Shown here one piece after another: positions 1 through 64,000 of a stretch of DNA of 64,000 bases. Position numbers and translations under genes: made by a program. Every line of letters begins with the position of its first letter. The stretch's first letter is position 1. The notes beneath the pieces were generated by a model. That model did not search any database. It had not been told where the DNA came from and was given only the letters and a program-made list of their open reading frames with translations. Source of the stretch: a virus; the IMG/VR virus record IMGVR_UViG_3300025133_000042, positions 1 to 64,000 of that record. One strand, 5' to 3'.

Positions 1-29
1 CTGGTACCATTGACATATTTGATTGCCAT
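1..29 (-). CDS. 5' end of a gene cut by the window edge
   Basis: Only nine codons are inside the window, starting with ATG at 29 and reading MAIKYVNGT. An AGAGG ribosome-binding stretch lies just upstream, and the start is 13 bases past the stop of the preceding peptidase-like gene, so this is the next gene of the same leftward operon. No function can be given. Confidence 0.5.
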
Positions 30-42
30 GCTTTACCTCTGG

Positions 43-711
43 TTATTTAGTCCACTCTTTCGTAAGTCTTTCGAAAAGCAGATTGTTGCGAAATTCTAGT
101 TCTTCGGAGACAGCATATGCTTCAACTTTCTCTTCAGTTACTTCTTCCTCAAGCTCTTCCTTAATTTCCTCTAGGGTTTGCTTATAAGCAGCAAACTGCT
201 CGGGTAGCATCTCTTCAATTAATCTTTCCGCCATCTGCTGTGCTTGTTTTTTTGTAATAGACATTCGCTTGTTCTCCTTAAGTTGTCCACATTTTACTTG
301 GTCTTCGAAGTCTCTTACAAGAAAACCATTTCCAAGTAAATAGGCTTCTGCCTCCATTCTTCTCATATGGGGGTTTTTTTGTGCATATCCCGGTGATAAA
401 TTGATATTATCATTAAACTCTCCGCGACAATTTTGCGCGTGATGCACCAATTCATGTGAGAATGATCTTAACATATCTTTTACGTGCCGTTTATCAACAA
501 AAATAGTAATTTGCATCTTATTTGGGTCATAATATGCTGTTTTTCCAAAAGGATCTTTGGAATTTTCCGGATCAGACACCAAATTAACGCCAATATCGTC
601 TTTAAACCCCAATTTTCCCTTTGCATAAGGGTAAAATCTTGTTATCATGCTCTCTAGAGCAGACATATCTTGCTCAGAGGCGTTATTTATACTATAACCT
701 GCACCAGGCAT
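43..711 (-). CDS. Putative zinc metallopeptidase with tag-like C-terminal segment
   Basis: The product (222 residues) has an HExxH zinc motif, SHELVHHAQ near residues 85-93, as in small phage and bacterial metallopeptidases; the third zinc ligand is not obvious. Around residue 150 a second segment starts, MSITKKQAQQMAERLIEE, which resembles the N-terminal tag of the protein cassette at 6.4-12.2 kb, followed by a Glu-rich helical tail. I take ATG at 711 because it sits directly after the stop of the upstream gene (TGATATG) with GGTGGG upstream; an in-frame extension to 807 would overlap that gene by 95 bases. The target is unknown, and it could be a structural or injected protein. Confidence 0.6.
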   Translation of the reverse strand: MPGAGYSINNASEQDMSALESMITRFYPYAKGKLGFKDDIGVNLVSDPENSKDPFGKTAYYDPNKMQITIFVDKRHVKDMLRSFSHELVHHAQNCRGEFNDNINLSPGYAQKNPHMRRMEAEAYLLGNGFLVRDFEDQVKCGQLKENKRMSITKKQAQQMAERLIEEMLPEQFAAYKQTLEEIKEELEEEVTEEKVEAYAVSEELEFRNNLLFERLTKEWTK

Positions 712-712
712 A

Positions 713-1696
713 TCAAGACCCACCAAAGCCCGCCGGGGCTGATTTACTTCTCTTATAACTAGGTTTTTGGCCGTAAGGTGTTGAATTTTTTTGACCTCCG
801 AGGGCAATTAGGCGCTTTTTCATGCGTTTATGCCGCGATCTGATCTTTTTCTGGTACTTTTCTATTTCGTTGAGCTTCATTTGGTCTGATTTTAAGTCAT
901 TTTTAACAAAAATCTTCAATTTCCTACCAAATTTGCCGTTTAGAGACCTCATTTTATCATATGACTGCACATATATGTCATCTAGCAAGCCTAAATACTC
1001 AGAATTTCTTAAAATTTTAAAAGCCAAGTTCTCAGGGGAGAATTCACCACTGTCTTCTAGGCCTGATTTGCGAAAATTTCTTATTTTTTCCTTTAATTTA
1101 TCAGAAAATTCATGCGCTAGCGCGTAATTCTCTTCTTCCAGGAAGTCTGACGCACGTTCGATCTGATCTGCAAGCATTTCAGCCTTCTTCATGACCAATT
1201 TATCATCAATTGCTATCTCTTTTCTCTCGGGTCTGATTATCCAGTCGCCGTCTTTCACCGAAAAGACGCCAGTCGAGTGGTGTAACTCCCCAGAATCTTG
1301 TATATATATCTCAATTTGGTGTCCGGCCATGAAAATATCATGCTTTCTATTCCACATTCCGGATTTAGCTCTAAAAAAATCGCTTACTAGGTCCCGATCG
1401 AAGGGAATTTTTGAGAAGTCAACAATAATATGCAAATCGATATCTGAAAAATTAGTCCAATTATAGTTTGCGATCGACCCGGTTATGGTGATGTCTTCGA
1501 TGTTAACATCATCTATCTCCAGACTTTCCCAAAACTCTTCAGCAACTTGTAATATTTTCTCCCTTACTGCCTTTTTTAGATCATCGTCGTCCCACAGGCC
1601 AGTATAAAGTGTTTCTTTTGGTAGATATCTTTTTGGATCGACCAGTTTTCTCTCATTTATATAAGTATTCCAAGATTTTTTGTTCATTAAAGTCAT
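713..1696 (-). CDS. Nucleotidyltransferase-fold protein
   Basis: The 327-residue product carries a Pol-beta-superfamily signature: GS at residues 73-74, then DID at 85-87 (SDIDLHIIVD), with a later acidic residue in IEIYI near 128. The C-terminal half is charged and helical and ends in a basic Gly/Ser-rich tail. The N-terminus, KSWNTYINER, resembles short Trp-and-Glu peptides at the ends of several other proteins here. A GGAG motif lies five bases before the chosen ATG; an internal ATG at 1687 is possible. It follows a small membrane protein and precedes the peptidase gene. Nucleotide and acceptor are unknown. Confidence 0.6.
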   Translation of the reverse strand: MTLMNKKSWNTYINERKLVDPKRYLPKETLYTGLWDDDDLKKAVREKILQVAEEFWESLEIDDVNIEDITITGSIANYNWTNFSDIDLHIIVDFSKIPFDRDLVSDFFRAKSGMWNRKHDIFMAGHQIEIYIQDSGELHHSTGVFSVKDGDWIIRPERKEIAIDDKLVMKKAEMLADQIERASDFLEEENYALAHEFSDKLKEKIRNFRKSGLEDSGEFSPENLAFKILRNSEYLGLLDDIYVQSYDKMRSLNGKFGRKLKIFVKNDLKSDQMKLNEIEKYQKKIRSRHKRMKKRLIALGGQKNSTPYGQKPSYKRSKSAPAGFGGS

Positions 1697-1935
1697 TATC
1701 TCTCCAATTTGCCCTCAAGTTTTCCAATCAATCGAATGATCTCAACGTTATCTTCTCTAATCTTATCGATATCGGCCTCAACGGCTTCAATTTTTGTCTC
1801 GATTCTTTCGAACTGATCATTATCCGCTCTCTGAATCCAAAAAATAACACCAGAAACAGTGGCGATAACAGCAACAGCGAAAGTAAACCAGTCTTTTACA
1901 CTACGCAATGTGTCATTATTATTTTGTTGGTGCAT
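1696..1935 (-). CDS. Small membrane protein with coiled coil
   Basis: This 79-residue protein has one hydrophobic segment at about residues 16-35 followed by a charged heptad-like helix rich in Glu, Asp, Ile and Lys to the C-terminus. That is the layout of many phage inner-membrane accessory proteins, including some spanins and holin-like proteins, but no family is recognised. It overlaps the upstream membrane-protein gene by 17 bases and meets the next gene at its stop. Confidence 0.6.
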   Translation of the reverse strand: MHQQNNNDTLRSVKDWFTFAVAVIATVSGVIFWIQRADNDQFERIETKIEAVEADIDKIREDNVEIIRLIGKLEGKLER

Positions 1936-2170
1936 TTTTATTTTTTCCTATTCTAAGCTTATTTTCTATTCTTCTTAACTTTTTCTTAATTTCTCTTTGT
2001 TGCTTCCGTACTGCGCGCCGCACACAGTTTTCATCGTGCTTGTGATTAAATAGTACTGTAGTGCTGGTTTTATGCCCTACATGAGCTAACGCCCCAAAAC
2101 ATAAAGAAGAAATTAAAAATACTGCAGATATAATTAAAAATAATGTTCTGTTTTTCCCGTTAGGACACAC
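1919..2170 (-). CDS. Small basic membrane-anchored protein
   Basis: The 83-residue product has an N-terminal hydrophobic segment (about residues 10-30, signal anchor or signal peptide), a His-rich stretch, and a very basic C-terminal helix. It is the first gene of a leftward run, and its start faces the rightward gene at 2215 across only 44 bases, so divergent promoters must lie in or near that gap. Function unknown; a lysis-accessory role is only a guess from the endolysin 3 kb away. Confidence 0.5.
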   Translation of the reverse strand: MCPNGKNRTLFLIISAVFLISSLCFGALAHVGHKTSTTVLFNHKHDENCVRRAVRKQQREIKKKLRRIENKLRIGKNKNAPTK

Positions 2171-2214
2171 AATTTTATTCTCCTGTGCTTATAATTAGAT
2201 AGATAGGAGTAACC

Positions 2215-2469
2215 GTGACAGAGTTATTTAAGCCACTTTTTATGAAGCCGGGAGATTTAGTAACACTTAGAGGATTTAAAAACGCACCCGAAAAGCCAAT
2301 TGGCATGGTTGTGAAGATTATCTATGGCAAAAAAAATAAAAACTTGAAATTGGTAAAAGTTCGTTGGCTTACCGAAACATATGCAAAACGGCATGGATGC
2401 CGCTTTCCACTTCAGTCTTGTCCAGAGAAAAAAATTGAAGTCATCAGTGAGGCGGCAGTTAAATATTAA
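2215..2469 (+). CDS. KxGDLV-family small protein on the plus strand
   Basis: This 84-residue protein is one of two convincing plus-strand genes in the window. After an eight-residue leader it reads MKPGDLVTLRG, then GMVVKIIYG and KVRWL, and ends near IEVISE. That is the same plan as the many small K-x-G-D-L-V proteins at 18-31 kb (short beta strands, SH3/KOW-like by inference). Start: GTG at 2215 behind TAGGAG; ATG at 2242 is an alternative. Its 3' end overlaps the 3' end of the convergent gene 2459-3070 by 11 bases. Molecular role unknown. Confidence 0.65.
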   Translation: MTELFKPLFMKPGDLVTLRGFKNAPEKPIGMVVKIIYGKKNKNLKLVKVRWLTETYAKRHGCRFPLQSCPEKKIEVISEAAVKY

Positions 2470-3070
2470 AAGTACGAAGTATGTTTTTTGTTTTTATTAC
2501 TAATGAAGTGTGCTCCCATGTCCATCCTTTGTATTTTTTTCCTTCATGATCTGCATCACCATGGCCATTTTTTGCCCGCAAAGAAAGATGCACCAACTCA
2601 TGCATCAATGAGGTTTCGGAAATTTTATTAACATAGCCGGCCCATATCCATGTGTAATTTCCTCCCCGAGCAAGTCCATTTACCCTAACATTGATAACTT
2701 TTTCACCTTTGAGATTGTACGCTTTTTTAACTGTTTTTTTGTTTACATCCCACTCTATCATGACGTCTTCGAGCATGCGCCGTACAGAATGATCATCATC
2801 CCCAAAATTTTCGACCCATTGCTGATAAAAAATTATCATTGATAATGATGTTTTATGCTTTTCATATAAATTGCAACTTGGAACTATTTGTGTAGCCTTC
2901 CCGAAAAAAGGTATCATAATCATTTGTGGAAATGGCCTATCGGGATCACAAAAAGATCTTTTATGTATTTTTGCAAGATCTGGATTATGAAAAAATCTAA
3001 TTTTTTCATTTCCGGCGCATGTCATAGAAAATACCATAACTATTAATAATAATATTGTTTTTTTGAACAA
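2459..3070 (-). CDS. Secreted HExxH metallopeptidase
   Basis: The 203-residue protein starts with a lysine-plus-hydrophobic signal sequence ending near Cys18, possibly a lipoprotein signal though the lipobox is poor. It carries HELVH at residues 157-161 followed by a His/Asp-rich GHGDADHEG stretch that could give further zinc ligands (His170, His175). It probably acts outside the cytoplasmic membrane on an unknown substrate. It converges tail to tail with the plus-strand gene at 2215. Family not identified. Confidence 0.6.
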   Translation of the reverse strand: MFKKTILLLIVMVFSMTCAGNEKIRFFHNPDLAKIHKRSFCDPDRPFPQMIMIPFFGKATQIVPSCNLYEKHKTSLSMIIFYQQWVENFGDDDHSVRRMLEDVMIEWDVNKKTVKKAYNLKGEKVINVRVNGLARGGNYTWIWAGYVNKISETSLMHELVHLSLRAKNGHGDADHEGKKYKGWTWEHTSLVIKTKNILRTFNI

Positions 3071-3082
3071 CTCATGCTTTTC

Positions 3083-3310
3083 CTAGCAGTCTGCTTTCTT
3101 CTTTGTGATCATCAATGTTTTTGTAATAACATCTGATTTAAACTCTTCCAACAAGTGTGAAAAATTTTCAATATCGGATTTTGTTATCTCATCCATCATC
3201 GCCCAAAGAGAATCAACTTCATCTTTAAGCTCTGCATTTTCTTTTTTAGCTTTTTCTATTAATTTATCGAGCTTTTTAATTTCTTCTTCTAATTCATCAA
3301 CTTTACTCAT
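3083..3310 (-). CDS. Small coiled-coil protein
   Basis: The start is taken at ATG 3310, which overlaps the stop of the VWA lipoprotein gene (ATGAGTAA), giving 75 residues. Most of the length is a Glu/Lys-rich heptad pattern typical of a coiled coil. Tight coupling to the lipoprotein gene suggests co-translation, but nothing shows the two proteins interact. Confidence 0.55.
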   Translation of the reverse strand: MSKVDELEEEIKKLDKLIEKAKKENAELKDEVDSLWAMMDEITKSDIENFSHLLEEFKSDVITKTLMITKKKADC

Positions 3311-5207
3311 TTGTTCCACCTTTACATATTTCATCAAGAATCTCCATCAAACTAGCATACATCTCAGTAGGATTGTTTGTGAGTTTATACCAAGCTCCAT
3401 TTCCAGCATTAGCAATATCTTCCCACTGTGTTGAGCCAGAAGATCTTGAGAATGTATATAGTTTAAGCTGCGGCGTGCCAGAAACAGCTGTTTTAACCTC
3501 TTCTACCTTTAATTCCGGACTCAAGTAGCTTTGAGGCTCCTCATCGCTAAAAACAATGATTATACGATCCGCGCCTGCCCGCCAACTAATATCAAAATTT
3601 TGCAAAGGCGGCGAGGATTCGATTACGCTAGTTCCTATTCCATTTGTGCCAGCTGCTCCAGACCATTGAAAATTAGACATGGGCTGAGGAAGGGTCGCCG
3701 TAATATTATGTACCGATATATAAATTGCATCAAGGAGCATTTCAAAAGCAGTACTCATCGATTGGGAGCTAGTATCCATGGCGGCCAAAGAAGCCAGGTA
3801 ATCAGAGAACCCGATTAAGTCTTGTACTAGTTCCAAACGCTCGTCATAAGTTGAAGGCAGCACAGCCACAGGCCCGCGCATAAATGCCCACTTAATAACA
3901 TCTTCGTCACTGAAATTTTGCGCAAATTGATTTAATGCTATCATTACGGCACTCATTTCATCGCCCATAGATCCAGACCAGTCAACAATGAAAAGAACAT
4001 CAGTTTCTTTCATCTCTTCGCCCCAGTCTGCTATGCCATCACAATCATCATCAAGCCCATTGCAAATTTCTGTTTGAGGTGTTATTTCGCCACTGCAATA
4101 AAATGGAATGAAGTTCTCGTCATCATCATAACTCCCCCACGCGCCGGCATCACAAGTCATTTCGCCTGGTATGCATATGCCGGTCATTATCGTTCCTTCT
4201 GGTCCGGTGTAGCATGGAGCATTGAGATCTTCATCGATTTCTTGGTTGCAGTTATCATCAAAATTATTACACTTTTCCTGGCTTAGTTCCATTCCAATCA
4301 GGGGATCACAAACACTATTTGGATCTCCAGAAGGCACCCAATAACACAAAGCATAGCATTCTGTCATCGCAAGGTCTATACAATCCGGATCTAAGCATTG
4401 ACATGTTTTATATCCCTGCCCACATAATAATGGATCATCTTGACACGGAAACAACACTCCGACATCCTGCATCGTACAAACACATTCTAGCCCTTCGTCG
4501 ATCTGACCGTCGCAGTCGTTATCTAAGCCATCGCAAACTTCATCTAATTCAGCCGGCGCAGTACAAGATACCCAGCTTCCCTCATAACACATCTCGTATC
4601 CAGCTCCGCATGCTGTGCTGCAGGGCTGAATAAGCCCTTCGTCTGTATCTCCGTCACAATCATCATCAAAACCGTTACACTGCTCGCCAGGTATTATTCC
4701 ACACTCGTCACATGCATTTAGCTGCCCTTCGTCGATTTCTCCATCGCAATCATCATCTTCATAGTTGCATAATTCTTCTTCGCAGGCTGTAGTGCAATCT
4801 GTATATTGTATCAAGCCTTTATTACAAACTTTTTCTTGAGTGCCAGGATATCCATCTGCAGTCGTACATTCAACTTCAGCAATAAGATATTGTGTTGGAT
4901 CGCACTCCATATACTGTATGCATTCAGATTCCGAATATAATACCTTGGGGTCTTCACAAATATTAAAGCATATCTCTTTTCTCCAAATTGAATCTAGTGG
5001 AGGGCAAAAATACCAATCGCACTCAATACACTCCGGATCCGGCGGAGGAGGTTCGGCTACCCAAGGAATAACTTCTATTATATCTTCTTCTTGTACATCT
5101 ACATCTTCAACTACATCTGGAATATTAGTATTATGCTCTTGTCCCGCATCGCTGCAACTAATCTGCAGAGAAATAAGCGCTACAAGAGCCAATACCAAAT
5201 TTTTCAT
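3303..5207 (-). CDS. MopE-repeat and VWA-domain lipoprotein
   Basis: The 634-residue product has a lipoprotein-like signal (LQISC, Cys18), an acidic linker, and a Cys-rich region with five MopE-type repeats (pattern C-[ND]-x-x-D-[DN]-[DN]-C-[DN]) near residues 147, 177, 225, 313 and 382. A von Willebrand A domain follows from about residue 402 with the metal site DWSGS at 409-413. The repeats match the putative metal-binding motif family named after the copper-binding MopE protein. The protein should be anchored in a membrane and face outward, where the VWA domain could bind a partner through a divalent metal. Such proteins are typical of Myxococcota-type bacteria and unusual on a phage. Role unknown: surface change of the infected cell or a virion adhesin are both possible. 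Confidence 0.75.
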   Translation of the reverse strand: MKNLVLALVALISLQISCSDAGQEHNTNIPDVVEDVDVQEEDIIEVIPWVAEPPPPDPECIECDWYFCPPLDSIWRKEICFNICEDPKVLYSESECIQYMECDPTQYLIAEVECTTADGYPGTQEKVCNKGLIQYTDCTTACEEELCNYEDDDCDGEIDEGQLNACDECGIIPGEQCNGFDDDCDGDTDEGLIQPCSTACGAGYEMCYEGSWVSCTAPAELDEVCDGLDNDCDGQIDEGLECVCTMQDVGVLFPCQDDPLLCGQGYKTCQCLDPDCIDLAMTECYALCYWVPSGDPNSVCDPLIGMELSQEKCNNFDDNCNQEIDEDLNAPCYTGPEGTIMTGICIPGEMTCDAGAWGSYDDDENFIPFYCSGEITPQTEICNGLDDDCDGIADWGEEMKETDVLFIVDWSGSMGDEMSAVMIALNQFAQNFSDEDVIKWAFMRGPVAVLPSTYDERLELVQDLIGFSDYLASLAAMDTSSQSMSTAFEMLLDAIYISVHNITATLPQPMSNFQWSGAAGTNGIGTSVIESSPPLQNFDISWRAGADRIIIVFSDEEPQSYLSPELKVEEVKTAVSGTPQLKLYTFSRSSGSTQWEDIANAGNGAWYKLTNNPTEMYASLMEILDEICKGGTNE

Positions 5208-5218
5208 ATGCTAAACCC

Positions 5219-5518
5219 TCATGGTCTTCTTCGTTTAAAGATGCCTCTCATGTCAATTTCTTGTGTCTCTCTGTCTGCGTCGAATGCATGGTCATGAAGC
5301 GCGCAGTACTCTGAATAAAGATCTGCCATCGCTTTTCCACACTTATAAGCGCTAGGATACTTTTTATAAAAAAATGCTTGACCCGCCGATCCAAGCCAAA
5401 AATTTGGATGCATTTTCCATTTCTGAGTAAGTACGTTTGCTCTTGCCTCGCCAATAAACTCCCCTTCAACATAAATCGCTTGAGTATATTCGTCTATTTG
5501 TTTCCAAGATATACTCAT
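5219..5518 (-). CDS. Hypothetical 99-residue protein
   Basis: The product is mixed charged and aromatic, with no signal peptide or membrane segment and a basic C-terminus. Its ATG overlaps the stop of the endolysin gene (ATGA), so it is translationally coupled to it and may be a regulator or partner of lysis. No family is recognised. Confidence 0.55.
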   Translation of the reverse strand: MSISWKQIDEYTQAIYVEGEFIGEARANVLTQKWKMHPNFWLGSAGQAFFYKKYPSAYKCGKAMADLYSEYCALHDHAFDADRETQEIDMRGIFKRRRP

Positions 5519-6369
5519 CTGATATCCTCTAAAATCTTGTCCAACTCAAGGCCGGCACAATCTATCTTGCCCCGCGTTAAGTGATAATGACAAACGACCC
5601 CTTTATATTTTCTATTCTTTGCAGGATCGTAGACTTTTGTTATCAAATCGCCGTTTTCAGTAGGGCACTGGAGGGGTATGTCATAATGACTGCTCAAAGC
5701 TCTTAAAAGGGCCTTGTAGGCTGCAATTTGAACAGGATAGTATCCAAGGTGCGGTCCTAGCTTTCTACCATGGACGCGGCTGGTTATTACAGGGCGTTTG
5801 CCAAATTTGTGTGCCTCATACCACTTATTGTATTTTGTGTAATATGCATTAGAAAAATCTATTCCTATCGAAACGCCATTAACTCCGCCTGCATGCCAGG
5901 CGGCATGGTTAGTATCGACAAACTGATGAATAACGCCATCATTATCAATACAAAAATGAGAAGATATCCCTCTTGCATGCAAAACTCTTCTGCACTTCTC
6001 CGCTGAAGTTGTTGCGTCCCAGTGCGTAACAATCATCTTTGGCTTTCTGATGGATCTAGATTTTTTATAGCAATTAGATGGAAGGAGGCTTAACTTGACA
6101 TCCCAGTCAATCTTCATCTTGACTCCATCTACTAGTATAAAGCTACCGAATCCGCGCGCGTCAAGGTCGCGACTACTAAGAAGCCTTCTGAAGGTCTGAG
6201 GACCAACCAGTCCATCAGTTTTTAAGCTGTGTTCTGCCTGAAAAAGTTTAATCCTTGCGATTAGGTATTTATCAAATCCTTGCAGCATCGGATCAAGCCA
6301 AGTTGGATCCCAGCCAAACTTTTTGGCTGATTTTTTATTATAGTTATTTATTCTCCACTCGCTAAACAT
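5515..6369 (-). CDS. Endolysin: N-acetylmuramoyl-L-alanine amidase with PG-binding domain
   Basis: The 284-residue protein has an N-terminal peptidoglycan-binding-1 motif (residues about 37-63, ending DGLVGPQTFRRLL) and a C-terminal amidase_2/PGRP domain. Predicted zinc ligands are His116 (VTHWD), His263 (CHYHL) and Cys271; the eight-residue His-Cys spacing matches T7 lysozyme (His122/Cys130). It should cut the amide bond between N-acetylmuramate and L-alanine during lysis. There is no signal peptide, so a holin or another export route is needed. AGGAAA lies before the ATG. Confidence 0.85.
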   Translation of the reverse strand: MFSEWRINNYNKKSAKKFGWDPTWLDPMLQGFDKYLIARIKLFQAEHSLKTDGLVGPQTFRRLLSSRDLDARGFGSFILVDGVKMKIDWDVKLSLLPSNCYKKSRSIRKPKMIVTHWDATTSAEKCRRVLHARGISSHFCIDNDGVIHQFVDTNHAAWHAGGVNGVSIGIDFSNAYYTKYNKWYEAHKFGKRPVITSRVHGRKLGPHLGYYPVQIAAYKALLRALSSHYDIPLQCPTENGDLITKVYDPAKNRKYKGVVCHYHLTRGKIDCAGLELDKILEDIR

Positions 6370-6430
6370 AAAACTATTTCCTAAGTTTGCGCTATACTAT
6401 TAAATATGAAGAATAAAACGTTTTTACAAC

Positions 6431-7174
6431 TTATTCCTCGTATTTGTATTTATATGAGCCCGGCGGCGGCGACACGGTATTGCCACGAGCATATGCACTA
6501 TCACCTTTTTCAGGCTTATAGTCAGGATCTTTTACGCAGTCCCCGCCAGAGCCACCAGCGCTCTTCCAAAAGTAACCGTCAGGACAATTGCCTTCTTCAA
6601 GCTCATCCTCTTCTAACTTTCTCTTTTTTGCACTCGAAAAGCGCTCAGCATAATCTTTGTCGGCACTAACGCTCTCCGGCTCTTCGGCACCCCGAGATTT
6701 CATTTGTCTGATCGCCTGCAGCGCTGCCATGTCAACTGCCGTCTTCTTAGATTGTCCGCGCTTAGATTTTTTGCCAATGCCCTGGAGGTGCTGCTTAAAT
6801 CTCTCTCCAAAGCCCTCATCAAAGATTTTTACAATCTCCTCTTTGACAACCTGTTCAAGATCTTCTTCCTCTTTAAGAGTGCCTTGCTGTTTTTTAATTA
6901 GACTTACTACATTCATAGCGATATCATATTCATATTGGCTGACTTTTCCACTGGCCAATAGTTGCTCAAGCTCTAATTCAATATCTTCGGTACCTTGCGC
7001 AAGCTTAGACATAGGGATATCTCCTGACTCGTCATCAAAAGCTTGGTCGTATTTGCCAGAAAATTTTATATCTCCCATCGTCGGTGAGTCTTCTCCCCCC
7101 ACATCCCGCGCTTCCCGCATTGCGTCAGCTTCTTCTTTAATAATTTGCTTTAATCGTTTTTTTGTAATTTTCAT
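6431..7174 (-). CDS. Tagged internal-type protein 1 (MKITK tag)
   Basis: This is the last gene of the tagged cassette. Residues 1-15 are MKITKKRLKQIIKEE; the I-K-E before the body fits a T4-type prohead-protease site. The 247-residue body is mostly charged helix (a second IVKEE-like stretch lies near residue 110), with a C-terminal Cys/Gly patch (NCPDGYFWKSAGG) and a Pro/Tyr/Lys tail. No enzyme motif is visible. By inference it is packed in the head and processed; the alternative is that the tag is a docking peptide. Confidence 0.65.
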   Translation of the reverse strand: MKITKKRLKQIIKEEADAMREARDVGGEDSPTMGDIKFSGKYDQAFDDESGDIPMSKLAQGTEDIELELEQLLASGKVSQYEYDIAMNVVSLIKKQQGTLKEEEDLEQVVKEEIVKIFDEGFGERFKQHLQGIGKKSKRGQSKKTAVDMAALQAIRQMKSRGAEEPESVSADKDYAERFSSAKKRKLEEDELEEGNCPDGYFWKSAGGSGGDCVKDPDYKPEKGDSAYARGNTVSPPPGSYKYKYEE

Positions 7175-7198
7175 GTTAAGGGTCCTTTAACTCTTTCT

Positions 7199-7609
7199 TT
7201 AATTGCATCCTTCGTACTGGCATGCCTGGCACTCTCCGCCGCGACACTTCCCGCTAGCACAATCCTCCGTGCTCTTGCACTCCCCGCCGGCTTTCTTTCC
7301 AACAAATCCACCCGGAGTTTGATCTCTGCAGCATTCCCATTCAGGAAATAATTCAGGAAACCACTTGAGTTCGAGCGGCCCCGGCCGGCCGCCGCGCTTA
7401 GCTTTTGCTTCCGCCTCCCGACGCCTCCGGTCAGCTAGCACGGCTCCAGCTGCTCCTCCGTGGCTTTTAAAAGCTCCTTTCCCCGCAGCTGCTCGTTCGC
7501 GCTCAATACGATCCAAAGTACCATATCCCGGTCCGCTCCCCCATTCCTTGATTGCAGCTGCTAGCTCTTCTTTAATAATTTGCTTTAATCGTTTTTTTGT
7601 AATTTTCAT
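7199..7609 (-). CDS. Tagged protein 2 with Cys-rich C-terminal domain
   Basis: After the tag MKITKKRLKQIIKEE the 136-residue product has a Gly/Ala/Arg-rich middle and a C-terminal region of about 40 residues with nine cysteines, including CKSTEDCASGKCRGGEC. Such spacing suggests a small disulfide- or zinc-stabilised module. A disulfide-rich domain would be odd in the cytoplasm but reasonable for a protein carried in a virion. It starts at the stop of the upstream tagged gene. Confidence 0.65.
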   Translation of the reverse strand: MKITKKRLKQIIKEELAAAIKEWGSGPGYGTLDRIERERAAAGKGAFKSHGGAAGAVLADRRRREAEAKAKRGGRPGPLELKWFPELFPEWECCRDQTPGGFVGKKAGGECKSTEDCASGKCRGGECQACQYEGCN

Positions 7610-8529
7610 TATTCAAAAACACCACTTTCCGTGTGTAATATTTCTGCAGCTTGTTTTAGTACGGTAGCTTCTTCTGGATTAAAACTATCGGCAACGTTGC
7701 GTAAATCTTCCGCCATTTGGAATAAGTCAGGCGTTTCAGGCAGCTCAATGTCTTCTTTTAGTCCCTCTTCAGGCAAATCAAGTTGCTGTTGTTCACCGGA
7801 TTGCATTTGCATTAAATCAGCCCATTTTTCTGGATCAGATACCTTCAGATCATCCATCATTCTTGTTAACATTCCGGCCGGCCATCTTTTTAAAGCAGCA
7901 AGAACATGATCATAAGATTCGCGTGCCTCTTTAGCTGCTGTTATCTCTTCTTCCAAAAATTGTTTTATCTGTTCTTCTGTGATTTTATCTCTTTCCAACG
8001 CCTCATGAGTAGCAAGTCCGCTCGTGCCTCCGCCAACAGTTCCTCGCGCCGGCGCGCCGGGTATGTCTCCGGCTTGTGTATATCCTGAATACTTTCCCTG
8101 ATTGATATTAAGCCACGTCAACAAGGGCTTCATTTCAGGACCATATATCCAAGAACGTAATGCACGTTGAGGGCCCGAAGCTGAAATGCCGGCCAACATC
8201 ATATCTGCAGATATTTTATTATCAACTAACTTATTCAGCGCCTCTTCGTTTGAAAATCCTGCCTTTTCGAAAATCCTGCTCCAATAATTTTTTAGGCCCT
8301 CCGGAGACAGCCTGTCTCTGGCATATTTTCTGCCCATCCCGGCATGCCCTGAAACTCCCGTTCGGCCAGCCCCGGGCACGTGATGGCCACCAGCTCCAGC
8401 CGGCCCCGATCGCGCCTCATGAAAAGTCGTCTGCAGTTCTTCTTTGATTTGTTTCAGGCCCTCTCCATTCAGAAGATGCTCTATTTCTTCTTTAATAATC
8501 TGCGCTAGCAGTTGTTTTGTAATTTTCAT
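7609..8529 (-). CDS. Tagged protein 3
   Basis: The 306-residue protein has the tag variant MKITKQLLAQIIKEE, a Gly/His-rich stretch at about residues 40-70, and then helical regions with several acidic segments. No catalytic motif is recognised. It abuts its neighbours within a base or two on both sides, so it is one member of a single transcription unit. Confidence 0.6.
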   Translation of the reverse strand: MKITKQLLAQIIKEEIEHLLNGEGLKQIKEELQTTFHEARSGPAGAGGHHVPGAGRTGVSGHAGMGRKYARDRLSPEGLKNYWSRIFEKAGFSNEEALNKLVDNKISADMMLAGISASGPQRALRSWIYGPEMKPLLTWLNINQGKYSGYTQAGDIPGAPARGTVGGGTSGLATHEALERDKITEEQIKQFLEEEITAAKEARESYDHVLAALKRWPAGMLTRMMDDLKVSDPEKWADLMQMQSGEQQQLDLPEEGLKEDIELPETPDLFQMAEDLRNVADSFNPEEATVLKQAAEILHTESGVFE

Positions 8530-8726
8530 TAATCTGTATCTCCATAGTGCTCATCTTCGAGCCAGTCTAGCGGGTATTCCCTCTCTTCATTCTCTTTATT
8601 CTGAATCATTTGACATACTTCCACAATATGCTCTTTCGGAATCGTATTTTTCATCTCAATCAAATTTTTCTTAGCCTCCATGGAGGTTAAAGTATTCTTA
8701 GACATCTCAACGCATATCAAGCACAT
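8529..8726 (-). CDS. Small untagged protein inside the tagged cassette
   Basis: The 65-residue product lacks the MKITK tag and is the exception in the cassette. It starts at a TAATG overlap with the gene before it. The sequence begins Cys-rich (MCLICVE), then is helical, with an acidic C-terminus. Function unknown. Confidence 0.5.
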   Translation of the reverse strand: MCLICVEMSKNTLTSMEAKKNLIEMKNTIPKEHIVEVCQMIQNKENEEREYPLDWLEDEHYGDTD

Positions 8727-9250
8727 TATTCATTCTCCTTGTTTTCATATTGCGATACTAAATGTTGTCTTCTTAATTTTTCCATTTCCTCGGGATTGCC
8801 GCGGCTCCAATGCGGCGCAACGGCCCTTACATGCGCCATCTTTGCTGCTCCGAGCATAAATTCAAATCGTTGTGAGGCCTGTTCTAGTTCTTCCGGAATA
8901 TCTTGATTGCCAAATTTTCCAGCAAGACTATCTAATAATTCCATGCCTTCCTTGGCATATTTAAAAACGGCTTTCCAGCCGCCTTTCCCAGTCCTCGTCG
9001 TCCCGGTAATCTCATTCACTTCTTCTTCTGCCAGGCCAGTACTTCCATATAAGCTCAAGACTCTAGTTAGGCTCTGATCATCAGCATTAGAAAATATTGC
9101 AAAAAGAGGATGCTTTTGGCCAAGCGTTCTCCACGATCGATTTGTAACCAGATCTAAAGCTTTTTGAGCTTTGTTCGGTACTTCTTCTTGTAAAACCGCC
9201 TCAAGCTCCTCGACAATTAGTTCTCTCAGTCGTTTTTCTGTTGTTTCCAC
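8726..9250 (-). CDS. Divergent tagged protein 4
   Basis: The N-terminus METTEKRLRELIVEELEAVL is a clear but diverged version of the cassette tag: hydrophobic, basic and Glu positions are conserved while the MKITK start is not. The 174-residue body is helical with no recognised motif. It shows that the tag pattern is kept while exact residues drift, which argues for selection on the peptide. Confidence 0.55.
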   Translation of the reverse strand: METTEKRLRELIVEELEAVLQEEVPNKAQKALDLVTNRSWRTLGQKHPLFAIFSNADDQSLTRVLSLYGSTGLAEEEVNEITGTTRTGKGGWKAVFKYAKEGMELLDSLAGKFGNQDIPEELEQASQRFEFMLGAAKMAHVRAVAPHWSRGNPEEMEKLRRQHLVSQYENKENE

Positions 9251-9251
9251 T

Positions 9252-9515
9252 TTATAAATACTCCTCGCTTTCGTTTAAGAATGGATCGTTTGTTGCTTTA
9301 TTGTCCTTCAGCGCCTGATGGAGAGCGAAAATTACACCATTGTCCAAATGAGTATACCGCGGAGGATCTTGTGCAGCCTGCTCAGCAGCTTCGACCAACA
9401 TTCGATTTAACTTGCTTCTAATTCTATCAATTGTCATATAGCCATATCCAGCAACCAAAACACTTCCCAGCTCTTCTTTAATAATCTGTTTTAATTGTGA
9501 TTTTGTTATTTTCAT
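9252..9515 (-). CDS. Tagged protein 5
   Basis: Translation from ATG 9515, just past the TAA of the gene before it, gives 87 residues starting MKITKSQLKQIIKEELG. The short body is helical. Upstream in-frame codons would lie inside the neighbouring gene, so the tag start is preferred. Confidence 0.6.
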   Translation of the reverse strand: MKITKSQLKQIIKEELGSVLVAGYGYMTIDRIRSKLNRMLVEAAEQAAQDPPRYTHLDNGVIFALHQALKDNKATNDPFLNESEEYL

Positions 9516-9516
9516 A

Positions 9517-9825
9517 TTATTCTCTCCCACGTCCCCCAACGCTGGCCTGTTTAGCTAAATATTCTAGCTTTGCAGCCAGGTCGTATTGATTTTCGCCATA
9601 TTGCAGGTCCAGTAACTCTCTAACAGCTGCCAATACTTCAGCCGTTTTTTCATCGGCGCGCCTGGTAACATCAAACATGCTAGGAGAGTGCCCAACTTCT
9701 GATGCTGGTGAGCCGAGAGGAGTTCCTGTTGCAAAGTCAGTACCAGCGACCGGTCGAATGGCTTCAAGTGACAACTGAAGTTCTTCTTTGACAATTTGTT
9801 TTAATTTTGATTTTGTAATTTTCAT
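9517..9825 (-). CDS. Tagged protein 6
   Basis: 102 residues beginning MKITKSKLKQIVKEELQ. The middle is Gly/Ser/Thr-rich and the C-terminal half helical, ending GRGRE. No known domain. Four bases separate it from the upstream tagged gene. Confidence 0.6.
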   Translation of the reverse strand: MKITKSKLKQIVKEELQLSLEAIRPVAGTDFATGTPLGSPASEVGHSPSMFDVTRRADEKTAEVLAAVRELLDLQYGENQYDLAAKLEYLAKQASVGGRGRE

Positions 9826-9829
9826 GTTT

Positions 9830-10462
9830 TTATGCCTTCTTTAATACTTCAGCAGCATGCTTGCCAGTGAAGGGTTTTCTTCCCTTAGGTGATGACCATC
9901 TGACACTAACATTTTTCGCCCCGCGGGCAGTAACTTTGCCTTTCCCCAACTCAGGCTCTTGCTTGTGAACAACGGAATCTCCTTCACGAAATCCAAATTT
10001 GGGAGCAGCTTCTTCAAGAGCACCGCCCCTCGATCCAAGTTTGGATTCTATATTTTCATTTCTTTCTTTTTCTAAAACTTTTGATAATTCGTTTGTTGCT
10101 GTTCTATAGCTAGATGAAGTCAAGCCGCCCGGCGCATCGGCCTCTTTTACATAATTTTCCACCGCCGCGCGTAAATCGTCAGACATCGCCTGATCTTTCA
10201 AAGAATCTTTGAGGCCGCTTATAAGCTGTGCAGCTTCTCTCTGGTTACGATCATATAGCGCATTGTGCGCGCGAACAAAAATATGGTTTATGTATCGCCT
10301 AGAGCGTTCTTCCGTTGGCTGCGATCCTGTTTCCGTTGGCTGTCGAATGTCAGTGAATGCTCGTACGCCGTCGGGTACTTCCCACCCACCAGGCGCTTCT
10401 TTAATTGCGCGCTGCAACTCTTCTTTAATAATCTCTTTTAGTTTTTGTTTTGTAATTTTCAT
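9830..10462 (-). CDS. Tagged protein 7 with C-terminal KOW/Tudor-like module
   Basis: After MKITKQKLKEIIKEE the 210-residue product has a helical body. Its final 55 residues read FREGDSVVHKQ, GKGKVTARG, VSVRW, a strand pattern like the KOW/Tudor-like tail of PcrA-type helicases and like the small KxGDLV proteins elsewhere in the window. That module could bind RNA polymerase or nucleic acid (inference). It is the only cassette member with a recognisable fold class. Confidence 0.6.
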   Translation of the reverse strand: MKITKQKLKEIIKEELQRAIKEAPGGWEVPDGVRAFTDIRQPTETGSQPTEERSRRYINHIFVRAHNALYDRNQREAAQLISGLKDSLKDQAMSDDLRAAVENYVKEADAPGGLTSSSYRTATNELSKVLEKERNENIESKLGSRGGALEEAAPKFGFREGDSVVHKQEPELGKGKVTARGAKNVSVRWSSPKGRKPFTGKHAAEVLKKA

Positions 10463-10971
10463 GATGCCTCCTCGATGGCTTCCCCTACAAAAATCGGATT
10501 TTTTCTTACGCCGCCGCCATATTGAGCGTATTCATAAACCTTGAATTCTCCACGTCGATACCGCGGTGATGTCTCCGTCGCAGCCAAATTAATTGCTTTT
10601 TGTGGGTCGTTCACAACTCTTTTTGAATTTCTTTTGACCCTGAAAACTTTTCCATCGGGCGCCACAACAGCAAAATAGTCTATATTTTCACCCTCTTTTA
10701 AAATTGTTCTTTGAATCGTAGATAAAATATATTGAGCACTATCACTTAAAGACCAAAAATCAGATCTTTCGCCGGCAAGAATATCCCTTACTGCTTGTTG
10801 TTCCGCGGGATCAGCAAGTTTTCTAATTTCATCATCAATTTTCATTTGCGCAGCTTCTTTATCACTTGGAATATCAGCAGGATCAATTCCTGTATCAATG
10901 TGCGCCTCTTTAATAGTTTTTTTAATCTCTTCTTTAATAATCTGTTTTAATTGTTGTTTGGTAATTTTCAT
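10459..10971 (-). CDS. Tagged protein 8
   Basis: Start chosen at ATG 10971, which overlaps the upstream stop (ATGA) and begins the tag MKITKQQLKQIIKEE; 170 residues. The body has a helical first half and a beta-looking second half (VVAPDGKVFRVKR). No family recognised. The next gene also overlaps it by four bases. Confidence 0.6.
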   Translation of the reverse strand: MKITKQQLKQIIKEEIKKTIKEAHIDTGIDPADIPSDKEAAQMKIDDEIRKLADPAEQQAVRDILAGERSDFWSLSDSAQYILSTIQRTILKEGENIDYFAVVAPDGKVFRVKRNSKRVVNDPQKAINLAATETSPRYRRGEFKVYEYAQYGGGVRKNPIFVGEAIEEAS

Positions 10972-11531
10972 CCTTTTGGCTCCCATGTATATCCTGGATC
11001 CTCGGGCCTATAGCCTCGACGCTGAGCTGCTTTTCTTCGCTGATCCTTTATCCGTTGCTTATCGGACGCAGCTGCTTTTTTATCAAGATCTTTTTTGTAT
11101 TCTGATTGCTTACGTGCTCTTCGAATTTCATACTCTGTATCAACGTCTTGTACTGCTTTTTTTGCTGTTTGTCCGCGCTCATAATCAGCTCCAGCTTTAA
11201 CGTTACCTGTTTCAATATCGGCTTCTGCCATGGCGACTAGTTCATCATAGATTCTTTTCTCTAAGCGACGAATTTCTTGACTGCTTAAACCAACCCTCGG
11301 CCAATTTCCTTTTTTCAGGCCCTTAAATCTTCCAGCCACCTTATCAACAGTTGATCTAGCCTCTAGTTCTGCATTTACAATACCGCCGACTTGCCATTTC
11401 GACAAGTCTTCAGCTTCTTCTGGCGATTCTGGTGTTGGCCATTTTTTTGGATCGGTATTAAATTTAGCACCGGTAAGACCAGCGAATTCTTCTTTAATAA
11501 TCTGTTTTAATTGTTGTTTGGTAATTTTCAT
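10968..11531 (-). CDS. Tagged protein 9
   Basis: 187 residues; the tag MKITKQQLKQIIKEE is identical to that of the next gene downstream, at DNA level too. The C-terminal part is long, basic and helical (KQRIKDQRRKAAQRRG), suggesting nucleic-acid contact. ATGA overlaps link it to both neighbours. Confidence 0.6.
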   Translation of the reverse strand: MKITKQQLKQIIKEEFAGLTGAKFNTDPKKWPTPESPEEAEDLSKWQVGGIVNAELEARSTVDKVAGRFKGLKKGNWPRVGLSSQEIRRLEKRIYDELVAMAEADIETGNVKAGADYERGQTAKKAVQDVDTEYEIRRARKQSEYKKDLDKKAAASDKQRIKDQRRKAAQRRGYRPEDPGYTWEPKG

Positions 11532-11833
11532 TCCGGAGCAACACCTTTTTCAATAGCAGCCCAACGATCATCATCAACCGCATCTTCTTTTCTCGCAGAC
11601 ATAGCTATTTGCTCAATTGTTTTTAATAAAGCCTCCGCTTTGCCATAAATCAATTCTATATTACTTGGCTTGGTAATTACAGTTTGGTCAAACTGCTTAA
11701 GTATCGAATCCAGATCACCAGCCAATTCTCTAGCTTTTACTAGAAGATTGTCGTTTGATTCTATATCAAGTTCTTGAATTAATTTTAATTCTTCTTTAAT
11801 AATCTCTTTTAGTTTTTGTTTTGTAATTTTCAT
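11528..11833 (-). CDS. Tagged protein 10
   Basis: 101 residues starting MKITKQKLKEIIKEELK. The rest is predicted all-helical with an acidic C-terminus. It overlaps both neighbours by four bases. No recognised domain. Confidence 0.6.
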   Translation of the reverse strand: MKITKQKLKEIIKEELKLIQELDIESNDNLLVKARELAGDLDSILKQFDQTVITKPSNIELIYGKAEALLKTIEQIAMSARKEDAVDDDRWAAIEKGVAPE

Positions 11834-12162
11834 TCGTCTAGTTTCCCACCAGTTCGACTGGAATTCGCTTTAAAAATTGCTTCTATCCATGCGATTTTTG
11901 CAAGGTTGAAATCTGCCGTCAATTTGAAGTTTGGATCAAAATTTAATTTTAATTCTTTTGCTTTTTTCATTAGGATTGCTTGCCCATCTCGAATCATCTT
12001 AGAGCCTTTTTGCAAATCTTCTAGGCTGGGCGCAGGTCGCGGGCCCCGACGATCCAGAGCTTGGCGCGCGACAGCAACGGCGCGCTCATCGCGATAACTC
12101 TCTTGTAGCAGCGCTAGCTCTTCTTTTAAAATCTGCTTTATCTGCTCTTTTGTAATTTTCAT
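11830..12162 (-). CDS. Tagged protein 11 (first of the cassette)
   Basis: 110 residues starting MKITKEQIKQILKEEL, then a helical body with a basic Arg-rich early part. It is transcribed first among the tagged genes and is coupled by ATGA to the upstream lipoprotein gene, so the cassette probably shares a transcript with that gene and the large protein before it. Confidence 0.6.
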   Translation of the reverse strand: MKITKEQIKQILKEELALLQESYRDERAVAVARQALDRRGPRPAPSLEDLQKGSKMIRDGQAILMKKAKELKLNFDPNFKLTADFNLAKIAWIEAIFKANSSRTGGKLDE

Positions 12163-12605
12163 TTTTCACTCCTTGTAATTTCAAAGAAAGCAACGTTAAT
12201 ATTCTGCTTGCTCCAATGAAAACTCTCAATTTTCAACTCAAAAATCTTAATATTAACCTCGCCGCCGAGCTTTCGGGCCATATGCTCACCCCAAGCGATG
12301 ACCAAAAGGCGAACAGCCGTGACTTCTTCCCGCGAAGCCGGCCCGGGCCAGGCCACAACAACCAACTCATCGATCCCCATGCACTTATGGTGTCGAGCAA
12401 AATTCGCTTTAAGACGAATTGCCCTCTGGCGCAAATTATACACTTCAACCGGATTTTTACAATTTTCCAGCCCTTTGATCGATATTTTGGCGATTTTTTC
12501 CGAATGCAAGGAGCTGTTAGCGCGATTTGATACATTACCAGCGGCGCAGGCCACCAATAATACAGATAAAAACACAGTTAGGGCTAATTTTAATAAATTT
12601 TTCAT
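12159..12605 (-). CDS. Predicted lipoprotein
   Basis: From ATG 12605 (ATGA overlap with the upstream stop) the 148-residue product has a classic lipoprotein signal, MKNLLKLALTVFLSVLLVAC, with lipobox LVAC. The mature part is small and mixed alpha/beta, with no known domain. It should be membrane-anchored. Superinfection exclusion is a common job for phage lipoproteins but is only a guess here. Confidence 0.65.
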   Translation of the reverse strand: MKNLLKLALTVFLSVLLVACAAGNVSNRANSSLHSEKIAKISIKGLENCKNPVEVYNLRQRAIRLKANFARHHKCMGIDELVVVAWPGPASREEVTAVRLLVIAWGEHMARKLGGEVNIKIFELKIESFHWSKQNINVAFFEITRSEK

Positions 12606-14893
12606 TTTTTGTATTTTCTCCACTCATTAAGTATGCCTTTCCAATCGTCAAAAGAGGAAAAACTACTTTCAGCAACTCGCTGCTGCCTTCTCATCTCGCT
12701 ATATGCATAATCTTTCTTAAATTTAGGAAGAATCTCTTTCACAATCATGTTTGTAACAATGGCCTCGGCCAGGAGCCTCAACCTCTCGTGAAATTTATCA
12801 TGATCTGCCATTTTAACAAATTTTTCAATGATTTTTAAGGCTTCTGGCTCTTCATTGCCCTGCAGCTGTACATCAAGCCATACTTCAATGCGATCTGCGA
12901 ATTTATACTCGCTGGTGCCGCCACCAAGACCAGTGCCGCCAGTTCTGGCTGTCTTAAAGCCAACATTGATGTTATAATCTGGAATAGGGTGGCCTGTTTC
13001 GGCTTCAGTTTCAGCAAGATTTAGCTTTTGCTGCGAAGCGATAATCTCAAGAGCCCGATCAGTGACATCTTGCATCCTCGCGATAATTTTATCTTTAAGC
13101 TTGTGCATATTTTGTCGCAGCCCGGTATGAATAGCTGTATGCATGGCCCGCATCAATCGATTTTCTTCTGTACCCTCAGGCCCGACGCCAGATTTTACTT
13201 TTGTCAGAAGCTCCGAGGGCAAATAAAGACGAACAGGCAAAAAAGTTGTCATTGTAACCTTGTTTTCTTCCAAATCAACGTCAAAATGCTTAAGATCCAT
13301 ATCCTCAAAGCGCTGAAGATTTGCATATGTTTCCTCACTCGCGAAGAAGCCGGCCTCATCAAGCCCAGACAAAAGCGTTTCGCGAAAATTTTCATACTCT
13401 GCGTCGTATTGCGACACGCGATCGACGAAAGCCTTAAACCCGTCCCAGCCCATTTCATCATAATCAGGGTCAACCCGTATGTAAGCTCGATTGCCACTAT
13501 CCTCTTCAACGTTATCTGGGTATATGCCGGCAGCATTCAAAGCGGACGTCACATAATCTTCAAAGCTGTCAATGTCTTCTGCCAGGCCTTCGGTTTCATC
13601 CAAATCAATTAATGCGCTTGCACTATAGTGATGGCCGTCTTCAATTGGCTCATAATAAATATTAAAATTCTCAACTTGCGCATCCCTTATATATTCCTCA
13701 TAATCATCAGCCGTTGCGCCGCCCGGATTTTCAACAGCATGCTGGCCAGCTTGACCCAGAATACTCCAATGATCCTCAGAAACAAGATCCTCGAAGGCTT
13801 CATGTACATCAACCTCAGTGGGGTCACCCAGCCCAAGGCCCTTCAAAATATACATAACAGTCTGAGGGATCGCAATCCCAGAATCCTCATGACCGCCATC
13901 GGAATAATCACTCATCCATTCAGTAAACACATCTTCCACATCAGAGGACAATTCCCGGGGATTAACTTGCGCGCCCTCATGGCCAGTGAAGACTTTATCG
14001 TCCTTACCCTCTCGGCCGGAGGCCGACCTAAAAATTTTCAGAAATTCTTTCGGGTTATCTTGCCCCAAAGCATACCCTTTCATCACCAAATTGCTATATG
14101 TACCGTCTCGTAAGCCGTCAGTGCCCACTTCATCGTCAGAGACATCATACACTTCCTCTGGTTCGGGCTCGCTAGATTCTTTTGCGTCAGCGCCATAAAC
14201 GAGGGCCATTTTCTTGTTCCAATCATCATTGTGAAGATGCTTAAAGAGGACAAAATAAAATACTTTGCCTTCCTTATCCGTATATTCGTCAAACCAGTTT
14301 CGCGACTCAGTTGCTGAGATGCACCATTTCGTGCCGCGTCCATAATAGCAAGCACCATCTTCGTCGTTTGGGCGAACCATCATCCAGTTATCTGCATCAT
14401 CGATAACGTCAGAGCTTTCTTTTGCTTTCTCTTCACGCTCTTTAGCATCATGCCGAGCCTGCAGCTCTTTATACGCAACGTAGATCTGTTGCTCCCAATC
14501 ACCAAAGTCCTTAAACTTGTTAATATCTTTGTCAATCAGGTTTTTTTCAGCTAAGCGATGGTATTTTCTTATATTATTGCGAATTGTGCTAAAGCGTCGA
14601 GATGCTTCATATTTAATCTCATTGCCAGCAGCGTCGACATCGCGCTGCATGCCAGTCTCATAGTTCTTTTGCATCTTAACCAGACGTGTATTGACCATGC
14701 CGGCAGCCCACATCGCGTATTTTTGGTTTCCGCTAGGGTCATTCGCGAGGATTTCGGTCTTAAAAAGGCCTTCAACGTACTGAATGACGTCCTGGCCCTT
14801 CAATCCCTTTACAACGCGCTTAAGGGCATCGTCCTTACGCCCCTCGACGAGAATTCGCGTTAACTGTTCCATTATAAGGCTAGAGAAGGCCAC
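12602..14893 (-). CDS. Large phage protein with GTKWC motif
   Basis: About 763 residues. GTG 14893 is preferred because GGAG lies eight bases upstream; ATG 14872 is the alternative and would start MEQLTRILVEGRK, a short peptide ending L-V-E like a prohead-cleavage tag. The first third is helical, then GRGTKWCISATESRN near residue 195 marks a compact domain whose name I do not know. The middle is very acidic, and the protein ends FDDWKGILNEWRKYKK, a Trp/Glu peptide seen at the ends of other genes here. It heads the operon leading into the tagged cassette. A structural or injected protein is my best guess. Confidence 0.55.
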   Translation of the reverse strand: MAFSSLIMEQLTRILVEGRKDDALKRVVKGLKGQDVIQYVEGLFKTEILANDPSGNQKYAMWAAGMVNTRLVKMQKNYETGMQRDVDAAGNEIKYEASRRFSTIRNNIRKYHRLAEKNLIDKDINKFKDFGDWEQQIYVAYKELQARHDAKEREEKAKESSDVIDDADNWMMVRPNDEDGACYYGRGTKWCISATESRNWFDEYTDKEGKVFYFVLFKHLHNDDWNKKMALVYGADAKESSEPEPEEVYDVSDDEVGTDGLRDGTYSNLVMKGYALGQDNPKEFLKIFRSASGREGKDDKVFTGHEGAQVNPRELSSDVEDVFTEWMSDYSDGGHEDSGIAIPQTVMYILKGLGLGDPTEVDVHEAFEDLVSEDHWSILGQAGQHAVENPGGATADDYEEYIRDAQVENFNIYYEPIEDGHHYSASALIDLDETEGLAEDIDSFEDYVTSALNAAGIYPDNVEEDSGNRAYIRVDPDYDEMGWDGFKAFVDRVSQYDAEYENFRETLLSGLDEAGFFASEETYANLQRFEDMDLKHFDVDLEENKVTMTTFLPVRLYLPSELLTKVKSGVGPEGTEENRLMRAMHTAIHTGLRQNMHKLKDKIIARMQDVTDRALEIIASQQKLNLAETEAETGHPIPDYNINVGFKTARTGGTGLGGGTSEYKFADRIEVWLDVQLQGNEEPEALKIIEKFVKMADHDKFHERLRLLAEAIVTNMIVKEILPKFKKDYAYSEMRRQQRVAESSFSSFDDWKGILNEWRKYKK

Positions 14894-14934
14894 TAAAAAC
14901 ACTCCAAATGGGTTTTGCTCATTGTAATTAGTTC

Positions 14935-14967
14935 TTACTTCATAAGAGGCAGAACTTTATGAAGTAA
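14935..14967. repeat. Perfect 11-bp inverted repeat
   Basis: Arms TTACTTCATAA (14935-14945) and TTATGAAGTAA (14957-14967) are perfect complements around an 11-base spacer. It lies about 40-75 bases upstream of the large-protein gene and near the only long gap between leftward operons. No T-run follows, so an operator or RNA-processing hairpin fits better than a terminator. Confidence 0.5.
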
Positions 14968-15152
14968 TAATGTATCAAAAAACGCTTTTTATTTTAATCA
15001 GTTTGCAGTTTGCTATCCTTAGCTAGAGATACCGCGTGTCCCACTCGCGCGCATGCCTGTTGAAATCTGCATGTTCAACCTTATAATCTCCAAATTATAT
15101 TTGGAATTAATTTTTAGGTTATTACATTATAACCATAACATAGGAGAACGTT

Positions 15153-15347
15153 ATGTCCCCTCTCACAATTGCCCTTGTCTTAATCGGGCTAGCTTCGAAC
15201 ATCGTTTGCTTTTGCTTCGGCGTTATTCTTGGCCGTCAAACAGCATATAAGGTGCTTCAGACTTACCAACATGCCGATACAGCTGTCGATATGCGCTGCG
15301 CCAAGTCCAATTGCAGCAAAGGTGCGCGCAAATCCCCCGAAGGCTAA
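15153..15347 (+). CDS. Small plus-strand membrane protein
   Basis: 64 residues, one hydrophobic segment at about residues 3-27 and a basic Lys/Ser-rich tail. A strong AGGAG sits eight bases before the ATG, which is why I accept it although it is on the minority strand. The preceding A+T-rich sequence has a hairpin (15090-15104) and could hold its promoter. Function unknown. Confidence 0.55.
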   Translation: MSPLTIALVLIGLASNIVCFCFGVILGRQTAYKVLQTYQHADTAVDMRCAKSNCSKGARKSPEG

Positions 15348-15603
15348 AATCTGAGAAATTTCCGTGTGTGCAGCGAAGGTATCTAGTCCCGCTATTGCCT
15401 AATGCTTAGTAGGAATATACATTCCGGGCAGGGGGGTAGGGGGTACCCCCTTGAATTTAAAGGTTTTTACGCTCGCTTGTTTTTGCGCTCGATAGGCGCT
15501 TTGTCTTCTCCTAGTGAGTTTAGCACACAATATACCGCGCGTTAAGTTCTATCGCGCCTAGGCGGAAGTTAAACTAAGTGTGCGGAACTATTGAACTTAT
15601 TAT
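15348..15603. other. Gene-free stretch with G-run palindrome
   Basis: No convincing gene is seen. The stretch has a run of Gs and the palindrome GGGGGTACCCCC at 15439-15450 but no U-tract after it, so I do not call a terminator. It separates the rightward gene at 15153 from the leftward small-gene block. Confidence 0.4.
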
Positions 15604-15789
15604 TTAGTCGATTTTGCCAACCATGGGCCAACCATCGATGAATTCTATCGATAAGTCGCCTGTTAGGTATCCATTGAGGGCCTCGACCATCTGCCGGGCT
15701 AGCTCAACCTCGCCTGACTCCGCAGTCTCTTCGATTATGCGGTGCATGCGGAACTCTATGAAATCAATGATGTTATCGTTGTCTTCCAT
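15604..15789 (-). CDS. Small acidic protein
   Basis: 61 residues, about a third acidic or amide, helical in the first 45 residues. It is the last gene of the leftward early-type block and has a free-standing start with GGGAATT upstream. No family recognised. Small acidic proteins can mimic DNA, but nothing specific supports that here. Confidence 0.45.
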   Translation of the reverse strand: MEDNDNIIDFIEFRMHRIIEETAESGEVELARQMVEALNGYLTGDLSIEFIDGWPMVGKID

Positions 15790-15951
15790 GGTTTGGAATT
15801 CCCTTTACTTGTGTGAATGGGTGGCTAGGGTACTTGATTCCTCACTGTTTCCAGCCACTTACGCTCACTATATCTATATAGGCTTGAAATCGTTATGTTT
15901 TCTTTTTTCCTTCCCCTGACCTAGCGTCACCGGGTCGGGGCATGTGTTTAT

Positions 15952-16203
15952 CTACCCAGTTTTAGACAGTTGCTTCAGGTGCTGCTTCAGGAGGCTTTGA
16001 GCTTCGGTGATAAGCGGGTTGCTTCCGTTCTGAATTGAGAGGTTCCTCATGAGCCACCTAACGTTAGATTCGATTGAAATATCCTTTCTCATGTTAGGAA
16101 TATTCATGTCCTCCAGAACATCGCTCAGTCGGCTGCTCACGAAGAGACTAAAGCCATCCGTTAAGATGCCGAGTTGATTATTGTTTTTTGTGACCTCGGA
16201 CAT
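15952..16203 (-). CDS. Hypothetical protein downstream of the sigma factor
   Basis: Start taken at ATG 16203 (MSEVTKNNN), two bases after the stop of the upstream micro-ORF; 83 residues. The sequence looks helical with an arginine-rich centre and could be DNA-binding, but no helix-turn-helix is clear. Probably co-transcribed with the sigma-factor gene. Confidence 0.45.
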   Translation of the reverse strand: MSEVTKNNNQLGILTDGFSLFVSSRLSDVLEDMNIPNMRKDISIESNVRWLMRNLSIQNGSNPLITEAQSLLKQHLKQLSKTG

Positions 16204-16204
16204 T

Positions 16205-16297
16205 TTACACCATCCAGCCAATTGTCATGAAGGTCGAAGTGAGAAGTGAGAGCAGAAACATCACAGTGCTATCAGGTGATTCAGGACATACTTTCAT
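16205..16297 (-). CDS. 30-residue membrane micro-protein
   Basis: A very short reading frame with a hydrophobic stretch (VMFLLSLLTS) follows the sigma-factor stop directly. GAGGAG lies eight bases before its ATG, inside the sigma-factor 3' end, which makes translation likely. Function unknown. Confidence 0.4.
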   Translation of the reverse strand: MKVCPESPDSTVMFLLSLLTSTFMTIGWMV

Positions 16298-16298
16298 C

Positions 16299-17132
16299 TT
16301 AGAAACTCCTCGAAATCATTGCGGAAACGCCCTCGGTGCCAAACTGGCGGGTGAAGTGGGCGGCGAGCTTGCCGCGCAAGTCCTTCTCAATTTGGCCGCA
16401 GCGCTGCTTGGTCACTCCGAAAGAATCGGCCGAAACACGCTCTTCGCCGCGCAACTCGTTGATAATACGACCGTTCAGGATGTCACGCTGTCGGGGCTTT
16501 AGGCTGTCAGCGAAAGCGGTCACTGCGGCCTGAATATTCGCAGAATTCTGCGTTCGCTCCATCGCGACATCTTGCGGCATGCTGCCGTCACCGATGAGCG
16601 TGGCAATCGTGCCACCGTCGGCGGAGAGGGGTGCATCCATCGAGGCACCGCGCGCGGTCATGTACTTCAGGCATGCAGCGGTGTCGGTGGCGTCGAGGTC
16701 GAGGTGTGCCGCAATCGCTTCGGGCGTTGCGTCCTGGCCGATGACCTTGCGCGCCTTCTGGAGCGAAGACCATAGCTTCTTGCTGGTGCGGCTCCCGCAG
16801 TGGACCAGCCCAGCGTTTGCCTGGACGTGCTCTTGACACTTTGCTGTCATCCACTGCCGGGCGTAGGTGGTGAAGCTCGCGCCCTTCGTCGGGTCGAACT
16901 TGTTAATTGCGGTCAGGATGCCCTCGACGCATGCGCTCATGAGGTCATCGAATTGAAGACCCTTGCGCTGGTGACGCTTGGCGACCTTGAAGGCTAGCCG
17001 GATGTTGGATTGCACGAGGTCGCGGCGGGCTTGCTCGTCGCCTGTCTTCTGTGCCAGGACTACAAGCTCGCTCTGAGCGGACTTGCTAAGGATGATTGCG
17101 GTGGCGGCTAGGTTGGTCAGTGCGTTGCTCAT
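16299..17132 (-). CDS. Sigma-70-family RNA polymerase sigma factor
   Basis: 277 residues. Region 2 spans about residues 36-105 (LVQSNIRLAFKVAKRH, FDDLMSACVEGILTAINKFD, FTTYARQWM), region 3 about 112-165, and region 4 about 205-260 (LKPRQRDILNGRIINE ... DSFGVTKQRCGQIEKDL). The length and plan match RpoH-like group-3 factors rather than ECF factors. It should redirect host RNA polymerase to phage promoters. The gene is clearly richer in G+C than the rest of the window, suggesting separate acquisition. Its own promoter is of the window-wide N16 type. It might serve the TTTACT/TATAGT promoters or a later class; the sequence cannot decide. Confidence 0.85.
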   Translation of the reverse strand: MSNALTNLAATAIILSKSAQSELVVLAQKTGDEQARRDLVQSNIRLAFKVAKRHQRKGLQFDDLMSACVEGILTAINKFDPTKGASFTTYARQWMTAKCQEHVQANAGLVHCGSRTSKKLWSSLQKARKVIGQDATPEAIAAHLDLDATDTAACLKYMTARGASMDAPLSADGGTIATLIGDGSMPQDVAMERTQNSANIQAAVTAFADSLKPRQRDILNGRIINELRGEERVSADSFGVTKQRCGQIEKDLRGKLAAHFTRQFGTEGVSAMISRSF

Positions 17133-17174
17133 ATTTTTGGAGTCTCTCCGGTGTGTTTCGTTGGCTACAGGTAA

Positions 17175-17202
17175 ACAGTAAGAACCGTTTCGGGCTAGAC
17201 AA
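17175..17202 (-). promoter_or_regulatory. Promoter of the sigma-factor gene
   Basis: -35 TTGTCT (17197-17202), 16-base spacer, -10 TACTGT (17175-17180), about 43 bases before the sigma-factor ATG. It overlaps the end of the 45-residue membrane-protein gene. Confidence 0.5.
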
Positions 17203-17332
17203 GGGGCAGGGTGAAGTTTTTTTCACTTTTCCTGGCCTCGACCAGAAACTGAATCATTCCAGCAATATAGCCTGTCATAAAGCTGCAAGTGAATGAAATG
17301 ATTGCGATTTCGGTGATTTCTGCTGCTGTCAT
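17195..17332 (-). CDS. 45-residue membrane protein
   Basis: MTAAEITEIAIISFT... has one hydrophobic helix (about residues 6-32) and a charged tail. GGAGGG stands seven bases before the ATG, a strong ribosome-binding site, so I accept this short gene. It lies immediately upstream of the sigma-factor gene. No family known. Confidence 0.5.
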   Translation of the reverse strand: MTAAEITEIAIISFTCSFMTGYIAGMIQFLVEARKSEKNFTLPLV

Positions 17333-17523
17333 CTAGGGTGCCCTCCGGCGTCGTTAATTCTTACCCCTATATATTGCAAGCTGCGTGCCAAGTCCTGAAT
17401 TTACGTGATATCAAGGAGTTAGGTCACATAACTGTGCAAGTATTGCCGTGTTCTCGCCACTTCTTGCATAGCGTTGCGTGCAGCGTTTAGGCATGAATCG
17501 CGCATTTATTGCGCGGTGTCTAA

Positions 17524-17853
17524 CTACTTGACATCGTTAGCTTTCTCGCCCCAACCGTAGTAGTCGAGTGACGCCTGCATAGCGGCCGAGCGCTCCGGGT
17601 CGGCCTGCGGATAGTACCGGTAGACCATCACCCACTCAGCGCAGCGCTCGGAGTAGACCGAGCCATCACCCTCGACGTAGCTATCATGCTTCCAGCTGGG
17701 CCGGGCGTACATCAGAGAGAGCGTCTTGTCTTCGTCAACGAACTGCGACCAAAACGATGAACGGCTCCAGAAGCACTCAGCTTGCTTCTCGGTGATAGCA
17801 CCGTAGCGGCTTGGCGCGGTGTAGGTCTCGGTGACAATGCTTCCGTATCGCAT
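17524..17853 (-). CDS. Hypothetical early protein (109 residues)
   Basis: Rich in Trp, Tyr and Ser, with no hydrophobic helix and no recognised motif. It has its own promoter and the leader ending AGGAGCCCAGCAT that recurs in this block. A small hairpin (17500-17514) lies just past its stop. Confidence 0.55.
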   Translation of the reverse strand: MRYGSIVTETYTAPSRYGAITEKQAECFWSRSSFWSQFVDEDKTLSLMYARPSWKHDSYVEGDGSVYSERCAEWVMVYRYYPQADPERSAAMQASLDYYGWGEKANDVK

Positions 17854-17885
17854 ATGCTGGGCTCCTATTCCCTGGGTACACTTAT

Positions 17886-17913
17886 ATCATAGGAACGGCA
17901 AAGAGAGGGTAAA
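17886..17913 (-). promoter_or_regulatory. Early-type promoter
   Basis: -35 TTTACC (17908-17913), 16-base spacer, -10 TATGAT (17886-17891), followed by GTGTACCC and an AGGAG ribosome-binding site before the 17853 start. Confidence 0.6.
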
Positions 17914-17925
17914 GGGTTTTTTTAA

Positions 17926-18129
17926 TTATGCCTTTGTGCCCTCGTTTGGGAGGCCAAAGAGGTGGGACAACTCCGCCTTGAGCAGCAGGCTATGGTAGAG
18001 GTCGATTTCCTGCTGGTGCGTGAAGTAAGGCGTCAGGTCGTCTTCGGTGGGGTTGAGGCAATACTGGGCTCGCGGCGAGAGCTTGTTCGCCATCCTCATA
18101 AGTTCGTATAATGCTTCCATCTTTTCCAT
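17926..18129 (-). CDS. Hypothetical 67-residue helical protein
   Basis: Mostly helical with acidic N-terminal and Leu-rich C-terminal parts (EIDLYHSLLLKAELSHLFG). No motif recognised. Preceded by GAGAGGAC, a usable ribosome-binding site. Lies downstream of the 18198-18429 genes. Confidence 0.45.
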   Translation of the reverse strand: MEKMEALYELMRMANKLSPRAQYCLNPTEDDLTPYFTHQQEIDLYHSLLLKAELSHLFGLPNEGTKA

Positions 18130-18197
18130 TTTGTCCTCTCACGTATGTAGTGCGTGAGCATAAAATTATGCACGTGTGTGCGAGCAAAAAATTCTAG

Positions 18198-18266
18198 CTA
18201 GTCGCCTGCGTCGTTCAGGTAGTCTATGAAGAACCAGAGCGCTAGCGCTGCCAATATCGCAGACAT
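18198..18266 (-). CDS. Possible 22-residue membrane peptide
   Basis: MSAILAALALWFFIDYLNDAGD is a single hydrophobic helix with an acidic end. It starts seven bases after the stop of the gene before it, but no good ribosome-binding site is seen, so it is uncertain. Confidence 0.3.
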   Translation of the reverse strand: MSAILAALALWFFIDYLNDAGD

Positions 18267-18273
18267 GGCGAGC

Positions 18274-18429
18274 TTAGCAGCCACACGCTTTGACGAATCG
18301 AACGATGTCAAAGCGTGGATTCTCGCCGCGCAGAGCATGAGCGAAGTCCATTGCGACTTGCTGCCGGGTGTCCTTGTTCTCGATGCCGCCAACGATGGCT
18401 GCAATCATTTGAAAGTGCTTGCGAGTCAT
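18274..18429 (-). CDS. Conserved small phage protein (NPRFD motif)
   Basis: 51 residues: MTRKHFQMIAAIV, then a Val/Ala helix, then ENPRFDIVRFVKACG. This N-P-R-F-D-x-x-R-F-x-x-A-C-G ending recurs in small proteins of many proteobacterial phages and plasmids, whose function is unknown to me. AGGAG precedes the ATG and an early-type promoter lies 30 bases upstream. Confidence 0.6.
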   Translation of the reverse strand: MTRKHFQMIAAIVGGIENKDTRQQVAMDFAHALRGENPRFDIVRFVKACGC

Positions 18430-18459
18430 GTCCGTTCTCCTGTTTCGGGGGACAACTAG

Positions 18460-18487
18460 ATGATAGGAACAGTTTTTAGGGAGTAAA
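18460..18487 (-). promoter_or_regulatory. Early-type promoter
   Basis: -35 TTTACT (18482-18487), 16-base spacer, -10 TATCAT (18460-18465), for the NPRFD-motif gene. The -35 lies inside the 3' end of the upstream gene. Confidence 0.55.
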
Positions 18488-18655
18488 GGAAATGCTTTGA
18501 GAATCAAGCTGGATAATCAGCGCAGAGAGCATTTTGCTAGCAACATCGAGGGACTCCACCATTTCCATCGATGAGTTTCGGTCAGAAAACAAGTGATTCT
18601 GGGCAAGTTTGTCAATGTTATCGCGGTGTTCGATAAGTTCTTCTAGGGTCATCAT
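18476..18655 (-). CDS. Small helical protein (59 residues)
   Basis: Start at the ATG-ATG pair (18655) because a perfect AGGAGG lies upstream. The product is helical (LEELIEHRDNIDKLAQNH) and unrecognised. Confidence 0.5.
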   Translation of the reverse strand: MMTLEELIEHRDNIDKLAQNHLFSDRNSSMEMVESLDVASKMLSALIIQLDSQSISFTP

Positions 18656-18690
18656 TTTTAGCTTCCTCCTACAGACAGCCAATTTCTACT

Positions 18691-18837
18691 TTATATCCGT
18701 GACGTTAAGAGATCAGCGGGCATATGGTAACGCCGACCGTTTCGCAGCACAGTCACCTGATTTGTGCCTTCCCACACTTCCAGCACAATAACGATTTCAG
18801 CCTCGTGCTTGATTCGTGCGATGTCGCCTGCTTTCAT
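18691..18837 (-). CDS. KxGDLV-family protein, short (48 residues)
   Basis: Reads MKAGDIARIKHEAEIVIV, VTVLRNGRRYHMP: the family plan of a conserved K-x-G-D start, a V-I-V strand and a basic strand. It begins at a TAATG overlap with the stop of the gene before it. Among the shortest members. Confidence 0.6.
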   Translation of the reverse strand: MKAGDIARIKHEAEIVIVLEVWEGTNQVTVLRNGRRYHMPADLLTSRI

Positions 18838-19094
18838 TAGAGCACCACAAGGTTGCGAGTGGCGCAGTCTTGCGTCCTGCTAGGGAAAGAAACAACCGGG
18901 TCAAGGCCCTGTGTGTCGATGACGAGACCAATCTCGAACATATGCGGCAGGTGCTTTCTCGCATAACGCTCTTGAGCGGCGATTCCGGCTGCGCTGACCT
19001 GCGTGCTAGGGACCGGGCGCTCGAATCGAACGAGGTCGCCTAGCTTAATTCGGTTTTTCCAAGGTCGGGCGGCGTGTGTCCAGGATTGGTACAT
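18837..19094 (-). CDS. KxGDLV-family protein with N-terminal extension
   Basis: 85 residues; the family core (IKLGDLVRFERP ... EIGLVIDTQG) starts at residue 16 after a Trp/Arg-rich leader. GGAG lies before the ATG, 30 bases downstream of an early-type promoter. The longer insertion between core strands is unlike its neighbours. Confidence 0.6.
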   Translation of the reverse strand: MYQSWTHAARPWKNRIKLGDLVRFERPVPSTQVSAAGIAAQERYARKHLPHMFEIGLVIDTQGLDPVVSFPSRTQDCATRNLVVL

Positions 19095-19125
19095 CGTGTG
19101 GGCTCCTTCTGCCAGGTACGTTTAA

Positions 19126-19153
19126 ACTATAGGGACGCTTTATCGTTAGTAAG
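19126..19153 (-). promoter_or_regulatory. Early-type promoter
   Basis: -35 CTTACT (19148-19153), 16-base spacer, -10 TATAGT (19126-19131), then TTAAACGTACC and AGGAG before the 19094 start. The same leader text recurs at several other genes. Confidence 0.6.
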
Positions 19154-19324
19154 TAGAAAAAGAAAACCGGCGCGATAAAGGTTGTCATTCCGGCAGGTTA
19201 AGTTGGGCTTAGACCAATGCACCTTGACCATGCCAGGGTCAGGGATGCCGATACAGGGTAGAAATTCTATAATGATACCAGGAACTTTGTCCAGGTGGTG
19301 GATCACCAAATCACCGACTTTCAT
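19127..19324 (-). CDS. KxGDLV-family protein
   Basis: 65 residues: MKVGDLVIHHLDKVPGIIIEF ... MVKVHWS, then a hydrophobic C-terminal strand. Coupled by ATGA to the gene before it. Its stop codon lies inside the -10 of the next promoter. Confidence 0.65.
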   Translation of the reverse strand: MKVGDLVIHHLDKVPGIIIEFLPCIGIPDPGMVKVHWSKPNLTCRNDNLYRAGFLFLLTNDKASL

Positions 19325-19530
19325 TTCACTTTTCTCAAGTCTTGGACCAGATAACGGCGCACTGTGCCGTTTAGCTTTGTCTTCGTCGTAAGCTGAACGT
19401 GGTACACAGGATATGCCTCGGGGTGACCCTCGGGGTGACCAGCTGGCTTTGCCATAACGATTAGGCCGATTGTGTTCTTTGGGACACCAATGGAAGCCCT
19501 CGTAATCCTTACCAAATCACCCGGCTGCAC
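19321..19530 (-). CDS. KxGDLV-family protein
   Basis: 69 residues: MQPGDLVRITRASIG, NTIGLIVMAK, YHVQLTT, with a Pro/His-rich insertion made by a short duplicated GHPE unit. GTG start, overlapping the upstream gene by 14 bases. Confidence 0.65.
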   Translation of the reverse strand: MQPGDLVRITRASIGVPKNTIGLIVMAKPAGHPEGHPEAYPVYHVQLTTKTKLNGTVRRYLVQDLRKVK

Positions 19531-19723
19531 GACTTAGCACCTCCAAGACGCCTCTTTCGGGCCTCGTAGTGGTATCGCCATGCCAGCGCACGATGCATCG
19601 GGTGCCTTCACACCGAATAACAACACCGGCTCGGCCGGTTTCGAGACCATGATAGCCGCGTTCAGCTTGTGCTAAGTCGTCGAGCATGACGAGATCTCCG
19701 ACCTTTGGCTTTTTGCTAGGCAT
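19517..19723 (-). CDS. KxGDLV-family protein
   Basis: Start taken at ATG 19723 (MPSKKPKVGDLVML) rather than further upstream, since the family core follows at once; 68 residues with RAGVVIRCEG and CIVRWHG strands. Its 3' end forms the start of the next gene through a 14-base overlap. Confidence 0.6.
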   Translation of the reverse strand: MPSKKPKVGDLVMLDDLAQAERGYHGLETGRAGVVIRCEGTRCIVRWHGDTTTRPERGVLEVLSRAAG

Positions 19724-19784
19724 TTCATGCCCTTGTGTGTGTGCATGTGAGGGAAAAATTTTGGCGCAGCGCTTCGCGCTGCTG

Positions 19785-20108
19785 CTAAAAGCCTCGAACC
19801 GCGCGAGCGGTAGCGTCACACCACGCCATGGCTCTCTCTTCGCCGCCGCCGTAGCAAAATTCTACAGGCTTGCCGATGACCTCCTCCCTCACATCGAACC
19901 GGGCAGCGATATAGTGGTCATTAACGCGCGCCACCGCAACTTGCGTGCCATCGGCTAGCCAAGCCTTGTGGATAATCGTTGCTGGCATATTGGCTGACGA
20001 TGGTCGACGCGGGCCGCGATATCCTCGCTTGTCACCGTTCGGTGCGGTGCGGTGGGACTTGTTGCTGACTTTCATATGACGCGAAAAGGTTCGATTCTTG
20101 GTCGCCAC
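19785..20108 (-). CDS. Hypothetical basic early protein
   Basis: GTG 20108 is chosen because AGGAGCCCAC, the leader shared with other genes of this block, stands right before it; 107 residues. The first 40 residues are very basic with Ser/Arg/Pro (RGYRGPRRPS); the rest is mixed, with GTQVAVARVNDHYIAARF. Possibly nucleic-acid binding. Confidence 0.5.
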   Translation of the reverse strand: MATKNRTFSRHMKVSNKSHRTAPNGDKRGYRGPRRPSSANMPATIIHKAWLADGTQVAVARVNDHYIAARFDVREEVIGKPVEFCYGGGEERAMAWCDATARAVRGF

Positions 20109-20136
20109 GTGGGCTCCTATTGCTTGAGACACCTAA

Positions 20137-20164
20137 AACATAGGCACCTAGGTTGAACAGTAAA
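20137..20164 (-). promoter_or_regulatory. Early-type promoter
   Basis: -35 TTTACT (20159-20164), 16-base spacer, -10 TATGTT (20137-20142), upstream of the 20108 start. An A+T-rich 7-bp hairpin at 20218-20236 lies between it and the preceding gene. Confidence 0.55.
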
Positions 20165-20270
20165 GCATTTTTTAAACCCACCCTAACCCGCTAACATTAC
20201 TACTTAAATTGAAGGAGGATAAGATATATTCTTATCAAGAAGTTAATGTAAGCACACTCGCAACTATCAC

Positions 20271-20504
20271 TTAATGAAGACGCTTGCGCCTCCATTTAGT
20301 GCTTTTATTCAATAAGAAGTGCTCGCACCTCCCCGAATCGATTGAATCGTAAATTGTTTTCTTCTTTTCTCTGAAAAGGTCGCCGGGGCCACCTGAATGG
20401 GCTGTGTAATATTGAACTGACTTGCCTGATAGCTTTGTTATCACGCCAGTCTTCACCCCATCGACGACAATCATGTCACCGACCTTTAGCGTCCACCTGC
20501 CCAT
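20271..20504 (-). CDS. KxGDLV-family protein
   Basis: 77 residues; the core LKVGDMIVVDGVKTGVITKLSG begins at residue 6 and is followed by a basic Lys/Arg tail. TGATG overlap with the upstream gene. Confidence 0.6.
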   Translation of the reverse strand: MGRWTLKVGDMIVVDGVKTGVITKLSGKSVQYYTAHSGGPGDLFREKKKTIYDSIDSGRCEHFLLNKSTKWRRKRLH

Positions 20505-20728
20505 CAGTCCTCGTTACAAGGCGGGTGCGACCAGTTCTCATATTGCCAATCGCTGATGATGCCACTCTTGCAAAGGCTATCCGTCCAATTGTTCCAAGCC
20601 TCGCAGCGCGCGCAGGTGTCGGGTCTGCCGTCTTGCTCATAAGTGCGCTGAACTATTGGCAAAATCAGGTTAGTGAACTCGTCAACAGCATCTTGCCAGA
20701 GCATCGGGTTGTCAATGTCGCGGGCCAT
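20504..20728 (-). CDS. Hypothetical Cys/Trp-containing protein
   Basis: 74 residues, helical start (WQDAVDEFTNLILPIVQ), then TCARCEAWNNW and a C-terminal Cys. The four cysteines could bind zinc, but the spacing is not a known motif. First gene after its own promoter. Confidence 0.5.
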   Translation of the reverse strand: MARDIDNPMLWQDAVDEFTNLILPIVQRTYEQDGRPDTCARCEAWNNWTDSLCKSGIISDWQYENWSHPPCNED

Positions 20729-20757
20729 GATGGGCCTCCTCTGTTTGGGACGTCTTA

Positions 20758-20785
20758 ACTATAGGCACGTATGAGCGTGAGTAAA
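20758..20785 (-). promoter_or_regulatory. Early-type promoter
   Basis: -35 TTTACT (20780-20785), 16-base spacer, -10 TATAGT (20758-20763), about 30 bases before the 20728 start. Confidence 0.6.
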
Positions 20786-20790
20786 AAATT

Positions 20791-21090
20791 TTAAAAGCTC
20801 CCGTTGTATTCCCAGCAAATATCATTGCCCCATCGACAATACTCCTCGAACCAATCATCAACATACCAAACGCAGCAAGTCGAGCCGTCGTCATACCAAT
20901 CGCACCACTCCGGTACATAATGATACGGTTCATCCCAGCACCCTCCAGCATAATAGTGCTCGATGGGCACATCCTGCGTCAGTGCGGTGGAGTGTGTGGT
21001 GCTAAAATCAAAACGTGGGGTCTTCGCCTCGAACGCGCAGGATGCCATGATCAGCGCTGCTAGTGTAAGAATCGTGACAATCTTTTTCAT
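20791..21090 (-). CDS. Secreted or lipid-anchored Cys/Trp-rich protein
   Basis: 99 residues with a signal peptide ending IMASC (possible lipobox, Cys18). The mature part is acidic and has seven further cysteines among many Trp/Tyr residues (CWDEPYHYVPEWCDWYDD, STCCVWYVDDW). Disulfides and an outside location are likely. It may act at the cell surface; no family is known. Confidence 0.6.
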   Translation of the reverse strand: MKKIVTILTLAALIMASCAFEAKTPRFDFSTTHSTALTQDVPIEHYYAGGCWDEPYHYVPEWCDWYDDGSTCCVWYVDDWFEEYCRWGNDICWEYNGSF

Positions 21091-21126
21091 GCTTGAATCG
21101 CAGGGACGGAGGCTAAGAAGTAAAAA

Positions 21127-22410
21127 TTATTTTTCATCGATTGCGATAACTCGCTCATTCGTCTGGAAGTAAGGCCGAGCGGCGTGTCGCTTGGTAGTCA
21201 TCCACATGCGCTGACATTTACTAGCTTTTGGCTTTGGAGCTTCCATATCTGTCAGGACAATGTGCCCGTCAAACTTATGAGCGTTGACATACTCAGTCGG
21301 GGCATTGAAGCACGTGCCGCCATAGCAGTAGCGTATTTTGGGATGGCTTTGGCCCTTTTTCCAAATAAAAACAGAATCTTTCGCGACCTGGGTGTCAAAC
21401 GGGATGACTGTAAACGTAGCGATATCAGCGAGCTTGTTCAGTTCCGCATAAAAAGCAGCCAGCATGCCGTCAGACACAGAGCCAGACTGGTCAATACTCA
21501 CTGCGATGTTCGCAGTCCGGTTAACTTTGCGACCGGGATGAATGTAGGGATAGCGACGATTCAGGCGTTTGGGTGTACTGCGCTTGTCGGCGCGTTGCGA
21601 CGTCTTGACGAAGTAGCGAAGCACCTTGCGCCAGTCGACCTTAGATGTCAGACGTTCAACAATTTCTTTGCGGCAAGAGGCGGAGACAGAGCCCCATCCT
21701 CGGCTAGAAGCCTCGTTAGCAGCGTCTCGGAGAGCCTCCTTAACACGCTCTTTCGCAATATCAACAGCTTGCTGTTGCTCAGGGGTCATCTCTCCCTGTC
21801 CCCACTCCGAGTGGTCGTCAAACTGACCACAATTATCAGGGTCAAAAGTGTTGGATGACCCTTGGCTCGAACCATCGTCGTCGCCTTCACCTGGCTGTCC
21901 GGCTTGCCCATCGGCGCCGGAATCGTCGTCTTCGTCAGCCTTCTTCTTCAGCATATCAAAGTAAACTTCTGCGGCGAGACCTCCCTCGAAGTCCTCGAAC
22001 ATCTTGCCACCTGGGATACAACAACTTTCAGGCAGCTTGTCAGCGCCGATATGCCAATTAATGGCAAGATCAGTAGCGATATTCCAGAGCTTGAATTCCT
22101 TCATCTGCTCGCTAGTAGGGTTCTTGGTTTGCATGACGCCTGCAAGGCTGTCTGGCAAGCGACCAGTGAGGTGCTCGTAAACAAGATGGCTGAATTCATG
22201 AATCAGCACGCCTTGGCGTTGCTGGTCGTTTAGCTCCTCGAAGAACTTGGCGTTGTAAGAAAGCTCAAGACGCCCATCGTCATTGATACGCACGCCAGCA
22301 GTCGGAATTGAATCATTCCGCTTCTTCTCAATCCGCCGAGAGAGCGCAGCATAAAAAGGCTCGCTCATCAGCAGACGGTAAACATGGTCATTGAGATTGA
22401 AGTCGGACAT
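21127..22410 (-). CDS. VWA-domain metallopeptidase-like protein (MoxR partner)
   Basis: 427 residues from ATG 22410, behind GGAGGACATCG. The N-terminal part has HEFSHLVYEH near residues 71-80 (HExxH plus a nearby His), as in VWA-like proteins with a putative metallopeptidase domain (DUF2201 type). A very acidic linker follows, and the C-terminal VWA-like domain has SIDQSGSVSDG as the metal site (DxSGS) and a later TD (LTDMEA). Such proteins are normally paired with a MoxR-type AAA+ ATPase, and one is encoded just upstream. Together they probably remodel or activate a target protein. Targets in phage are unknown. Confidence 0.75.
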   Translation of the reverse strand: MSDFNLNDHVYRLLMSEPFYAALSRRIEKKRNDSIPTAGVRINDDGRLELSYNAKFFEELNDQQRQGVLIHEFSHLVYEHLTGRLPDSLAGVMQTKNPTSEQMKEFKLWNIATDLAINWHIGADKLPESCCIPGGKMFEDFEGGLAAEVYFDMLKKKADEDDDSGADGQAGQPGEGDDDGSSQGSSNTFDPDNCGQFDDHSEWGQGEMTPEQQQAVDIAKERVKEALRDAANEASSRGWGSVSASCRKEIVERLTSKVDWRKVLRYFVKTSQRADKRSTPKRLNRRYPYIHPGRKVNRTANIAVSIDQSGSVSDGMLAAFYAELNKLADIATFTVIPFDTQVAKDSVFIWKKGQSHPKIRYCYGGTCFNAPTEYVNAHKFDGHIVLTDMEAPKPKASKCQRMWMTTKRHAARPYFQTNERVIAIDEK

Positions 22411-22442
22411 CGATGTCCTCCGTTCTTCCGGGGTACACATAA

Positions 22443-22470
22443 ACTATAAGTACCGTCGTCAAAAGGTAAA
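22443..22470 (-). promoter_or_regulatory. Early-type promoter
   Basis: -35 TTTACC (22465-22470), 16-base spacer, -10 TATAGT (22443-22448), then TTATGTGTACCCC and GGAGG before the VWA gene. So the VWA gene can be expressed separately from the ATPase gene. Confidence 0.6.
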
Positions 22471-22659
22471 GGGGAAAAAGCGGGGGGGAGTAAGGGGCGG
22501 ATTTTATTCACAGAGCCGCCGTGCTATCTTGTTTTTCTAGTTTCGCGACTGTCAACAAGCAAACCCAGTAGTCATAAACTATACAATCGCCCTGCTATAC
22601 GACTCTCACAATCAATACTCCTGCCCCTAAGCAGTATAAAACTCAACAATACTCAAACC

Positions 22660-23718
22660 TTACTCGGTCGCAGCACCGAGTACCTGAACCAACTTGTCAG
22701 CCACGCCAGTACCGTCGGCGCTGCGAGACTGATGGAACCCAGTAACATTCTTGATGTCTCCAGTGCCCAGAGCAGTCCAGAGCTTCATCGTAGCCTCAGA
22801 TGGCAGCGAGACAAAGTAGGTTGCCAGGTTAGCCAACTGATCAGCAGTCAGCACTTCCTTGAAGCACTCGCTAGACTCCATCTTCTCAATCAAAGCGCAG
22901 TGGTCAGTGATGGTGAATTCAGAGGTCTTTTCAACCTTGCCCTGGTCAAGAATCATCTCAGGGGTAACCTGTCGGTCATAATTCTGGAAGAAATCGTTGA
23001 AAGCTACTGCGGCCTCGAAGCCGACAAAGCCACCACAAAGGTGAAAAATGGCGGGAGTGTGCTCGATGAGCATGTCGGCCGAATCCAGGCAGTCATTCAG
23101 ACGCTTCCAGGAGCGCCGCGACGGGTAAACCTTGTTAGGCTCGAAATCTCCGCCATGCTCAAGGTGCGAGCGATTTTGGTTGATGAAGTCCCAGACAACA
23201 TCCGTAACATTTTCCTTGGCCCAGTTAAGCCAGTCCTCGGCGGTCGGCTCCACGTCGAACACAGTCCAGCGGTCAAGCTCGGCGGGATCCATCTCACCAA
23301 CCTGATACTGCGAGCCATGCTCACCACCGTTGACGGCAGCGACGACGACAGTATCCTCGTGCAAGAAGTTGCCAAAGATCTTGCGAGAATCAGTCAGTTC
23401 AAAAATGCCTTGACGGACTTCAGGAATAGCCCGGTCGACCTCATCGAGAAAGAGGAGCACCGGACGGGCGCAGGCATCTGCCAGCCAGTCAGGCGCACAG
23501 AAACTAGTCACGTCGCCATCGGTACGAGGCAGACCAACGAGGTCGCCCTCGGTCATCTGAGACGCTCTGCGCTCGACGACGGGGAGGCGCATGTCGCTGG
23601 CAATTTGATAGACAAGCTCGGACTTGCCAATGCCGTGACGACCACGGAGCATAAGAGGCTTGCGTACACGCAGAACGTGGGGAGCAACGGAAACAAATGT
23701 TTTGAAATCGAGAGCCAT
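22660..23718 (-). CDS. MoxR-family AAA+ ATPase
   Basis: 352 residues. Walker A is GRHGIGKS (26-33), Walker B VLLFLDEVD (87-95), sensor-1 region VVAAVNGGE, and an arginine in PAELDRW fits the AAA+ arginine finger. The length and single AAA+ module fit MoxR ATPases, which work with VWA proteins as ATP-driven chaperones or metal-insertion factors. The next gene (21127-22410) is the expected partner. The 220-base gap between the two holds a second promoter and no gene. Confidence 0.8.
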   Translation of the reverse strand: MALDFKTFVSVAPHVLRVRKPLMLRGRHGIGKSELVYQIASDMRLPVVERRASQMTEGDLVGLPRTDGDVTSFCAPDWLADACARPVLLFLDEVDRAIPEVRQGIFELTDSRKIFGNFLHEDTVVVAAVNGGEHGSQYQVGEMDPAELDRWTVFDVEPTAEDWLNWAKENVTDVVWDFINQNRSHLEHGGDFEPNKVYPSRRSWKRLNDCLDSADMLIEHTPAIFHLCGGFVGFEAAVAFNDFFQNYDRQVTPEMILDQGKVEKTSEFTITDHCALIEKMESSECFKEVLTADQLANLATYFVSLPSEATMKLWTALGTGDIKNVTGFHQSRSADGTGVADKLVQVLGAATE

Positions 23719-23760
23719 GGTGAAAACCTCTTAATGGCGGGGTGTTTGTATTACAAATAA

Positions 23761-23788
23761 ACTATAGGGACAGAGCCCCTATAGTAAA
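23761..23788 (-). promoter_or_regulatory. Early-type promoter
   Basis: -35 TTTACT (23783-23788), 16-base spacer, -10 TATAGT (23761-23766), about 42 bases before the MoxR start. Confidence 0.6.
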
Positions 23789-23799
23789 TAGTTTTCTTT

Positions 23800-23871
23800 T
23801 TAGGGAAGGACAGTAATACGAATAGCGAGAGCAGCGACAGTCATTAGACCATAAGCAAGATATAGAACCAT
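23800..23871 (-). CDS. 23-residue membrane peptide
   Basis: MVLYLAYGLMTVAALAIRITV is one hydrophobic helix. GGAG stands six bases before the ATG, and a separate promoter of the block type lies 61 bases upstream, which together support a real micro-gene. Role unknown. Confidence 0.45.
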   Translation of the reverse strand: MVLYLAYGLMTVAALAIRITVLP

Positions 23872-23931
23872 TTTTGTCTCCAAGGGAGCCAGAGTAAACA
23901 ACGAAGCCAAGACTGCCCTGGCTACGAACAA

Positions 23932-23959
23932 AGAATAAGAACCCTTTTAGGTGGGTAAA
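23932..23959 (-). promoter_or_regulatory. Early-type promoter for a micro-gene
   Basis: -35 TTTACC (23954-23959), 16-base spacer, -10 TATTCT (23932-23937). The only gene before the next promoter is the 23-residue peptide. Confidence 0.5.
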
Positions 23960-23967
23960 GACCTTTC

Positions 23968-24636
23968 TTAAATTTTCTTAGCGCGTTTGAGGTATCGCTC
24001 TTCTGTCTTGAAGGGTTTGGCGCCTCCAACTGGCAGCACAGTGTACTTTCTAGCGCCTTTGGTCGCGCTCAAGCTATTATCCGAAACATCAATGATTACA
24101 ACCATCTTGCCGCGATGGCGAGATGACTCGCCTGCAACGTTTTTTCCGTCGCGGATTTGAGCCATCGCGCCCGGTGCAAAGAGCGGAGGTGTCTCGGAAT
24201 TCGTCATGGCGCGTTGGACGTATTTGTTTTCCACCATCTTGCGGTAGAGCTTTTCAGAAGGAATGTAACTAGAATCATTAAGGATTCGATCAGACGCATC
24301 GCTAAAGTACGGCGGGTTCGCCTTGTAGTATCGCGCAGCGAACTCAGACTTTTGACGCTTGTCATCGTCAAAGCTCGCGCGCCATTCGCTAGCAGCCTTT
24401 ACGTTCTTCGGGTCGCTCTTTTTTTCAATTCGCTGAAAGATTTCATGCTGTTTGGAGGTGAGTCGACCCCACTTCTTAGCATTGTCTAGCAAAGAAGACA
24501 GGAAATTGCGTTCCCAGTCGGTCAGAGTAGTTACGCCGCGTGCTGCGACCCTCTCAATCCTTGAGATGAGATTCTTTGTCTCAGATGGATCAGTTGTCGC
24601 AGGTCGTCGAGAATATCGTCGTCGCGGGTAGCCCAT
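23968..24636 (-). CDS. Basic protein with C-terminal KxGDLV-like module
   Basis: 222 residues. The N-terminal 130 are basic and helical. The last 70 (FAPGAMAQIRDG ... RGKMVVIIDVSD ... KYTVLPVGG) resemble the strand plan of the small KxGDLV proteins. It may be a fusion of that module to an unknown domain. Own promoter and ribosome-binding site upstream. Confidence 0.5.
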   Translation of the reverse strand: MGYPRRRYSRRPATTDPSETKNLISRIERVAARGVTTLTDWERNFLSSLLDNAKKWGRLTSKQHEIFQRIEKKSDPKNVKAASEWRASFDDDKRQKSEFAARYYKANPPYFSDASDRILNDSSYIPSEKLYRKMVENKYVQRAMTNSETPPLFAPGAMAQIRDGKNVAGESSRHRGKMVVIIDVSDNSLSATKGARKYTVLPVGGAKPFKTEERYLKRAKKI

Positions 24637-24665
24637 GAGCCTCTCCGTGTCTTGGGTACATCTAA

Positions 24666-24693
24666 ACTATAGATACCAAGTTTCTTGAGTAAA
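24666..24693 (-). promoter_or_regulatory. Early-type promoter
   Basis: -35 TTTACT (24688-24693), 16-base spacer, -10 TATAGT (24666-24671), then GATGTACCC before the 24636 start. Confidence 0.6.
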
Positions 24694-25107
24694 CTAAAAA
24701 TATATCGAGCGTGAGACGCCAATACCATCGAAGGCGCAGCCTTCCTTGCGGATATCATTAGTGTCTTCGCCAATTCTCAAGAAAGAAAAGAATTCTTCCC
24801 ATGCGCGCTCGTAGGTTGTGCCGTCGCGGTGCTTTCCTGGCGGAGCTTCATCAAGACCATACTCAGACATATCATCACTAGCGAGAGCATCGATGAAATC
24901 GTTGATTGGGTCAATGTCTTCGTAGCCTTCGTACCACTTGATACTTGACCAATACACTAGCCAATCGCCAGAATTCTCATAGCCTGACTGGAAGGTGTCA
25001 GCGTTTTGACACATCTCCATGGACTTAGGATTCTTTGCGAGCATCGCCATAAAGGCAGGGGCAGCTTCGGGTGTAATAGCTAGCACAACTTCAGATCGAT
25101 AGCCCAT
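24694..25107 (-). CDS. Conserved phage protein (GYRSEV type)
   Basis: 137 residues from ATG 25107, which overlaps the upstream stop. The start MGYRSEVVLAITPEA matches a family of small phage proteins beginning M-G-Y-R-S-[ED]-V, known in many phages without an assigned function. Acidic and aromatic throughout. Confidence 0.6.
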   Translation of the reverse strand: MGYRSEVVLAITPEAAPAFMAMLAKNPKSMEMCQNADTFQSGYENSGDWLVYWSSIKWYEGYEDIDPINDFIDALASDDMSEYGLDEAPPGKHRDGTTYERAWEEFFSFLRIGEDTNDIRKEGCAFDGIGVSRSIYF

Positions 25108-25376
25108 TACTGACGAGCCTCCCACAAACGCCAGCCTGCTGTGCTAACTGACTGCTCCGTGGCGCCATCGATTTCTCGTCGCTTCGCGTGTGATGCGAAA
25201 ACTTCAGTGCCGTCTGGCATGCGAATGAGGTACTGTGAGCCTCTAATGTGCTCAAGCACGAGGGCGCCCTCGAAGCCTTTCTGTGTAATTACGGAGCCTT
25301 CGACGGCTCGACGTTCACGAGCGAATCTTGCTCGGTCTTCTGGCGAGAGTCCGTGACGGTTTTGTCGACGACCCAT
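25107..25376 (-). CDS. Basic protein with beta-rich core
   Basis: Start at ATG 25376 (MGRRQNRHGLSPED) with GGAGAG upstream; 89 residues. After a basic helix the text ALVLEHIRGSQYLIRMPDGTEVFA suggests an SH3/KOW-like barrel, so it may be a distant relative of the KxGDLV set. Coupled to the GYRSEV gene. Confidence 0.5.
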   Translation of the reverse strand: MGRRQNRHGLSPEDRARFARERRAVEGSVITQKGFEGALVLEHIRGSQYLIRMPDGTEVFASHAKRREIDGATEQSVSTAGWRLWEARQ

Positions 25377-25411
25377 TTTACTCTCCGTTGTACGGGTTGT
25401 TGTCTTCTTCA

Positions 25412-25440
25412 ACTATAGGGACATTATCATGTAAGGTAAA
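25412..25440 (-). promoter_or_regulatory. Early-type promoter
   Basis: -10 TATAGT (25412-25417) with TTTACC (25435-25440) 17 bases upstream, or TTACCT at 16 bases. Serves the 25376 start. Confidence 0.55.
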
Positions 25441-25449
25441 ATAATTTAT

Positions 25450-25629
25450 CTATCTACTTGAAATTAAAGTAGTATCCTCTGCTGACTGCCAGAACGTCAT
25501 ACCGTCGACATGACTCAAGTATTTGAAGCCTATCCAAATTTTGCTTGAGCCCAGCGAATCCGCATCAACAGCCATGACTATTCCAACCCGGCCACTGTTG
25601 TTATCCTCAATCAAATCACCGACTTGCAC
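25450..25629 (-). CDS. KxGDLV-family protein (59 residues)
   Basis: Begins with GTG at 25629 inside the 3' end of the gene before it (14-base overlap) and reads MQVGDLIEDNNSGRVGIVMAV. It is the last gene of the chained array. Core strands are present; the C-terminal half is less typical. Confidence 0.6.
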   Translation of the reverse strand: MQVGDLIEDNNSGRVGIVMAVDADSLGSSKIWIGFKYLSHVDGMTFWQSAEDTTLISSR

Positions 25630-25801
25630 TGATAAGCTCCAAGGCGTATCGGGCGCAGCTTCCCGGCTCGCGGTCTGGCATTGTCGACCACTTGACCCGG
25701 CATCGTCTGGCCTGAGCCTCTACCGAGATAATGATTCCAATACCATACATTTGCGGTGGTGCAACGGCTGGCCTCATTCGTACCAAGTCACCGACTTGCA
25801 T
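25616..25801 (-). CDS. KxGDLV-family protein
   Basis: 61 residues: MQVGDLVRMRPAVAP, GIGIIISVEAQARRCRVKWS, and an ending ELISASR produced by overlap with the next start. TAATG joins it to the small basic gene before it. Confidence 0.65.
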   Translation of the reverse strand: MQVGDLVRMRPAVAPPQMYGIGIIISVEAQARRCRVKWSTMPDREPGSCARYALELISASR

Positions 25802-25941
25802 TAGTCTCTCCAGCGAAGATGCTTCGCAACCTGACGTTTTGGCTTGCGCCTGCGACCCTTGCGGAAGTCATCGGCTCGCTTGTGATGGGCGCCAGCCTTG
25901 CCTGCATGCATCACTCGTGCGTCTATGCTTGCGTGTTTCAT
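25801..25941 (-). CDS. Small very basic protein (46 residues)
   Basis: ATG 25941 overlaps the upstream stop (ATGA). MKHASIDARVMHAGKAG is followed by an Arg/Lys/His-rich run; more than a third of residues are basic. Possibly RNA- or DNA-binding. Not a KxGDLV member although it sits in their chain. Confidence 0.5.
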   Translation of the reverse strand: MKHASIDARVMHAGKAGAHHKRADDFRKGRRRKPKRQVAKHLRWRD

Positions 25942-26135
25942 CTCCATCGCTCCAAATAAAGTGTGTTCGCCAGATAGGTGCTGCCCTCGGTATCCATGAC
26001 GCGAACAAAAGCCCGGTCGGTGGCGCCCGTGTCAACGAAGGACATAATCAAAGCCGGAACAATCTCGTTGTCGCGAGACATGGCCTTCACTAAAGCACCG
26101 GGCTTGATTTCATCTTGTCGAAGATATATGTTCAT
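25938..26135 (-). CDS. KxGDLV-family protein, leaderless
   Basis: 65 residues; IKPGALVKAMSRDNEIVPALIMSF is a variant core with G-A in place of G-D. The ATG is only six bases past the promoter -10, so the mRNA probably has no leader. Confidence 0.6.
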   Translation of the reverse strand: MNIYLRQDEIKPGALVKAMSRDNEIVPALIMSFVDTGATDRAFVRVMDTEGSTYLANTLYLERWR

Positions 26136-26141
26136 GCCTAC

Positions 26142-26169
26142 ACTATAGGAACGAAAAAAAATAATTAAC
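26142..26169 (-). promoter_or_regulatory. Early-type promoter, leaderless layout
   Basis: -10 TATAGT (26142-26147); the matching -35 position holds GTTAAT (26164-26169), a poor match. Only six bases separate the -10 from the ATG at 26135. Confidence 0.45.
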
Positions 26170-26342
26170 TAATCTTCTGCCCATTCGCAACGAATAATAC
26201 GGCTGCTCCCACATGCGTGACAGTTGCTGCCGACGGCATGCCGGGTCGCACGAGGCTTTGTGTGGTATTTGCAACCACATGAGCCGCAGTAGTAGTTGTA
26301 CTCTGCTTTCTTCTTCTCAGGTGGCTTCATCGCTGCAAACAT
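26169..26342 (-). CDS. Small zinc-ribbon protein (57 residues)
   Basis: Start ATG 26342 with GAGGAAG upstream. The centre has two Cys pairs, CGSC and CHAC, 26 residues apart with basic and His residues between: a zinc-ribbon pattern. The end is acidic (CEWAED). Likely a nucleic-acid- or polymerase-binding accessory protein. Confidence 0.55.
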   Translation of the reverse strand: MFAAMKPPEKKKAEYNYYCGSCGCKYHTKPRATRHAVGSNCHACGSSRIIRCEWAED

Positions 26343-26363
26343 CTTCTTCCTCTGTTGCTACTA

Positions 26364-26444
26364 TTATAGAGACATTCCCAGGATTAGAAAGGACGCCATC
26401 ATCATCACGAACCAAATCCCCTCTAGAATCTCGTATTTGTTCAT
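26364..26444 (-). CDS. Possible 26-residue membrane peptide
   Basis: MNKYEILEGIWFVMMMASFL follows GGGAGC by eight bases. A competing frame in the same stretch (ATG overlapping the stop at 26480, 57 codons) is also open, so which one is used is uncertain. A TATAAT-like box at 26354-26373 lies in this region. Confidence 0.35.
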   Translation of the reverse strand: MNKYEILEGIWFVMMMASFLILGMSL

Positions 26445-26479
26445 CTTTTTTGCTCCCATTGGCAATGAAAAACCATTCG

Positions 26480-26749
26480 CTATTTGACATGAGAAACCAC
26501 CATAATTTCCCAACTTTGATGTTTCCGAACTCTTGGCTTTGGCGTTGCCTCGTGAGGCAGGCTCTTCAGCCAATGCACAACGACATCGTATCGTTCTTCT
26601 TTCCATGCCCCAAGCATATTCGCCTTGTGGCGCTCGACGACGTGCTCTTTTGCCAGCACAAATCCGTACCATTCCGGCCCAGAGCTAGGGAGCCAAGCCT
26701 CGCGGACGACGGCGCCGGGCTGGAGCTTTTTAGCTTCCTTCAATTTCAT
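26480..26749 (-). CDS. KxGDLV-related protein
   Basis: 89 residues; the core is LQPGAVVREAWLP, WYGFVLAKE, YDVVVHWLKS, a looser form with a longer middle. ATGA overlap with the gene before it. Confidence 0.5.
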   Translation of the reverse strand: MKLKEAKKLQPGAVVREAWLPSSGPEWYGFVLAKEHVVERHKANMLGAWKEERYDVVVHWLKSLPHEATPKPRVRKHQSWEIMVVSHVK

Positions 26750-26928
26750 GGAGCCATAAACCTTTCCTTGTCTTCAGAAAAAGTATCGGTGGAGGCGTCA
26801 TCATTCTCTCTGTTGAGATTTGAGAGCAGGGCTTCAAGCACCTCAGCGCGCTCTTGCGCGGTATCCAGGCATTTAGAGCATTGCTCTTCCAGGGTTTGAG
26901 AAATAATGTCTTTCAAATTAGGATTCAT
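26746..26928 (-). CDS. Small acidic helical protein
   Basis: 60 residues, helical (LKDIISQTLEEQCSKCLD ...), no KxGDLV core. Sits between two family members with overlaps on both sides (4 and 11 bases). Function unknown. Confidence 0.5.
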   Translation of the reverse strand: MNPNLKDIISQTLEEQCSKCLDTAQERAEVLEALLSNLNRENDDASTDTFSEDKERFMAP

Positions 26929-27115
26929 TTAGAGCCTCCAGCCATCGTTCGCTGTTCCATGAATAGTCAGCGCAGCCACGGGGCGCGTCGAACCAGTATA
27001 CCCTGTAAGGACAGCCATTCGGGTTCGTAAGTTGTGGCCTGCTTACTTCTATTATAATCCCCAAGCTGTTGTGGTCAAGGGCATGATTGTTTTTTACCAA
27101 ATCACCGACTTTCAC
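26918..27115 (-). CDS. KxGDLV-family protein
   Basis: 65 residues: MKVGDLVKNNHALDHNSLGI, then YRVYWFD and a Trp-rich end. GTG start inside the upstream stop (GTGA). The last residues ALNES are encoded over the next gene's start region. Confidence 0.65.
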   Translation of the reverse strand: MKVGDLVKNNHALDHNSLGIIIEVSRPQLTNPNGCPYRVYWFDAPRGCADYSWNSERWLEALNES

Positions 27116-27348
27116 TTATCACCTGTACAGACTTTTGAGATTATTTTTACCAGACCTTCAGTCAGGGCATCTTCGCCTATGTCGCAGACGTAAGGAATAC
27201 TCGGCCACTTTATCTTCCATGAGGGCATCATGCCATCTGGGTATTCCGCTAATTCTCCAACTACGCCTACTTTGTAGCCTGGGCCGATAGCCACCACGAG
27301 ACCTATCTCGCCATCAGTATGGTCTTGAATTAAATCACCGACTTTCAC
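27112..27348 (-). CDS. KxGDLV-family protein
   Basis: 78 residues: MKVGDLIQDHTDGEIGLVVA, then a Gly-rich loop, WKIKWPS, and a longer C-terminal strand ending TGDK. 14-base overlap with the gene before it. Confidence 0.65.
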   Translation of the reverse strand: MKVGDLIQDHTDGEIGLVVAIGPGYKVGVVGELAEYPDGMMPSWKIKWPSIPYVCDIGEDALTEGLVKIISKVCTGDK

Positions 27349-27523
27349 TGAAAACCTTTAGTTCTAGTGCGTCGTACCACATACGACCGATTTCCTCAAA
27401 GTCGTCGAACCACTGTACCTCAAAGTAGACGGCGCCTTCGGCGCTCTCGTGGGAGTCCAGTACAATGCCTTTTCCTGGTGGATGTAGCCGATTGTTACGG
27501 ACAACCAAATCACCGACTTTCAC
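27335..27523 (-). CDS. KxGDLV-family protein
   Basis: Start is GTG 27523 (read MKVGDLVVRNNRL) inside the preceding gene's last codons; 62 residues with FEVQWFDDFEE and the overlap-made ending FSESR. Confidence 0.65.
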   Translation of the reverse strand: MKVGDLVVRNNRLHPPGKGIVLDSHESAEGAVYFEVQWFDDFEEIGRMWYDALELKVFSESR

Positions 27524-27701
27524 TGACAATCTCCAGATCTTCTTCTTCATACCACAGAAAGTCTTCAGGCCACTGGACGCATATGCTTAGCGCGGAGTGC
27601 CTCGACGACTCTATCATTATTACAATGCCGATGCCAGAGTCAATGTCCGACCCAAAAACTAGGCTTCCCTCTTTGCACCTTACCAAATCACCGATTTTCA
27701 C
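27510..27701 (-). CDS. KxGDLV-family protein
   Basis: 63 residues: MKIGDLVRCKEGSLVFGSD, GIGIVIMIESS, CVQWPEDF, ending EIVSESR. 14-base overlaps at both ends. Confidence 0.65.
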   Translation of the reverse strand: MKIGDLVRCKEGSLVFGSDIDSGIGIVIMIESSRHSALSICVQWPEDFLWYEEEDLEIVSESR

Positions 27702-27855
27702 TGAGTATTACCAACTGAGATTCCGGCCATTGTATTCGTTCGTCGCCACAAATAACTGTATACCAGCCACGCCAGGCCTCCGACGAAGAAACTATTAAGC
27801 CGAGCCTCTCGTCAGAAAACGAACCAATCAGCTTAACAATATCACCGACTTTCAT
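27688..27855 (-). CDS. KxGDLV-family protein (55 residues)
   Basis: Reads MKVGDIVKLIGSFSDERLGL, then WYTVICGDE and a short end ILSENR. It fills exactly the space between its neighbours with 14-base overlaps at both sides, which confirms it despite its length. Confidence 0.6.
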   Translation of the reverse strand: MKVGDIVKLIGSFSDERLGLIVSSSEAWRGWYTVICGDERIQWPESQLVILSENR

Positions 27856-28024
27856 TTAGCAACTCCAAAAGTTCATGCTCGATGGGGTAAAGCCCGCTAT
27901 GCTCAGGGCTACCAAACCAATGAATAATAGCCTGGTCTCCATACTTATCGCCGTCGATGTCCAAGATAATGCCGATATCTTTCGCGTGTGGATGTGTCCA
28001 CTTAACCAAATCACCGACTTTCAT
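27842..28024 (-). CDS. KxGDLV-family protein, leaderless
   Basis: 60 residues: MKVGDLVKWTHPHAKDIGII, IIHWFGSPEH, ending LLNESR. Its ATG is six bases after the -10 of a promoter that lies in the 3' end of the upstream gene, so part of the array can be transcribed from here without a leader. Confidence 0.65.
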   Translation of the reverse strand: MKVGDLVKWTHPHAKDIGIILDIDGDKYGDQAIIHWFGSPEHSGLYPIEHELLELLNESR

Positions 28025-28030
28025 GTCTTA

Positions 28031-28058
28031 ATCATAGGTACGGATTACGAGGAGTAAA
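28031..28058 (-). promoter_or_regulatory. Early-type promoter inside the array
   Basis: -35 TTTACT (28053-28058), 16-base spacer, -10 TATGAT (28031-28036), ATG at 28024. The -35 overlaps the 3' end of the gene at 28045-28251. Confidence 0.6.
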
Positions 28059-28251
28059 GAGTGTCGATTTGATTTTCGAGGACAGAGTGTCTGTACGGGT
28101 CATGGTTCGGACAATGGTTCCACTGAACGAAGTACCATGGTGTGTATTCTTTATCGGGCTGACCTTTGTCAATGCAGACGAGGAGACCAATACTCCCCGC
28201 GTCCCATATACGACCCTCTTCGAGGGCTATTACAATATCACCTGCTTTCAC
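28045..28251 (-). CDS. KxGDLV-family protein
   Basis: 68 residues: MKAGDIVIALEEGRIWDAGS, GLLVCIDKG, WYFVQWNHCPNH. It is the last gene of the upstream chain and ends in promoter sequence rather than in another start. Confidence 0.65.
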   Translation of the reverse strand: MKAGDIVIALEEGRIWDAGSIGLLVCIDKGQPDKEYTPWYFVQWNHCPNHDPYRHSVLENQIDTLYSS

Positions 28252-28447
28252 TAATTAACTCCAGTTCTTCAGGGTCGTGCCACAAAAAATCATCGTTCCA
28301 TTGAACGCGAAAACTCTTCCACGGTTCGGTCTCGCAGTCGCCGTCGATATAGGTGCCCTCGTCCATCATAGTAATGACGCCGGGGCCATAGTAAACACCT
28401 GATACCTGCCAGTTCTCTTTGAGCAGTGCAATATCACCGACTTTCAT
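28238..28447 (-). CDS. KxGDLV-family protein
   Basis: Start at ATG 28447 (MKVGDIALLKENWQ); 69 residues with VYYGPGVITMMDEG and FRVQWNDDFLWHDPEELEL. It is a close paralogue of the gene at 28612-28812, so these two are a recent duplication. Confidence 0.65.
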   Translation of the reverse strand: MKVGDIALLKENWQVSGVYYGPGVITMMDEGTYIDGDCETEPWKSFRVQWNDDFLWHDPEELELISESR

Positions 28448-28622
28448 TGTTACACTTTCCCAGTCGACGCATACGGCATCCACACCGATTGTCAATCCAC
28501 CGTTCGACTGTATTCCCAATGACTTCCATCACGGCCTCAAAATCTTCTTTGTTATCTAGGGAACGAGCATCGCACTTCTGTGCTAGCATATGTTCGATTT
28601 CTTTTACAAGATCATGCTTCAC
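28434..28622 (-). CDS. Small helical protein inside the array
   Basis: 62 residues from GTG 28622: MKHDLVKEIEHMLAQKCDA, helical, with a basic Cys-containing end. Not a KxGDLV core, yet it uses the same overlap device (11 bases upstream, 14 downstream). Confidence 0.5.
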   Translation of the reverse strand: MKHDLVKEIEHMLAQKCDARSLDNKEDFEAVMEVIGNTVERWIDNRCGCRMRRLGKCNNESR

Positions 28623-28812
28623 TGATTAACTCCAGTTCATGTGTTCCGTGAAAAGAAAAATCATCGATCCACTGTATTCTGTGAGAAACAAATCCCTCTT
28701 CGGGGTAGTCATCTTCGGGGTAGTCAGTTATAGATGTAATAACGCCAGGGCCATAGTAAACACCTTTTATCTGGTATTCCTCTTTGAGCAGAACGATATC
28801 ACCGACTTTCAC
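28612..28812 (-). CDS. KxGDLV-family protein
   Basis: 66 residues: MKVGDIVLLKEEYQIKGVYY, GPGVITSITD, HRIQWIDDFSFHG. Contains a short DYPE repeat (also a DNA repeat at 28701-28725). Close paralogue of the 28238-28447 product. Confidence 0.65.
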   Translation of the reverse strand: MKVGDIVLLKEEYQIKGVYYGPGVITSITDYPEDDYPEEGFVSHRIQWIDDFSFHGTHELELISEA

Positions 28813-28990
28813 TGACGACCTCTAAGTCATTGATATTAAATGTGTATTCAGTATCGAAAACTGCCTTAACAAAAGTAAAGTTGACCGCATCAGCCGGGTA
28901 TACCTGCGTGACTACGCCTATCGTGTCTTCGTATGCTCGACCCTTGCGGGTCTTCCGCATGGACAACCTTACCAAGTCACCGACTTTCAT
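28799..28990 (-). CDS. KxGDLV-family protein
   Basis: 63 residues: MKVGDLVRLSMRKTRKGRAY, TIGVVTQVYPADAVNFTFVKA, ending EVVSESR. 14-base overlaps at both ends. Confidence 0.65.
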   Translation of the reverse strand: MKVGDLVRLSMRKTRKGRAYEDTIGVVTQVYPADAVNFTFVKAVFDTEYTFNINDLEVVSESR

Positions 28991-29282
28991 TGACTTTCTC
29001 CAGAATTATCTTGTCGTAAAAACCGCCGGTGGTCTCGCGCTTGTCCATTGCGACGTTCTCCACCACTTCCATGCAAAGAGCATGTTCGAGACACAAAGCT
29101 CGCAACACTTCCCATATATCTGCTGCCTCTTCATAGCTAGGATTTTCAATAAATTCATTGAGTTCTTCATGCATCTTTTCGTACAAGCGAGCCCTGTATT
29201 CCTCGTCGTCTGCAATGTAATACTCGCATGTCCTGCCACTTTCCTCAATGATTCTGGGGATACCATCTCTAACCAGCTTCAT
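28977..29282 (-). CDS. MazG-like nucleotide pyrophosphohydrolase
   Basis: Start at ATG 29282, overlapping the upstream stop (ATGA); 101 residues. KLVRDGIPRIIEESG is followed by EKMHEELNEF and EEAADIWEVL, the EExxE ... ExxD metal-binding pattern of all-alpha NTP pyrophosphatases (COG4997/MazG superfamily). It probably hydrolyses non-canonical or signalling nucleotides. It is embedded in the KxGDLV array and ends with the same overlap-made NESR. Confidence 0.65.
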   Translation of the reverse strand: MKLVRDGIPRIIEESGRTCEYYIADDEEYRARLYEKMHEELNEFIENPSYEEAADIWEVLRALCLEHALCMEVVENVAMDKRETTGGFYDKIILEKVNESR

Positions 29283-29518
29283 TGTCTTGGCCTCTCGAAG
29301 CACGACATTTTCTGCCTCTTCGATACCTGCCCGCAGCGGGGACCGGACAGAGCAACAACGTCGATGGCGGACGCATAAACACCAGCATGTTCACCCATGC
29401 CGCATCGCTCCATCTCGTAGTCTTGCCCCTCCATAAAGCGTGCGGTGTACTCCCCACGAATAACATGATACAGAATTTTGTGATTGCCCTTGAGGCAAAC
29501 CAAATCACCGACTTTCAC
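29279..29518 (-). CDS. KxGDLV-family protein
   Basis: 79 residues from GTG 29518: MKVGDLVCLKGNHKILYHVI, then a longer middle and a basic end (CGQVSKRQKMSCFERPRQ) without the usual last strand. Confidence 0.6.
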   Translation of the reverse strand: MKVGDLVCLKGNHKILYHVIRGEYTARFMEGQDYEMERCGMGEHAGVYASAIDVVALSGPRCGQVSKRQKMSCFERPRQ

Positions 29519-29705
29519 TTATGACCTCAACCCATCCGTTGCGTACCGCAGTCAATATCAATCTCTGTGGGCTCTCATACAAGCTCCACTTGACCATAAC
29601 ATATTCTCCGTCTGGCCCTTCAACAGTACCATAGGAACGAACCTCGGACAAGACAAGGCCTAAATCACCGTCTCCTTTATCTTTAATCAAATCACCGACT
29701 TTCAC
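29505..29705 (-). CDS. KxGDLV-family protein
   Basis: 66 residues: MKVGDLIKDKGDGDLGLVLS, YVMVKWSLYESPQ, ending WVEVISESR. 14-base overlaps at both ends. Confidence 0.65.
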   Translation of the reverse strand: MKVGDLIKDKGDGDLGLVLSEVRSYGTVEGPDGEYVMVKWSLYESPQRLILTAVRNGWVEVISESR

Positions 29706-29880
29706 TAAAGTGCCCCTTCAAAATTTCTTCCATGGCGTCATGGATTCGATTTTCAAGCTCAATGGCGCGGGGTTTGTCCAAGTCTAAATCGAATGGAATA
29801 TCTACTCGACACTCAACAATATTTGGCCCGATTGCAATATGATATTGCGCGCCTGGAGTTTGGCATTTACGTTCCTTCAC
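29692..29880 (-). CDS. Small hypothetical protein inside the array
   Basis: 62 residues from GTG 29880: MKERKCQTPGAQYHIAIGPN, then a helix (AIELENRIHDAMEEIL). No KxGDLV core, but the overlaps with neighbours are the same. Confidence 0.5.
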   Translation of the reverse strand: MKERKCQTPGAQYHIAIGPNIVECRVDIPFDLDLDKPRAIELENRIHDAMEEILKGHFSESR

Positions 29881-30055
29881 TTACAACCTCGATGTATTCC
29901 TCCGACATAGGGCCTCCCATGTCAAAGCTAGCTTTGCATACGGGAGCAAGATTCCAATAGGCCGGGCCACCGATGTGGCCGCGTTCGGCCTCTGTGGTAA
30001 TAATATAGTAACCAATCTTTGCTGGTAAAACTTGAACTAAATCACCAACTTTCAT
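29867..30055 (-). CDS. KxGDLV-family protein
   Basis: 62 residues: MKVGDLVQVLPAKIGYYIIT, a Gly-rich loop, and YIEVVSEGT. ATGA overlap with the gene before it. Confidence 0.65.
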   Translation of the reverse strand: MKVGDLVQVLPAKIGYYIITTEAERGHIGGPAYWNLAPVCKASFDMGGPMSEEYIEVVSEGT

Positions 30056-30264
30056 GCTCTGCTCATAATATGAAACATATCGTCCTCAGTGCAGTAATCT
30101 TGCGATTTCCAAGGATCCGTTAAAATCTTACCTGAGTTCCAAGCGACTTCAACCATCAGCTCGTCGTCATTGTAATGACTTATATAAGTAGAAAGCACTA
30201 TTCCTATGTCGCCATCTGAGCAAGCAAGCACGTCTCCTACTTTTGGAGCATTTTCGCTTTTCAT
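30052..30264 (-). CDS. KxGDLV-family protein
   Basis: 70 residues; the core APKVGDVLACSDGDIGIVLS starts at residue 6, then LMVEVAWNSG. ATGA overlaps with both neighbours. Confidence 0.6.
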   Translation of the reverse strand: MKSENAPKVGDVLACSDGDIGIVLSTYISHYNDDELMVEVAWNSGKILTDPWKSQDYCTEDDMFHIMSRA

Positions 30265-30500
30265 TCTTGACCAAGCCTACTTGCGCTTATAATTTCCAAC
30301 TCGTGCGGCAGGTAGAGGCGCGCGAGTCTTTTGTGAGCCCACTGCACGCAAACAAGGGCTACATCACGGCTAGGTAGCATTACTGCGGTAACAATGCCGC
30401 CCCAATGGCAGCCAGCGCGATGTGCCACCAAATCACCAATTTCAGGGTGCCTTGCTGACTGTCTTAATTTCTGAGTAGCGGACACTTCTCTCGCTCCCAT
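30261..30500 (-). CDS. KxGDLV-family protein, start uncertain
   Basis: The core PEIGDLVAHRAGCHWGGIVT is clear, with ALVCVQWAHKRLARL after it. The ATG at 30500 (79 residues) has no good ribosome-binding site and would overlap the upstream gene by 59 bases; a nearer non-ATG start is possible. Confidence 0.5.
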   Translation of the reverse strand: MGAREVSATQKLRQSARHPEIGDLVAHRAGCHWGGIVTAVMLPSRDVALVCVQWAHKRLARLYLPHELEIISASRLGQE

Positions 30501-30618
30501 CTGATAAGCTGAGTAGCCTGTATTCTTGTTCGCCGGATCCGCGTCTCGGAAGGGCCTTGAGAACAATATAGTAACGAGTTGTCTCGTATAAAACAGAAAC
30601 TAAATCGCCTACCTTCAT
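30442..30618 (-). CDS. KxGDLV-family protein
   Basis: 58 residues from ATG 30618: MKVGDLVSVLYETTRYYIVL, EYRLLSLSDGS, with a basic last strand. Four bases after the upstream stop. Confidence 0.6.
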   Translation of the reverse strand: MKVGDLVSVLYETTRYYIVLKALPRRGSGEQEYRLLSLSDGSERSVRYSEIKTVSKAP

Positions 30619-30622
30619 GCGG

Positions 30623-30808
30623 CTAGGGAGCATACTCCTCGTCTGCCATGGGTGTGATAGTGACAACATTCTCCCACGTCATTGAGCCTTCGGGCCACAG
30701 AACCTTAAAGTCGACTGCGACGAGTGAGTCTGTGTGTGCTTCGCTTACGCGGGTGATGACTCCCATTGAGCCAGTATCAATGCACTTTACCAAATCGCCT
30801 GTAATCAT
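30623..30808 (-). CDS. KxGDLV-family protein, first of the array
   Basis: 61 residues: MITGDLVKCIDTGSMGVITR, VDFKVLWPEG, with an acidic end. GAGGAGG precedes the ATG and a promoter lies 30 bases upstream, so this gene opens the array. Confidence 0.65.
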   Translation of the reverse strand: MITGDLVKCIDTGSMGVITRVSEAHTDSLVAVDFKVLWPEGSMTWENVVTITPMADEEYAP

Positions 30809-30837
30809 CGAATCCTCCTCGATTCAGATACATTCAA

Positions 30838-30865
30838 ACTATAGTTACGCTGCTTCCTTAGACAA
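30838..30865 (-). promoter_or_regulatory. Early-type promoter opening the array
   Basis: -35 TTGTCT (30860-30865), 16-base spacer, -10 TATAGT (30838-30843), then TTGAATGTATC and GAGGAGG. It overlaps the upstream gene's stop region. Confidence 0.55.
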
Positions 30866-31324
30866 GAGCATATCCAACAAAGATTCCCTCCTAGCCTCTC
30901 CGTCGCCTACTCGGATAGAGAAAATCTTCTCACCGCCATAAGGCGAATAGACTCTTGTGCCTACCTCTGACAATACAGCAATAACCTCATGGATTTCAAC
31001 TTCGTAGAGGCTATAGCCACTACTATCATCCTCGAACTCCTGATGAGCAGGGCCTCCCTTTTCTGTGAGAAGAACCATCATGTTTTCAGTCAGTTGCTCA
31101 GGGGTGATTGGGTCTTCCTCAAATGACATCTCGGTGAAATGATCACTGTGCTCCTCGGGATAAGCCTCTAGTGTTAACCAACCTTCATGTTCCGAGTCGA
31201 CTTTTCTAATGTCCCAGCTATAGCCATTGTCATGCCAGTATAGATAATCGTTAATAAAACATCCAAGCACTTTCCTAATGATTTCAATACCATATTTGGG
31301 CTTAAATATGAAACTAGTCTGCAT
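30845..31324 (-). CDS. Hypothetical 159-residue protein
   Basis: Acidic and aromatic, with no signal or membrane segment; the last 30 residues are helical. It begins at the stop of the membrane-protein gene. No family recognised. Confidence 0.55.
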   Translation of the reverse strand: MQTSFIFKPKYGIEIIRKVLGCFINDYLYWHDNGYSWDIRKVDSEHEGWLTLEAYPEEHSDHFTEMSFEEDPITPEQLTENMMVLLTEKGGPAHQEFEDDSSGYSLYEVEIHEVIAVLSEVGTRVYSPYGGEKIFSIRVGDGEARRESLLDMLLSKEAA

Positions 31325-31612
31325 TTAAAATCCTATAAACCAGAACAATGAATGATATACGAAAACCATCGAGTAGATGGCCGTGACCGGGACGAGTATC
31401 TTCGGTCTCTTAAAGTATAAGAACACGGCAGCAACAGTAAATAAAGAAATTTTAACTGCTAGAAAAAAAGAAGGCCCATACGAAAGAGCATAGGCCATCA
31501 ATGGGTTCGCCTCCAAGACTCCGAGGCTTATAGCACACAAGGTCAGGCCCGCGTCTACTACATTCAACAGCAAGCAGGCAACAAGCAACCAAGCATATGT
31601 CTTCTCGTTCAC
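31325..31612 (-). CDS. Integral membrane protein (DUF5658-like)
   Basis: 95 residues with three hydrophobic helices. The text NVVDAGLTLCAISLGVLEAN matches the DUF5658 pattern (N-x-x-D-x-x-x-T ... E-x-N-P). Function of that family is unknown. Confidence 0.6.
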   Translation of the reverse strand: MNEKTYAWLLVACLLLNVVDAGLTLCAISLGVLEANPLMAYALSYGPSFFLAVKISLFTVAAVFLYFKRPKILVPVTAIYSMVFVYHSLFWFIGF

Positions 31613-31714
31613 TTCTCATTATATAACTATTGAGAATCGCTTAAAAAAGAAGAATAATTAATAAACCCACCACTTACCCGCATACCTTGAAAGGCAGCTC
31701 AAACCAAATTCTTA

Positions 31715-32518
31715 CTAACTATACAGGCACCTGCCATCAGGAATATTTCCGTCATCAGTAAGCTCAGTAGCTAGTTGCTTGATAACTCTGTCGCCAGGCT
31801 GCTCAATCACAGGGGCATCAAGGGGGCCAACAATCGCCTTAATGAAGCCATTTGTGTTCGTCCTGTGTTCTGAGGGGCTGATAGCAGCACCCATGAAGTT
31901 GTGGACCTGCAAGGGAAGCTGGGCGCCGATCTGGGCAACTGAGCGCGTTTGCCCCCAGCTTTCATGCTCAACAGGACGGCAGAGCGTCACATTGACAATC
32001 GAAGGACTGCCGTAATAGTGTGTCTCGCTAGCGTCCAGATCCTGATGAGAACGCAGTTCATGAATACGAACACCGGTGACCAGAGCAAGGTGGGGCTGCT
32101 GGTTATACATAACCTCAACTAGCGTGCCGATGCCAAAACCCTGTTCGACCATGCTGCGAGTATATCGCTCGTGCTGACGCTTGATTGCTGCGGTCCAGTT
32201 GACAATCTTTTGCTTGCGGTCTGGACAGGTGCGCTTTGTGTGACCAGGCTCGTGGCAATGAGAACACTTACGATTCTTGCCACGCTTGGCAGACACTTTA
32301 AGCGCAGCCTTGTGGCTTTCAAGATTCCGCTTTGCATAATTGCGCTCCCAGTCGTCAGTAAAGTTGTCTTCTGCGATTTGCTTTTCGTAGCCAGCAATCT
32401 GATCTTTGTGGTTCTGCGTCTTTGCCTTGCATGAACTCTTGTTGTGTCCCTGCTCATAGCAATAGCCGCATGTCACTGTGCGAACATACTTTCCATTCTC
32501 ATCTAGTCTATAAGCCAC
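31715..32518 (-). CDS. Protein with two CCHC zinc knuckles
   Basis: 267 residues from GTG 32518, chosen because GG-AGGG lies just upstream. It has two C-x2-C-x4-H-x4-C knuckles: Cys17/20-His25-Cys30 (CGYCYEQGHNKSSC) and Cys85/88-His93-Cys98 (CSHCHEPGHTKRTC). A charged helix lies between them. After the second knuckle a segment GIGTLVEVMYNQQPHLALVT resembles a KxGDLV-type barrel. CCHC knuckles usually bind single-stranded RNA or DNA and are best known from retroviral Gag and eukaryotic RNA-processing proteins, so the protein probably binds nucleic acid. It has its own early-type promoter. Confidence 0.7.
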   Translation of the reverse strand: MAYRLDENGKYVRTVTCGYCYEQGHNKSSCKAKTQNHKDQIAGYEKQIAEDNFTDDWERNYAKRNLESHKAALKVSAKRGKNRKCSHCHEPGHTKRTCPDRKQKIVNWTAAIKRQHERYTRSMVEQGFGIGTLVEVMYNQQPHLALVTGVRIHELRSHQDLDASETHYYGSPSIVNVTLCRPVEHESWGQTRSVAQIGAQLPLQVHNFMGAAISPSEHRTNTNGFIKAIVGPLDAPVIEQPGDRVIKQLATELTDDGNIPDGRCLYS

Positions 32519-32552
32519 AATACCCTCCAGTATAATTATCAGACTTGCATAA

Positions 32553-32580
32553 AACATAGCCACTTTTCTGGGCTAGTAAA
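32553..32580 (-). promoter_or_regulatory. Early-type promoter for the zinc-knuckle gene
   Basis: -35 TTTACT (32575-32580), 16-base spacer, -10 TATGTT (32553-32558), 34 bases before the GTG start and directly after the tRNA-Lys gene. Confidence 0.6.
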
Positions 32581-32587
32581 ATATATT

Positions 32588-32663
32588 TGGTGCCCCCTGT
32601 CCGGGTCGAACGGACGACCTATCGGTTAAAAGCCGAGTGCTCTACCAACTGAGCTAAGGAGGC
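32588..32663 (-). tRNA. tRNA-Lys (anticodon TTT)
   Basis: All four arms fold: acceptor GCCTCCT/AGGGGGC, D arm, anticodon loop CTTTTAA and a TTCGA T loop. CCA is encoded. 76 bases. Confidence 0.9.
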
Positions 32664-32702
32664 GAAATGTGAACTGGCGAGGCCCAGCCTACGCCCCCAG
32701 AG

Positions 32703-32774
32703 CCCGCATGACAGGATTCGAACCTGCAACCTCTAGCCTAAAGCTAGCGCTCGATCCTAGTGAGCTACACGCGA
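32703..32774 (-). tRNA. tRNA-like gene, possible UUA anticodon or degenerate
   Basis: Acceptor TCGCGTG/CATGCGG, a 4-bp D stem, T arm GCAGG-TTCGAAT-CCTGT and a D loop with GG are all present, but CCA is not encoded. The anticodon arm is abnormal: either a 5-bp stem closes a five-base loop TTTAG, or opening one pair gives a seven-base loop CTTTAGG with anticodon UUA, which would read the UAA stop codon. It is a broken tRNA or a suppressor-like tRNA; sequence alone cannot decide. Confidence 0.5.
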
Positions 32775-32775
32775 G

Positions 32776-32810
32776 ATGGGCTGCGATGCGGGGAGTTGAA
32801 CCCCGTCGCC
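32776..32810 (-). other. T-arm-like hairpin, tRNA relic
   Basis: GGCGACGGGG-TTCAAC-TCCCCGCATCGC looks like the T arm and 3' acceptor strand of a tRNA, but the space before it is taken by a promoter, so no D or anticodon arm exists. It would lie at the 5' end of the tRNA transcript. Confidence 0.45.
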
Positions 32811-32819
32811 AGTGATACA

Positions 32820-32847
32820 ACTATAAGAGCCGAGCGCGCAGAGTAAA
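32820..32847 (-). promoter_or_regulatory. Promoter of the two-tRNA cluster
   Basis: -35 TTTACT (32842-32847), 16-base spacer, -10 TATAGT (32820-32825), reading into the T-arm relic, the tRNA-like gene and tRNA-Lys. Confidence 0.6.
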
Positions 32848-32849
32848 GA

Positions 32850-33170
32850 CTAATCTTCCATTATCTTGCTAAGGGCTTCCAATGTCTTTTCCAAGACCTG
32901 TAGCGCTGCGATGTCTTTAACGGTCTCAAGAGTGCTTGAGGCTGCATCATTGTGGAGCGATAAGAAATCTTGGGAACTCATCTGGGCCGGCTGATAGAAC
33001 TTGTCTTGAGAATCAGAACTTATAGAAGTGTTTTTCTCTTCTGCGTTCTTCCCCGCAGCCTTGTTCTGCTCTTGCCCTTGAGCACCGTTTGTGCCAACAG
33101 ATTGGCCTTGACCAACAGCGGCGGGGCGTATCATGCCGCTGGACGCGGGTGATACTGAACCAACTTTCAT
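32850..33170 (-). CDS. Low-complexity hypothetical protein
   Basis: Start at ATG 33170 (MKVGSVSPASSG); 106 residues. The first half is Gly/Gln/Ser-rich and disordered (VGQGQSVGTNGAQGQEQ), the last third helical (ETVKDIAALQVLEKTLEALS). The first four residues match the KxGDLV start, but no core follows. Function unknown. Confidence 0.5.
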   Translation of the reverse strand: MKVGSVSPASSGMIRPAAVGQGQSVGTNGAQGQEQNKAAGKNAEEKNTSISSDSQDKFYQPAQMSSQDFLSLHNDAASSTLETVKDIAALQVLEKTLEALSKIMED

Positions 33171-33289
33171 ATTTTTGCCTTTTTCTCTTTCTACTAACCT
33201 CTTTTGTCCTGTAAGTGGTAAGTACATAATATAACTAGGCAAAAAATATGAAAATCTCTATACATATATGCAGGCAAGCATAAAATTAT

Positions 33290-33379
33290 CTAATAACATG
33301 CATGATAAGCAACTACCAGCGCGACGAGGAGCACAACATCGATCATGAACCATTCTAAACTCGGGCGAAATTCTTTCAT
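33290..33379 (-). CDS. Possible 29-residue membrane peptide
   Basis: MKEFRPSLEWFMIDVVLLVA has one hydrophobic helix. No clear ribosome-binding site, so only a candidate. Confidence 0.3.
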   Translation of the reverse strand: MKEFRPSLEWFMIDVVLLVALVVAYHACY

Positions 33380-33406
33380 ACAAATAACTAGATGCCGAAT
33401 ATGTTA

Positions 33407-33688
33407 TCAACTATCTTCTTTCGGTACGAAGTCAATATAAGAGCCAGCTTCAAATAAACAAGAATTTTTTTCGACCTTGCTTACAACCTGTAGTTGATCG
33501 ATCAAAAAACTCATTACCCTTTCTTCAGGATAAAGAAAAACGGCGACACACACGTTGGCCTCTCTTCGTATGACGAGGCCAATTTCATCGTATGGTATAT
33601 CTCGGATGTCAGCGGGGAGATTCCCAAGACTATAAGCAGAAAATCTTACTTTTACTAAATCACCAACGCATATTTCTTTTTCAGGCAT
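33407..33688 (-). CDS. KxGDLV-family protein outside the array
   Basis: 93 residues; ICVGDLVKVRFSAYSLGNLP, then EIGLVIRREANVCVAVFL. It has a longer C-terminal extension than array members and is not overlapped by neighbours. Confidence 0.6.
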   Translation of the reverse strand: MPEKEICVGDLVKVRFSAYSLGNLPADIRDIPYDEIGLVIRREANVCVAVFLYPEERVMSFLIDQLQVVSKVEKNSCLFEAGSYIDFVPKEDS

Positions 33689-33706
33689 CGGCCGCGAAAA
33701 ACCTTG

Positions 33707-34270
33707 TCAAAAAATCTCCTCCGCATAAGAGACTTTTCTTGCATCTAACTTAATTTGCGGATATTTCTCTTGTAAGCGCCTAACGCAATCAACATTGGCG
33801 CGAGAATCATCTAAAAACAATATGTCTTTGTGACCTCTAAGAATCTTTTTCTCGATCCAGTCTGCTTTGGCTTGACTATCAGAATCATCCAAAGTAACCA
33901 ACTCTATCGTATTTGTCATATCGAAGCCTAAATCTTCTAAATATGTGATGATAGCCATTCGTGCGGCGTTCTGACGAGCGGTCAAAATAACAACTTTCTC
34001 GTCTGTACCAGCGTCACATGATTCTCTAAGCAAGCTGGTCACCTGTGTAATCTCGCGAGGGTTGACGACGTTTTCAAAATCTGAAAAATCGTACTCATTG
34101 CGCGAGTTTTTATTGTGAAGCTTAAAATCTGAAGTTGAAATATTTTCCTCGCGGCCATTTGGATAAGTTACGTTTACCACGCAATCTGTCTTGACCAGAG
34201 TGTCATCAAAATCAAATACGCACAGCTTTTCTTTTAGCTGGCGAGCTTTATAATTATACCATTTTCTCAT
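33707..34270 (-). CDS. HAD-superfamily phosphatase
   Basis: 187 residues. Motif I FDFDDTLVKT near residues 19-28, motif II VVILTAR and motif IV LFLDDS are all present. This matches HAD phosphatases such as the 3'-phosphatase part of polynucleotide kinase or phage 5'-nucleotidases; no kinase domain is present. It could trim DNA/RNA ends or nucleotides. The ATG is six bases from the promoter -10 (leaderless). Confidence 0.75.
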   Translation of the reverse strand: MRKWYNYKARQLKEKLCVFDFDDTLVKTDCVVNVTYPNGREENISTSDFKLHNKNSRNEYDFSDFENVVNPREITQVTSLLRESCDAGTDEKVVILTARQNAARMAIITYLEDLGFDMTNTIELVTLDDSDSQAKADWIEKKILRGHKDILFLDDSRANVDCVRRLQEKYPQIKLDARKVSYAEEIF

Positions 34271-34276
34271 ACTATG

Positions 34277-34305
34277 AGTATAAGAACTATTTTGTTGTGA
34301 GTAAA
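34277..34305 (-). promoter_or_regulatory. Early-type promoter, leaderless layout
   Basis: -35 TTTACT (34300-34305), 17-base spacer, -10 TATACT (34277-34282), six bases before the ATG at 34270. It overlaps the 3' end of the methyltransferase gene. Confidence 0.5.
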
Positions 34306-35144
34306 ACTTCTTTTGCGGGCTTTGCTACAAAGCCGTTCTCCGTCTTCTTTCTGCGGCCGGCTGTGTAGGTTACATCAAAGTATTTGATCTTGTCGGCGTC
34401 CCATCGATCTTCAAAAAAATTATCGCCTGAATCGCGGTTGGATAGCCAGCCTGTTGCTCCTACTTCGCCACAATGTTGTAGGCAACCGATGACTCTCTCT
34501 TGCTCGGAATCATTAAAATCAGTGTTATACTGAGTAAAAGAATCGCGATAAGGAGGATCCATAAATACAAAGCTATTTTGACTTGCGTACTCTCTCACAA
34601 CGGGCTCAAAATCATTGCAAAAAATAACGGTGTTCTGAAGTGCATCATGCCACCACTTTACAATCTCTCTGTCATACACCTTGTCTTTCTGCTTCCCCAA
34701 GCCAAACGGAGTTCCAAATCGATTATTGGTGTTCTTGTTGATCTGCCAAATGCCATTAAAGGCCGTCTTCATCATAAAATAAAGAGTGGCTGCTTCCTCG
34801 GTTTTGGACCACTTTTCATAGTCATAAGCGTGCTCGTGACGAAGGGCATAAAACCAGATCTTTCTGTCAGCATGACTGAGAGGAAGATATTGCTTCTCTA
34901 GTTCGTCGAGCCTAAGCTGAAAGGACACAAGATTATGCTTTATTTCTCGATAAACAGAGACAATGCTAGGATTGCTATCGTTGATAATGAACTGTGCCTT
35001 TGGGTTCTTTTTATATGCCCAAATGAACATTGCTCCGCCTCCGAAGAAAGGCTCAATATACTTATCAAAATTCTCCGGCAAACAAGGCATATACTTTTTG
35101 AGCATTTTGTTTTTGCCGCCGGCCCAAATGAATAATGGCTTCAT
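34287..35144 (-). CDS. D12-class DNA adenine methyltransferase
   Basis: 285 residues. FIWAGGKNKML at the start, YIEPFFGGGAMF (SAM-binding motif I) near residue 29, and MDPPYRDSF (DPPY catalytic motif) near residue 195 identify an N6-adenine methyltransferase of the Dam/DpnII-M class. Its ATG overlaps the stop of the gene before it (ATGA), which encodes an EcoRI/MunI-like nuclease, so it is most likely the protecting half of a type II restriction-modification system. Target site not readable from sequence. Confidence 0.85.
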   Translation of the reverse strand: MKPLFIWAGGKNKMLKKYMPCLPENFDKYIEPFFGGGAMFIWAYKKNPKAQFIINDSNPSIVSVYREIKHNLVSFQLRLDELEKQYLPLSHADRKIWFYALRHEHAYDYEKWSKTEEAATLYFMMKTAFNGIWQINKNTNNRFGTPFGLGKQKDKVYDREIVKWWHDALQNTVIFCNDFEPVVREYASQNSFVFMDPPYRDSFTQYNTDFNDSEQERVIGCLQHCGEVGATGWLSNRDSGDNFFEDRWDADKIKYFDVTYTAGRRKKTENGFVAKPAKEVLLTTK

Positions 35145-35677
35145 ACAATCTCCATGATCTGTTTAGCCACCTTATCAATATTGGAGTTTTCTCTATCAAG
35201 AATAGCGTAGTTCTCCCCAGCTAAAAATAAAGAAAATTCATCTTGGTAGTGCTGAGGATTGACCAAATACGGCTTCTTGTCCTTTCGTGCAACGTAGAAG
35301 GGCTCACCCGAAAACGTTTTACCCGCAAAGACCAAAAAGAAAGGTTGCGTTGGCGTATCGTATAGCAACTTTATTTTTTGCTTAAGTCCTGGTGATAAAT
35401 ACCTATACGCGCGCTCATGAGCATTGCCGCCTTTATTGCCTGTTTTGTTCTCAACAAAAAGATGTTTTCGCGTCTTTAAATTAAAAATACAGCAATCGGG
35501 TTTGATGCCCCTGCCGTCGTCATATATTTCAATTTTTTTAAATTTTGTCCTAACTTCATAAAAATCAGGCAAATGTGTTGCTATTTTAACAGCAAAAGTT
35601 TGTTCGCCTGCGGTACCTATCACCTTCGCGTGCGCGACCCAGCTAGAATTCCTTGCAGATAATGCTGCACTTCCCAT
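35141..35677 (-). CDS. EcoRI/MunI-like type II restriction endonuclease
   Basis: 178 residues from ATG 35677, with AGGAG five bases upstream; an earlier in-frame start at 35701 would lie on the promoter. The PD-(D/E)xK core is KPDCCIFNLK ... FVENK with Asp61, Glu76 and Lys78; the 15-residue Asp-Glu spacing equals that of MunI (Asp83/Glu98/Lys100 as I recall them). GGNAHERAYRY (83-93) matches the EcoRI recognition segment G-N-A-x-E-R (residues 140-145), which contacts the AATT core. It should therefore cut an AATT-centred palindrome (inference). The methyltransferase is coupled directly downstream. Confidence 0.75.
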   Translation of the reverse strand: MGSAALSARNSSWVAHAKVIGTAGEQTFAVKIATHLPDFYEVRTKFKKIEIYDDGRGIKPDCCIFNLKTRKHLFVENKTGNKGGNAHERAYRYLSPGLKQKIKLLYDTPTQPFFLVFAGKTFSGEPFYVARKDKKPYLVNPQHYQDEFSLFLAGENYAILDRENSNIDKVAKQIMEIV

Positions 35678-35696
35678 AATAATCTCCTGTCTAGAC

Positions 35697-35724
35697 AACA
35701 TAGGAATGGTCGCGTGTCAGTCAA
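35697..35724 (-). promoter_or_regulatory. Promoter of the restriction-modification pair
   Basis: -35 TTGACT (35719-35724), 16-base spacer, -10 TATGTT (35697-35702), 19 bases before the nuclease ATG. The -35 overlaps the end of the gene at 35717. Confidence 0.55.
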
Positions 35725-36349
35725 GAACTATTTTGGAAAGAGCTTTAGCAGCCATGCGCTCTAATCGGCTCAATGATTTCAGGGTCTCAAGGCCTTCGGA
35801 GAATGTGAATGGCCGGCCTTGGACGCGCGTCATAAACTCTGATTCTTCGCCCATCTTGAGATTCCCAACTTCGATTTTCTGGTCTAGACCAGGAAATTCA
35901 CTATTGTTTGTGCCATACAAATAGGCGCCTTGACCACCCATGGGAATTATCAAAACTGAATCTTGACAGAACTTTTTGCCTAACATTATTATATTATTAA
36001 TAAAGTTTGAATCTTCCTCAAGGTTGACTACGATTAGGCTCTGCTCACCGACCTCGACGGCATCAGGGGTCTCAAAGTCCTCGATATAACTGCCCTTCGC
36101 CTTTGTTACTCCATACTTTAAAGACAGCAACGCAGCCTTTAAATTGCGATTTCTAAGCATGTTTGACCCCGAGATGCCCCCATGGTCGTCGGAAGCTGTC
36201 GGATCCGGGGAAGAGCACTTAGAGAGGTCAGCTGGGTCATCCCTGAAGGCAGTTATAACTGCAACATCAGTCTTCCCGATAAAATGGTAGACCCTCGAAA
36301 GAGAAGACTCATTGAGAAAGGACTTCCACTTTTCAGGCCCCGAACTCAT
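35717..36349 (-). CDS. Hypothetical protein with N-terminal KWKSFLNE peptide
   Basis: 210 residues. The start MSSGPEKWKSFLNESS carries a Trp/Leu/Glu peptide like those at the ends of other proteins here. The body (NRNLKAALLSLKYG, EQSLIVVNLEED, SVLIIPMGGQGAYLYG) is alpha/beta and vaguely like DUF3293 proteins. ATGA overlap with the upstream gene. Possibly a head-packaged protein. Confidence 0.55.
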   Translation of the reverse strand: MSSGPEKWKSFLNESSLSRVYHFIGKTDVAVITAFRDDPADLSKCSSPDPTASDDHGGISGSNMLRNRNLKAALLSLKYGVTKAKGSYIEDFETPDAVEVGEQSLIVVNLEEDSNFINNIIMLGKKFCQDSVLIIPMGGQGAYLYGTNNSEFPGLDQKIEVGNLKMGEESEFMTRVQGRPFTFSEGLETLKSLSRLERMAAKALSKIVLD

Positions 36350-36621
36350 TGGGCCACCTCGGCGCGGCGCAGGCAGGCTTTCAGTGTTCTAATTTCCTTA
36401 CCGGCGTTAATAACTCTAACCTCATCAGTGCGATATTCTGTTTTAGACAGATCTGTGCCGCGCAGTAACTTTAAGTGTGCCATGGCAGAAATATATTTAT
36501 CGTCGCTAACCCAATCAATGCCGGCATATGACCAGCCATCTTCTTTAATTTCAACTTTCTTGATCACCCCGTATCTTCGGATGCCTTGATAGTCTTGAAA
36601 CACTACATCATCAATCTTCAT
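36346..36621 (-). CDS. KxGDLV-related SH3-like protein
   Basis: 91 residues: MKIDDVVFQDYQGIRRYGVI, then SYAGIDWVSDD. The core is recognisable though the Gly is Asp, and a charged helical tail is added. Coupled by ATGA on both sides. Confidence 0.5.
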   Translation of the reverse strand: MKIDDVVFQDYQGIRRYGVIKKVEIKEDGWSYAGIDWVSDDKYISAMAHLKLLRGTDLSKTEYRTDEVRVINAGKEIRTLKACLRRAEVAQ

Positions 36622-37136
36622 TTTGTCTCCTTGCGAACTTCAATTGGCTCAAACCATACAACGATGTCTAAGCCTGATGTGTTATAATATGCACCCTTGT
36701 AGGGGGAGCCTTTCGGAAGTAGGCTCTCAGGTGGTGGGCCATATTTTGATTGTCTTGGCTTGTTGCCTAAACTTCTTAATATTCTATCATAATCTGGAGT
36801 GACTCTGTAGGGGGAAATAGACTTTTGTTTCAATTCCAGGGGATCTTCAGACAAATTATAAATCTGAGATGCAAGCACTTCAACAGAATACAAAGTTGCG
36901 CTCTGAGATACTTGATCTTCTGCTTGGTCTAAGTTGGTGTAAAAAAATATCCTTGGCATATCAGAAACATTATAGTCATTGCGAGAATAGGGTTGTCTTT
37001 TATCCAGAAAATACCCTGGGTCGAGAAAAAGACTTTCTTCGTCTGCGCCGGAAAAATGATACAAAGTCACGTTGCCAGATAAGCCGACAGACTCTACTAG
37101 GGTAAAATTCTTCCATTTTTTAAAAAGATCTTTCAT
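36618..37136 (-). CDS. Possible injected protein with KWKNFTLVE peptide
   Basis: 172 residues. The start MKDLFKKWKNFTLVESV ends in L-V-E, as a prohead-protease site would. The body begins VTLYHFSGADEESLFLDPGY and continues with PRIFFYTN and YSVEV strands; Tyr-His then G/S near a strand faintly recalls ADP-ribosyltransferase folds, which T4 also packages (Alt), but no catalytic Glu motif is certain. Confidence 0.5.
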   Translation of the reverse strand: MKDLFKKWKNFTLVESVGLSGNVTLYHFSGADEESLFLDPGYFLDKRQPYSRNDYNVSDMPRIFFYTNLDQAEDQVSQSATLYSVEVLASQIYNLSEDPLELKQKSISPYRVTPDYDRILRSLGNKPRQSKYGPPPESLLPKGSPYKGAYYNTSGLDIVVWFEPIEVRKETK

Positions 37137-37149
37137 TCTAAATAAATAG

Positions 37150-37539
37150 TCACCCCTCGTAATGTTTCGCCTTTACATGTTCAGCAATGGGAATCGCCTC
37201 GCCATCGCCGTCGACTCTAACGAATTTAATGTTAGTCTGACAAACGACTCTCTCTGTCCCGTTATAGACGCTATATCTTCTAGCCTGTATACTGACAGTA
37301 CATGATGTTCTCCCAAAATTTACCAATTCGCCATAAATTTTAATAACTTGGCCGGGACGAACGGGCTTCAAAAATTCAACCTTGTCCATGGAAACCGTAA
37401 CCATCCTGGGCGTATCGGACAACTCGCTGGCAAAAGCCACGGCGGCCTCGTCGAGCCAAGCTAACATCAGGCCGCCGAATAAATTTCCGTGGTACCCACA
37501 GTCGCCCTCTTTGCACATATGTGTTGATATTAGTTTCAT
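37150..37539 (-). CDS. Hotdog-fold acyl-CoA thioesterase (YciA-like)
   Basis: 129 residues from ATG 37539. NLFGGLMLAWLDEAAVAFA is the hotdog thioesterase signature with the catalytic-region Asp, followed by VSMDKVEFLKPV and the GELV and FVRVD strands. It should hydrolyse acyl-CoA thioesters in the cytoplasm. A metabolic gene of this kind is unusual on a phage and might alter host lipid or CoA pools. It precedes two tRNA genes. Confidence 0.8.
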   Translation of the reverse strand: MKLISTHMCKEGDCGYHGNLFGGLMLAWLDEAAVAFASELSDTPRMVTVSMDKVEFLKPVRPGQVIKIYGELVNFGRTSCTVSIQARRYSVYNGTERVVCQTNIKFVRVDGDGEAIPIAEHVKAKHYEG

Positions 37540-37560
37540 AGTATTCACTCAAATATATAG

Positions 37561-37634
37561 CGCGCCCGGCAGGATTCGAACCTGCGGCCCTCGGCTTAGA
37601 AGGCCGATGCTCTATCCAGCTGAGCTACGGGCGC
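37561..37634 (-). tRNA. tRNA-Arg (anticodon TCT)
   Basis: Canonical fold with acceptor GCGCCCG/CGGGCGC, anticodon loop CTTCTAA and T loop TTCGAAT. CCA not encoded. Confidence 0.9.
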
Positions 37635-37639
37635 AGAGA

Positions 37640-37714
37640 TGGAGCTGGCGGTCAGATTCGAACTGACAACATTCACGTTGGCAACGTGACACTCTGCCAT
37701 TGAGCTACGCCAGC
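37640..37714 (-). tRNA. tRNA-Gly (anticodon GCC)
   Basis: Canonical fold with acceptor GCTGGCG/CGCCAGC and anticodon loop TTGCCAA. CCA is encoded. It lies five bases upstream of tRNA-Arg. Confidence 0.9.
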
Positions 37715-37717
37715 AAA

Positions 37718-37816
37718 TTATAGTCCAAATAGCACAAAAATTACAGTACCAATGGTCAAGCCAATCATAATCCTTGTAAAGAACTTATCGCTTTCTAGGT
37801 GATGCAAATTATTCAT
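37718..37816 (-). CDS. 32-residue membrane protein
   Basis: MNNLHHLESDKFFTRIMIGL then a hydrophobic helix. AGGAGAAGTT directly precedes the ATG, a strong site, so this short gene is likely real. It lies between a basic-protein gene and tRNA-Gly. Confidence 0.5.
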   Translation of the reverse strand: MNNLHHLESDKFFTRIMIGLTIGTVIFVLFGL

Positions 37817-37831
37817 AACTTCTCCTTTTGT

Positions 37832-38089
37832 TTATTTAAAATCTGGTGTGGGGATGCACGTTTCAGGATCGATTGTGACCTGGCCTTCTTTGTGCGCGCT
37901 AACAAACCTCTCCGCTGCTTTCTTGTTGCGAAAATTAGTAAGGTACGTCATTCTTTCGGCTTCGCGAAGTAATACTTCGTAGCATCCATGGCGTGCATGA
38001 TTGATAATATAGTTACATACTTCTTTATTCTCTTTGAGTCTCTTAAAATTTCTAGGGTTCTTACGAAACTTTTTAGATCTGGTAGCCAT
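37832..38089 (-). CDS. Small basic protein
   Basis: 85 residues; the first 25 are strongly basic (RSKKFRKNPRNFKRLKENK), the rest mixed. AGGAGAAG precedes the ATG. Possibly nucleic-acid binding; family unknown. Confidence 0.5.
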   Translation of the reverse strand: MATRSKKFRKNPRNFKRLKENKEVCNYIINHARHGCYEVLLREAERMTYLTNFRNKKAAERFVSAHKEGQVTIDPETCIPTPDFK

Positions 38090-38109
38090 ATTCTTCTCCT
38101 TTTCGTGAA

Positions 38110-38185
38110 TGGTGGGCTCTCTCGGATTCGAACCGAGGACTAACCGGTTATGAGCCGGCGACTCTAACCGCTGAGTTAAGAGCCC
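38110..38185 (-). tRNA. tRNA-Met or Ile2 (anticodon CAT)
   Basis: Canonical fold with acceptor GGGCTCT/AGAGCCC and anticodon loop CTCATAA. CCA is encoded. Whether C34 is modified to lysidine (Ile-AUA) cannot be told; the acceptor does not have the C1-A72 mismatch of initiator tRNA. Confidence 0.85.
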
Positions 38186-38189
38186 GGGC

Positions 38190-38245
38190 TGGCAGCCGAG
38201 GCGGGACTCGAACCCGCAAGCCCTAAGGGGCGACAGATTTTACTT
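38190..38245 (-). pseudogene. 3' half of a tRNA-Leu, truncated
   Basis: From AAAATCTGTCG through the long variable arm, T arm GCGGG-TTCGAGT-CCCGC and acceptor strand to an encoded CCA, this matches the 3' half of a leucine tRNA, including similarity to the intact tRNA-Leu 300 bases away. The 5' half is absent. Confidence 0.55.
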
Positions 38246-38303
38246 TGTAACAAACCACCCTCAACTTGTGGCCTTGAACTCAATATTATTGATATTCACT
38301 CTA

Positions 38304-38465
38304 TCATTTATTTTCATTTCTTATATCCTCAGTATCAGTGTTGGGATCTTTATTCTTTTTAAATAAGTCCTCATTCGTTTCTGATTTACCCATCTTAAAG
38401 ACCATCGATATTACAACGAGCGTCCAAATATTTAAACATAAAAGAAAGCAGAGCCAAAACATCAT
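38304..38465 (-). CDS. Small membrane protein (53 residues)
   Basis: One hydrophobic helix (FWLCFLLCLNIWTLVVISM) followed by a charged Lys/Asp/Glu tail. Double ATG at the start; no strong ribosome-binding site. It lies between tRNA-Leu and the truncated tRNA. Confidence 0.4.
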   Translation of the reverse strand: MMFWLCFLLCLNIWTLVVISMVFKMGKSETNEDLFKKNKDPNTDTEDIRNENK

Positions 38466-38494
38466 TTTATAAAGTATAAGACATATAAGTTACT

Positions 38495-38580
38495 TGGTAG
38501 CCTCGGAGGGACTCGAACCCTCAAGTCCATTAGGACGTCAGATTTTAAGTCTGATGCGTATGCCATTCCGCCACAAGGCC
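38495..38580 (-). tRNA. tRNA-Leu (anticodon TAA)
   Basis: 86 bases with a long variable arm. Acceptor GGCCTTG/CGAGGCT (wobble pairs), anticodon loop CTTAAAA, T loop TTCGAGT. CCA is encoded. Confidence 0.85.
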
Positions 38581-38605
38581 AAAATGGGCGCAAAGCGCCC
38601 GCGGG

Positions 38606-38941
38606 CTAAGGAACAAATGGTGCAGGAATAAATGCAGCAGAAAAAGCATCCGCGCCGAAACGAGTGGGATCCTCGTCTAGCGGGGGCTCATCTTCTTCAT
38701 TAACATCTGCAAATTCTTCGACGTCAGGCAAAACAGCCGACGACGCGTCATCACTTAGCTGCTCCGAATCCAATGTAGAAACATCTTCTTCAGAGTCAAC
38801 ATCCAAGCCCAAAACTACAGCATCAGACTTGCCCACATTCGACACAATGTCAGGCGTGGGTTCTAGCACAACGACTTCGCTGGGGTCGCTGCAGCCAACC
38901 ATAACCAGCATCAATACCGGCATTAAAAATACATTCTTCAT
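38606..38941 (-). CDS. Acidic lipoprotein
   Basis: Start at ATG 38941 behind AGGAG; 111 residues. Signal MKNVFLMPVLMLVMVGC with lipobox-like VGC, then a very acidic Asp/Glu/Ser-rich mature part and a hydrophobic end (FSAAFIPAPFVP). Probably membrane-anchored and disordered; function unknown. Confidence 0.55.
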   Translation of the reverse strand: MKNVFLMPVLMLVMVGCSDPSEVVVLEPTPDIVSNVGKSDAVVLGLDVDSEEDVSTLDSEQLSDDASSAVLPDVEEFADVNEEDEPPLDEDPTRFGADAFSAAFIPAPFVP

Positions 38942-38969
38942 TAACACTCCTTTTAAAGATAATAAAAAA

Positions 38970-39042
38970 CTGCGTAGACAGGACTCGAACCTGTGACCCG
39001 GCGGCTAACAGCCGCCTGCTCTACCAACTGAGCTACTGCGCA
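38970..39042 (-). tRNA. tRNA-Asn (anticodon GTT)
   Basis: Canonical fold with one C-A mismatch in the acceptor stem; anticodon loop CTGTTAG, T loop TTCGAGT. CCA not encoded. Confidence 0.85.
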
Positions 39043-39186
39043 CTAACAGTTGAATTCTTCTTTAAGAAGAAGAAGAACCTCTTCCAGTTCTTCAAATATT
39101 TCTTCCTCGTCGTACCCTTGATCTAAAAGGGCAACGATCTCTGGCTTGAGTATGCTCTGCAGCTCTTCTTGCAAACTAAGTGACAT
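39043..39186 (-). CDS. Small acidic helical protein (47 residues)
   Basis: ATG 39186 overlaps the stop of the gene before it by 11 bases. MSLSLQEELQSILKPEIVAL then a Glu/Leu-rich helix. It ends directly at the tRNA-Asn gene. Function unknown. Confidence 0.45.
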   Translation of the reverse strand: MSLSLQEELQSILKPEIVALLDQGYDEEEIFEELEEVLLLLKEEFNC

Positions 39187-39367
39187 CTTCTGGCGCCTCT
39201 TGTTCATTCTGCAGTAGCATGCGCAACTTATCTCTAATTTGATCGACCATGCCAATCCTGCTATCTGGCGTGCCAGTATTGTAGTCGATCGCCTTTTTCA
39301 ACATATATAAGTCTTTAAGCACCTCGTTGATCACGTCCTCTTCCTTGTTCGGGACATAAACTCTCAT
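39176..39367 (-). CDS. Small helical protein (63 residues)
   Basis: MRVYVPNKEEDVINEVLKDL, helical with an acidic end. GGAGGAAG precedes the ATG. No family known. Confidence 0.5.
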   Translation of the reverse strand: MRVYVPNKEEDVINEVLKDLYMLKKAIDYNTGTPDSRIGMVDQIRDKLRMLLQNEQEAPEDVT

Positions 39368-39379
39368 TACTTCTTCCTC

Positions 39380-39535
39380 CTAGAGCTGAATAATAATGAC
39401 TCTTTCTTCCTCTTCTGGATCCCCCCAAGTTTCCCAGCCTTTTTTCTTGTCTGGGTTTAATTTTTCAGGATCTTCCAAGGGTATATAGTCTGGTACGGGT
39501 ATTTCCAGCCATGGCCGTTGGTCTTGGCCGCTCAA
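39380..39535 (-). CDS. Small protein with uncertain TTG start
   Basis: An open frame of 51 codons reads PWLEIPVPDYIPLEDPEKLN, KGWETWGDPEEEERVIIIQL, which looks protein-like and lies between two real genes. No ATG or GTG is available; TTG 39535 overlaps the upstream stop. Accepted on composition and position only. Confidence 0.4.
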   Translation of the reverse strand: MSGQDQRPWLEIPVPDYIPLEDPEKLNPDKKKGWETWGDPEEEERVIIIQL

Positions 39536-39714
39536 CGGCCTTGACCCCTGTATGGCTTGCGTCGTCGCCTGGCCTTGGATGGCCGAGTGCCGGCGCGCTT
39601 TCCTTCGTGAAAGGTCTCTCCGCCAGCAGCTGGCTTCTTGCTGTAAAGCCCATTACCCACGGTGGTCTTCTTCTTCGGAGAAGACCAAACATAATCTGTA
39701 TTTTTCTTAGCCAT
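39532..39714 (-). CDS. Small basic protein (60 residues)
   Basis: ATG 39714 overlaps the deformylase stop by eight bases. MAKKNTDYVWSSPKKKTTVG followed by an Arg/Lys-rich end. Possibly RNA- or DNA-binding. Confidence 0.5.
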   Translation of the reverse strand: MAKKNTDYVWSSPKKKTTVGNGLYSKKPAAGGETFHEGKRAGTRPSKARRRRKPYRGQGR

Positions 39715-40153
39715 CAAATAACTCCTTGTCTACGGCTCGATCAAACATCGTAACTCCATTCAAATGATCTATTTCGTGTTGCACACATACGCACTCCAGC
39801 GCATCGTCCTTAAACGAAAAGAATAATTGATTTTTATGATTATCAGAAGCGACGACGATGTCTGTCCATCGTTCAGTTAGAACATAGTCACCTTTAAAAG
39901 AAAGACAACCTTCTTGAAAGAAACTTTTACCAAACTTGCCTACGATCTTTGGATTGATTAAAATTGTAGGCTTTCGAACTCTAATAACACATACAGCATA
40001 GTCAATGCCAACTTGGTTGGCGGCTAGGCCGGCGCCGTCGGGCTGGTCAGATAAGATCTCCAATAATCGATTTCCGATCTCCAGGCCGACGGGAACACTG
40101 GCGCAAGGCTTGCATGGTCTGCTAAGCTGTTTTATGTCGGTAACGAAATCCAC
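39707..40153 (-). CDS. def: Peptide deformylase
   Basis: 148 residues with all three deformylase motifs: GAGLAANQVG (motif 1, GxGxAAxQ), EGCLSF (motif 2, metal Cys) and QHEIDHLNG (motif 3, HExxH). It removes the formyl group from nascent peptides in the cytoplasm. Shorter than bacterial Def (about 170), as in other marine-phage deformylases. GTG start behind GGAGGAG. It sits next to the small heat-shock protein gene. Confidence 0.9.
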   Translation of the reverse strand: MDFVTDIKQLSRPCKPCASVPVGLEIGNRLLEILSDQPDGAGLAANQVGIDYAVCVIRVRKPTILINPKIVGKFGKSFFQEGCLSFKGDYVLTERWTDIVVASDNHKNQLFFSFKDDALECVCVQHEIDHLNGVTMFDRAVDKELFDG

Positions 40154-40205
40154 AAGCTCCTCCGTCTTATATAAATATGTCGACGGAGGAGCAACGGCAA
40201 GTCAA

Positions 40206-40634
40206 TCACTTGATGCTGACGTTAATTGCCTGGGTCTCCGGGCGCTGTGGAACAACAAGACGCAGCAGGCCATTTTCAAAATCGGCTGTGGCGGCGTTGA
40301 GATCCAAGTTGCTGTCATAATTGACATATGTCTTGGAAAAGTTCCGGCGGGCGACTCGTCGGCCGCGTTCTTCAGCGGTGATGTTCTCAGAGTTTGCCGA
40401 GACCGTGATCGACTTCTTCTCTGGTTTGATTTCAATTGAAAGGTCTTCTTTTCGAAAGCCAGCCAAAGCGAACTCCATCACAGTATCGCCATTGTCTTCT
40501 CGATAAATATCGGCCACGGGGTACCCCTGTGTTGTCTTTTGCATCAACTGTGGGAAATCCAACATGGTGTCAAAGATATCGTTAAAAACGCCTCGACCCA
40601 AGACACTTGGGCGGTAAGTAGTTAAAGTAGTCAT
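40206..40634 (-). CDS. Small heat-shock protein (HSP20 family)
   Basis: 142 residues with an alpha-crystallin domain from about residue 40 (YPVADIYREDNGDTVMEFAL, AGFRKEDLSIEI) to the conserved GLLRLVVP, and a short C-terminal tail whose AINV part recalls the I-x-I/V anchor. It binds unfolding proteins without ATP. Own promoter 63 bases upstream; the leader carries a 6-bp hairpin (GGCGAC/GTCGCC). Confidence 0.85.
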   Translation of the reverse strand: MTTLTTYRPSVLGRGVFNDIFDTMLDFPQLMQKTTQGYPVADIYREDNGDTVMEFALAGFRKEDLSIEIKPEKKSITVSANSENITAEERGRRVARRNFSKTYVNYDSNLDLNAATADFENGLLRLVVPQRPETQAINVSIK

Positions 40635-40696
40635 AACAATTTTCTCCTATTATAGCAAGTTATGTTTTGGCGACCTCGATGAGCGTCGCCAAGGAA

Positions 40697-40724
40697 ATAA
40701 TACGCACCCCTCTTCGAGAGTCAA
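40697..40724 (-). promoter_or_regulatory. Promoter of the HSP20 gene
   Basis: -35 TTGACT (40719-40724), 16-base spacer, -10 TATTAT (40697-40702). Confidence 0.6.
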
Positions 40725-40727
40725 GTG

Positions 40728-41075
40728 TTATTTCCAAAAAAATTGTATATACATTATTAAGCATGCAAGAAAAAAGCACACTAATGTCTTGGCAGTGAAC
40801 ATGCTTTCGTTTAAATAATACCACGTCATCACAGGGAAAACAGCGTATGACGCTCCAAAGCCAAGAAACCTAGTGTACCATAACTCGCCTGATTCAGCCA
40901 TTAATAATCTTGTGCCATAAGCAAAACAAATTCCAGTCGGTGTTGCCAACAGTGCAACTGAAAATAATAAATTATTTCTTGGCCAAGGCCAGACAAACTG
41001 AGAATTGACTTGATACCAAGCCAATACATGGCCCAGCGAATAAAGCACCAAGGCTAGAAATATTCTTTGGCTCAT
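40728..41075 (-). CDS. Four-helix membrane protein
   Basis: 115 residues with four hydrophobic segments (about 3-22, 34-55, 70-86 and 93-113). Resembles small multi-helix proteins of marine myophages but I cannot name a family. One base past the upstream stop. Confidence 0.55.
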   Translation of the reverse strand: MSQRIFLALVLYSLGHVLAWYQVNSQFVWPWPRNNLLFSVALLATPTGICFAYGTRLLMAESGELWYTRFLGFGASYAVFPVMTWYYLNESMFTAKTLVCFFLACLIMYIQFFWK

Positions 41076-41438
41076 TTAATTTAATTTTGCTGATATCGAT
41101 AGATTGCGCAATTGACTTTCGCAATATACCTGAGAAAGCGCTATTGTCTCTAAAAGATACATATCTTCTTCTACTATCATGATTTTTTCAGGATTATCTT
41201 CCACGAAAACTGGCTCTTCCATGGCCTCGTCGGCGAGGGCCATCATTTGGCAAGAAAGAGTCAGCCCTTGGCACAACAAAGAAAGAACGGGCATGGACTG
41301 AAGTCGTGGATCCTTAGCCAAATAACCTTCTATAAGATCCGCATATATCGCAGCCTTTTCTTCAGATTCCATTGCAAAATCTTCCAAAGATGACAACTGC
41401 ATTGCATATGCCATTTTAGGCTTGCCTTCTTTACTCAT
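41076..41438 (-). CDS. Hypothetical 120-residue helical protein
   Basis: Helical and acidic, with Met-rich and Leu-rich stretches (SLLCQGLTLSCQMMALADEA). Overlaps the glutaredoxin-gene stop by eight bases. Unrecognised. Confidence 0.5.
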   Translation of the reverse strand: MSKEGKPKMAYAMQLSSLEDFAMESEEKAAIYADLIEGYLAKDPRLQSMPVLSLLCQGLTLSCQMMALADEAMEEPVFVEDNPEKIMIVEEDMYLLETIALSQVYCESQLRNLSISAKLN

Positions 41439-41697
41439 CGGACAACATATTTTTTAAATCTGTATATCCGCCTATGAACTTAGTCGTATCGATAGGGTTA
41501 TCGCTGTCACACTGGAAGACCATTGGCACTGTCTCGTGGGACCAAGCAGACTTCATCTCCTTCAAAACTCCAGGTGAATCGTCAAGCGAGATAGTATAGA
41601 ACTCCTTTTCATAAATAGAAAGGAGTTCTCTTGCCTTAATACAAAAAGGGCATTTTTCTTTTATATAGAGAATGTATTTTTTATCTTGCTCTTCCAT
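41431..41697 (-). CDS. Glutaredoxin-like protein
   Basis: 88 residues from ATG 41697, two bases past the upstream stop. YILYIKEKCPFCIKARELL has the C-P-F-C redox site; TVPMVF supplies the cis-proline and FIGGYTDL the glutathione-side Gly-Gly. A thiol reductant for ribonucleotide reductase or disulfide control is the expected role. Confidence 0.8.
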   Translation of the reverse strand: MEEQDKKYILYIKEKCPFCIKARELLSIYEKEFYTISLDDSPGVLKEMKSAWSHETVPMVFQCDSDNPIDTTKFIGGYTDLKNMLSDE

Positions 41698-41698
41698 G

Positions 41699-42010
41699 CT
41701 ACTTCTCTTGTAGCCTCCTAGCAACCTGCTCAGTGGTGGCCACGATTGTCATGCTTGTCGACGGGCCGTGCTTAAAAAACACTCTTGTGTAGGACGCGTC
41801 CTTATTTAAATCTAGTTGGGAGCAAATATTTTCTCTGTTTGTTTCTGCCTTCTCGTCAATACAAAAATGACTAATATTTGTTGAATCTACAAAAACTTCG
41901 CGAAGGGTCCAGCCATAAATTAGTTTGCCCTTTTGTCCAGTGTTGGAATTGACCACATTTGGATCATAGTACCCTGAATCCTCTTTAATTTCAATAAACT
42001 TAACAATCAT
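41699..42010 (-). CDS. Hypothetical 103-residue protein
   Basis: Mixed alpha/beta: YGWTLREVFVDSTNISHFCI and YTRVFFKHG strands. No family recognised. It precedes glutaredoxin in the operon. Confidence 0.5.
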   Translation of the reverse strand: MIVKFIEIKEDSGYYDPNVVNSNTGQKGKLIYGWTLREVFVDSTNISHFCIDEKAETNRENICSQLDLNKDASYTRVFFKHGPSTSMTIVATTEQVARRLQEK

Positions 42011-42013
42011 TTT

Positions 42014-42238
42014 CTAAAACTCCTTTTTAATATATTTGTTCATTACCCACGCGTGGGCGCCATTATAGATAATGGTAGTCACGCCGGATTCCATCCACGC
42101 TCTCGCAGGGCCTTCTCTCTGCTCGCAAACAACATAGTATCCCGGCTTATCGGGGTAAAGCACTTCCCAGCTTAAACCATCGTTACTAAGGATGGGGGCG
42201 TTCGACGGAACGTACACCAAATCACCGGGTTTGCTCAT
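42014..42238 (-). CDS. KxGDLV-family protein outside the array
   Basis: Start at ATG 42238 inside the upstream gene's last codons (17-base overlap); 74 residues: MSKPGDLVYVPSNAPILSND, GYYVVCEQREGPARAW, TTIIYNG. The overlap device resembles that of the main array. Confidence 0.6.
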   Translation of the reverse strand: MSKPGDLVYVPSNAPILSNDGLSWEVLYPDKPGYYVVCEQREGPARAWMESGVTTIIYNGAHAWVMNKYIKKEF

Positions 42239-42557
42239 CTTCGGCCTCCTGCGAGGGCGCCTGCAGGTCATCAGCAGGGGCGCCTTGTTGGGCTTCAGAC
42301 GCGTGCTGATAGAGCTTGTCAATCACGCTGGAGATTTGTTCCATGGACTGATCAACGGCATACAGTTCTCTTCTTAGAGCGTGGATATTGTCTTTTATGT
42401 TGAGCAGGTTCACTACGCGTAGTTGAAAGCAGTTTGATAAGTTATTCGAAGACTCTAGAGCTGCGGACAACATCTTCAGCGCATGATCTACTTGCTCTCC
42501 AATATCCTCTCTTATCTCGTCATATGTATATTCTTTTGTTAATTTCATAATTTCCAT
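42222..42557 (-). CDS. Helical coiled-coil protein
   Basis: 111 residues, long amphipathic helices and a Gln/Glu/Ala-rich disordered end. Just downstream of groEL in the same transcript. Function unknown. Confidence 0.5.
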   Translation of the reverse strand: MEIMKLTKEYTYDEIREDIGEQVDHALKMLSAALESSNNLSNCFQLRVVNLLNIKDNIHALRRELYAVDQSMEQISSVIDKLYQHASEAQQGAPADDLQAPSQEAEDEQTR

Positions 42558-42560
42558 TTA

Positions 42561-44126
42561 TTATTCCTCTATCACTGCAGCTGCAGTAGTTATCAGAGTC
42601 GAAGAAACGCTAACAGCGTTAGCCAAAGCATTTCTTGTCACCTTCACAGGATCAATGATTCCAGCATCATACATGTTAACTAGGTCGTTTCTAGCGAAAT
42701 CCCACCCAACGTCTAAGTCTGTAGAATCAAGCTTGTTGAGGATGACCTCGTAGCTAAGATTTGCATTATTTGACATCTGCTTAAGAGGCGCGATGAGGCC
42801 ATTTCTGACGATTAAAGCGCCCGTCAGGCGGTCACCGGACAGATCGTCTGTGGCAAAGTGCCGGCAGCGCAAGAGCGCGACGCCTCCGCCGGGGACGACG
42901 CCTTCTTCCTGCGCGGCTGTGACGGCTTCGAGAGCGTCCTCAATCCTATGTTTTTTCTCTACCATTTCAACATCTGTTGAAGCGCCGACTTTAATAACAG
43001 CGACTCCAGAAGCTAATCTGGTGATTCTTTGTTGCGTCCTTTCACACTCAACAATATCGTCAATCTGTCTAACCAGCTCTTTGAGCATTTCAATTCTTTC
43101 TTGAATCACGTCGTTGTTGCCCAAGCCGCCGACAAAAGTAGTTTTGTTCTTTAGAATTTCAACGCTCTTACATGTTCCCAGGTCAGACATTTGCACATCT
43201 GCCAAGAGTTTGTCTTTCTTCGCGGAGACAAAAGTAGCGCCAATAGACAGTGCCAAGTCTTCCAAGGCTTCAGTTCTCTGCTCTCCGTAGCCGGGAGCTT
43301 TTACTGCAGCGACACGCATGGAGCCACGGACGGTATTCATGATAAGCGCTGCGAGAGCCTGGCCCTCAATTTGCTCGGCAACAACAACGAAGGGCCGGCC
43401 GTCGCGGGCGGCTAATTCCAGCACTGGGAGGATTTGAGCCACTTGGTCTATCTTATGATCTGTGACCAGGACCAAGCACTCGTCGTACTCAACGGCCGCT
43501 CGTCGTTGGTTTGTAATAAAAGAAGTAGAAAAGTATCCAGAATCAAACTGAAATCCCTCGATAACATCAAGGGAGGTGTCAAGCGATTTGGCTTCTTCAA
43601 CTGCGATGGCTCCGTTGTTACCAACCATCTCTACAGCCTCGGCAATGAGCCGGCCAATAGTTTCGTCGCCATTTGCTGAAATAGTCGCGACGCTCTCAAT
43701 CTCCTCCAGAGACTCAACATGCCGGGCCATTCCTTTGAGTTCTTCGAGGACGCGGCGTAGAGCCATATCCATGCCGCGCTTAAGTTCGACAGTACTCGCG
43801 CCCGCAAGAATATATTTCTGTGCTTCGTTGAGAAGCTCGCGGGCCAGGACGGTCGAAGTAGTAGTGCCGTCTCCAGCATTGGTGTTTGTCTGTGACGAAG
43901 CCTGCTTTAAAATCTGTGCTCCAGTATTTTCAATCGGGTCATCCAAATCGACAAACCTAGAGACTGTCACACCATCTTTGGTAATAATGGGCATGCCATC
44001 TTTTTGTTTTAAAATGACGTTGTTCCCGCGAGGACCCAGCGTGCACGCAACCAAATCAGCCAGCTTATTCGCGCCGGCTAATACTCTAGAATTAAGCTCC
44101 TGGCCGGAGCTACATATCTTTGACAT
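42561..44126 (-). CDS. groEL: GroEL chaperonin
   Basis: 521 residues, group I chaperonin. TLGPRGNNVILKQKDGMPII near residue 30, the ATPase signature GDGTTTSTVLA and the APGYGEQR segment are intact, so it should form a ring and bind ATP. It lacks the Gly-Gly-Met C-terminal repeat of E. coli GroEL (548 residues). The likely co-chaperonin is the GroES-like product at 55853-56125. A phage copy suggests folding of a phage protein the host ring does not handle, as with T4 gp31/gp23. Own promoter. Confidence 0.95.
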   Translation of the reverse strand: MSKICSSGQELNSRVLAGANKLADLVACTLGPRGNNVILKQKDGMPIITKDGVTVSRFVDLDDPIENTGAQILKQASSQTNTNAGDGTTTSTVLARELLNEAQKYILAGASTVELKRGMDMALRRVLEELKGMARHVESLEEIESVATISANGDETIGRLIAEAVEMVGNNGAIAVEEAKSLDTSLDVIEGFQFDSGYFSTSFITNQRRAAVEYDECLVLVTDHKIDQVAQILPVLELAARDGRPFVVVAEQIEGQALAALIMNTVRGSMRVAAVKAPGYGEQRTEALEDLALSIGATFVSAKKDKLLADVQMSDLGTCKSVEILKNKTTFVGGLGNNDVIQERIEMLKELVRQIDDIVECERTQQRITRLASGVAVIKVGASTDVEMVEKKHRIEDALEAVTAAQEEGVVPGGGVALLRCRHFATDDLSGDRLTGALIVRNGLIAPLKQMSNNANLSYEVILNKLDSTDLDVGWDFARNDLVNMYDAGIIDPVKVTRNALANAVSVSSTLITTAAAVIEE

Positions 44127-44143
44127 AGAAACCTCTCTAATAT

Positions 44144-44171
44144 AGAATAATCACATTATATATCAAGTCAA
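44144..44171 (-). promoter_or_regulatory. Promoter of groEL
   Basis: -35 TTGACT (44166-44171), 16-base spacer, -10 TATTCT (44144-44149), then AGAGAGG before the ATG. Confidence 0.6.
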
Positions 44172-44179
44172 TACTATAT

Positions 44180-45589
44180 TTAACTTTGATCCGAATATCT
44201 TGGATCTTTTTCGAGCACGTCAGTAATCTTTTCACTACTCTCTAGAGCTGTGACTGCTGATGCTTGTGCCTTTGCTCTTCGCTTTTCTCTGTAATAAGAT
44301 CCAATATTATCAGCTAAGTTTTTTGTTTCAGTCAACAAAGTCATGACGTCGCCTTTGAGCTTTTCGGTATAGATTTCAGCTAGTTGGTCAATTCTATCTT
44401 GTGAGAGTTCAAGCGATCCGAAAGTGTGAAGGCCAATTTCAGCATGCAAGTCTTTAATCTGCTTCCACGTGGCTTTCCACTGCGTCCCGGCGTCTTTGCC
44501 TTCTACTAAAAGCTCTTCTTTCATGAGTCTTTTTTCTCTGGCGTGGAAACTCTCTGCCATTTCGTTCTCGCGGTCCATAAACGCCGCCATGTCTCTCTCG
44601 CCTCCCGCTTTTTTCCTATCGAGTTCCGTGCGCTTCTTGAGGGCTTTCTTTTCCGCTGCAGCGATTTCTTCCGGGGTCCTAAACTGCTCAGCTTCTTTTG
44701 GGTTGTAGCCGCCAGCTTTCAAGAAAGCAGGAATCATTCCTCTTCCATAGCCAGGAGTCTGCATTATGGCGGCACCTGCTCGCATTCTATTTTCTTTAGA
44801 ACCGTCAGCGGCCATGGCAGCAAAAGAGTTTTCAAGCTCTGTAGTGCGCATGCGACCTAGCAGCCCTTCACCACCGCCGACGCCTTCAATAAACGTCAAA
44901 AAGTTAGATCTATTGATTTCAAACTCCCAAAGCTGAAGCTGGTCTACGTTCTCACTTGGAGTGTACTTGAATGCAATTAGATACTTAATCATTGGTTCGC
45001 CGCGAACAATAAGATAATCGACTAAGTTTGTATAGCTTCCTTTGGTAACTCCCTGAAGGGTTAGCAGCTTCAGACTAACCGGAACTCCGCCACCGTAGTC
45101 CGAGAAGGCGACAAAATCTTCGATTGGAAGAGTGCCGCCGACCTTGCCAGCTATTTGCTTGCCACCTGTTAAGGCGGCCATGAAGCCCTCAAACACAAAG
45201 CCTGCGGCAGACTCGTTAAAATCGTTTAATGTTGCCTGCAGGGCCTCGATGACCAACATCATGTTAATGATCACGCCAGGAGATCGTTTTCTGGCTGCGG
45301 CCTTAGGGTCGAGAAACTTATTAAGGTCTAGTAGCTTCGCCTTGATGTCTCTACCACCACGAACAACAGAAAATATTTTCATTATCTGTTCTCTATCTTG
45401 AGAGTTGGGATCTCCCCAGGCCTCAGAAGGAGTCCAGGAAGGAAGATCAACGTGCATACTGAATCGTCCGCCAGTGGATTCTTTGGCCTCTGTTAATAAG
45501 CCAGCGCCCGACAGCTCGGCTTCAACCAGCTTAGCCAAGTCATTTAAATTAAACTTCTCTGCATAAAAATCTTCAACGTACTTTTCCAT
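44180..45589 (-). CDS. Large hypothetical protein with CTS-like start
   Basis: 469 residues from ATG 45589, behind GGAG. The first residues, MEKYVEDFYAEK, resemble the T4 capsid-targeting peptide MKTYQEFIAE, and GLLTEA follows at about residue 35. The middle (FVFEGFMAALTGGKQI ... VAFSDYGGGVPVSLKLLTLQ) has a Glu-Asp-SLK order seen in some PD-(D/E)xK nucleases, but that is weak. The C-terminal third is long charged helix. A virion or injected protein is my best guess. Confidence 0.5.
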   Translation of the reverse strand: MEKYVEDFYAEKFNLNDLAKLVEAELSGAGLLTEAKESTGGRFSMHVDLPSWTPSEAWGDPNSQDREQIMKIFSVVRGGRDIKAKLLDLNKFLDPKAAARKRSPGVIINMMLVIEALQATLNDFNESAAGFVFEGFMAALTGGKQIAGKVGGTLPIEDFVAFSDYGGGVPVSLKLLTLQGVTKGSYTNLVDYLIVRGEPMIKYLIAFKYTPSENVDQLQLWEFEINRSNFLTFIEGVGGGEGLLGRMRTTELENSFAAMAADGSKENRMRAGAAIMQTPGYGRGMIPAFLKAGGYNPKEAEQFRTPEEIAAAEKKALKKRTELDRKKAGGERDMAAFMDRENEMAESFHAREKRLMKEELLVEGKDAGTQWKATWKQIKDLHAEIGLHTFGSLELSQDRIDQLAEIYTEKLKGDVMTLLTETKNLADNIGSYYREKRRAKAQASAVTALESSEKITDVLEKDPRYSDQS

Positions 45590-45631
45590 GATGTAACTCC
45601 TCAACTTATAAATAGATTCAAGCTGCTAGAA

Positions 45632-46312
45632 TCAGACGATAATATCTGCGATTCCCAAATCAACTGCTTGCTGGGCGTCGAGATATACATTTGTCTTCTT
45701 GGCCATCAACTTTTTGATGTAGGCAGGAGTCATGTCTGTCTCGGCGGCGAGGGCGAGGGCATATTGTTTCTGTGTGAACTTCGTCTCAGCAAACTCGTTC
45801 TCCATATCAGCAATATGCCCGCTGTGGCCTGAGTTGACTCCATGAATCATGACGCGGCAATGCTTGCCAATCTTCCTCTGTCCTTTCGTGCCTGCAGCAA
45901 GAAGAAGCACGCCGGCGGACATGACCTTGCCAATGCCACAAGTAACGACTGGGATTGTTTCTCTCACGTATCTTATCACGTCGTATACTGAAAACATCTC
46001 CGAGGCTTGTCCGCCATAGGTACTAACATAAAACTCAATGGGGCCAGGCTCTTCTTCAGCTGGGTCTTGCATGATGTCCTTCTGAAAGAGGAGGAGGCTA
46101 AAAACAGCTTCCTGGGCCTTGATTTCGTTGACATCTCCATAAATACCCGTCATATGCACTGGCCTCGGAGCCGCGGCTAGCATATCCATGATCATGCCCT
46201 TGTCTTCTTCGGGTGGATTTTCAGCGGTATCCGGGACGTGCGGGCCAGGGTCCGAGTCCGAGTCCGAGTCCTTGGTGCCTCGACGGCTGGGCTTGGTTGT
46301 CTTGGTAATCAT
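45632..46312 (-). CDS. ClpP-like serine protease
   Basis: 226 residues. A disordered N-terminal 35 residues (Ser-Asp repeats) precedes the ClpP core: nucleophile Ser132 in GKVMSAGVLLLAAG, catalytic His157 in RVMIHGV, and the later TDMTPAY region for Asp. The core length matches ClpP (about 195). No Clp ATPase is in the window, so it may use a host unfoldase, or act as a prohead protease as ClpP-fold enzymes do in some phages. If so, it would be a candidate to cut the I-K-E tags at 6-12 kb. Confidence 0.85.
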   Translation of the reverse strand: MITKTTKPSRRGTKDSDSDSDPGPHVPDTAENPPEEDKGMIMDMLAAAPRPVHMTGIYGDVNEIKAQEAVFSLLLFQKDIMQDPAEEEPGPIEFYVSTYGGQASEMFSVYDVIRYVRETIPVVTCGIGKVMSAGVLLLAAGTKGQRKIGKHCRVMIHGVNSGHSGHIADMENEFAETKFTQKQYALALAAETDMTPAYIKKLMAKKTNVYLDAQQAVDLGIADIIV

Positions 46313-46680
46313 TTCATCTCCTCGTCTATGATTCTCATTGCGCTATTCCAATCTTTAAATTTCAGATTTCTCATTATGTGTTTGGGCAGTGCAGCTAATA
46401 ACGAATTAATCGCTATTATTCTCCATAACTTAGACATCTCCTCGTCTTGATTCTTTATGGAATCTAGTTCTAATATAGGCATGCCCGACTCTTCTAACAA
46501 GGTGTATTTTATATTTTCCGACATTTTCTTAGTTTCGTCGGCAATTCTCATAGCTCCTATGCAATTTTTAATTGTTGTGTTATAAACTTCAATTGATTTG
46601 CCTACGTCAAAAAGCCCAGACAAAAACTTATAACTAATTACACCAGCCAAAAAATAGAATAAGGCCTCGTATTGCTCCAT
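46309..46680 (-). CDS. Membrane-anchored helical protein
   Basis: 123 residues; a hydrophobic segment at about residues 7-25, then long helices. ATGA-coupled to the ClpP-like gene, so the two may be functionally linked. No family known. Confidence 0.5.
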   Translation of the reverse strand: MEQYEALFYFLAGVISYKFLSGLFDVGKSIEVYNTTIKNCIGAMRIADETKKMSENIKYTLLEESGMPILELDSIKNQDEEMSKLWRIIAINSLLAALPKHIMRNLKFKDWNSAMRIIDEEMK

Positions 46681-46690
46681 AAAACACCAT

Positions 46691-46721
46691 AAAAAAAGGC
46701 AGGGGGATACCCTGCCTTTTT
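46691..46721 (-). terminator. Rho-independent terminator
   Basis: GGCAGGG/CCCTGCC stem (46698-46704 with 46710-46716), five-base loop, extended by A/T pairs and followed by seven T on the minus strand. It ends the transcript of the acidic protein gene; the flanking A and T runs could also let it work on the plus strand. Confidence 0.8.
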
Positions 46722-46743
46722 AGTTAAAAATCTCTTTTTATTC

Positions 46744-47271
46744 TTACTGCCCTGCCAAAATTCTTTTTGCGACGCGGCGGGCGACCATGTTGACCACCTC
46801 GTCGAGAGTCTCCTCTGACTCTTCCAAGTTATTTTCCTTCTCTTCAAGAGTCTCCTCTGACTCTTCCAAGTTATTTTCCTTCTCTTCGAGCGGGTGCTTG
46901 GACTGCTCCATCATCTCCTCCTCAGGCTCAGGAGGAGGGCCTTCTTCCTCAGGAACAGGGACTTCTTCTTCGGCGGGGCCGGCGTCATCTTCGACTTCAA
47001 TGTCGGCGCCGGTGTGCTGCTCAATAACAGCTGCCAGATCCCGGACCAAAGCCTCGACATCGACGGAGCCGTCTGCTGGTGCCTCCATCTCATCTTCGGG
47101 TCCGGGGGAGAGGTCGACCGGCGCTTCTTCGGGCTCGGGGCCCATGTCCAGCTCATCGTCCTCAGACACGTACTCCTCTGTTAAGCGAGTAACAAAGCCA
47201 TCAGCCAGCTTATTCATGTTGGCATATTTCATCATATTGCGAATTTCATTTTCTGTAAGAAGGTTTTTCAT
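46744..47271 (-). CDS. Acidic repeat protein
   Basis: 175 residues from ATG 47271. The start MKNLLTENEIRNMMKYANMN is helical; the centre is Glu/Pro-rich and disordered; two exact copies of a 14-residue unit (LEEKENNLEESEET) follow, then a basic amphipathic end (VVNMVARRVAKRILAGQ). Strong terminator downstream. Acidic head scaffolding or core proteins look like this, but the assignment is only a guess. Confidence 0.55.
   Translation of the reverse strand: MKNLLTENEIRNMMKYANMNKLADGFVTRLTEEYVSEDDELDMGPEPEEAPVDLSPGPEDEMEAPADGSVDVEALVRDLAAVIEQHTGADIEVEDDAGPAEEEVPVPEEEGPPPEPEEEMMEQSKHPLEEKENNLEESEETLEEKENNLEESEETLDEVVNMVARRVAKRILAGQ
46804..46887. repeat. Two tandem 42-bp repeats
   Basis: Copies at 46804-46845 and 46846-46887 differ at one or two bases and encode the duplicated 14-residue unit of the acidic protein. 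In-frame unit length allows copy-number change without a frameshift. Confidence 0.8.
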
Positions 47272-47330
47272 AAACACAGTACTCCTAGCGTCTTTTATAA
47301 ATAGTAGTTAAGTTTTTATAAAGCAAATTT

Positions 47331-47564
47331 TTAATCACGGTCAAAATGCTTCTTTATTTTGTGCAAGATCTTGTCTTCTAGCTGCTTTATTCTAACATAG
47401 CTCAAGCCCAAGCGATCTCCGATTTCGCGAAGAGTCATTGGCCCGTTGATGTTAACACTTTCAAGCGTACAGTTTAAATCTTTACTATAGCTTATCCAGT
47501 ATCTGCATTCTTCTACCGGGCATTCTACGTTTAATCTTTTGCATGTTTCTAGGCACTTTCTCAT
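47331..47564 (-). CDS. Sigma-region-4-like regulator with Cys cluster
   Basis: 77 residues. The first half has five cysteines (CLETCKRLNVECPVEECRYW), a possible zinc site. The second half, GPMTLREIGDRLGLSYVRIK, is a helix-turn-helix like sigma region 4.2, which contacts -35 elements. It is too short to be a full sigma factor; it may recruit or block RNA polymerase at certain promoters. ATGA overlap with the upstream gene. Confidence 0.6.
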   Translation of the reverse strand: MRKCLETCKRLNVECPVEECRYWISYSKDLNCTLESVNINGPMTLREIGDRLGLSYVRIKQLEDKILHKIKKHFDRD

Positions 47565-47914
47565 AATTCGGGGTGCTCCATTTCAATTATATCAAAAATA
47601 TCATCTAGCTCGTCCTTGTCCAAGCCAAAATTAAGTGAGGCTTCTGTTGACGCGGCGTGCATCTTCTTTATATATTCTCTCTTGGGCTTGCCCTGTATCA
47701 CGTGCAGCTCTTTGAAATTCTCTATAAAAGACAAGATATTTGAATCACTTTCTAGATATCCTGTAATCATCATTCTAAAGAACTGAGATTGGCTTAAGTT
47801 GTCGTACTGACATCTTATTCGCAGCTGCGCTTGGCGGTCTTCCGAATCATAAAACATGAACTTCTTTCTGGTTTTTGGATCGGGCCTTGTGGGATCTTTC
47901 AACCGTTCCTCCAA
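47561..47914 (-). CDS. Conserved phage protein, possibly ribbon-helix-helix
   Basis: 117 residues. KFMFYDSEDRQAQLRIRCQY then LSQSQFFRMMITGYLES gives a strand followed by two helices, like phage ribbon-helix-helix proteins. It lies between the regulator above and IMP dehydrogenase. DNA binding is inferred. Confidence 0.5.
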   Translation of the reverse strand: MEERLKDPTRPDPKTRKKFMFYDSEDRQAQLRIRCQYDNLSQSQFFRMMITGYLESDSNILSFIENFKELHVIQGKPKREYIKKMHAASTEASLNFGLDKDELDDIFDIIEMEHPEL

Positions 47915-48921
47915 AGAATGTGCGTGTTACTTTCTAATTGTGCTGCGCTTGACTGTAAGATGAAATGTCTCTTACTTTGAAGTTCTTTAATGCTTCGCAC
48001 GCCTGTATAAGACAAGCCGCTACGAATGCCACCATCGATATCTTTAAGGATATCATCAACGGACCCCTTATAAGGCACCATAGTTGCGACGCCTTCTGGA
48101 GTGGAGCTTTTCCCCCTCCAATCTCGTTGGGCCTCCTTCGACGCCATGCCTCTGTATTCCTTGTACTTTTCGCCCTTCGCACCCACTAGGACCTCGCCGG
48201 GTGTTTCGTCCGTGCCTGAAAGCATTGAGCCGATCATTATAAAATCAGCGCCTGCTGCTAGGGCCTTCACCATGTCACCTGTTGTTTTAATGCCGCCATC
48301 AGCAATGATTTTGGTATCATAACTAGTCTTCGAGCACTCCAAAACACTTTGAAACGTGGGTACCCCGTGGCCGGTCACGATTCTCGTAGAACAAATAGAG
48401 CCGCCGCCGATGCCGACGCGGATTGAGTCCGCGCCCCACTCTGACAGAGTCTCGAAGGCCTCAAGTGTCGCGACATTCCCAGCCATAACATGGACAGCCT
48501 CCCCAAACAAATCTTTAAGTTTCTTAAGACAGCCTTCCATCATCTTGTGGTGGCCGTGGGCAACATCGACACAAAGAATACTTGCGCCGGCAGAATAAAG
48601 AGCAACAGCGCGGTCCTGATAGTCTCCTGACATTCCGATGGCTGCAGCAATCTTTTCTTGACGCGATACATCTTTGATATACGACACCATCTCCACTTGC
48701 TCAGGAATGGTGTTGTATCTGTGTATTATCGCTAGGCCGCTGTTCTTATCCATCGCCAGGGCCATCATCGTTCCTGAGACAGTGTCCATGGGCGAAGCAA
48801 TCACCGGAAGTCTAAAATTGTGTTTACCCAACTGGGAGCTGGTATTCACCTCGCGCCTGGACTTAATATCACTCAGCTGCGGGACCAGCAGTATATCATC
48901 AAACGAATATGTTTGTTTCAC
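47899..48921 (-). CDS. IMP dehydrogenase, catalytic domain only
   Basis: 340 residues from GTG 48921, which overlaps the upstream stop and has GGAG eight bases before it. [10 protein letters not shown] and SPMDTVS open the barrel; [18 protein letters not shown] holds the catalytic Cys loop in IMPDH form (R-I-V-T-G), not the GMP-reductase form. The barrel is continuous where bacterial IMPDH has CBS domains (about 490 residues in total), so nucleotide feedback through CBS is lost. It converts IMP to XMP for guanine-nucleotide supply. Confidence 0.8.
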
Positions 48922-49265
48922 TTTAAAGTCTCCAAATATCTCTGCAAGTACCAAATCGCCTTTTCTATATCTTTTTTCGGCTCGCCCTTCATGTTGTGCC
49001 GTGCGACGTATTTAATCACGTTGCCGCAATGAAAGCCTAGGCCCCAATCTTCAATAATATCAATAACTTCGTGCTGGCCTTGGTTGTAGTGTTTTGGGTG
49101 GTCAACTTTCGAAGCGGGCGCAGGGGCCGGATCTCTAAACTGCAAGTCCTTATAGGGGTCCTGGTTATATACAATGTCAGGCTCGCTAGGCATGGAGCCT
49201 TGATGGGGCCAAGGACTTTTGACCTTCTTAACTAGCTCTCTCCACTCTTCTTTGCTTATCTTCAT
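48918..49265 (-). CDS. DUF3310 protein
   Basis: 115 residues; the C-terminal part KVDHPKHYNQGQHEVIDIIE ... GNVIKYVARHN ... DIEKAIWYLQRYLE is the DUF3310 pattern common in phages, sometimes annotated as a nucleotide-kinase-like protein without proof. It lies between dUTPase and IMPDH, which fits nucleotide metabolism. Confidence 0.75.
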   Translation of the reverse strand: MKISKEEWRELVKKVKSPWPHQGSMPSEPDIVYNQDPYKDLQFRDPAPAPASKVDHPKHYNQGQHEVIDIIEDWGLGFHCGNVIKYVARHNMKGEPKKDIEKAIWYLQRYLETLK

Positions 49266-49268
49266 TTA

Positions 49269-49778
49269 TTAAAATCCGTGCCCGATGCCATCATTGAGGG
49301 GGTTCTCGCTGGCCGGCTTGATATCCGTACTTCCCAAAGCACCGTGGCCTCGGTCGCTCATAGTAATAGGATACCAATCATAAAGACCGCCATCGACGCG
49401 CTCAAGGGCTCTAAAGTGAACGACGGGGACCATAACTAGCTGTGCAATCTTATCGCCGGCGGCGATGTGTTGCACCTCAGTTCCAACATTGTGTAAGTCG
49501 ATGAAGACTTCTCCATCATAGCCGCTGTCGATGATGTGGGCTCCGACAACAAGAGAGCGCTTGGCGCCCATGCTAGAACGATTACATACTTGCAACATAT
49601 AGCCATGTGGAATTCCAAATGTCAATCCCGTTGATAGAAGCTGGCTTTCGCCCGGCTTAATCGTCGCCACGGAGACGTTTGGGTCTCTAGGACAATAAAA
49701 AACGTCCAGCCCAGCATCGCTGGGGTTCGAGCGCATCGGTGGCCTTGCATCAGGCCTCATTTTATATTCTAAAATCAT
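49269..49778 (-). CDS. dut: dUTPase
   Basis: 169 residues from ATG 49778 (TAATG overlap). The five trimeric dUTPase motifs are present: SDAGLDVF, RSSMGAKRSL, IIDSGYDGE, DKIAQLV, and the C-terminal DRGHGALGST, where Leu replaces the usual Phe. It hydrolyses dUTP to dUMP, keeping uracil out of DNA and feeding thymidylate synthesis. Confidence 0.9.
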   Translation of the reverse strand: MILEYKMRPDARPPMRSNPSDAGLDVFYCPRDPNVSVATIKPGESQLLSTGLTFGIPHGYMLQVCNRSSMGAKRSLVVGAHIIDSGYDGEVFIDLHNVGTEVQHIAAGDKIAQLVMVPVVHFRALERVDGGLYDWYPITMSDRGHGALGSTDIKPASENPLNDGIGHGF

Positions 49779-50053
49779 TATAATACTCCATTTTCTTTCT
49801 CTACTTGTTCGATAATTGATTGAGCTTTGTTCCAGCAATCTGGACAATATAGTCTTACAACTTTTTGCTCCTCTCTCACGATCACATTCCATGTCGTTAC
49901 GTGCTCTTTCGATTTTTTATCAAAAGGCGCAGCACACGCTGCACATTCGTCGTCAAGCATATCAAACATCATTAGCTTCTTGGCCATTTGCTTTTCTGCT
50001 TTCTTCTGCTTTTTTAAGACGTTGCGCGCCATTTTTCTTTTTAAGCTTCCCAC
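49778..50053 (-). CDS. Conserved zinc-ribbon phage protein
   Basis: 91 residues. A basic helix, then ECAACAAPFDKKSKEHVTTW and VRLYCPDCWNKA give two Cys pairs 34 residues apart. Similar proteins occur in marine T4-like phages without known function. GTG start overlaps the DNA polymerase stop. Confidence 0.6.
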   Translation of the reverse strand: MGSLKRKMARNVLKKQKKAEKQMAKKLMMFDMLDDECAACAAPFDKKSKEHVTTWNVIVREEQKVVRLYCPDCWNKAQSIIEQVEKENGVL

Positions 50054-53000
50054 TAGCCTAGCATCCTAAACGTGTGGCGAATTGATCGGGTGCTAAACCC
50101 CCAGTCTTCGCTATATTGAAGCTTTGCGGCATAAGGCCTGTTGATGTAAATATGATCATCATCTTTAATCCCCCAGCACTTAATAGAGCTTGTCGTTGAA
50201 GTGTCGTCGATGACCTTGACAATCCAATAAAGCTTGTCATTTTTAGTTTTCTTGGGAATGATTTCTCTCGGTATGAACCAAGAGATGCCCAAATCCTCAT
50301 CGTAGTTGCCCAGCGGCGGGACCATGTTTCTGTTGATGGCCTCTCGGATTCTCTTAGTCAGGACCAAATCGAAAGGAAACATACCAGTAAGAGAAGAGAC
50401 AAAATCAATCTTCTCTTCTCTCGTAAAATCCTCTTCTGGGGCGTATAAATTAATGTTTTCTTCCAGCTTCTTCTGACTCTTTGGCTTGTCTTGGATGCAT
50501 GACATCCAAAAATGCTTGCAGCCAGTAAACCTCTCGTCGACTAATGAATCTAAAGCACCGCTGCGACAGAGCACATCTAGTGCTTTTTTGTTCAATTTTG
50601 AATATACGATCTCTTCATTATATAGCAACTCCTCGACAGTGGTAAAAGGACGATTGTTGAGAATCTGCTCAACAGCCTTTTCGCCTAGGCCCTTGATGGA
50701 GCTGAAAGGCTGGATGAGGGTCTTCCCATCGCCTGCAATCTCCCATTGTTCAGTCGAGGTGTTGATGTTGATCTGCTCAATATTAAACCCATGTTTCTGA
50801 GCAAGGCTAATAGCTGCCTCTTTGCGAGATTCTGGCTCTTTGTCAAGGAAAGCTGCAGCCCAGCACTCAGGATAGTAGTTAAGAAGCCAGGCGCACTGGA
50901 AAGACAAGATTGAGTATGATACCGCATGCGACTTGTTAAAGCCATAGCCAGAGAAGTACTCAAATTTCTGCCAAAGGCCTTGTGCCGTTGACCGATCGAT
51001 GCCCTTCTCGACGCAGCCGGCAATAAACTTATCATAAATCTTGTTTTTTGCCTGTGCCCCCTTACCTGTACCTTTCTTGGTAAGGAGCTTGCGCAGCGCG
51101 TTGCCTTCATCCATTGTCAAATCCTTACCCAGCTTGTGAGCAAGAAGCGCAATCTGCTCTTGGAAAATCAAGAACCCTGCAGTTTCTTCGGTCACTCCTT
51201 TATCTAAGTCATTGAGATAATTAATCTCCTCAGGGCTGTGCTTGGCCTTAACATACCGCTTGTCCACTCCTGCGCTCAGGGGGCCTGGTCGATAAATAGA
51301 AGTAATGGCCGAGATATCAATAATATCTTTTGGCTTTGCGCGCTTGCAAAACTTTTGGGCTCCAGCGTTTGTAAACTGAAAAACGCCCATGAAATTTCCC
51401 TTTTGGAAAATGTTCTCATATACTTTTTGATCACTGAGATCGATCTTATCTGGGTGGAGCTTGGAATCATAATACTCCTTAATATCTTGGAAGGAGGGAT
51501 TCTCGTTTCCATGGTATCGTTTTAAAACATGCCCGACTGCAGATTGGATCATCTCCAGGGTAGAGAGGCCGAGCAGATCAAACTTAATAAAACCCAAAGG
51601 CTCAAGGTGTCTAACGTTCTGGCCTTCCGACCAGGGCGTCTGGACAACCCCCTTCGAGCAGATAAGAGGCATGTGCCTGTCAAGATCTTCTCCAATCACG
51701 ACGCCGCCGGCGTGGCGGCTCGTGGACCTCACTTGTCCTACTAGTGCTTCGACATGGGTCTTGATATCGGGATACTTGTCTAGAAACTTAATCAGCGAAT
51801 CGGAATACTTCATCACCTCCTCGAAAGTTGGAATGTACATTCCTGCGCGAATGCCATGATCTGCCTTTGCTTTTGGGGTTGCCTCCCTCACCATTCTTCC
51901 GGTGACAGAGTTGACCTCGACGAAAGGTACGTCGTAGAGCTTGCTAATATCCTTAATCAACGAACGCAACTGAAGTGTGTTGAAGTTTGAAATGGGCACG
52001 ACAGTTGTGTCTCCCCATTCCTTGGCAAGAATTTCTTTAAGCCCGAATGCATCGCTAACATCGTAATCAATATCAGGATAGTCGGTCGCATCCGAGCGCA
52101 GAAAGCGGCTGAACAGAAGGCCATACTTAATCGGATCTACCTGAGTAATCCCAAGCGCGTACGCGACAAGAGAGCCCGCAGCGGAGCCGCGGCCGGGTCC
52201 GGAGAGCATGTGCTTGTTTGCCATGTCGCTAATCGCCTTCATGGTTAGGAAGTATTTGCTAAACCCCCTCTCGTTAATAACTGTAAGTTCATGCTTAAGA
52301 CGGTCAATATATTCTTTGTTGTTGTCGAAGCCAAGCTTGCGAAGGGCAGCGATGGACTCTTTGATGAGCGTCTCCTCTGCATCAGCGCCGGAAGGGACAA
52401 CGAATCCAGGCAAGCGTACTGTGTCGTCTGGCATAAAAGCCTCAATTCGCTCATTCGCAATCCAGTGGGTTTTCACGAGAGAGTCATAAATCAAGTCATC
52501 ATCATACTCAACGCCACACTCTTTGGAATACTTCTTATAGGACTCCCACATCTGATCGCCGTTCTTGGGGTATAGCTCCATGCCCATCTCGTCAACGTCA
52601 ACTGGAAGTTCAGACTTGAGATATTCGGGCTTGTTCTTCGATTTACCAAGCCAACCTAAGCGCTTATAAAGCTCTCGGTCTTTCCAGGCAGCGGCGCTTG
52701 GGTAATGTGAATCAGCAGTAGAGATAAGGTCAATGTCAAACTCCTCATGCATCTGGATGACATATTTATTTAGCTCGTGCTGCTCTGGTACATTGTTCCA
52801 TTGCAGCTCGCCATACCAGCGGTCTCCAAGACAATCCATCATCTTGCGTGTGGTGGCCCTCATGGCGCCCAGGACTGCTTCAGGGCCGTCGTCGCGATTG
52901 TTCCAATAGTCTTTGGCGTAAACGCCGCCAAGACACGCAGAAGAGGCAATAACTCCCTCGCCATGCTCCTTTAAGAGCTTGTAGTCTAGCCTAGGCTTGC

Positions 53001-53484
53001 GATAGAAGTTATCACCCTGGTGAGAGTCAGAAACTATCTTGAAGATATTGTTCAAGCCAGTCTGATTCATAGCTAGCAACACAAGATGACCGCTATTATT
53101 AAGTTTGCTGGACTTGCCCTTAGAAGCCGTTTCGTCTTCTGCTTCGACTTTATCTGTGTCGTTGATGACCTTACGTGCTTGCTTCTTATCTTCTTTAATT
53201 CGATCGTACTCTCCCCTCCACTCCTCGATGGAGGCAATAAAATAGGCCTCGACGCCGAAGATTGGCTTAAAGGTCTTGCCTTGGGACTGCATCTTCTTTG
53301 CATGCAGAACCTGATAAGACAGACCATTCATGTTCCCATGGTCTGTCAAAGCAAGGGCCTCCATGCCATTTTCATATGCAAAGTCCATATGGTCTTGCGG
53401 ATATCCAAAACCATCGAAGACCGAACCAGCAACGCTGTGTGCGTGCAAACCCACGAAGGGAATCTTACTCTCTTTTCTATTCAT
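50053..53484 (-). CDS. dnaE: DNA polymerase III alpha subunit (DnaE type)
   Basis: 1143 residues from ATG 53484, behind GAGGC. The PHP domain starts at once (GLHAHSVAGS, residues 12-21; LTDHGNM). The C-family polymerase core shows GPGRGSAAGSLVAYALGIT and the catalytic Asp pair in YPDIDYD, with FDLLGLSTLE for the third acid. The length is close to bacterial DnaE (1160). It is the replicative polymerase of this phage. T4-like phages use family B, so a C-family enzyme beside T4-type recombination genes marks a mosaic. No beta clamp or epsilon subunit is in the window. Confidence 0.95.
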   Translation of the reverse strand: MNRKESKIPFVGLHAHSVAGSVFDGFGYPQDHMDFAYENGMEALALTDHGNMNGLSYQVLHAKKMQSQGKTFKPIFGVEAYFIASIEEWRGEYDRIKEDKKQARKVINDTDKVEAEDETASKGKSSKLNNSGHLVLLAMNQTGLNNIFKIVSDSHQGDNFYRKPRLDYKLLKEHGEGVIASSACLGGVYAKDYWNNRDDGPEAVLGAMRATTRKMMDCLGDRWYGELQWNNVPEQHELNKYVIQMHEEFDIDLISTADSHYPSAAAWKDRELYKRLGWLGKSKNKPEYLKSELPVDVDEMGMELYPKNGDQMWESYKKYSKECGVEYDDDLIYDSLVKTHWIANERIEAFMPDDTVRLPGFVVPSGADAEETLIKESIAALRKLGFDNNKEYIDRLKHELTVINERGFSKYFLTMKAISDMANKHMLSGPGRGSAAGSLVAYALGITQVDPIKYGLLFSRFLRSDATDYPDIDYDVSDAFGLKEILAKEWGDTTVVPISNFNTLQLRSLIKDISKLYDVPFVEVNSVTGRMVREATPKAKADHGIRAGMYIPTFEEVMKYSDSLIKFLDKYPDIKTHVEALVGQVRSTSRHAGGVVIGEDLDRHMPLICSKGVVQTPWSEGQNVRHLEPLGFIKFDLLGLSTLEMIQSAVGHVLKRYHGNENPSFQDIKEYYDSKLHPDKIDLSDQKVYENIFQKGNFMGVFQFTNAGAQKFCKRAKPKDIIDISAITSIYRPGPLSAGVDKRYVKAKHSPEEINYLNDLDKGVTEETAGFLIFQEQIALLAHKLGKDLTMDEGNALRKLLTKKGTGKGAQAKNKIYDKFIAGCVEKGIDRSTAQGLWQKFEYFSGYGFNKSHAVSYSILSFQCAWLLNYYPECWAAAFLDKEPESRKEAAISLAQKHGFNIEQININTSTEQWEIAGDGKTLIQPFSSIKGLGEKAVEQILNNRPFTTVEELLYNEEIVYSKLNKKALDVLCRSGALDSLVDERFTGCKHFWMSCIQDKPKSQKKLEENINLYAPEEDFTREEKIDFVSSLTGMFPFDLVLTKRIREAINRNMVPPLGNYDEDLGISWFIPREIIPKKTKNDKLYWIVKVIDDTSTTSSIKCWGIKDDDHIYINRPYAAKLQYSEDWGFSTRSIRHTFRMLG

Positions 53485-53500
53485 ATTTGCCTCTGCAGAC

Positions 53501-53528
53501 ATTATAGAGACACAAAAGAGGAAATCAA
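53501..53528 (-). promoter_or_regulatory. Promoter of the polymerase gene
   Basis: -35 TTGATT (53523-53528), 16-base spacer, -10 TATAAT (53501-53506), about 17 bases before the chosen ATG. Confidence 0.55.
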
Positions 53529-53725
53529 ACAGAAAGTGAATTATCTTTTTCAAAGAGGTAGAGACCAGTCTCTTCTAGGTTCAGCCTCTTTGGGATGGCT
53601 GCAAGCGGAAGAAGGCCATGAATGACAAAGACCAGGCCGGTGAGAAGCAGGCGCGCTCCAATTCCGCATGCAAAAAGTAAATGCTCCAGATATGACATAT
53701 TTTTCTCTTGTAAGTGTTTAAACAT
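53525..53725 (-). CDS. DUF6356-like membrane protein
   Basis: 66 residues; MSYLEHLLFACGIGARLLLT and VFVIHGLLPLAAIPKRLNL match a small membrane-protein family found in many phages and bacteria (DUF6356 pattern, from memory). The start at 53725 has AGGAG ten bases upstream; ATG 53698 is the alternative. Confidence 0.6.
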   Translation of the reverse strand: MFKHLQEKNMSYLEHLLFACGIGARLLLTGLVFVIHGLLPLAAIPKRLNLEETGLYLFEKDNSLSV

Positions 53726-54494
53726 CGTCTTCTACTCCTATACCGCTTAACTCGTTTTTCGGTATTAACGCGGGCTTTTGCAATGACTGCGAAAGAGCCT
53801 CTAAGTAAGTATCCCAACAAACAATACTGTCATAAGTTTTTATCTCTATCTTTTTAAAATTATTTACTTCTTCAAATATTCTTATGTCTTGGTCATTGTA
53901 CCTATCATGAGAATATTTTTTTATAATCACATCCAAAGTTGAAGGGGGGAAGCTGGCGCCCAAGAAATCATTAGTCGCTATTGACTTGCCCTCAGAAGAG
54001 AGAGATATGCTTTCGCCTGAGCTTATTTCAGATCGGTATGGCTGTATGCAGCTTGGGTCGTATACCCCGCAAGGAAATGAAACATAGTAGCTTGTGGGCT
54101 TGAGCCATTTGCTCATCCCAGCTGATATCTTCTTCGATGTCAAGCCGCCGGCTAGAATTGAAAGCCAAGTGTTCTTCTGTTTGTAGAACCTTACGCCAAC
54201 AGGAACATAGTATATCTTTATAAGCTTTCGATGCTCGTCAGGATATCTAGCTCTTGTTCTATTAAAGTAAACAGGATCATAGACGTAATCGCCGATTGCG
54301 TGGCGGACCAGCGGCTTGGTGTCGTCGTCGCACACTAGCCAGATTGTATTACATCCAGCATATGCGCACTCTATTACAGCGCGTTCGATGGCCAAGTAAT
54401 TTAATGATATTGGCAACAAGGCGGGCCCGACAGGGCTGGTGATTTCAGACTCAATGCCTGAAACAGGGATTATTCCGGCTATATGTCGTATCAT
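53718..54494 (-). CDS. Nucleotidyltransferase-like protein
   Basis: 258 residues. IAGIIPVSGIESEI ... LLPISLNYLAIERAVIECAY ... NTIWLVCDDDTKPLVRHAIG follows the first strands of NTP_transferase enzymes (sugar-nucleotide pyrophosphorylases), but the usual GGxGTR loop is altered. Similar proteins occur in marine myophages. Substrate unknown. Confidence 0.55.
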   Translation of the reverse strand: MIRHIAGIIPVSGIESEITSPVGPALLPISLNYLAIERAVIECAYAGCNTIWLVCDDDTKPLVRHAIGDYVYDPVYFNRTRARYPDEHRKLIKIYYVPVGVRFYKQKNTWLSILAGGLTSKKISAGMSKWLKPTSYYVSFPCGVYDPSCIQPYRSEISSGESISLSSEGKSIATNDFLGASFPPSTLDVIIKKYSHDRYNDQDIRIFEEVNNFKKIEIKTYDSIVCWDTYLEALSQSLQKPALIPKNELSGIGVEDDV

Positions 54495-54504
54495 TAAGAA
54501 CCTT

Positions 54505-55155
54505 TCAGGAAGTTAATTCTACCACATGATAAAGTTGTTTTTCAATTGGGTAGACATCTCTCTTCCAGAGATTCATCTTGGTCTCTACTCCAGCAGAGGA
54601 GAAAAGCTTTTCTAACTTCTGTCTTATAGTTGTGTCCGAATACTCTAGATCTTGAAGGTCTTCGGAAGTGAGATGCTGTTCGACGAGAACATCCCTCTTG
54701 TCGTTCTTTTGATCTATTCTTGTAGAAGGAAATGTCTTAATTGATTTAACCTTGCCCCAAGTATGGTACTGGACTTCCAGGGTCTCTGATGAGCCTCGTA
54801 CATCAAGCCAGTCTATGACCCTGTAATAGTCTACTTCGCTATCTACTTCCGAACAAGCGACGTTCGACGCGCTGAAGAGATGCACCCTGGGACAAACAAT
54901 GCTTGTCTTAACTCGGGGATGATGCACTATCATTCCGTCACGCAAATCAATAGCGACGGGCGGGGTGGTAAAAGGCGTACGCCCTTCAAGGGCGGCGTTC
55001 CAGAGCATGCTAGCTGCCATTTCTTCTTCTGGTTCATATGAGTGATATTTTAACCTAGAGTTGAGGATGATGTTTAAGCCGCACTCATCTGCGAACTGCA
55101 TAGCGGCCATGGTGTGGCCAATAACAACATCCTCTTCCAGATTTAAAACTAGCAT
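54505..55155 (-). CDS. Hypothetical 216-residue protein
   Basis: Begins VLNLEEDVVIGHTMAAMQFA. Mixed alpha/beta, no motif recognised. It overlaps the transglycosylase stop by seven bases and precedes the nucleotidyltransferase-like gene. Confidence 0.5.
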   Translation of the reverse strand: MLVLNLEEDVVIGHTMAAMQFADECGLNIILNSRLKYHSYEPEEEMAASMLWNAALEGRTPFTTPPVAIDLRDGMIVHHPRVKTSIVCPRVHLFSASNVACSEVDSEVDYYRVIDWLDVRGSSETLEVQYHTWGKVKSIKTFPSTRIDQKNDKRDVLVEQHLTSEDLQDLEYSDTTIRQKLEKLFSSAGVETKMNLWKRDVYPIEKQLYHVVELTS

Positions 55156-55817
55156 CCAGGCACAAAGTTTCTTTCTACTTTAATAAGGCGATGCCATTTT
55201 TTGAGCAAGGATAGGTGCAACGGCTTTTCTCGGCAACGGCCGTCGGCTTTTGGGGCTCTGATTGCGGTGACCCATGCAGCAACCCACCGTCGTTCCGGAG
55301 TTTTGTATCTGCAAAGACTTTTGACTTTTGGCAACCTCTTTATTATGTGCTGCATCCAAGCATGGGCCGCGGCCACGTGGTCGGATCGATCGATCCCGTA
55401 TCCCCTCTTCTTATTTTCCCACCATGGCCACATCTGTAGAATGCCGAGTGCCATGGGCTTCCTTTTCGATTTGCTGAATTTATGATCCCCCTTGGCATTG
55501 GGATTGTATCCGCTCTCCTTGCAGGCGGCTGCAAGGAGCATCCCGCGAAGTGACGCAGGAACTGAATATTGTTTTTCAATTTCAATCAAATCATTAATTA
55601 TGCCTTCACTTGCTAGCGACACGTTCTTCACGTTCCTGCAGTTGATAATGGCCTGCTCTCTTATTTCTTCATAAGTTACAGGGCCGTCGACGTCATTTGA
55701 GATGGGGTTGACGAACGCCGGCGCCTCAGTCTCATAAAGATTAATCAAGCTGACATAAGGATTCGTGTCTCCAGGAGCCAGCGCTTGCATCACAAGGATA
55801 GGTAATATATACTTCAT
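55149..55817 (-). CDS. Secreted lytic transglycosylase (SLT-like)
   Basis: 222 residues from ATG 55817 with a signal peptide (MKYILPILVMQALA). The catalytic region is LLAAACKESGYNPNAKG (Glu in KES) followed by MALGILQMWPWW, the SLT pattern E-S-x-x-x-P then G-x-x-Q. It cuts peptidoglycan between MurNAc and GlcNAc in the periplasm. It may assist lysis beside the amidase 49 kb away, or serve DNA entry if virion-bound. Confidence 0.75.
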   Translation of the reverse strand: MKYILPILVMQALAPGDTNPYVSLINLYETEAPAFVNPISNDVDGPVTYEEIREQAIINCRNVKNVSLASEGIINDLIEIEKQYSVPASLRGMLLAAACKESGYNPNAKGDHKFSKSKRKPMALGILQMWPWWENKKRGYGIDRSDHVAAAHAWMQHIIKRLPKVKSLCRYKTPERRWVAAWVTAIRAPKADGRCREKPLHLSLLKKWHRLIKVERNFVPGC

Positions 55818-55852
55818 ACTTAAAGAGATCTCCAAAGCTCCATATAAGTAGT

Positions 55853-56125
55853 TTACTTATCAGAATCAACAAAAGCAATTACACTATTTTCTGGAATAAT
55901 ATGAAATACTTGGCCGTCATACTGGACTTCTTCTAAAAGGTGAGCATGAACCAATAGTCGTGAACCTCTGACAAGGTCAGTGTAGTCATTAGGCTGTACA
56001 AGCTTAACAAATACATAAGGCTGGTCTCTTTCCTTAAAATTATCAGGAACCAACACAAGATTTTTTTGCTCCTGTGCTGATTCCACTGGCGTAACTATTA
56101 AATATTTATTAACTGGGTGTAACAT
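55853..56125 (-). CDS. GroES-like co-chaperonin
   Basis: 90 residues, close to GroES (97). MLHPVNKYLIVTPVESAQEQ gives the first strands; a loop around residues 17-35 could be the mobile loop; LVRGSRLLVHAHLL, then DGQVFHIIPENSVIAFVD match the GroES order (V-x-x-G ... D-G-x-x-Y-x-I ... E-x-x-I-x-A). It would cap the phage or host GroEL ring, like T4 gp31. It lies 12 kb from groEL. Assignment is by fold pattern, not close identity. Confidence 0.6.
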   Translation of the reverse strand: MLHPVNKYLIVTPVESAQEQKNLVLVPDNFKERDQPYVFVKLVQPNDYTDLVRGSRLLVHAHLLEEVQYDGQVFHIIPENSVIAFVDSDK

Positions 56126-56126
56126 T

Positions 56127-56375
56127 TCACACCTTTTTATCGTTTAGTTCGTTAAAATAGCTAGTAAACTGAGTAATATCATCGCCCTTGCGAAGCATTC
56201 TATAAGCTCGAACAGCTTGCCTCATCTCATCTCGGGAGAGCCACCCATTTCGAGCATAGTTTGTACGCAAATCGCGCTTATGCTCCTTATATGGCTCCAT
56301 CTCATCTTCAATCGCCTTCAGGGCCCGAACATACTCAACAACATAATCTTCTTTCGACATATAATCAGTAGACAT
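56127..56375 (-). CDS. Conserved helical phage protein
   Basis: 82 residues: DYVVEYVRALKAIEDEMEPY then RTNYARNGWLSRDEMRQAVRAYRML. Similar to small proteins of T4-like marine phages and faintly to GapR-type DNA-binding helices. First gene after its promoter, two bases before the GroES-like gene. Confidence 0.55.
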   Translation of the reverse strand: MSTDYMSKEDYVVEYVRALKAIEDEMEPYKEHKRDLRTNYARNGWLSRDEMRQAVRAYRMLRKGDDITQFTSYFNELNDKKV

Positions 56376-56406
56376 ATCAACCTCCGTGTGTCATAACTGC
56401 ACTACA

Positions 56407-56434
56407 ATAATAAACACATTAGTTTTCTTGTCAA
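56407..56434 (-). promoter_or_regulatory. Promoter before the GroES-like operon
   Basis: -35 TTGACA (56429-56434), 16-base spacer, -10 TATTAT (56407-56412), then GGAGG before the 56375 start. Confidence 0.65.
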
Positions 56435-56443
56435 GGCATTATA

Positions 56444-58300
56444 CTAAATAACCTCGCAAGACCCTCCCGAACAGGCCAGCTCGCCAGTTAAATTAGTATT
56501 GTCATCAAACTCAACAACTTTTGCGATATCAACTTCGCGCAGAGAGCATGCGAGATTTTCGTACTCTTCCTTTGTACAGTCTTCAAATGGCGCCTGCTTG
56601 TACGTGTGGTCCGAAAAAGGCAAAACAGATAGGCCGTTATAAGTCGCTCTGTTCTCCCACATCCATTCACGAACAACATCCCATTCGTCCTCTCTGATAG
56701 AAACAGTCGCAGATACATTATGTGTATTCTGGCCGCGGCCATGGCCGGGGCGGACCCAATCAGAAGATATTTTCTTAATCCGACGAAGCAAATCCAAGCA
56801 CCCTTCCTGTCTTGTAATCGCATTCTCTGGGGCCCTCTGGGGAACGGAAATAACAGCTGTATCATGGGGCCTAAAAAATTCATCCTCAACCAAATCGGCG
56901 TTATGAATAGCCAAATGCGTATAGATGGCTTCATTCTTGCCAACACGTAGTCGACGAATATAATAGTCGTTATGCCATGCATGGATACCACTAGATGTCC
57001 CCAGCGTTAAAGATGTTGTTCCTGCAGGCTTAACACAGGTTGTCCGAGTGGCCGGCCGAATGTTGATTAAGGACGCGACGCGTCGGTTTTCTCTCCTAAC
57101 AACGGAAGAAGCCGATTTCATATTTAAATCCAAAACGCGGCCGGAGGCAATACCAGTCATGGAGACCCCAATAAGCGCATCCTTTTCTGTTGTCCGGCGC
57201 CACACGTCGCGGAGATAATGAAAATCAGTATATCCTGCTTGCAAGGTTGCAATGAAGCTGGCTGCGCGGCAGCGGCTCTCATAGTCCTCTTGGCCGGTAA
57301 GATCAGAAGCGTTAACCTCGACCAAGTTGCAAAATTGATATGGCCTGAGGGCGATCTCGCAACACGGATTCGTGCCCCAGTCTTTGTCGTTTGAAAAATA
57401 GAACCCGGGCTCGCCGGCGCCGCTTGCTCTCACTCTTTCCCAAATTGAATTGAAGAAATCTTTTGTTATAAGGTGTCGCATGAGGACAACTGAGTTGTTG
57501 GCTCTTCCTCGCTGAGGATTTGTCTCCCACCAATCTCCTGTCTTTGCTGCAAGCATTTCTTCATCTTCTGCGGAAAAAAGTGAAATAAGAGCAGCCCGAC
57601 GGATCCCCCCGGCAAGAACAGCATCAGCAATATGACAAATGATATCATGCACTTCGATAGGCTCAAGCTTGTCACCGCTCTCCTTCGCATCAAGAATTCC
57701 TCGTATCTTAAGGAGGCATTCTTTCAACGGTTGAGGGCCGGGAGCTTTGCCTCCAGATGTAACTAGTCTGCTGCCTTTCGGACGGATGTCAGAAAAATCA
57801 AATTTTAATTTTGATCCGCCTTTAAAGTATGAGTTAACTAAAACCTTTACTGCGTCGGCCCATCCTTCGATCGAATCACCGATAAGATATCGCCTAGAGC
57901 GCTTTGCACTCGGCATCTGAAGTTCCGGGAGCTTATCAACATGGTGCCTTTGAACAGAATATCCAACACCAGTGCCGCCAAGAAGGAGAAACATGCACTC
58001 AGAAAAAGAAGCGACATGATCGATAGGCATATAAGCACAGTTGTATATCCTGTTAGGTGCCACTTCAATCGGCTTGCCCCCGAATTGCATGGAGCGCATG
58101 GATGGTAAAACTTTTTTCGCATAGACGTAATTATAAGCCTCTTCGACTTCAGTCCTTAAATTCGGATACTTCTTAAGGTGCATGGCCTTGTTGCGATCGA
58201 CTAATTCCTCCCAGGTTTCACGTCTGTCTTCCTGCTTCAGATATCTTGCATATTTCATATAAACAGTGATATCTGACAAAATTTTACTAGCTAGGTCCAT
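56444..58300 (-). CDS. Class II (B12-dependent) ribonucleoside-triphosphate reductase
   Basis: 618 residues. NCAYMPIDH, GGTGVGYSV, NPCCEIALRPYQFCN (active-site Cys region), and PAGTTSLTLGTSSGIHAW (phosphate loop) fit the monomeric adenosylcobalamin type, and the end ELACSGGSCEVI carries the redox Cys pair. It makes dNTPs from NTPs and needs host cobalamin and a thiol donor such as the glutaredoxin at 41431. Shorter than the Lactobacillus enzyme (739). No class I subunit genes are in the window. Confidence 0.9.
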   Translation of the reverse strand: MDLASKILSDITVYMKYARYLKQEDRRETWEELVDRNKAMHLKKYPNLRTEVEEAYNYVYAKKVLPSMRSMQFGGKPIEVAPNRIYNCAYMPIDHVASFSECMFLLLGGTGVGYSVQRHHVDKLPELQMPSAKRSRRYLIGDSIEGWADAVKVLVNSYFKGGSKLKFDFSDIRPKGSRLVTSGGKAPGPQPLKECLLKIRGILDAKESGDKLEPIEVHDIICHIADAVLAGGIRRAALISLFSAEDEEMLAAKTGDWWETNPQRGRANNSVVLMRHLITKDFFNSIWERVRASGAGEPGFYFSNDKDWGTNPCCEIALRPYQFCNLVEVNASDLTGQEDYESRCRAASFIATLQAGYTDFHYLRDVWRRTTEKDALIGVSMTGIASGRVLDLNMKSASSVVRRENRRVASLINIRPATRTTCVKPAGTTSLTLGTSSGIHAWHNDYYIRRLRVGKNEAIYTHLAIHNADLVEDEFFRPHDTAVISVPQRAPENAITRQEGCLDLLRRIKKISSDWVRPGHGRGQNTHNVSATVSIREDEWDVVREWMWENRATYNGLSVLPFSDHTYKQAPFEDCTKEEYENLACSLREVDIAKVVEFDDNTNLTGELACSGGSCEVI

Positions 58301-59660
58301 TTTTTCTTTCCTTCTTGAATTGTTTGTAGTGTTCTGTTAGGCTTTTTGCTAACTGCCGTGGTGAGCTACTCTGGTTTATAACAGAAGGATCAATAGGTTC
58401 CAATACTTGGAGTGTAACATTGCTTGTGTCGATATGCATAGGGAACACTAGGCCGTCGGGGCCGTTGCGATTTTTTGCAACAAACATTCTTGCAGTATTC
58501 GCATTTTTGTCCCTGATTGTCCTTGAAATAGAACAAATAAAGTCCGCTACAAAACACTTGTTAAACGCCTCCGAAATAGATTCCATAGTTACAACTTCTG
58601 CGTTCAATCCAGTCCTGTTTGTTTGGGATGCCGTCCACAGCGGGCACTTGTTTTCTTGCGCAATTGCCCTAAGGTCTTCATAAATAGACTCTAGTTCATT
58701 CCTTTTCTCCTTGAAGTTTGTGCAGCTTCGGAGCAAATCAGCGTAATCTACTATAATCATGTCGATTTTTTGATTTTGTTTTTTTAATTTTTCTATATGA
58801 GATCTGATAGTATTGGGCGAGGCCGTTTTGGTCGGATACTCTTTAATAATCAATCGACCTGGAATATCAGCAATGGCCTCCATGACCTCGTCCTTTCTAT
58901 TAAAAAGAGTCGACAGAGGAATTCCGGATATGCAACTATCATATCTCTGACCAGTAATTTCTTCGGAAAGCTCTAATGTGTAGTGCACTACATTTTTTCC
59001 AGTCTTAACGGCTTGGACGCCGAGGTGCGCTAGCGCCATAGATTTGCCGGCGCCCGTTGGTGCAATAACAACTCCCAGCTCGCCGGTCCCTAAGCCGCTC
59101 TTTGTCAATTTATCAATTCTGCTCCATCCAGTGGTAATCGGATTTCGTATTTTAATTTCATATCGGCGCTCAAAGTCTTTAATAAAGTCATGACCAAAGT
59201 CATTGTCCATGCCAAGCTTAAGTGCGTTGTCAATCACATTCTTGACTTCATCATAAGATGAATTTTGAACCAGATCAACAGATTGTACCAAGGCCTCTTT
59301 CAGCTTTTGCCTCTTGCAGAAATCAAGAGAAGTAGATTTAATATACTTCTCGTCTGGAATACTGTTCTTTATCAACAGTCGGGCAAAATAATCTCGAACC
59401 TGCTTTTGGGTCGATTCATTCTCGTTATCCATCTCGGTGCGCAAAATCGTTGCCAATGTCTGCTTCGTTGGATGGACGCCATATTCATTACGATAATCAA
59501 ACAGCTTCTTGATAAACACCCTCAGGTATTTAAGCTCGAAAAAGTTAATATCTACAATTTCTTCCATTTGATCCGCGAATGGACGATCTTCAATTATTAG
59601 ATGAAGAAGGTCCTCTTGGAATCTCTTTCCATATTTTGAAAAGTCCGCTTCTAGTTTCAT
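58287..59660 (-). CDS. Replicative DNA helicase (DnaB/gp41 type)
   Basis: 457 residues. An N-terminal helical domain (to about 160), then a RecA-like motor with Walker A APTGAGKS (200-207), Walker B MIIVDYADLL, and an SQTNRTG-type motif 3 region. It should unwind the fork as a hexamer for the DnaE polymerase. No separate primase gene is recognised here. Overlaps the reductase gene by 14 bases. Confidence 0.9.
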   Translation of the reverse strand: MKLEADFSKYGKRFQEDLLHLIIEDRPFADQMEEIVDINFFELKYLRVFIKKLFDYRNEYGVHPTKQTLATILRTEMDNENESTQKQVRDYFARLLIKNSIPDEKYIKSTSLDFCKRQKLKEALVQSVDLVQNSSYDEVKNVIDNALKLGMDNDFGHDFIKDFERRYEIKIRNPITTGWSRIDKLTKSGLGTGELGVVIAPTGAGKSMALAHLGVQAVKTGKNVVHYTLELSEEITGQRYDSCISGIPLSTLFNRKDEVMEAIADIPGRLIIKEYPTKTASPNTIRSHIEKLKKQNQKIDMIIVDYADLLRSCTNFKEKRNELESIYEDLRAIAQENKCPLWTASQTNRTGLNAEVVTMESISEAFNKCFVADFICSISRTIRDKNANTARMFVAKNRNGPDGLVFPMHIDTSNVTLQVLEPIDPSVINQSSSPRQLAKSLTEHYKQFKKERKNGPS

Positions 59661-59693
59661 TTCCTACCTCTTAAACAGAATAGCTACATTTTA

Positions 59694-60659
59694 TTAGTTG
59701 TCTAGACACATCTTGTTGAAGTGTGCAAATAGATCAATAAAGTTTGATTCGCCAAAGCTATCCTTGGCCATCATCGTGATAAGCTTGGTTTTTGAGTACT
59801 CAAAAGAAAACCCCTTAACAACCTCCCGAATGTGCTTTTTGGCGCCAATGGTCAACAAAGGGGCGTACAGCTGCATCATTTGGTAGTTTCTATCCAGAAT
59901 GTGCTGCTTATCCAGCACAGTCTGGTAGATTTTCACATTAGATTTTCTAGATGTTTCCTCAGCGAAATCCAACACATCGCTAAGTGTTGCTGACTTGTCT
60001 TCACAAAGAAAAGGAAATCGCTTAGCCACGGTCTTCAGTCCAGCGCCTCCGATACCCTCAAGATTGTCCGATTTGTCGCCGGCCATTGCACGGGCCATGG
60101 CAAAATTGCAAGGGTGAATGTCGAACTTTTCAACAATTTTGTTTTTATTAAGAATTTCTTTCTGGATTGGCCGGTAAAGCACAGTCTTGTCATCCAAGAG
60201 TTGAAAGAAATCTTTATCGCTCGATACAATAATTTTCTGATGATCTGAAAGCTCCGGCATTTGGCAGAGATGCGCAATGATATCGTCAGCTTCAGTTGAC
60301 TTAAATTTAAATTGCACTATTGGCATCTCATTATAAAATTCAATAATCCTAGTTTGCTGCCAGAGCTTGTTCTCAAACTCTTCTTGCTCAGAAAGATTTC
60401 TAATTGCTCGATTCAAGCGGATTGCTTTACGGCCGGCTTTGTAGTCTTTCTTGATAGATTTTCTTTTCGCGGAGCCGCCTTCGCCATCCCAACAGATGTA
60501 AATTTCATCTGGCTTCGTCTCTCGAACTAGCTTTTGAAGCGACTGTATGCACCCCTTTAGGCCGCCGATGGGGTTGCCATTAGTTGAAATGCTGGGGTTA
60601 ACAATATAGTTGCGAAAAAAAAGATTTAGCTGATCAATTATCAGCACTCTTTGTGTCAT
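59694..60659 (-). CDS. 5'-3' exonuclease / RNase H (FEN type)
   Basis: 321 residues from ATG 60659, inside the end of the gene before it (26-base overlap). Acidic metal sites: RVLIIDQLNLFFR, CWDGEGGSAKR, STEADDIIAHL, VSSDKDFFQL and GDKSDNLEGIGGAGLKTV (helix-3-turn). This is the T4 RNase H/FEN family, which removes RNA primers and flaps. Confidence 0.85.
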   Translation of the reverse strand: MTQRVLIIDQLNLFFRNYIVNPSISTNGNPIGGLKGCIQSLQKLVRETKPDEIYICWDGEGGSAKRKSIKKDYKAGRKAIRLNRAIRNLSEQEEFENKLWQQTRIIEFYNEMPIVQFKFKSTEADDIIAHLCQMPELSDHQKIIVSSDKDFFQLLDDKTVLYRPIQKEILNKNKIVEKFDIHPCNFAMARAMAGDKSDNLEGIGGAGLKTVAKRFPFLCEDKSATLSDVLDFAEETSRKSNVKIYQTVLDKQHILDRNYQMMQLYAPLLTIGAKKHIREVVKGFSFEYSKTKLITMMAKDSFGESNFIDLFAHFNKMCLDN

Positions 60660-60999
60660 TGAGGTCCTCTCTGTAAATTCTACTTTTAAACTGTTTTGCA
60701 CGGGTGACCAGGAACGAATATACGCCATCAATTTTTAGCGCTTCGGCTGACATCCTGCTGATGTGCCTTTTTAATGTAGGCTCCAAGATAAAAAATTTAA
60801 CCTTTAAAATAGTTCTTTCTACTGTTTCAGAAACAGGCTTCGCTGGTTCAACAACCGTCGTTGTTGTGATACCGCAAACGCCTCTTAGATTGTCAGTCAG
60901 AACTGTTAAATTCTTAGATCGATCGGACCTTAAAACGACAGTAGCTACATAGAGTTGGTCTCTAAAGACTTCTAATATGAGATCTTTCAAATTCTGCAT
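60634..60999 (-). CDS. Conserved hypothetical protein
   Basis: 121 residues from ATG 60999, behind GAGGG. LTVLTDNLRGVCGITTTTVV followed by TVERTILKVKFFI resembles small proteins of marine myophages that sit in replication operons. Beta-rich; function unknown. Confidence 0.5.
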   Translation of the reverse strand: MQNLKDLILEVFRDQLYVATVVLRSDRSKNLTVLTDNLRGVCGITTTTVVEPAKPVSETVERTILKVKFFILEPTLKRHISRMSAEALKIDGVYSFLVTRAKQFKSRIYREDLNDTKSADN

Positions 61000-61026
61000 T
61001 TTTTTCCCTCGCATATTAATTAGTCT

Positions 61027-61467
61027 TTAAAGTTTGTACATCTCTATTCCACCGTAATTTGTAGTATAAAAAACTCGTTTAATCCCCGCAGACTTCATAA
61101 TTGAATGGCACATCTTACATGGCTTGCTCATTCTGAACTCGCCTTGGTTATTGATCCGGCAAACAAAAATATCTGCGCCGGCGGTTTGTTCCTTCGACAA
61201 TCCAGAAACGCATTCAGTCTCCGCGTGTCTTGTTGCAGGGCCGCAGCCTTGCGGTCGAAAGCGATCAGCGAAAGAAGTAAAATCATCTTTGTTGTAAGCC
61301 GATCTAATAACTGAGCCGCCTTTGACTAAAACTGCGCCATGGCGGAGCTTTCCGTAATCGCTATTCGCCGCTTGGGCTCGTGCCGCTTCAAAATATCTGT
61401 TAATTCTACCAGACATCCGAACAGCGGTGCCGGCAATAGAGGTGCGATTTGTATTTTCCGTTGCCAC
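61027..61467 (-). CDS. dCMP/cytidine-deaminase family protein
   Basis: 146 residues from GTG 61467, right after the upstream stop (a TTG at 61488 is possible). RHAETECVSG supplies the zinc His and catalytic Glu, and KPCKMCHSIM the two zinc Cys: the H-A-E ... P-C-x-x-C signature. dCMP to dUMP is the likely reaction, feeding thymidylate synthesis with dUTPase, but other deaminase substrates cannot be excluded. Confidence 0.75.
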   Translation of the reverse strand: MATENTNRTSIAGTAVRMSGRINRYFEAARAQAANSDYGKLRHGAVLVKGGSVIRSAYNKDDFTSFADRFRPQGCGPATRHAETECVSGLSKEQTAGADIFVCRINNQGEFRMSKPCKMCHSIMKSAGIKRVFYTTNYGGIEMYKL

Positions 61468-61468
61468 T

Positions 61469-61780
61469 TTAAAAATATCGTCGCGCAATCTTTCGGCGCT
61501 TCTTGGGCCGGGTGGGAACTGGAGGGCCGGCCCTAAGGCGCGTCATGGCGTTGTGGAGGCGAATACGAGTAAGCGAATTCATATCACTGTGGCGCTGGGC
61601 GCTTTCAAGCGATAAGTTAGAGGCATTCGAATTCGCAGAATAGTGTGGGACGCCTAGGGAATAAGAAGAACGATAAGAAGGCAGATCATGGCCCGGGCCA
61701 ACGTTGATGGTAATCGGCGTACATGCTGTAGCTGCGGTAGCCATCGCTATGGCCAGAATGATTCCCCTATAATACTTCAT
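61469..61780 (-). CDS. Small basic lipoprotein
   Basis: 103 residues; signal MKYYRGIILAIAMATAATAC with lipobox TAC, a Ser/Tyr/Asn-rich middle and a strongly basic end (RPKKRRKIARRYF). Membrane-anchored by prediction. It lies oddly inside the replication operon between recA and the deaminase gene. Confidence 0.6.
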   Translation of the reverse strand: MKYYRGIILAIAMATAATACTPITINVGPGHDLPSYRSSYSLGVPHYSANSNASNLSLESAQRHSDMNSLTRIRLHNAMTRLRAGPPVPTRPKKRRKIARRYF

Positions 61781-61783
61781 TTA

Positions 61784-62893
61784 TTATTCCTCTTTATCAA
61801 TATCATAAAAGCTAGATGCATCTGCCTCTCTCTTTTCAAACTTTAATATAACCTCGTCGTCCATCAAAGTCAATACGCGGGTCCTAAATTTCTCACTTTT
61901 TAGCTTTTCCATCCATCTAGAAGCTTGAAATTTCTCAGAAGTTCCATCTTCATAGATCAGGTTGTACCATGCGCCTTTCTGTTCGACGCTTTTAGAGCCT
62001 TTAATCGCCTCGAACCAGCTTTCTTCATCTTGAATGCCGATTCTGCTCCCCCACATAATCTTGAAAGTGCATTGGCGGCCTTCGGTGCCAAAGCGACTCT
62101 TTTTAAGTGTCACTTTTACTTCCGAACCCACCCTAAAGCCATTCTCATCCAACAAAAAGCTGGCCTTGGCTTTACGCTTGGTCAGCCAAATGCGCAGAGA
62201 ATAAGCATAATGCATTGCTTTCCCGCCCGGGGTTACGTAGGGCTCGACCATAGCCTCCGAAGGACTTCTTGTGATATTCGTCTTAAGCTGATTAAGCACG
62301 AGCAACGTTGATTTGCTATCGGCAATCGGAATCGCCAATTTGGACATTCCCTTTGCCAGAATACGAGCCTTGACTGCCATGGACGACTGTGGATTAAAAT
62401 CTCCCTCGACGTCGCTAATGGCAGGCGTTAAGGCAAGGCTATCCCAAATAAATAGCATTCTGTTGTCATTTGACCCTAGAAGCTCTTCGACGGTCTCCAG
62501 AACAAACTCCACACTTTGCGCCTGCACGTACAACAAATTATCTAAGTCGCAGCCCGCGTTACTCAAAAAAGTGGGATCGATGGCGGACTCAGAATCAAAA
62601 TAAATGACATCAATACCCATCTTTTGGGCGTTTGCAGCAACTTGTGCTGCCATATAAGACTTTCCAGACCCTTCGAGGCCTGCAATTTCAACAATTTTGC
62701 CGAGTGGGACGCCTGCGAGGCGGCCCCTGCAAATCATTGAATCGAGCCAACGAGATCCAGTACCAATCCAATCGGTTACTTCTGTTGGATTTTCTTCTTT
62801 CAAATCGTAGGCAACATGCATGCCTGCTTTCTTGTTGATGAGAGTCCTCATCTCATCTAAATTCAACTTACCAAGTTTCTTTCTCTTCGCCAT
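61784..62893 (-). CDS. uvsX: RecA/UvsX recombinase
   Basis: 369 residues. Walker A GLEGSGKS (72-79), a Walker-B-type strand MLFIWDSLAL, VLNQLKTNI, and PGGKAMHYAYSLRIWL identify the phage UvsX/RecA class. It drives strand exchange in recombination-dependent replication and repair. It shares 26 bases with the gene before it. Confidence 0.9.
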   Translation of the reverse strand: MAKRKKLGKLNLDEMRTLINKKAGMHVAYDLKEENPTEVTDWIGTGSRWLDSMICRGRLAGVPLGKIVEIAGLEGSGKSYMAAQVAANAQKMGIDVIYFDSESAIDPTFLSNAGCDLDNLLYVQAQSVEFVLETVEELLGSNDNRMLFIWDSLALTPAISDVEGDFNPQSSMAVKARILAKGMSKLAIPIADSKSTLLVLNQLKTNITRSPSEAMVEPYVTPGGKAMHYAYSLRIWLTKRKAKASFLLDENGFRVGSEVKVTLKKSRFGTEGRQCTFKIMWGSRIGIQDEESWFEAIKGSKSVEQKGAWYNLIYEDGTSEKFQASRWMEKLKSEKFRTRVLTLMDDEVILKFEKREADASSFYDIDKEE

Positions 62894-63161
62894 TGGAGCC
62901 TCTTATTTCCGGTATTTCCATTGTCTGATCAGGGTCTTGGACCGGGAGATCAAACGGTGTATAATTAATATAATCACGTTTTAGCTGGTCGGCAAGAGAA
63001 ATCAGCAAGGGCTCTACTCGATCCACCTTGGTGACTATTTCCTCGTGCTGTGCGTGGTGTCGCTGGCGTGAGCTGAACATCTTACTTTCCAAAATAGCCC
63101 CAGTTCCCAGGCCAAGACAAAATAAACTTATTCCGAACCCAGTATATAATAAAGCTTCCAT
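62868..63161 (-). CDS. Small membrane protein
   Basis: 97 residues; one N-terminal hydrophobic helix (about 5-25), a His-rich charged middle and an acidic end. Overlaps recA. Unknown function. Confidence 0.5.
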   Translation of the reverse strand: MEALLYTGFGISLFCLGLGTGAILESKMFSSRQRHHAQHEEIVTKVDRVEPLLISLADQLKRDYINYTPFDLPVQDPDQTMEIPEIRGSNGEEKETW

Positions 63162-63195
63162 AGCTATTACTAACTAGTGCTAAGTATTTGAAAAT

Positions 63196-63238
63196 AAGGC
63201 CTCTGTAAACCCAGGCCTTCCTGTGGGATATAGCTACT
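63196..63238. repeat. 43-bp post-gene repeat, copy 1
   Basis: Read on the minus strand it starts just before the TAG stop of the FKBP gene and continues CTATATCCC ... AGGAAGGCCTGGG ... AGAGGCCTT, with a 7-bp AAGGCCT/AGGCCTT hairpin. It differs from copy 2 at one base. Lack of a T-run argues against a simple terminator. Confidence 0.75.
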
Positions 63239-63659
63239 CTAGCTCGACCAGCTCGACTTCGAAGTTAAGATGTTTCCCCGCAAGGGGATGATTGTGATCT
63301 AACACAACTGTATCTTCCTCTACAGAAGCAATCGTCGCGGCCATCGGAGCACCGGTGTCGGTGGCGCCATAGACCGTCTCGCCGACATTGAAATCGAAAT
63401 CACCAGGAAACATGTTCTTTGAAGTTGGCACTAAAGCGCTAGGGTTCACGGGGCCATAGGCTTCTTCAAGCCTAAACGTCTTTTTCTCGCCTACCGACAT
63501 TCCAACCACTGCAGACTCAAAATCTGGCAAGAGCATGCTCGAACCAATCTCGAAATCAAGAGTCTCGTCGCGATAATGCGAATTGTCGAACTCCGTTCCA
63601 TCATCTAGGGTGCCTCGGTAGTGTACCTTGACTTTCTGTCCATTTTTTGCTTTAAGCAT
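63234..63659 (-). CDS. FKBP/SlyD-type peptidyl-prolyl isomerase
   Basis: 141 residues. KVKVHYRGTLDDGTEFDNS and FEIGSSMLLPDFESAVVGMS, GEKKTFRLEEAYG are the FKBP signature; the region about 70-120 is the inserted chaperone domain of SlyD, and LDHNHPLAGKHLNFEVELVE closes it. It speeds proline isomerisation and assists folding. The Cys/His metal tail of SlyD is absent. Confidence 0.9.
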   Translation of the reverse strand: MLKAKNGQKVKVHYRGTLDDGTEFDNSHYRDETLDFEIGSSMLLPDFESAVVGMSVGEKKTFRLEEAYGPVNPSALVPTSKNMFPGDFDFNVGETVYGATDTGAPMAATIASVEEDTVVLDHNHPLAGKHLNFEVELVELE

Positions 63660-63683
63660 AATATAATCCTTATTTTTAAGTTC

Positions 63684-63726
63684 AAGGCCTCTGTAAACCC
63701 AGGCCTTCCTGCGGGATATAGCTACT
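63684..63726. repeat. 43-bp post-gene repeat, copy 2
   Basis: Same element as copy 1 (one mismatch), placed at the stop codon of the next gene upstream. So two consecutive, unrelated genes end in the same sequence, stop codon included. Confidence 0.75.
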
Positions 63727-64000
63727 TGCCTAGAATATCTTCTAGTTCGTCAATATAAGACTTGAAAATTTTATTAAAAGCCCTCTTGGAGATTTGGTGG
63801 TCCTTGCACGTGCTCTGAAAATGCTTCAAAAATCCAACGGCAATAGACTCTGCGGCCCTGTTGGTCACATTGCCACCCTCTCTCTTATAATGTGTGGTAA
63901 AACTCCTTGCGTTCTTATGGTAGTTGACCGCACCATCAAAATAGGAAATAAAAGCCTCTTTCGCATTGGAGCGGCTATGCAGATCGGTGTTTTTGTAGAT
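63722..64000 (-). CDS. 3' part of a hypothetical gene (window edge)
   Basis: The last 92 codons of a gene that starts beyond 64000. The visible part is helical and basic (YHKNARSFTTHYKREGG, ISKRAFNKIFKSYIDEL), ending ILGK. It precedes the FKBP gene. No family recognised. Confidence 0.55.
   Translation of the reverse strand: MYKNTDLHSRSNAKEAFISYFDGAVNYHKNARSFTTHYKREGGNVTNRAAESIAVGFLKHFQSTCKDHQISKRAFNKIFKSYIDELEDILGK

Follow-up and report, generated by a model that had tools for sequence, protein, structure and literature searches.

A shared N-terminal tag on unrelated phage proteins as a candidate T4-like capsid-targeting propeptide

The tagged gene run and its expression

The window comprises bases 1-64000 of a 104,857-bp IMG/VR virus record, and the analysis also covered the remainder of that record. 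At 6431-12162, 11 minus-strand ORFs begin with a common tag (Table 1; each start is the upper coordinate). Ten of them have MKITK and one has the diverged form METTEKRLRELIVEE, with a GTG start at 9250. The first-pass annotation had described eleven genes with a shared N-terminal tag in this region, and the ORF starts and profile scores agree with it. It had called the ten MKITK tags near-identical, which holds for seven, whereas three depart slightly (QLLAQIIKEE at start 8529, IVKEE at 9825, and EQIKQILKEE at 12162). The eleven tagged genes of the proposed cassette are present. An untagged small ORF lies inside the run, and a twelfth tag, MSMTKKRLKQIIKEEISGLLEAE, is found beyond it at 66913-67260 of the same record.

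A start-anchored profile, trained solely on tags from other viruses, gives all 12 tags scores of +15 to +61 bits, while the best other ORF among 754 reaches -7 and the top score on 15,080 shuffled N-termini is -18. The sharing of the tag by the 12 genes is real and not a product of chance. The diverged METTEKRLRELIVEE copy is a genuine tag, since its score stands far above those of other ORFs; its core is altered, but the second motif LEAVLQE is intact. The bodies behind the tags are unrelated within the set, as first proposed, and among 265 tagged proteins relatives are found for two of them only (9252-9515 and 10459-10971). Pfam and PHROGs give a function for none of the MKITK bodies in the window.

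Table 1. Features of the tagged gene run and of related loci (window coordinates unless marked as record coordinates; ↓, predicted cut)
Feature	Position	Strand	Remarks
Tagged protein 1, 247 aa	6431-7174	-	Tag-like stretch DLEQVVKEEIVKIFDE within the chain; the C-terminal part after LEE contains Cys
Tagged protein 2, 136 aa	7199-7609	-	Second site AIKE; Cys-rich C-terminus
Tagged protein 3, 306 aa	7609-8529	-	Internal tag-like copy KITEEQIKQFLEEEI, residue 182
Untagged small ORF within the run, 65 aa	8529-8726	-
Tagged protein 4, 174 aa	8726-9250	-	Diverged core METTEKRLRELIVEE; LEAVLQE intact; profile +15.2
Tagged protein 5, 87 aa	9252-9515	-	Body relatives in L084 and L089, likewise tagged
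Tagged protein 6, 102 aa	9517-9825	-
Tagged protein 7, 210 aa	9830-10462	-	C-terminal segment follows ALEE↓A
Tagged protein 8, 170 aa	10459-10971	-	Helical tag (5-22) and helical domain; past the ILKE93↓ junction, an alpha/beta domain
Tagged protein 9, 187 aa	10968-11531	-
Tagged protein 10, 101 aa	11528-11833	-
Tagged protein 11, 110 aa	11830-12162	-
Operon's first gene, running into the tagged genes (starts overlap or nearly)	12602-14902	-
ACTAATTA, candidate late-promoter motif	14925-14932	-	30 nt 5' of the gene at 12602-14902
Second-tag protein MSSGPEKWKSFLNE↓SS, S-adenosylmethionine lyase family	35717-36349	-	PF23780, E 1.7e-8
Second-tag protein MKDLFKKWKNFTLVE↓S	36618-37136	-	ACTATTTA, a candidate promoter, lies 14 nt 5' of the gene
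Second-tag protein MNKKSWNTYINE↓R, nucleotidyltransferase-like body	713-1696	-	PF01909, E 4.6e-4
Peptidase_S77 (gp21)	90652-91296 of record		PF03420, E 4.5e-26
Scaffold candidate	88199-89329 of record

Conservation of the tag DNA, also noted at first pass, is confirmed at the codon level. Where the tags of this genome share a residue, 75% of the codons are identical. Codon use at the phage's other gene starts predicts 44%, and 0/5000 simulations reach the observed value, which supports homogenisation. Codon identity is 0.68 within loci and 0.56 between loci, with base composition not controlled. Neighbouring tagged genes overlap as ATGA in 36 cases, so exchange at the tag would carry whole genes. 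The motif ACTA[AT]TTA occurs in 19 copies on the gene strand versus 2 on the other. Twelve of the 19 are intergenic, while intergenic DNA makes up 11% of the genome, and the copies mostly lie just 5' of head and tail genes. It may be a late promoter. The sequence of the T4 late promoter, TATAAATA, was rejected as the motif here: it is not enriched, and a different motif is.

Tag anatomy, likely cut site and cargo modules

Across IMG/VR the tag is a 22-residue unit, MKITKxxLKQIIKEEL followed by xxVLxE. The core MKITKxxLKQIIKEE leads into L16 and then into a second [LIVMF]-x-E, mostly ending at residue 21 or 22 (263 copies). This motif is present within residues 17-34 in 179 of the 263 tags (68%) against 25-33% further down (p 2e-19 for residues 17-34 vs 61-78). 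The second LxE is not clear in about a third of the tags (85/263), which leaves IKE14 as the sole site available in these. In this phage and in 15 tag phages, the gp23 propeptide, its end positioned by comparison with T4 gp23, ends in L-x-E, nearly always as LL[R/K]E↓[A/S/G/Q], of which ELLRE↓[A/S/G] is one form. I-K-E14, initially proposed as the cut site, also obeys the gp21 [LI]-x-E rule. The position-fixed [LI]-x-E at 21-22 is nevertheless the better match to the capsid protein as judged by motif, and a cut after residue ~22 is more likely than one after I-K-E, or I-K-E would not be the only site. One module directly follows the tag ending VLDE in one protein and elsewhere follows other domains, which suggests that the cut in use is at residue 22.

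Single-sequence AF2 models were made for two proteins, with a layout usable for one and a structural match for neither. The model of the 10459-10971 protein has a helix at residues 5-22, then a weakly modelled linker, and a break at ILKE93. The tag helix is amphipathic-looking and about 22 residues long. In the same protein the second domain begins after ILKE93, and a tagged ortholog in L114 ends exactly there.

The 265 tagged bodies fall into 208 clusters, of which 185 are singletons. The few domains found behind the MKITK tag include DnaJ, leucine-rich repeats, and pentapeptide repeats, and a zeta-toxin/AAA-like kinase follows a tag-like start (L326). PADLOC gives only weak matches in the wider tagged set, probably due to chance, and body searches in IMG/VR mostly retrieved the tag itself. 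The largest body cluster (30 members) was rejected as one family, being a single-linkage product of several shuffled modules. Short C-terminal modules, M1-M4, recur across proteins, and [LIMV]-x-E with a variable middle residue stands just before them in almost every distinct context. LxE is found at 16 of 28 alignment boundaries versus 4.3 by chance (maximum 13 of 1000), although related proteins contribute some of the 28, so that independence is incomplete. Ten tagged proteins, including 7609-8529, contain a further tag-like segment that is internal or C-terminal, compared to 0 in 5-fold shuffles. Because [LI]-x-E also stands between the modules of several cargo proteins, some precursors would yield two or more mature pieces. 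These features suggest, tentatively and at slightly less than even confidence, packaged precursor polyproteins composed of a ticket helix and interchangeable mini-domains. The head protease would both license entry and cut the chain into separately acting injected proteins, and two tickets (MKITK and ENW/MKxF) would load the same head.

Head genes, tag distribution and a second tag class

The phage has T4-type head genes, namely Peptidase_S77 (gp21), Gp23, the Gp20 portal, and a T4-type terminase. The tag DNA pattern is found in at least 117 stretches in viral contigs (IMG/VR), and 257 Gb of bacterial and archaeal genomes contain one match, in a metagenome-assembled genome. Among 29 other tag records, each of 50 kb or more, S77 is present in 19 versus 2 of 20 random viral records (p 1e-4), while HK97-type S78 exceeds its cut-off in none of the 29. 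The nearest tag lies <17 kb from S77 in 17 of the 19 records (median 11 kb). The null expectation has a mean of 5.3 and a maximum of 13 in 20,000; it uses one tag per record, though some records had two, and the first tag alone still gives 17.

S77 was not found in the other 10 tag records of at least 50 kb. Two of these, G012 and G020, end at the portal gene or just past it, and in four (G013, G015, G024, and G027) the tags are near the edge of the contig. The non-head genes of this phage have relatives in another three (G010, G017, and G028), among them a 1166-aa protein that is 57-66% identical in G010 and G028; these three may be partial records. G029 lacks S77 without an explanation such as a contig end or a partial record. 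The tags in G028 and in gene 66913-67260 lie amid non-head genes. A cultured relative, Flavobacterium phage immuto, has the MKKSQLRQIIKEA protein KNV73_gp080. A tblastn comparison of the short tag peptide with cultured phages, with a query too short for significance, gave no match, and within the library searched no relevant paper on the MKITK tag was found.

A second tag, (MKxLF)ENWxxFLxE, starts genes in the same neighbourhoods (44 versus 2.45 in shuffles) and mostly comprises 10 or 14 residues. Its genes lie <500 bp from an MKITK gene in 23 of 40 cases, compared to 25% of control ORFs. It resembles the T4 sequence MKTYQEFIAE↓A in form only. The protein at 35717-36349 scores 34.9 bits with PF23780, above the curated cut-off of 28, and is a putative SAM lyase by family. 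Its homologs come from marine, Microcystis, Alishewanella, Campylobacter, Prevotella (Lak), and Synechococcus phages. They have SSLSR or a close variant immediately after [L/F]-x-E, while the upstream sequence differs.

Cyanophage S-CREM2 has a virion SAM hydrolase homologous to 35717-36349, and several of its virion-detected cargo proteins have MKxFxxFLxE starts like those of the second tag (PMC10665884). The homolog is represented by 19 peptides in purified virions by mass spectrometry, and the authors add that such virion proteins could be purification contaminants (PMC10665884). In two S-CREM2 stretches, an N-terminal LxE occurs in 10 of 13 virion-detected proteins versus 1 of 21 undetected neighbours (p 2e-5), a count that is support and not a blind test because the two stretches were picked for holding virion proteins. 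This comparison bears on the second tag class and not on MKITK, and the MKITK tag was not found in the two stretches examined. The shared N-terminus is not pointed out in the part of the paper available (PMC10665884).

Comparison with known systems and rival explanations

The T4 internal proteins, with three main examples, are the textbook case of such packaging. Their capsid targeting sequence is reportedly due to Mullaney and Black. IPI, IPII, and IPIII have the capsid targeting sequence MKTYQEFIAE↓A, and the specificity of gp21 is L/I-X-E (PMC9026906). After injection, T4 IPs block type IV restriction enzymes, and a block of restriction enzymes is now reported for all three main examples (PMC12373910). 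The present system likewise consists of a short N-terminal propeptide-like segment on unrelated small proteins with polymorphic cargo; the phage has an S77 protease (PF03420), and the common segment ends in the [LI]-x-E used by its own capsid protein. T4 ipII and ipIII adjoin the lysozyme gene e, and the MKITK run adjoins an endolysin gene. In contrast, the tag sequence is unrelated, with 22 residues versus 10 in IPII/IPIII, and the tag profile has no match at protein starts in the T4 stretches examined, so that homology to MKTYQEFIAE is not seen. In the MKITK phages, known here from sequence alone, tag copies per genome are also far more numerous, some tags are internal, and some cargo is multi-module. 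Judged by these features, most of which are shared, the system is predicted to work like the T4 internal proteins, and is a new, much enlarged variant of them.

The MKITK tag is very probably a capsid-targeting propeptide that is cut by S77, with the cargo entering the bacterium together with the DNA. The T4-like reading offered by the first-pass annotation is well supported by the protease, the cleavage motif, the gene position, the confinement to viruses, and the detection of a related protein in a published virion proteome. The tagged set that it described stands, but the system is richer, with a twelfth copy, a second tag class, tags within the chain, and cargo of several modules. New relative to it are the likelier cut after residue ~22, the module-chain cargo, and the second, T4-like tag mixed in. 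In the proposed mechanism, the tag helix would recruit unrelated late proteins into a T4-type prohead core, and the gp21-type (Peptidase_S77) protease would remove it, most often at the [LI]-x-E of residue 21-22 and possibly also at I-K-E14. The freed cargo would then travel with the DNA and be delivered at infection, and we infer that the MKITK proteins may have a counter-defence role. The second tag (MKxLFENWxxFLxE), which is shorter and T4-like, would feed other cargo, including the SAM-lyase-family protein, into the same route. The bodies may turn over fast, as near-identical tag DNA and ATGA-overlapping starts would let genes swap as units.

It is unlikely that the tagged proteins are instead prohead core or scaffold, chopped by the protease and leaving the head like T4 gp67/gp68 rather than being injected. 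Many of them are small, charged, and helical with several LxE sites, and the T4 core proteins gp22 and gp67 are indeed cleaved to fragments. The bodies are, however, almost all unrelated between phages (208 clusters in 265), unlike a core that fits a conserved capsid. Folded or enzymatic bodies such as DnaJ, leucine-rich repeats, pentapeptide repeats, and the zeta-toxin-like kinase also argue against a core, and a separate scaffold candidate is present in the record.

Even less probable is a shared N-terminus that acts as a general docking helix, with the tail, a membrane site, or the replisome as possible targets, or else as a translation-start element. A-rich starts help translation, and the copies in G028 and at 66913-67260 lie amid non-head genes. 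Against this, conservation is at the protein level, with codons varied across genomes (between-locus identity 0.56), and tag codons are more often identical than those at other gene starts. Conservation also extends to the protease motif at residue 22, and the tag tracks S77 and matches the capsid propeptide end. Recent tandem duplication, with bodies diverged beyond recognition and the tag as the slowest-evolving part, would explain the clustering of the genes and the homogenised tag DNA, but deserves as little credence. The bodies have different lengths, compositions, and fold classes, the same tag stands before unrelated domain families (DnaJ, LRR, and pentapeptide), and modules found again in other contexts have sharp boundaries. 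Shuffling fits better than divergence, while duplication of the tag itself belongs to the capsid-targeting reading.

If the capsid-targeting reading of the tag is true, hundreds of orphan marine-phage genes would form a catalogue, open to searching, of candidate injected effectors whose mature N-terminus follows a rule. The tag would then be a second capsid-loading signal and a possible packaging tool. Orphan modules would, on the same premise, be tied to the head-protease code [LI]-x-E, which can be scored in any T4-type genome.

Phages SPN3US and phiKZ resemble the present system in having many head-packed ejected proteins and prohead-protease cleavage after Glu, and two diverged paralogs (gp53 and gp54) have near-identical N-termini (PMC5694885, PMC10052503). 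They differ in belonging to a giant phage lineage with a diverged protease and in having propeptides mostly of 111-254 residues. Polyvalent proteins (Iyer et al. 2017, PMC5512222) are likewise multi-domain, and are proposed to be packaged, processed, and injected against host functions. They can be very large, and some have their own peptidase domains, whereas the MKITK cargo consists of small modules split by prohead-protease motifs, with the ticket in front.

Genes beside the tagged run, and a SAM-lyase-family gene

The endolysin directly adjoins the genes with the MKITK tag, much as ipII and ipIII adjoin the lysozyme gene e in T4. The nearby 634-aa ORF, known from sequence reading only, has a lipoprotein-like start, numerous CDGxDNDCDG-type repeats, and one region resembling the von Willebrand A fold, a feature set that is unusual in phage. 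The SAM-lyase-family protein is preceded by a T4-like tag, and its role is likely anti-restriction.

Features and their positions (window unless stated)
Feature	Position	Remark
ORF	3303-5207	634 aa
Endolysin	5515-6369	PG_binding_1 + Amidase_2
Run of small ORFs	27112-30264	MKVGD... starts
SAM-lyase-family protein	35717-36349	
GroEL-like chaperonin ORF	42561-44126	sequence reading
ACTA[AT]TTA, example copies	14932, 37150, 47305	gene strand
Immuto, two adjacent proteins	L129 12930-14230	NC_055915
S-CREM2 Cas9-like nuclease	L340 4005-6614	FMAE|A close to start

Possible tags in cultured phages

Flavobacterium phage immuto: The two proteins have the common N-terminus FxLxxFLxENKLTxNxxxLKE, which is possibly a third tag type.

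Cyanophage S-CREM2: The Cas9-like nuclease is reported in the virion (PMC10665884). Its FMAE|A may represent a tag end.

Candidate promoter motif and other ORFs

ACTA[AT]TTA has a strong strand bias across the whole record, with 19 copies on the gene strand versus 2 on the other. Many virion genes of the record have it immediately 5' on the gene strand, and in this group of phages it is a candidate for the late promoter. The MKVGD... ORFs look mutually similar and could comprise a second family of small repeated genes. An ORF related to the phage's GroEL-like chaperonin also occurs in G010, another virus record with MKITK tags.

Follow-up and report, generated by a model that had tools for sequence, protein, structure and literature searches.

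A repeated gene joint translated in two frames within arrays of predicted SH3-like barrel genes of uncultured viruses

The gene array and its overlaps

The window, i.e., the whole 64,000-nt stretch of DNA that was analysed (positions 1 to 64,000 of IMG/VR record IMGVR_UViG_3300025133_000042), belongs to a virus record of 104,857 bases that carries large-phage genes, including those for a DNA polymerase (PHROG 405), a UvsX-like recombinase, a DnaB-like helicase, a ribonucleotide reductase and a phage-encoded GroEL (positions 42561-44126, minus strand; PHROG 5725, E 6e-136). The G+C content was 0.50-0.54 at positions 16001-26000 and 0.37-0.49 elsewhere in the window. A tRNA call made by ARAGORN (32702-32774, minus strand), whose TTA anticodon would read the stop codon UAA, may correspond to a suppressor tRNA or to a false call. 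From about 30.8 to 25.4 kb, the minus strand is densely packed with small genes, forming an array whose members mostly start with M-K-V-G-D. A profile of this family (67 sequences) gave 16 matches with E ≤ 0.01 across the whole record, 12 of them inside the array. The features discussed below, all on the minus strand, are as follows.

30623-30808, minus: family gene, MITGDLVKC...
30442-30618, minus: family gene, MKVGDLVSV...
30261-30440, minus: family gene with its start motif altered to CTGAAATTGGTGAT, one base short; outside the 25-junction count
30052-30264, minus: family gene, MKSENAPKVGDV...
29867-30055, minus: family gene, tail SEGT
29692-29880, minus: non-family gene, MKERKCQ..., joint at its 3' end, tail SESR; a relative lies at L133:5872
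29505-29705, minus: family gene, tail SESR
29279-29518, minus: gene with the family start MKVGDLVCL, tail RPRQ
28977-29282, minus: non-family gene, which we take to be MazG-like, no Pfam match; joint at its 3' end, tail NESR
28799-28990, minus: family gene, tail SESR
28612-28812, minus: family gene, tail SEA, 11-nt overlap with the next gene
28434-28622, minus: non-family gene, MKHDLVKE..., joint at its 3' end, tail NESR
28238-28447, minus: family gene, tail SESR made by the variant joint GTGAAAGCAGGTGA
28045-28251, minus: family gene, MKAGDIV..., no downstream overlap
27842-28024, minus: family gene, tail NESR
27688-27855, minus: family gene, tail SENR, upper gene of the pair described by the sequence-only reading
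27688-27701, minus: 14-nt overlap, GTGAAAATCGGTGA
27510-27701, minus: family gene, tail SESR, lower gene of that pair
27510-27523, minus: 14-nt overlap, GTGAAAGTCGGTGA
27510-27536, minus: full joint, i.e., the Shine-Dalgarno (SD) stretch CTGGAGATTGTCA within the upstream gene plus the overlap
27335-27523, minus: family gene, tail SESR, used for structure prediction (SH3-like barrel, pLDDT 90)
27112-27348, minus: family gene, 4-nt downstream overlap
26918-27115, minus: family gene, tail NES, 11-nt downstream overlap
25616-25801, minus: family gene, MQVGDLV..., tail SASR
25450-25629, minus: family gene, MQVGDLIED..., end of the array
22660-23718, minus: AAA+ ATPase, conserved flanking gene, presumably of the MoxR type; anchor for fetching relatives

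An earlier reading made from the sequence alone had proposed that 14-nt overlaps occur at most junctions, the start of each gene encoding the end of the previous one. Indeed, genes 27510-27701 and 27688-27855 overlap as claimed. Among the 25 neighbour pairs formed by 26 genes, from 30808 down to 25450, however, the 14-nt overlap was present in 13, i.e., about half in this window rather than most. The other pairs overlapped by 11 nt in the same phase (three pairs), by 4 nt (four pairs) or not at all (five pairs). One of these five gaps houses the family gene 30261-30440, which was excluded from the census for want of an ordinary start codon and is possibly decaying.

The family start motif was used in 11 of the 13 overlaps of 14 nt, the tails being SESR or NESR in nine cases, SENR in one and SASR in one; different sequences were found in the remaining two overlaps (29867 to 29692, tail SEGT; 26317 to 26169, tail DEAT). 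With up to three mismatches, the 15-mer AGTGAAAGTCGGTGA was found 19 times in the window versus 1.73 times expected (100 shuffles, largest value 7), and its copies in the array were all on the minus strand. One exact copy (27102-27116) lies in another phase, with a 4-nt overlap and the tail GDK instead of SESR. The non-family genes starting at 28434, 28977 and 29692 were said to have been captured with the same junctions; this held for their 3' ends but not for their 5' ends, where overlaps of 11, 4 and 14 nt, respectively, have other sequences.

The family consists of real proteins under purifying selection, since pN/pS was 0.19 over 47 pairs. The product of gene 27335-27523 was predicted to be a five-stranded SH3-like barrel, its nearest fold being the KOW region of Spt5 (Z 9.3, rmsd 1.9, 58 aligned), and the best Foldseek match was to a PWWP domain (E 0.006), with PWWP and Tudor domains near. 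The model is thus consistent, at the level of fold only, with the small five-stranded barrels of the KOW/PWWP/Tudor kind. Pfam returned no family for the modelled member and, together with PHROGs, no useful family for single members; one of the 67 aligned members matched Pfam PWWP (E 0.0004). These proteins would be binding modules, perhaps directed at host or phage targets in host takeover or counter-defence.

Architecture of the joint in related viral loci

Using the flanking ATPase gene (22660-23718) as an anchor, we retrieved 80 related viral loci. The anchor matched six Vibrio phages at approximately 30% identity, and the annotation of one such distant match also gives the MoxR type. A family profile, built from 14 window proteins and iterated on the loci, recovered 779 family genes in the window and the 80 loci, with a maximum of 34 in locus L188. 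Adjacent family genes overlapped by 14 nt in 312 out of 429 pairs and by 4 nt in 47. After removal of near-identical loci, these values were 251 and 44 out of 356 pairs, 282 of which were in the same phase. The 14-nt joint is therefore a general feature beyond the window. The joint census and the codon counts exclude L007-L126, which were fetched by the 15-mer, and L207-L209, as these loci had been selected through the pattern itself or through a different gene.

The array belongs to a group of uncultured bacterial viruses that are mostly marine. In a viral scan, at least 120 stretches matched a strict 26-nt pattern of the joint, and a strict-pattern scan of prokaryote genomes gave three MAG contigs with family genes, which are possibly viral sequence. 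No match was obtained by tblastn of two family proteins against 50,697 named-phage records, and a short DNA query against named phages gave chance-level matches only (best E 0.9); among these, a match to Det7 was rejected, as it lay inside a gene, on the other strand and not at a start. Overall, the named-phage searches with the family proteins, the short DNA query and the anchor ATPase yielded no isolate carrying the array, and a search of open-licence papers yielded no description of the array or the joint.

The profile of 275 distinct 14-nt joints comprised TGGAGGT at positions -12 to -6, mostly ATC-A, and then RTG AAA GTC GGT GAT; in the upstream frame it reads L-E-V-I-S/N-E-S-R-stop. For this profile and for the codon counts, we discarded starts lying over 6 nt away from the start of the profile, starts close to a contig end and duplicate contexts; the remaining joint sequences are related by descent, and the codon counts are not independent. 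The Glu codon of the upstream gene was GAG in 208 of the 217 joints with a recognisable motif and in 51 of 54 preceding same-phase non-family genes, versus 22 out of 48 family genes without an overlapping start and an interior baseline of 751 out of 1634. Selection for the SD therefore acts on a synonymous position in the upstream gene. Moreover, GTC accounted for 167 of the 220 Val codons at joints versus 19% of interior Val codons, and CGG, the upstream reading of GTC, for 8% of interior Arg codons. As both codons are scarce inside the genes, the joint nucleotides seem to be kept beyond the need of either protein, which would fit a joint kept alike as nucleic acid. Stops in both of the other frames were carried by 351 out of 619 family starts.

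The joint may thus be viewed as one multi-purpose element of approximately 27 nt. The upstream gene would read it as the last β-strand of the SH3-like barrel and a short tail (LEV-IS-ESR-stop), the mRNA would present it as a strong, well-spaced SD (TGGAGGT), and the downstream gene would read it as a start and first codons (M-K-V-G-D). Because the SD sits in the L-E-V codons, a well-spaced start must be in the +2 phase, and the overlap is 14 nt long because the first +2 stop inside MKVGD is GGTGA. Where the first +2 stop falls is set by the gene that follows, giving an overlap of 14 nt with MKVGD and of 11 or 14 nt with the other starts seen in the window.

The shared SESR tails had been explained as a by-product of the conserved start. 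This holds for E-S-R: non-homologous genes (GIY-YIG, ClpP, MazG-like) also carry the tail, which therefore follows from the start of the next gene. It does not hold for the Ser, which is also kept in family genes without an overlap. Indeed, among 46 non-overlapped family genes with a recognisable motif, the residue after the LEVI strand was Ser in 21, encoded by several codons, and Asn in 7, and the residues past Ser varied (SSQDH, SPALL, SLPE, others). In the model, the last strand spans residues 55-59, with Ser59 closing the barrel and E-S-R lying beyond it. SESR as a domain was ruled out, since non-overlapped family genes do not keep ESR. That the tail is a functional C-terminal signal, such as a degradation or binding tag preserved by the overlap, is very improbable: the retained Ser and the avoidance at joints of Val GTT, which makes Trp at the upstream end (3 out of 220, versus 20 out of 134), would agree with it, but ESR is lost without the overlap and unrelated captured genes bear the tail solely through the next start.

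Captured non-family genes encode GIY-YIG (Pfam E 1.5e-16), ClpP (1.6e-85), and SWIM and C2H2 zinc-finger proteins; a Pfam match was obtained for 4 of the 10 scanned. At L150:5141-5761, a ClpP protease gene adjoins a family gene, with a DEDR tail made by the family start that follows.

The start codon itself also differed according to the upstream gene. GTG was used at 167 of the 275 family-to-family joints versus 39 of the 279 other family starts, with a start choice weighted against GTG and TTG and hence conservative for this result, and the excess was seen individually in 28 of the 30 loci with sufficient data. At joints whose upstream gene had not been recognised as a family member, GTG represented 14 of 55 (GTG plus ATG) starts; up to 21 of the 56 joints of this class may involve weak family members, and GTG was found in 9 of the 35 joints that were strictly non-family upstream. 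Most simply, GTG would be favoured at the next start by the Ser (AGT) of the protein encoded upstream.

Mosaic breakpoints and gene exchange

The window and L007-L209 served for the analysis of indels, close gene pairs and breakpoints. Counted upstream of locus position 10,000 (the array side of the anchor), loci of 11 kb or more held 0 to 23 family genes, the low counts being partly due to truncation where the anchor is nearer a contig end. Flanking genes stayed alignable while array content differed among relatives. Array order and copy number identical across relatives would have spoken against the sequence-only reading; array size and content in fact differed strongly. Its view of the genes as cassettes bounded by the joint gained support from indels, neighbour changes and the ends of homology.

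Two loci that are about 95.6% alike, L131 and L132, differed by several whole-gene indels. Of three breakpoints between them, two fell in the joint (148 and 181 extra nt); the third (190 nt) was at a different SD-like sequence. Recombinant sequences were seen for L076 (the same contig as L131) and L132, L144 and L146, and L157 and L156. Among 21 indel events involving at least one family start, 12 were bounded at each end by a family start no more than 25 nt away and nine were not. The 190-nt indel between L076 and L132, outside the family joint, breaks at the SD-like sequence AGGAGAG, a hint that short homologies may be provided by ribosome-binding sites more generally.

In 45 of 108 equal-length gene pairs that were at least 85% alike, the next genes were unrelated, and the 14-nt start was present on both sides in 32 of these 45. 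In 47 pairs, both members were followed by a family gene with a 14-nt overlap; in the 27 of these whose next genes were unrelated, identity fell from approximately 91% before the joint to approximately 29% past it. A matching drop was seen on the upstream side in 24 out of 51 pairs. Overall, abrupt ends of homology lay inside the joint in both sequences in 129 of 183 cases (52 out of 79 on the 3' side and 77 out of 104 on the 5' side), where a random point would fall in the joint zone of one sequence in approximately 21% of cases and conserved joint bases lengthen alignments by some nucleotides. At the sequence level, mosaic breakpoints thus occur at the joint, which supports the shuffling of cassettes there. 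This clustering is not proof of homology-driven recombination, because mid-gene breaks may be purged, and it could partly reflect selection against broken genes.

We consider it probable that the joint is a multi-purpose element of approximately 27 nt whose recombination shuffles SH3-barrel cassettes, mainly between related phages. With a joint on both flanks of most cassettes, recombination there would swap, add or remove whole genes with both frames intact, and the array would resemble a shuffled deck of accessory SH3-barrel genes. Related phages would be the main partners in this exchange, which probably takes place in co-infected cells and by ordinary phage recombination; the window encodes a UvsX-like recombinase, which may be the one used. 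We infer that homology in the joint drives this exchange. An account based on selection only, in which illegitimate recombination joins DNA at random, recombinants persist only if their genes are intact and their start functions, and the joint is conserved as a good ribosome-binding site, appears somewhat unlikely. The SD and the early codons are clearly selected, and most phage mosaic borders are described, in the available part of one study, as having no identifiable shared boundary sequence (PMC3029335), as this account would have it. Random joins should nevertheless yield gaps and other overlaps, whereas the exact 14-nt start was kept in both partners at the 32 neighbour changes mentioned above; GTC and CGG are conserved past the need of the proteins or the SD, and recombinant joints fall within identical joint stretches.

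The sequence-only reading had attributed the gain and loss of genes to unequal crossing-over, which, acting within one genome, would lengthen arrays by tandem duplication and shorten them by deletion. A few near-duplicates within a locus agree with this (e.g., L155:14614-14829 and L155:14976-15191, 98.6% identical), but a paralogue with at least 60% identity in the same locus was found for 14 out of 774 genes, only 1 of the 108 close pairs (at least 85% alike) lay within one locus, and the 774 genes formed 576 clusters at 60% identity. As near-duplicates within a locus are rare, exchange between genomes better fits the gains; unequal crossing-over is quite improbable as the main route, although loss within one genome is possible and some losses may be explained in this way. 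The overlap had also been thought to couple translation. A joint that exists for coupling by termination and re-initiation would account for the start/stop overlap at most junctions, but is unlikely, and tight coupling was not supported, given the length of the overlap and its strong embedded SD: according to the portion of the source available, coupling declines as overlaps exceed 4 nt (PMC12548453), and an SD match of 5 nt or more was present in 192 of 275 joints of 14 nt versus 18 of 40 joints of 4 nt. The 14-nt starts are thus richer in SD, as expected if they initiate on their own.

A bolder extension of the preferred reading, which we put forward tentatively, is that of an integron-like cassette array without a dedicated site-specific enzyme, the translated joint of about 27 nt supplying the homology for exchange. 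If so, any gene placed between two joints would be terminated, expressed and movable, and a fast-changing repertoire of SH3 barrels could be kept, for instance against host defences.

Significance and relation to known systems

Phage genomes are mosaics whose seams seldom reveal a shared sequence. Here, the seam can be seen; it recurs many times in each locus and is conserved across a large group of uncultured viruses, so that short homology and pure selection become testable as sources of gene-by-gene mosaics. One stretch of DNA would moreover act simultaneously as a β-strand, a ribosome-binding site, a start and a stop, and gene finders that limit overlaps or favour ATG may mis-call such arrays.

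In lambdoid phages, short boundary sequences have been proposed to act as recombination linkers between genes. Like those sequences, the joint is a short sequence conserved at many gene borders, where mosaic blocks change and the homology of relatives changes. It differs in being coding in two frames, in containing an SD, a start and a stop, and in its many repeats per array. Such linkers are not found at most mosaic borders, according to the available part of the study that cites the proposal (PMC3029335). Exchange between temperate phages has been tested at homologies whose longest perfect stretches were 116, 41 and 11 bp, with recombinant frequencies given, in the available text, for the 116- and 41-bp stretches (PMC3945230).

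The joint also departs from the most common gene overlaps. In 4-nt NTGA overlaps, a stop and a start on co-directional genes share two bases; the joint is likewise a co-directional stop/start overlap, but is 14 nt long, in another phase and with a strong embedded SD, and 14-nt overlaps far outnumber 4-nt ones in the family pairs counted above. Across prokaryotes, 4-nt overlaps are the commonest, and those of 1 and 8 nt are enriched too, as far as the accessible part of a review goes (PMC12548453).

PeSL elements consist of an early promoter plus a stem-loop and lie between genes. Like the joint, they are repeated elements linked to shuffling; the joint, in contrast, is translated in two frames and, judged on overlap alone, is not intergenic, as genes overlap at 20 of the 25 window junctions. 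PeSL cassettes are said to mediate gene shuffling among T4-like phages in the available portion of their description (PMC4503421). In Cluster K mycobacteriophages, SAS is a repeated 13-bp element with an SD core that precedes the starts of different genes, 3-7 bp upstream and mostly with ATG starts (80 out of 93), according to the part of the report available (PMC3203893). The joint, with TGGAGGT, ATC-A and RTG, does not follow the SAS consensus given there, and the same part of the report describes neither a paralogous array nor an SD encoded within a β-strand for Cluster K. What is new here, compared with these systems, is a translated joint in a paralogous array.
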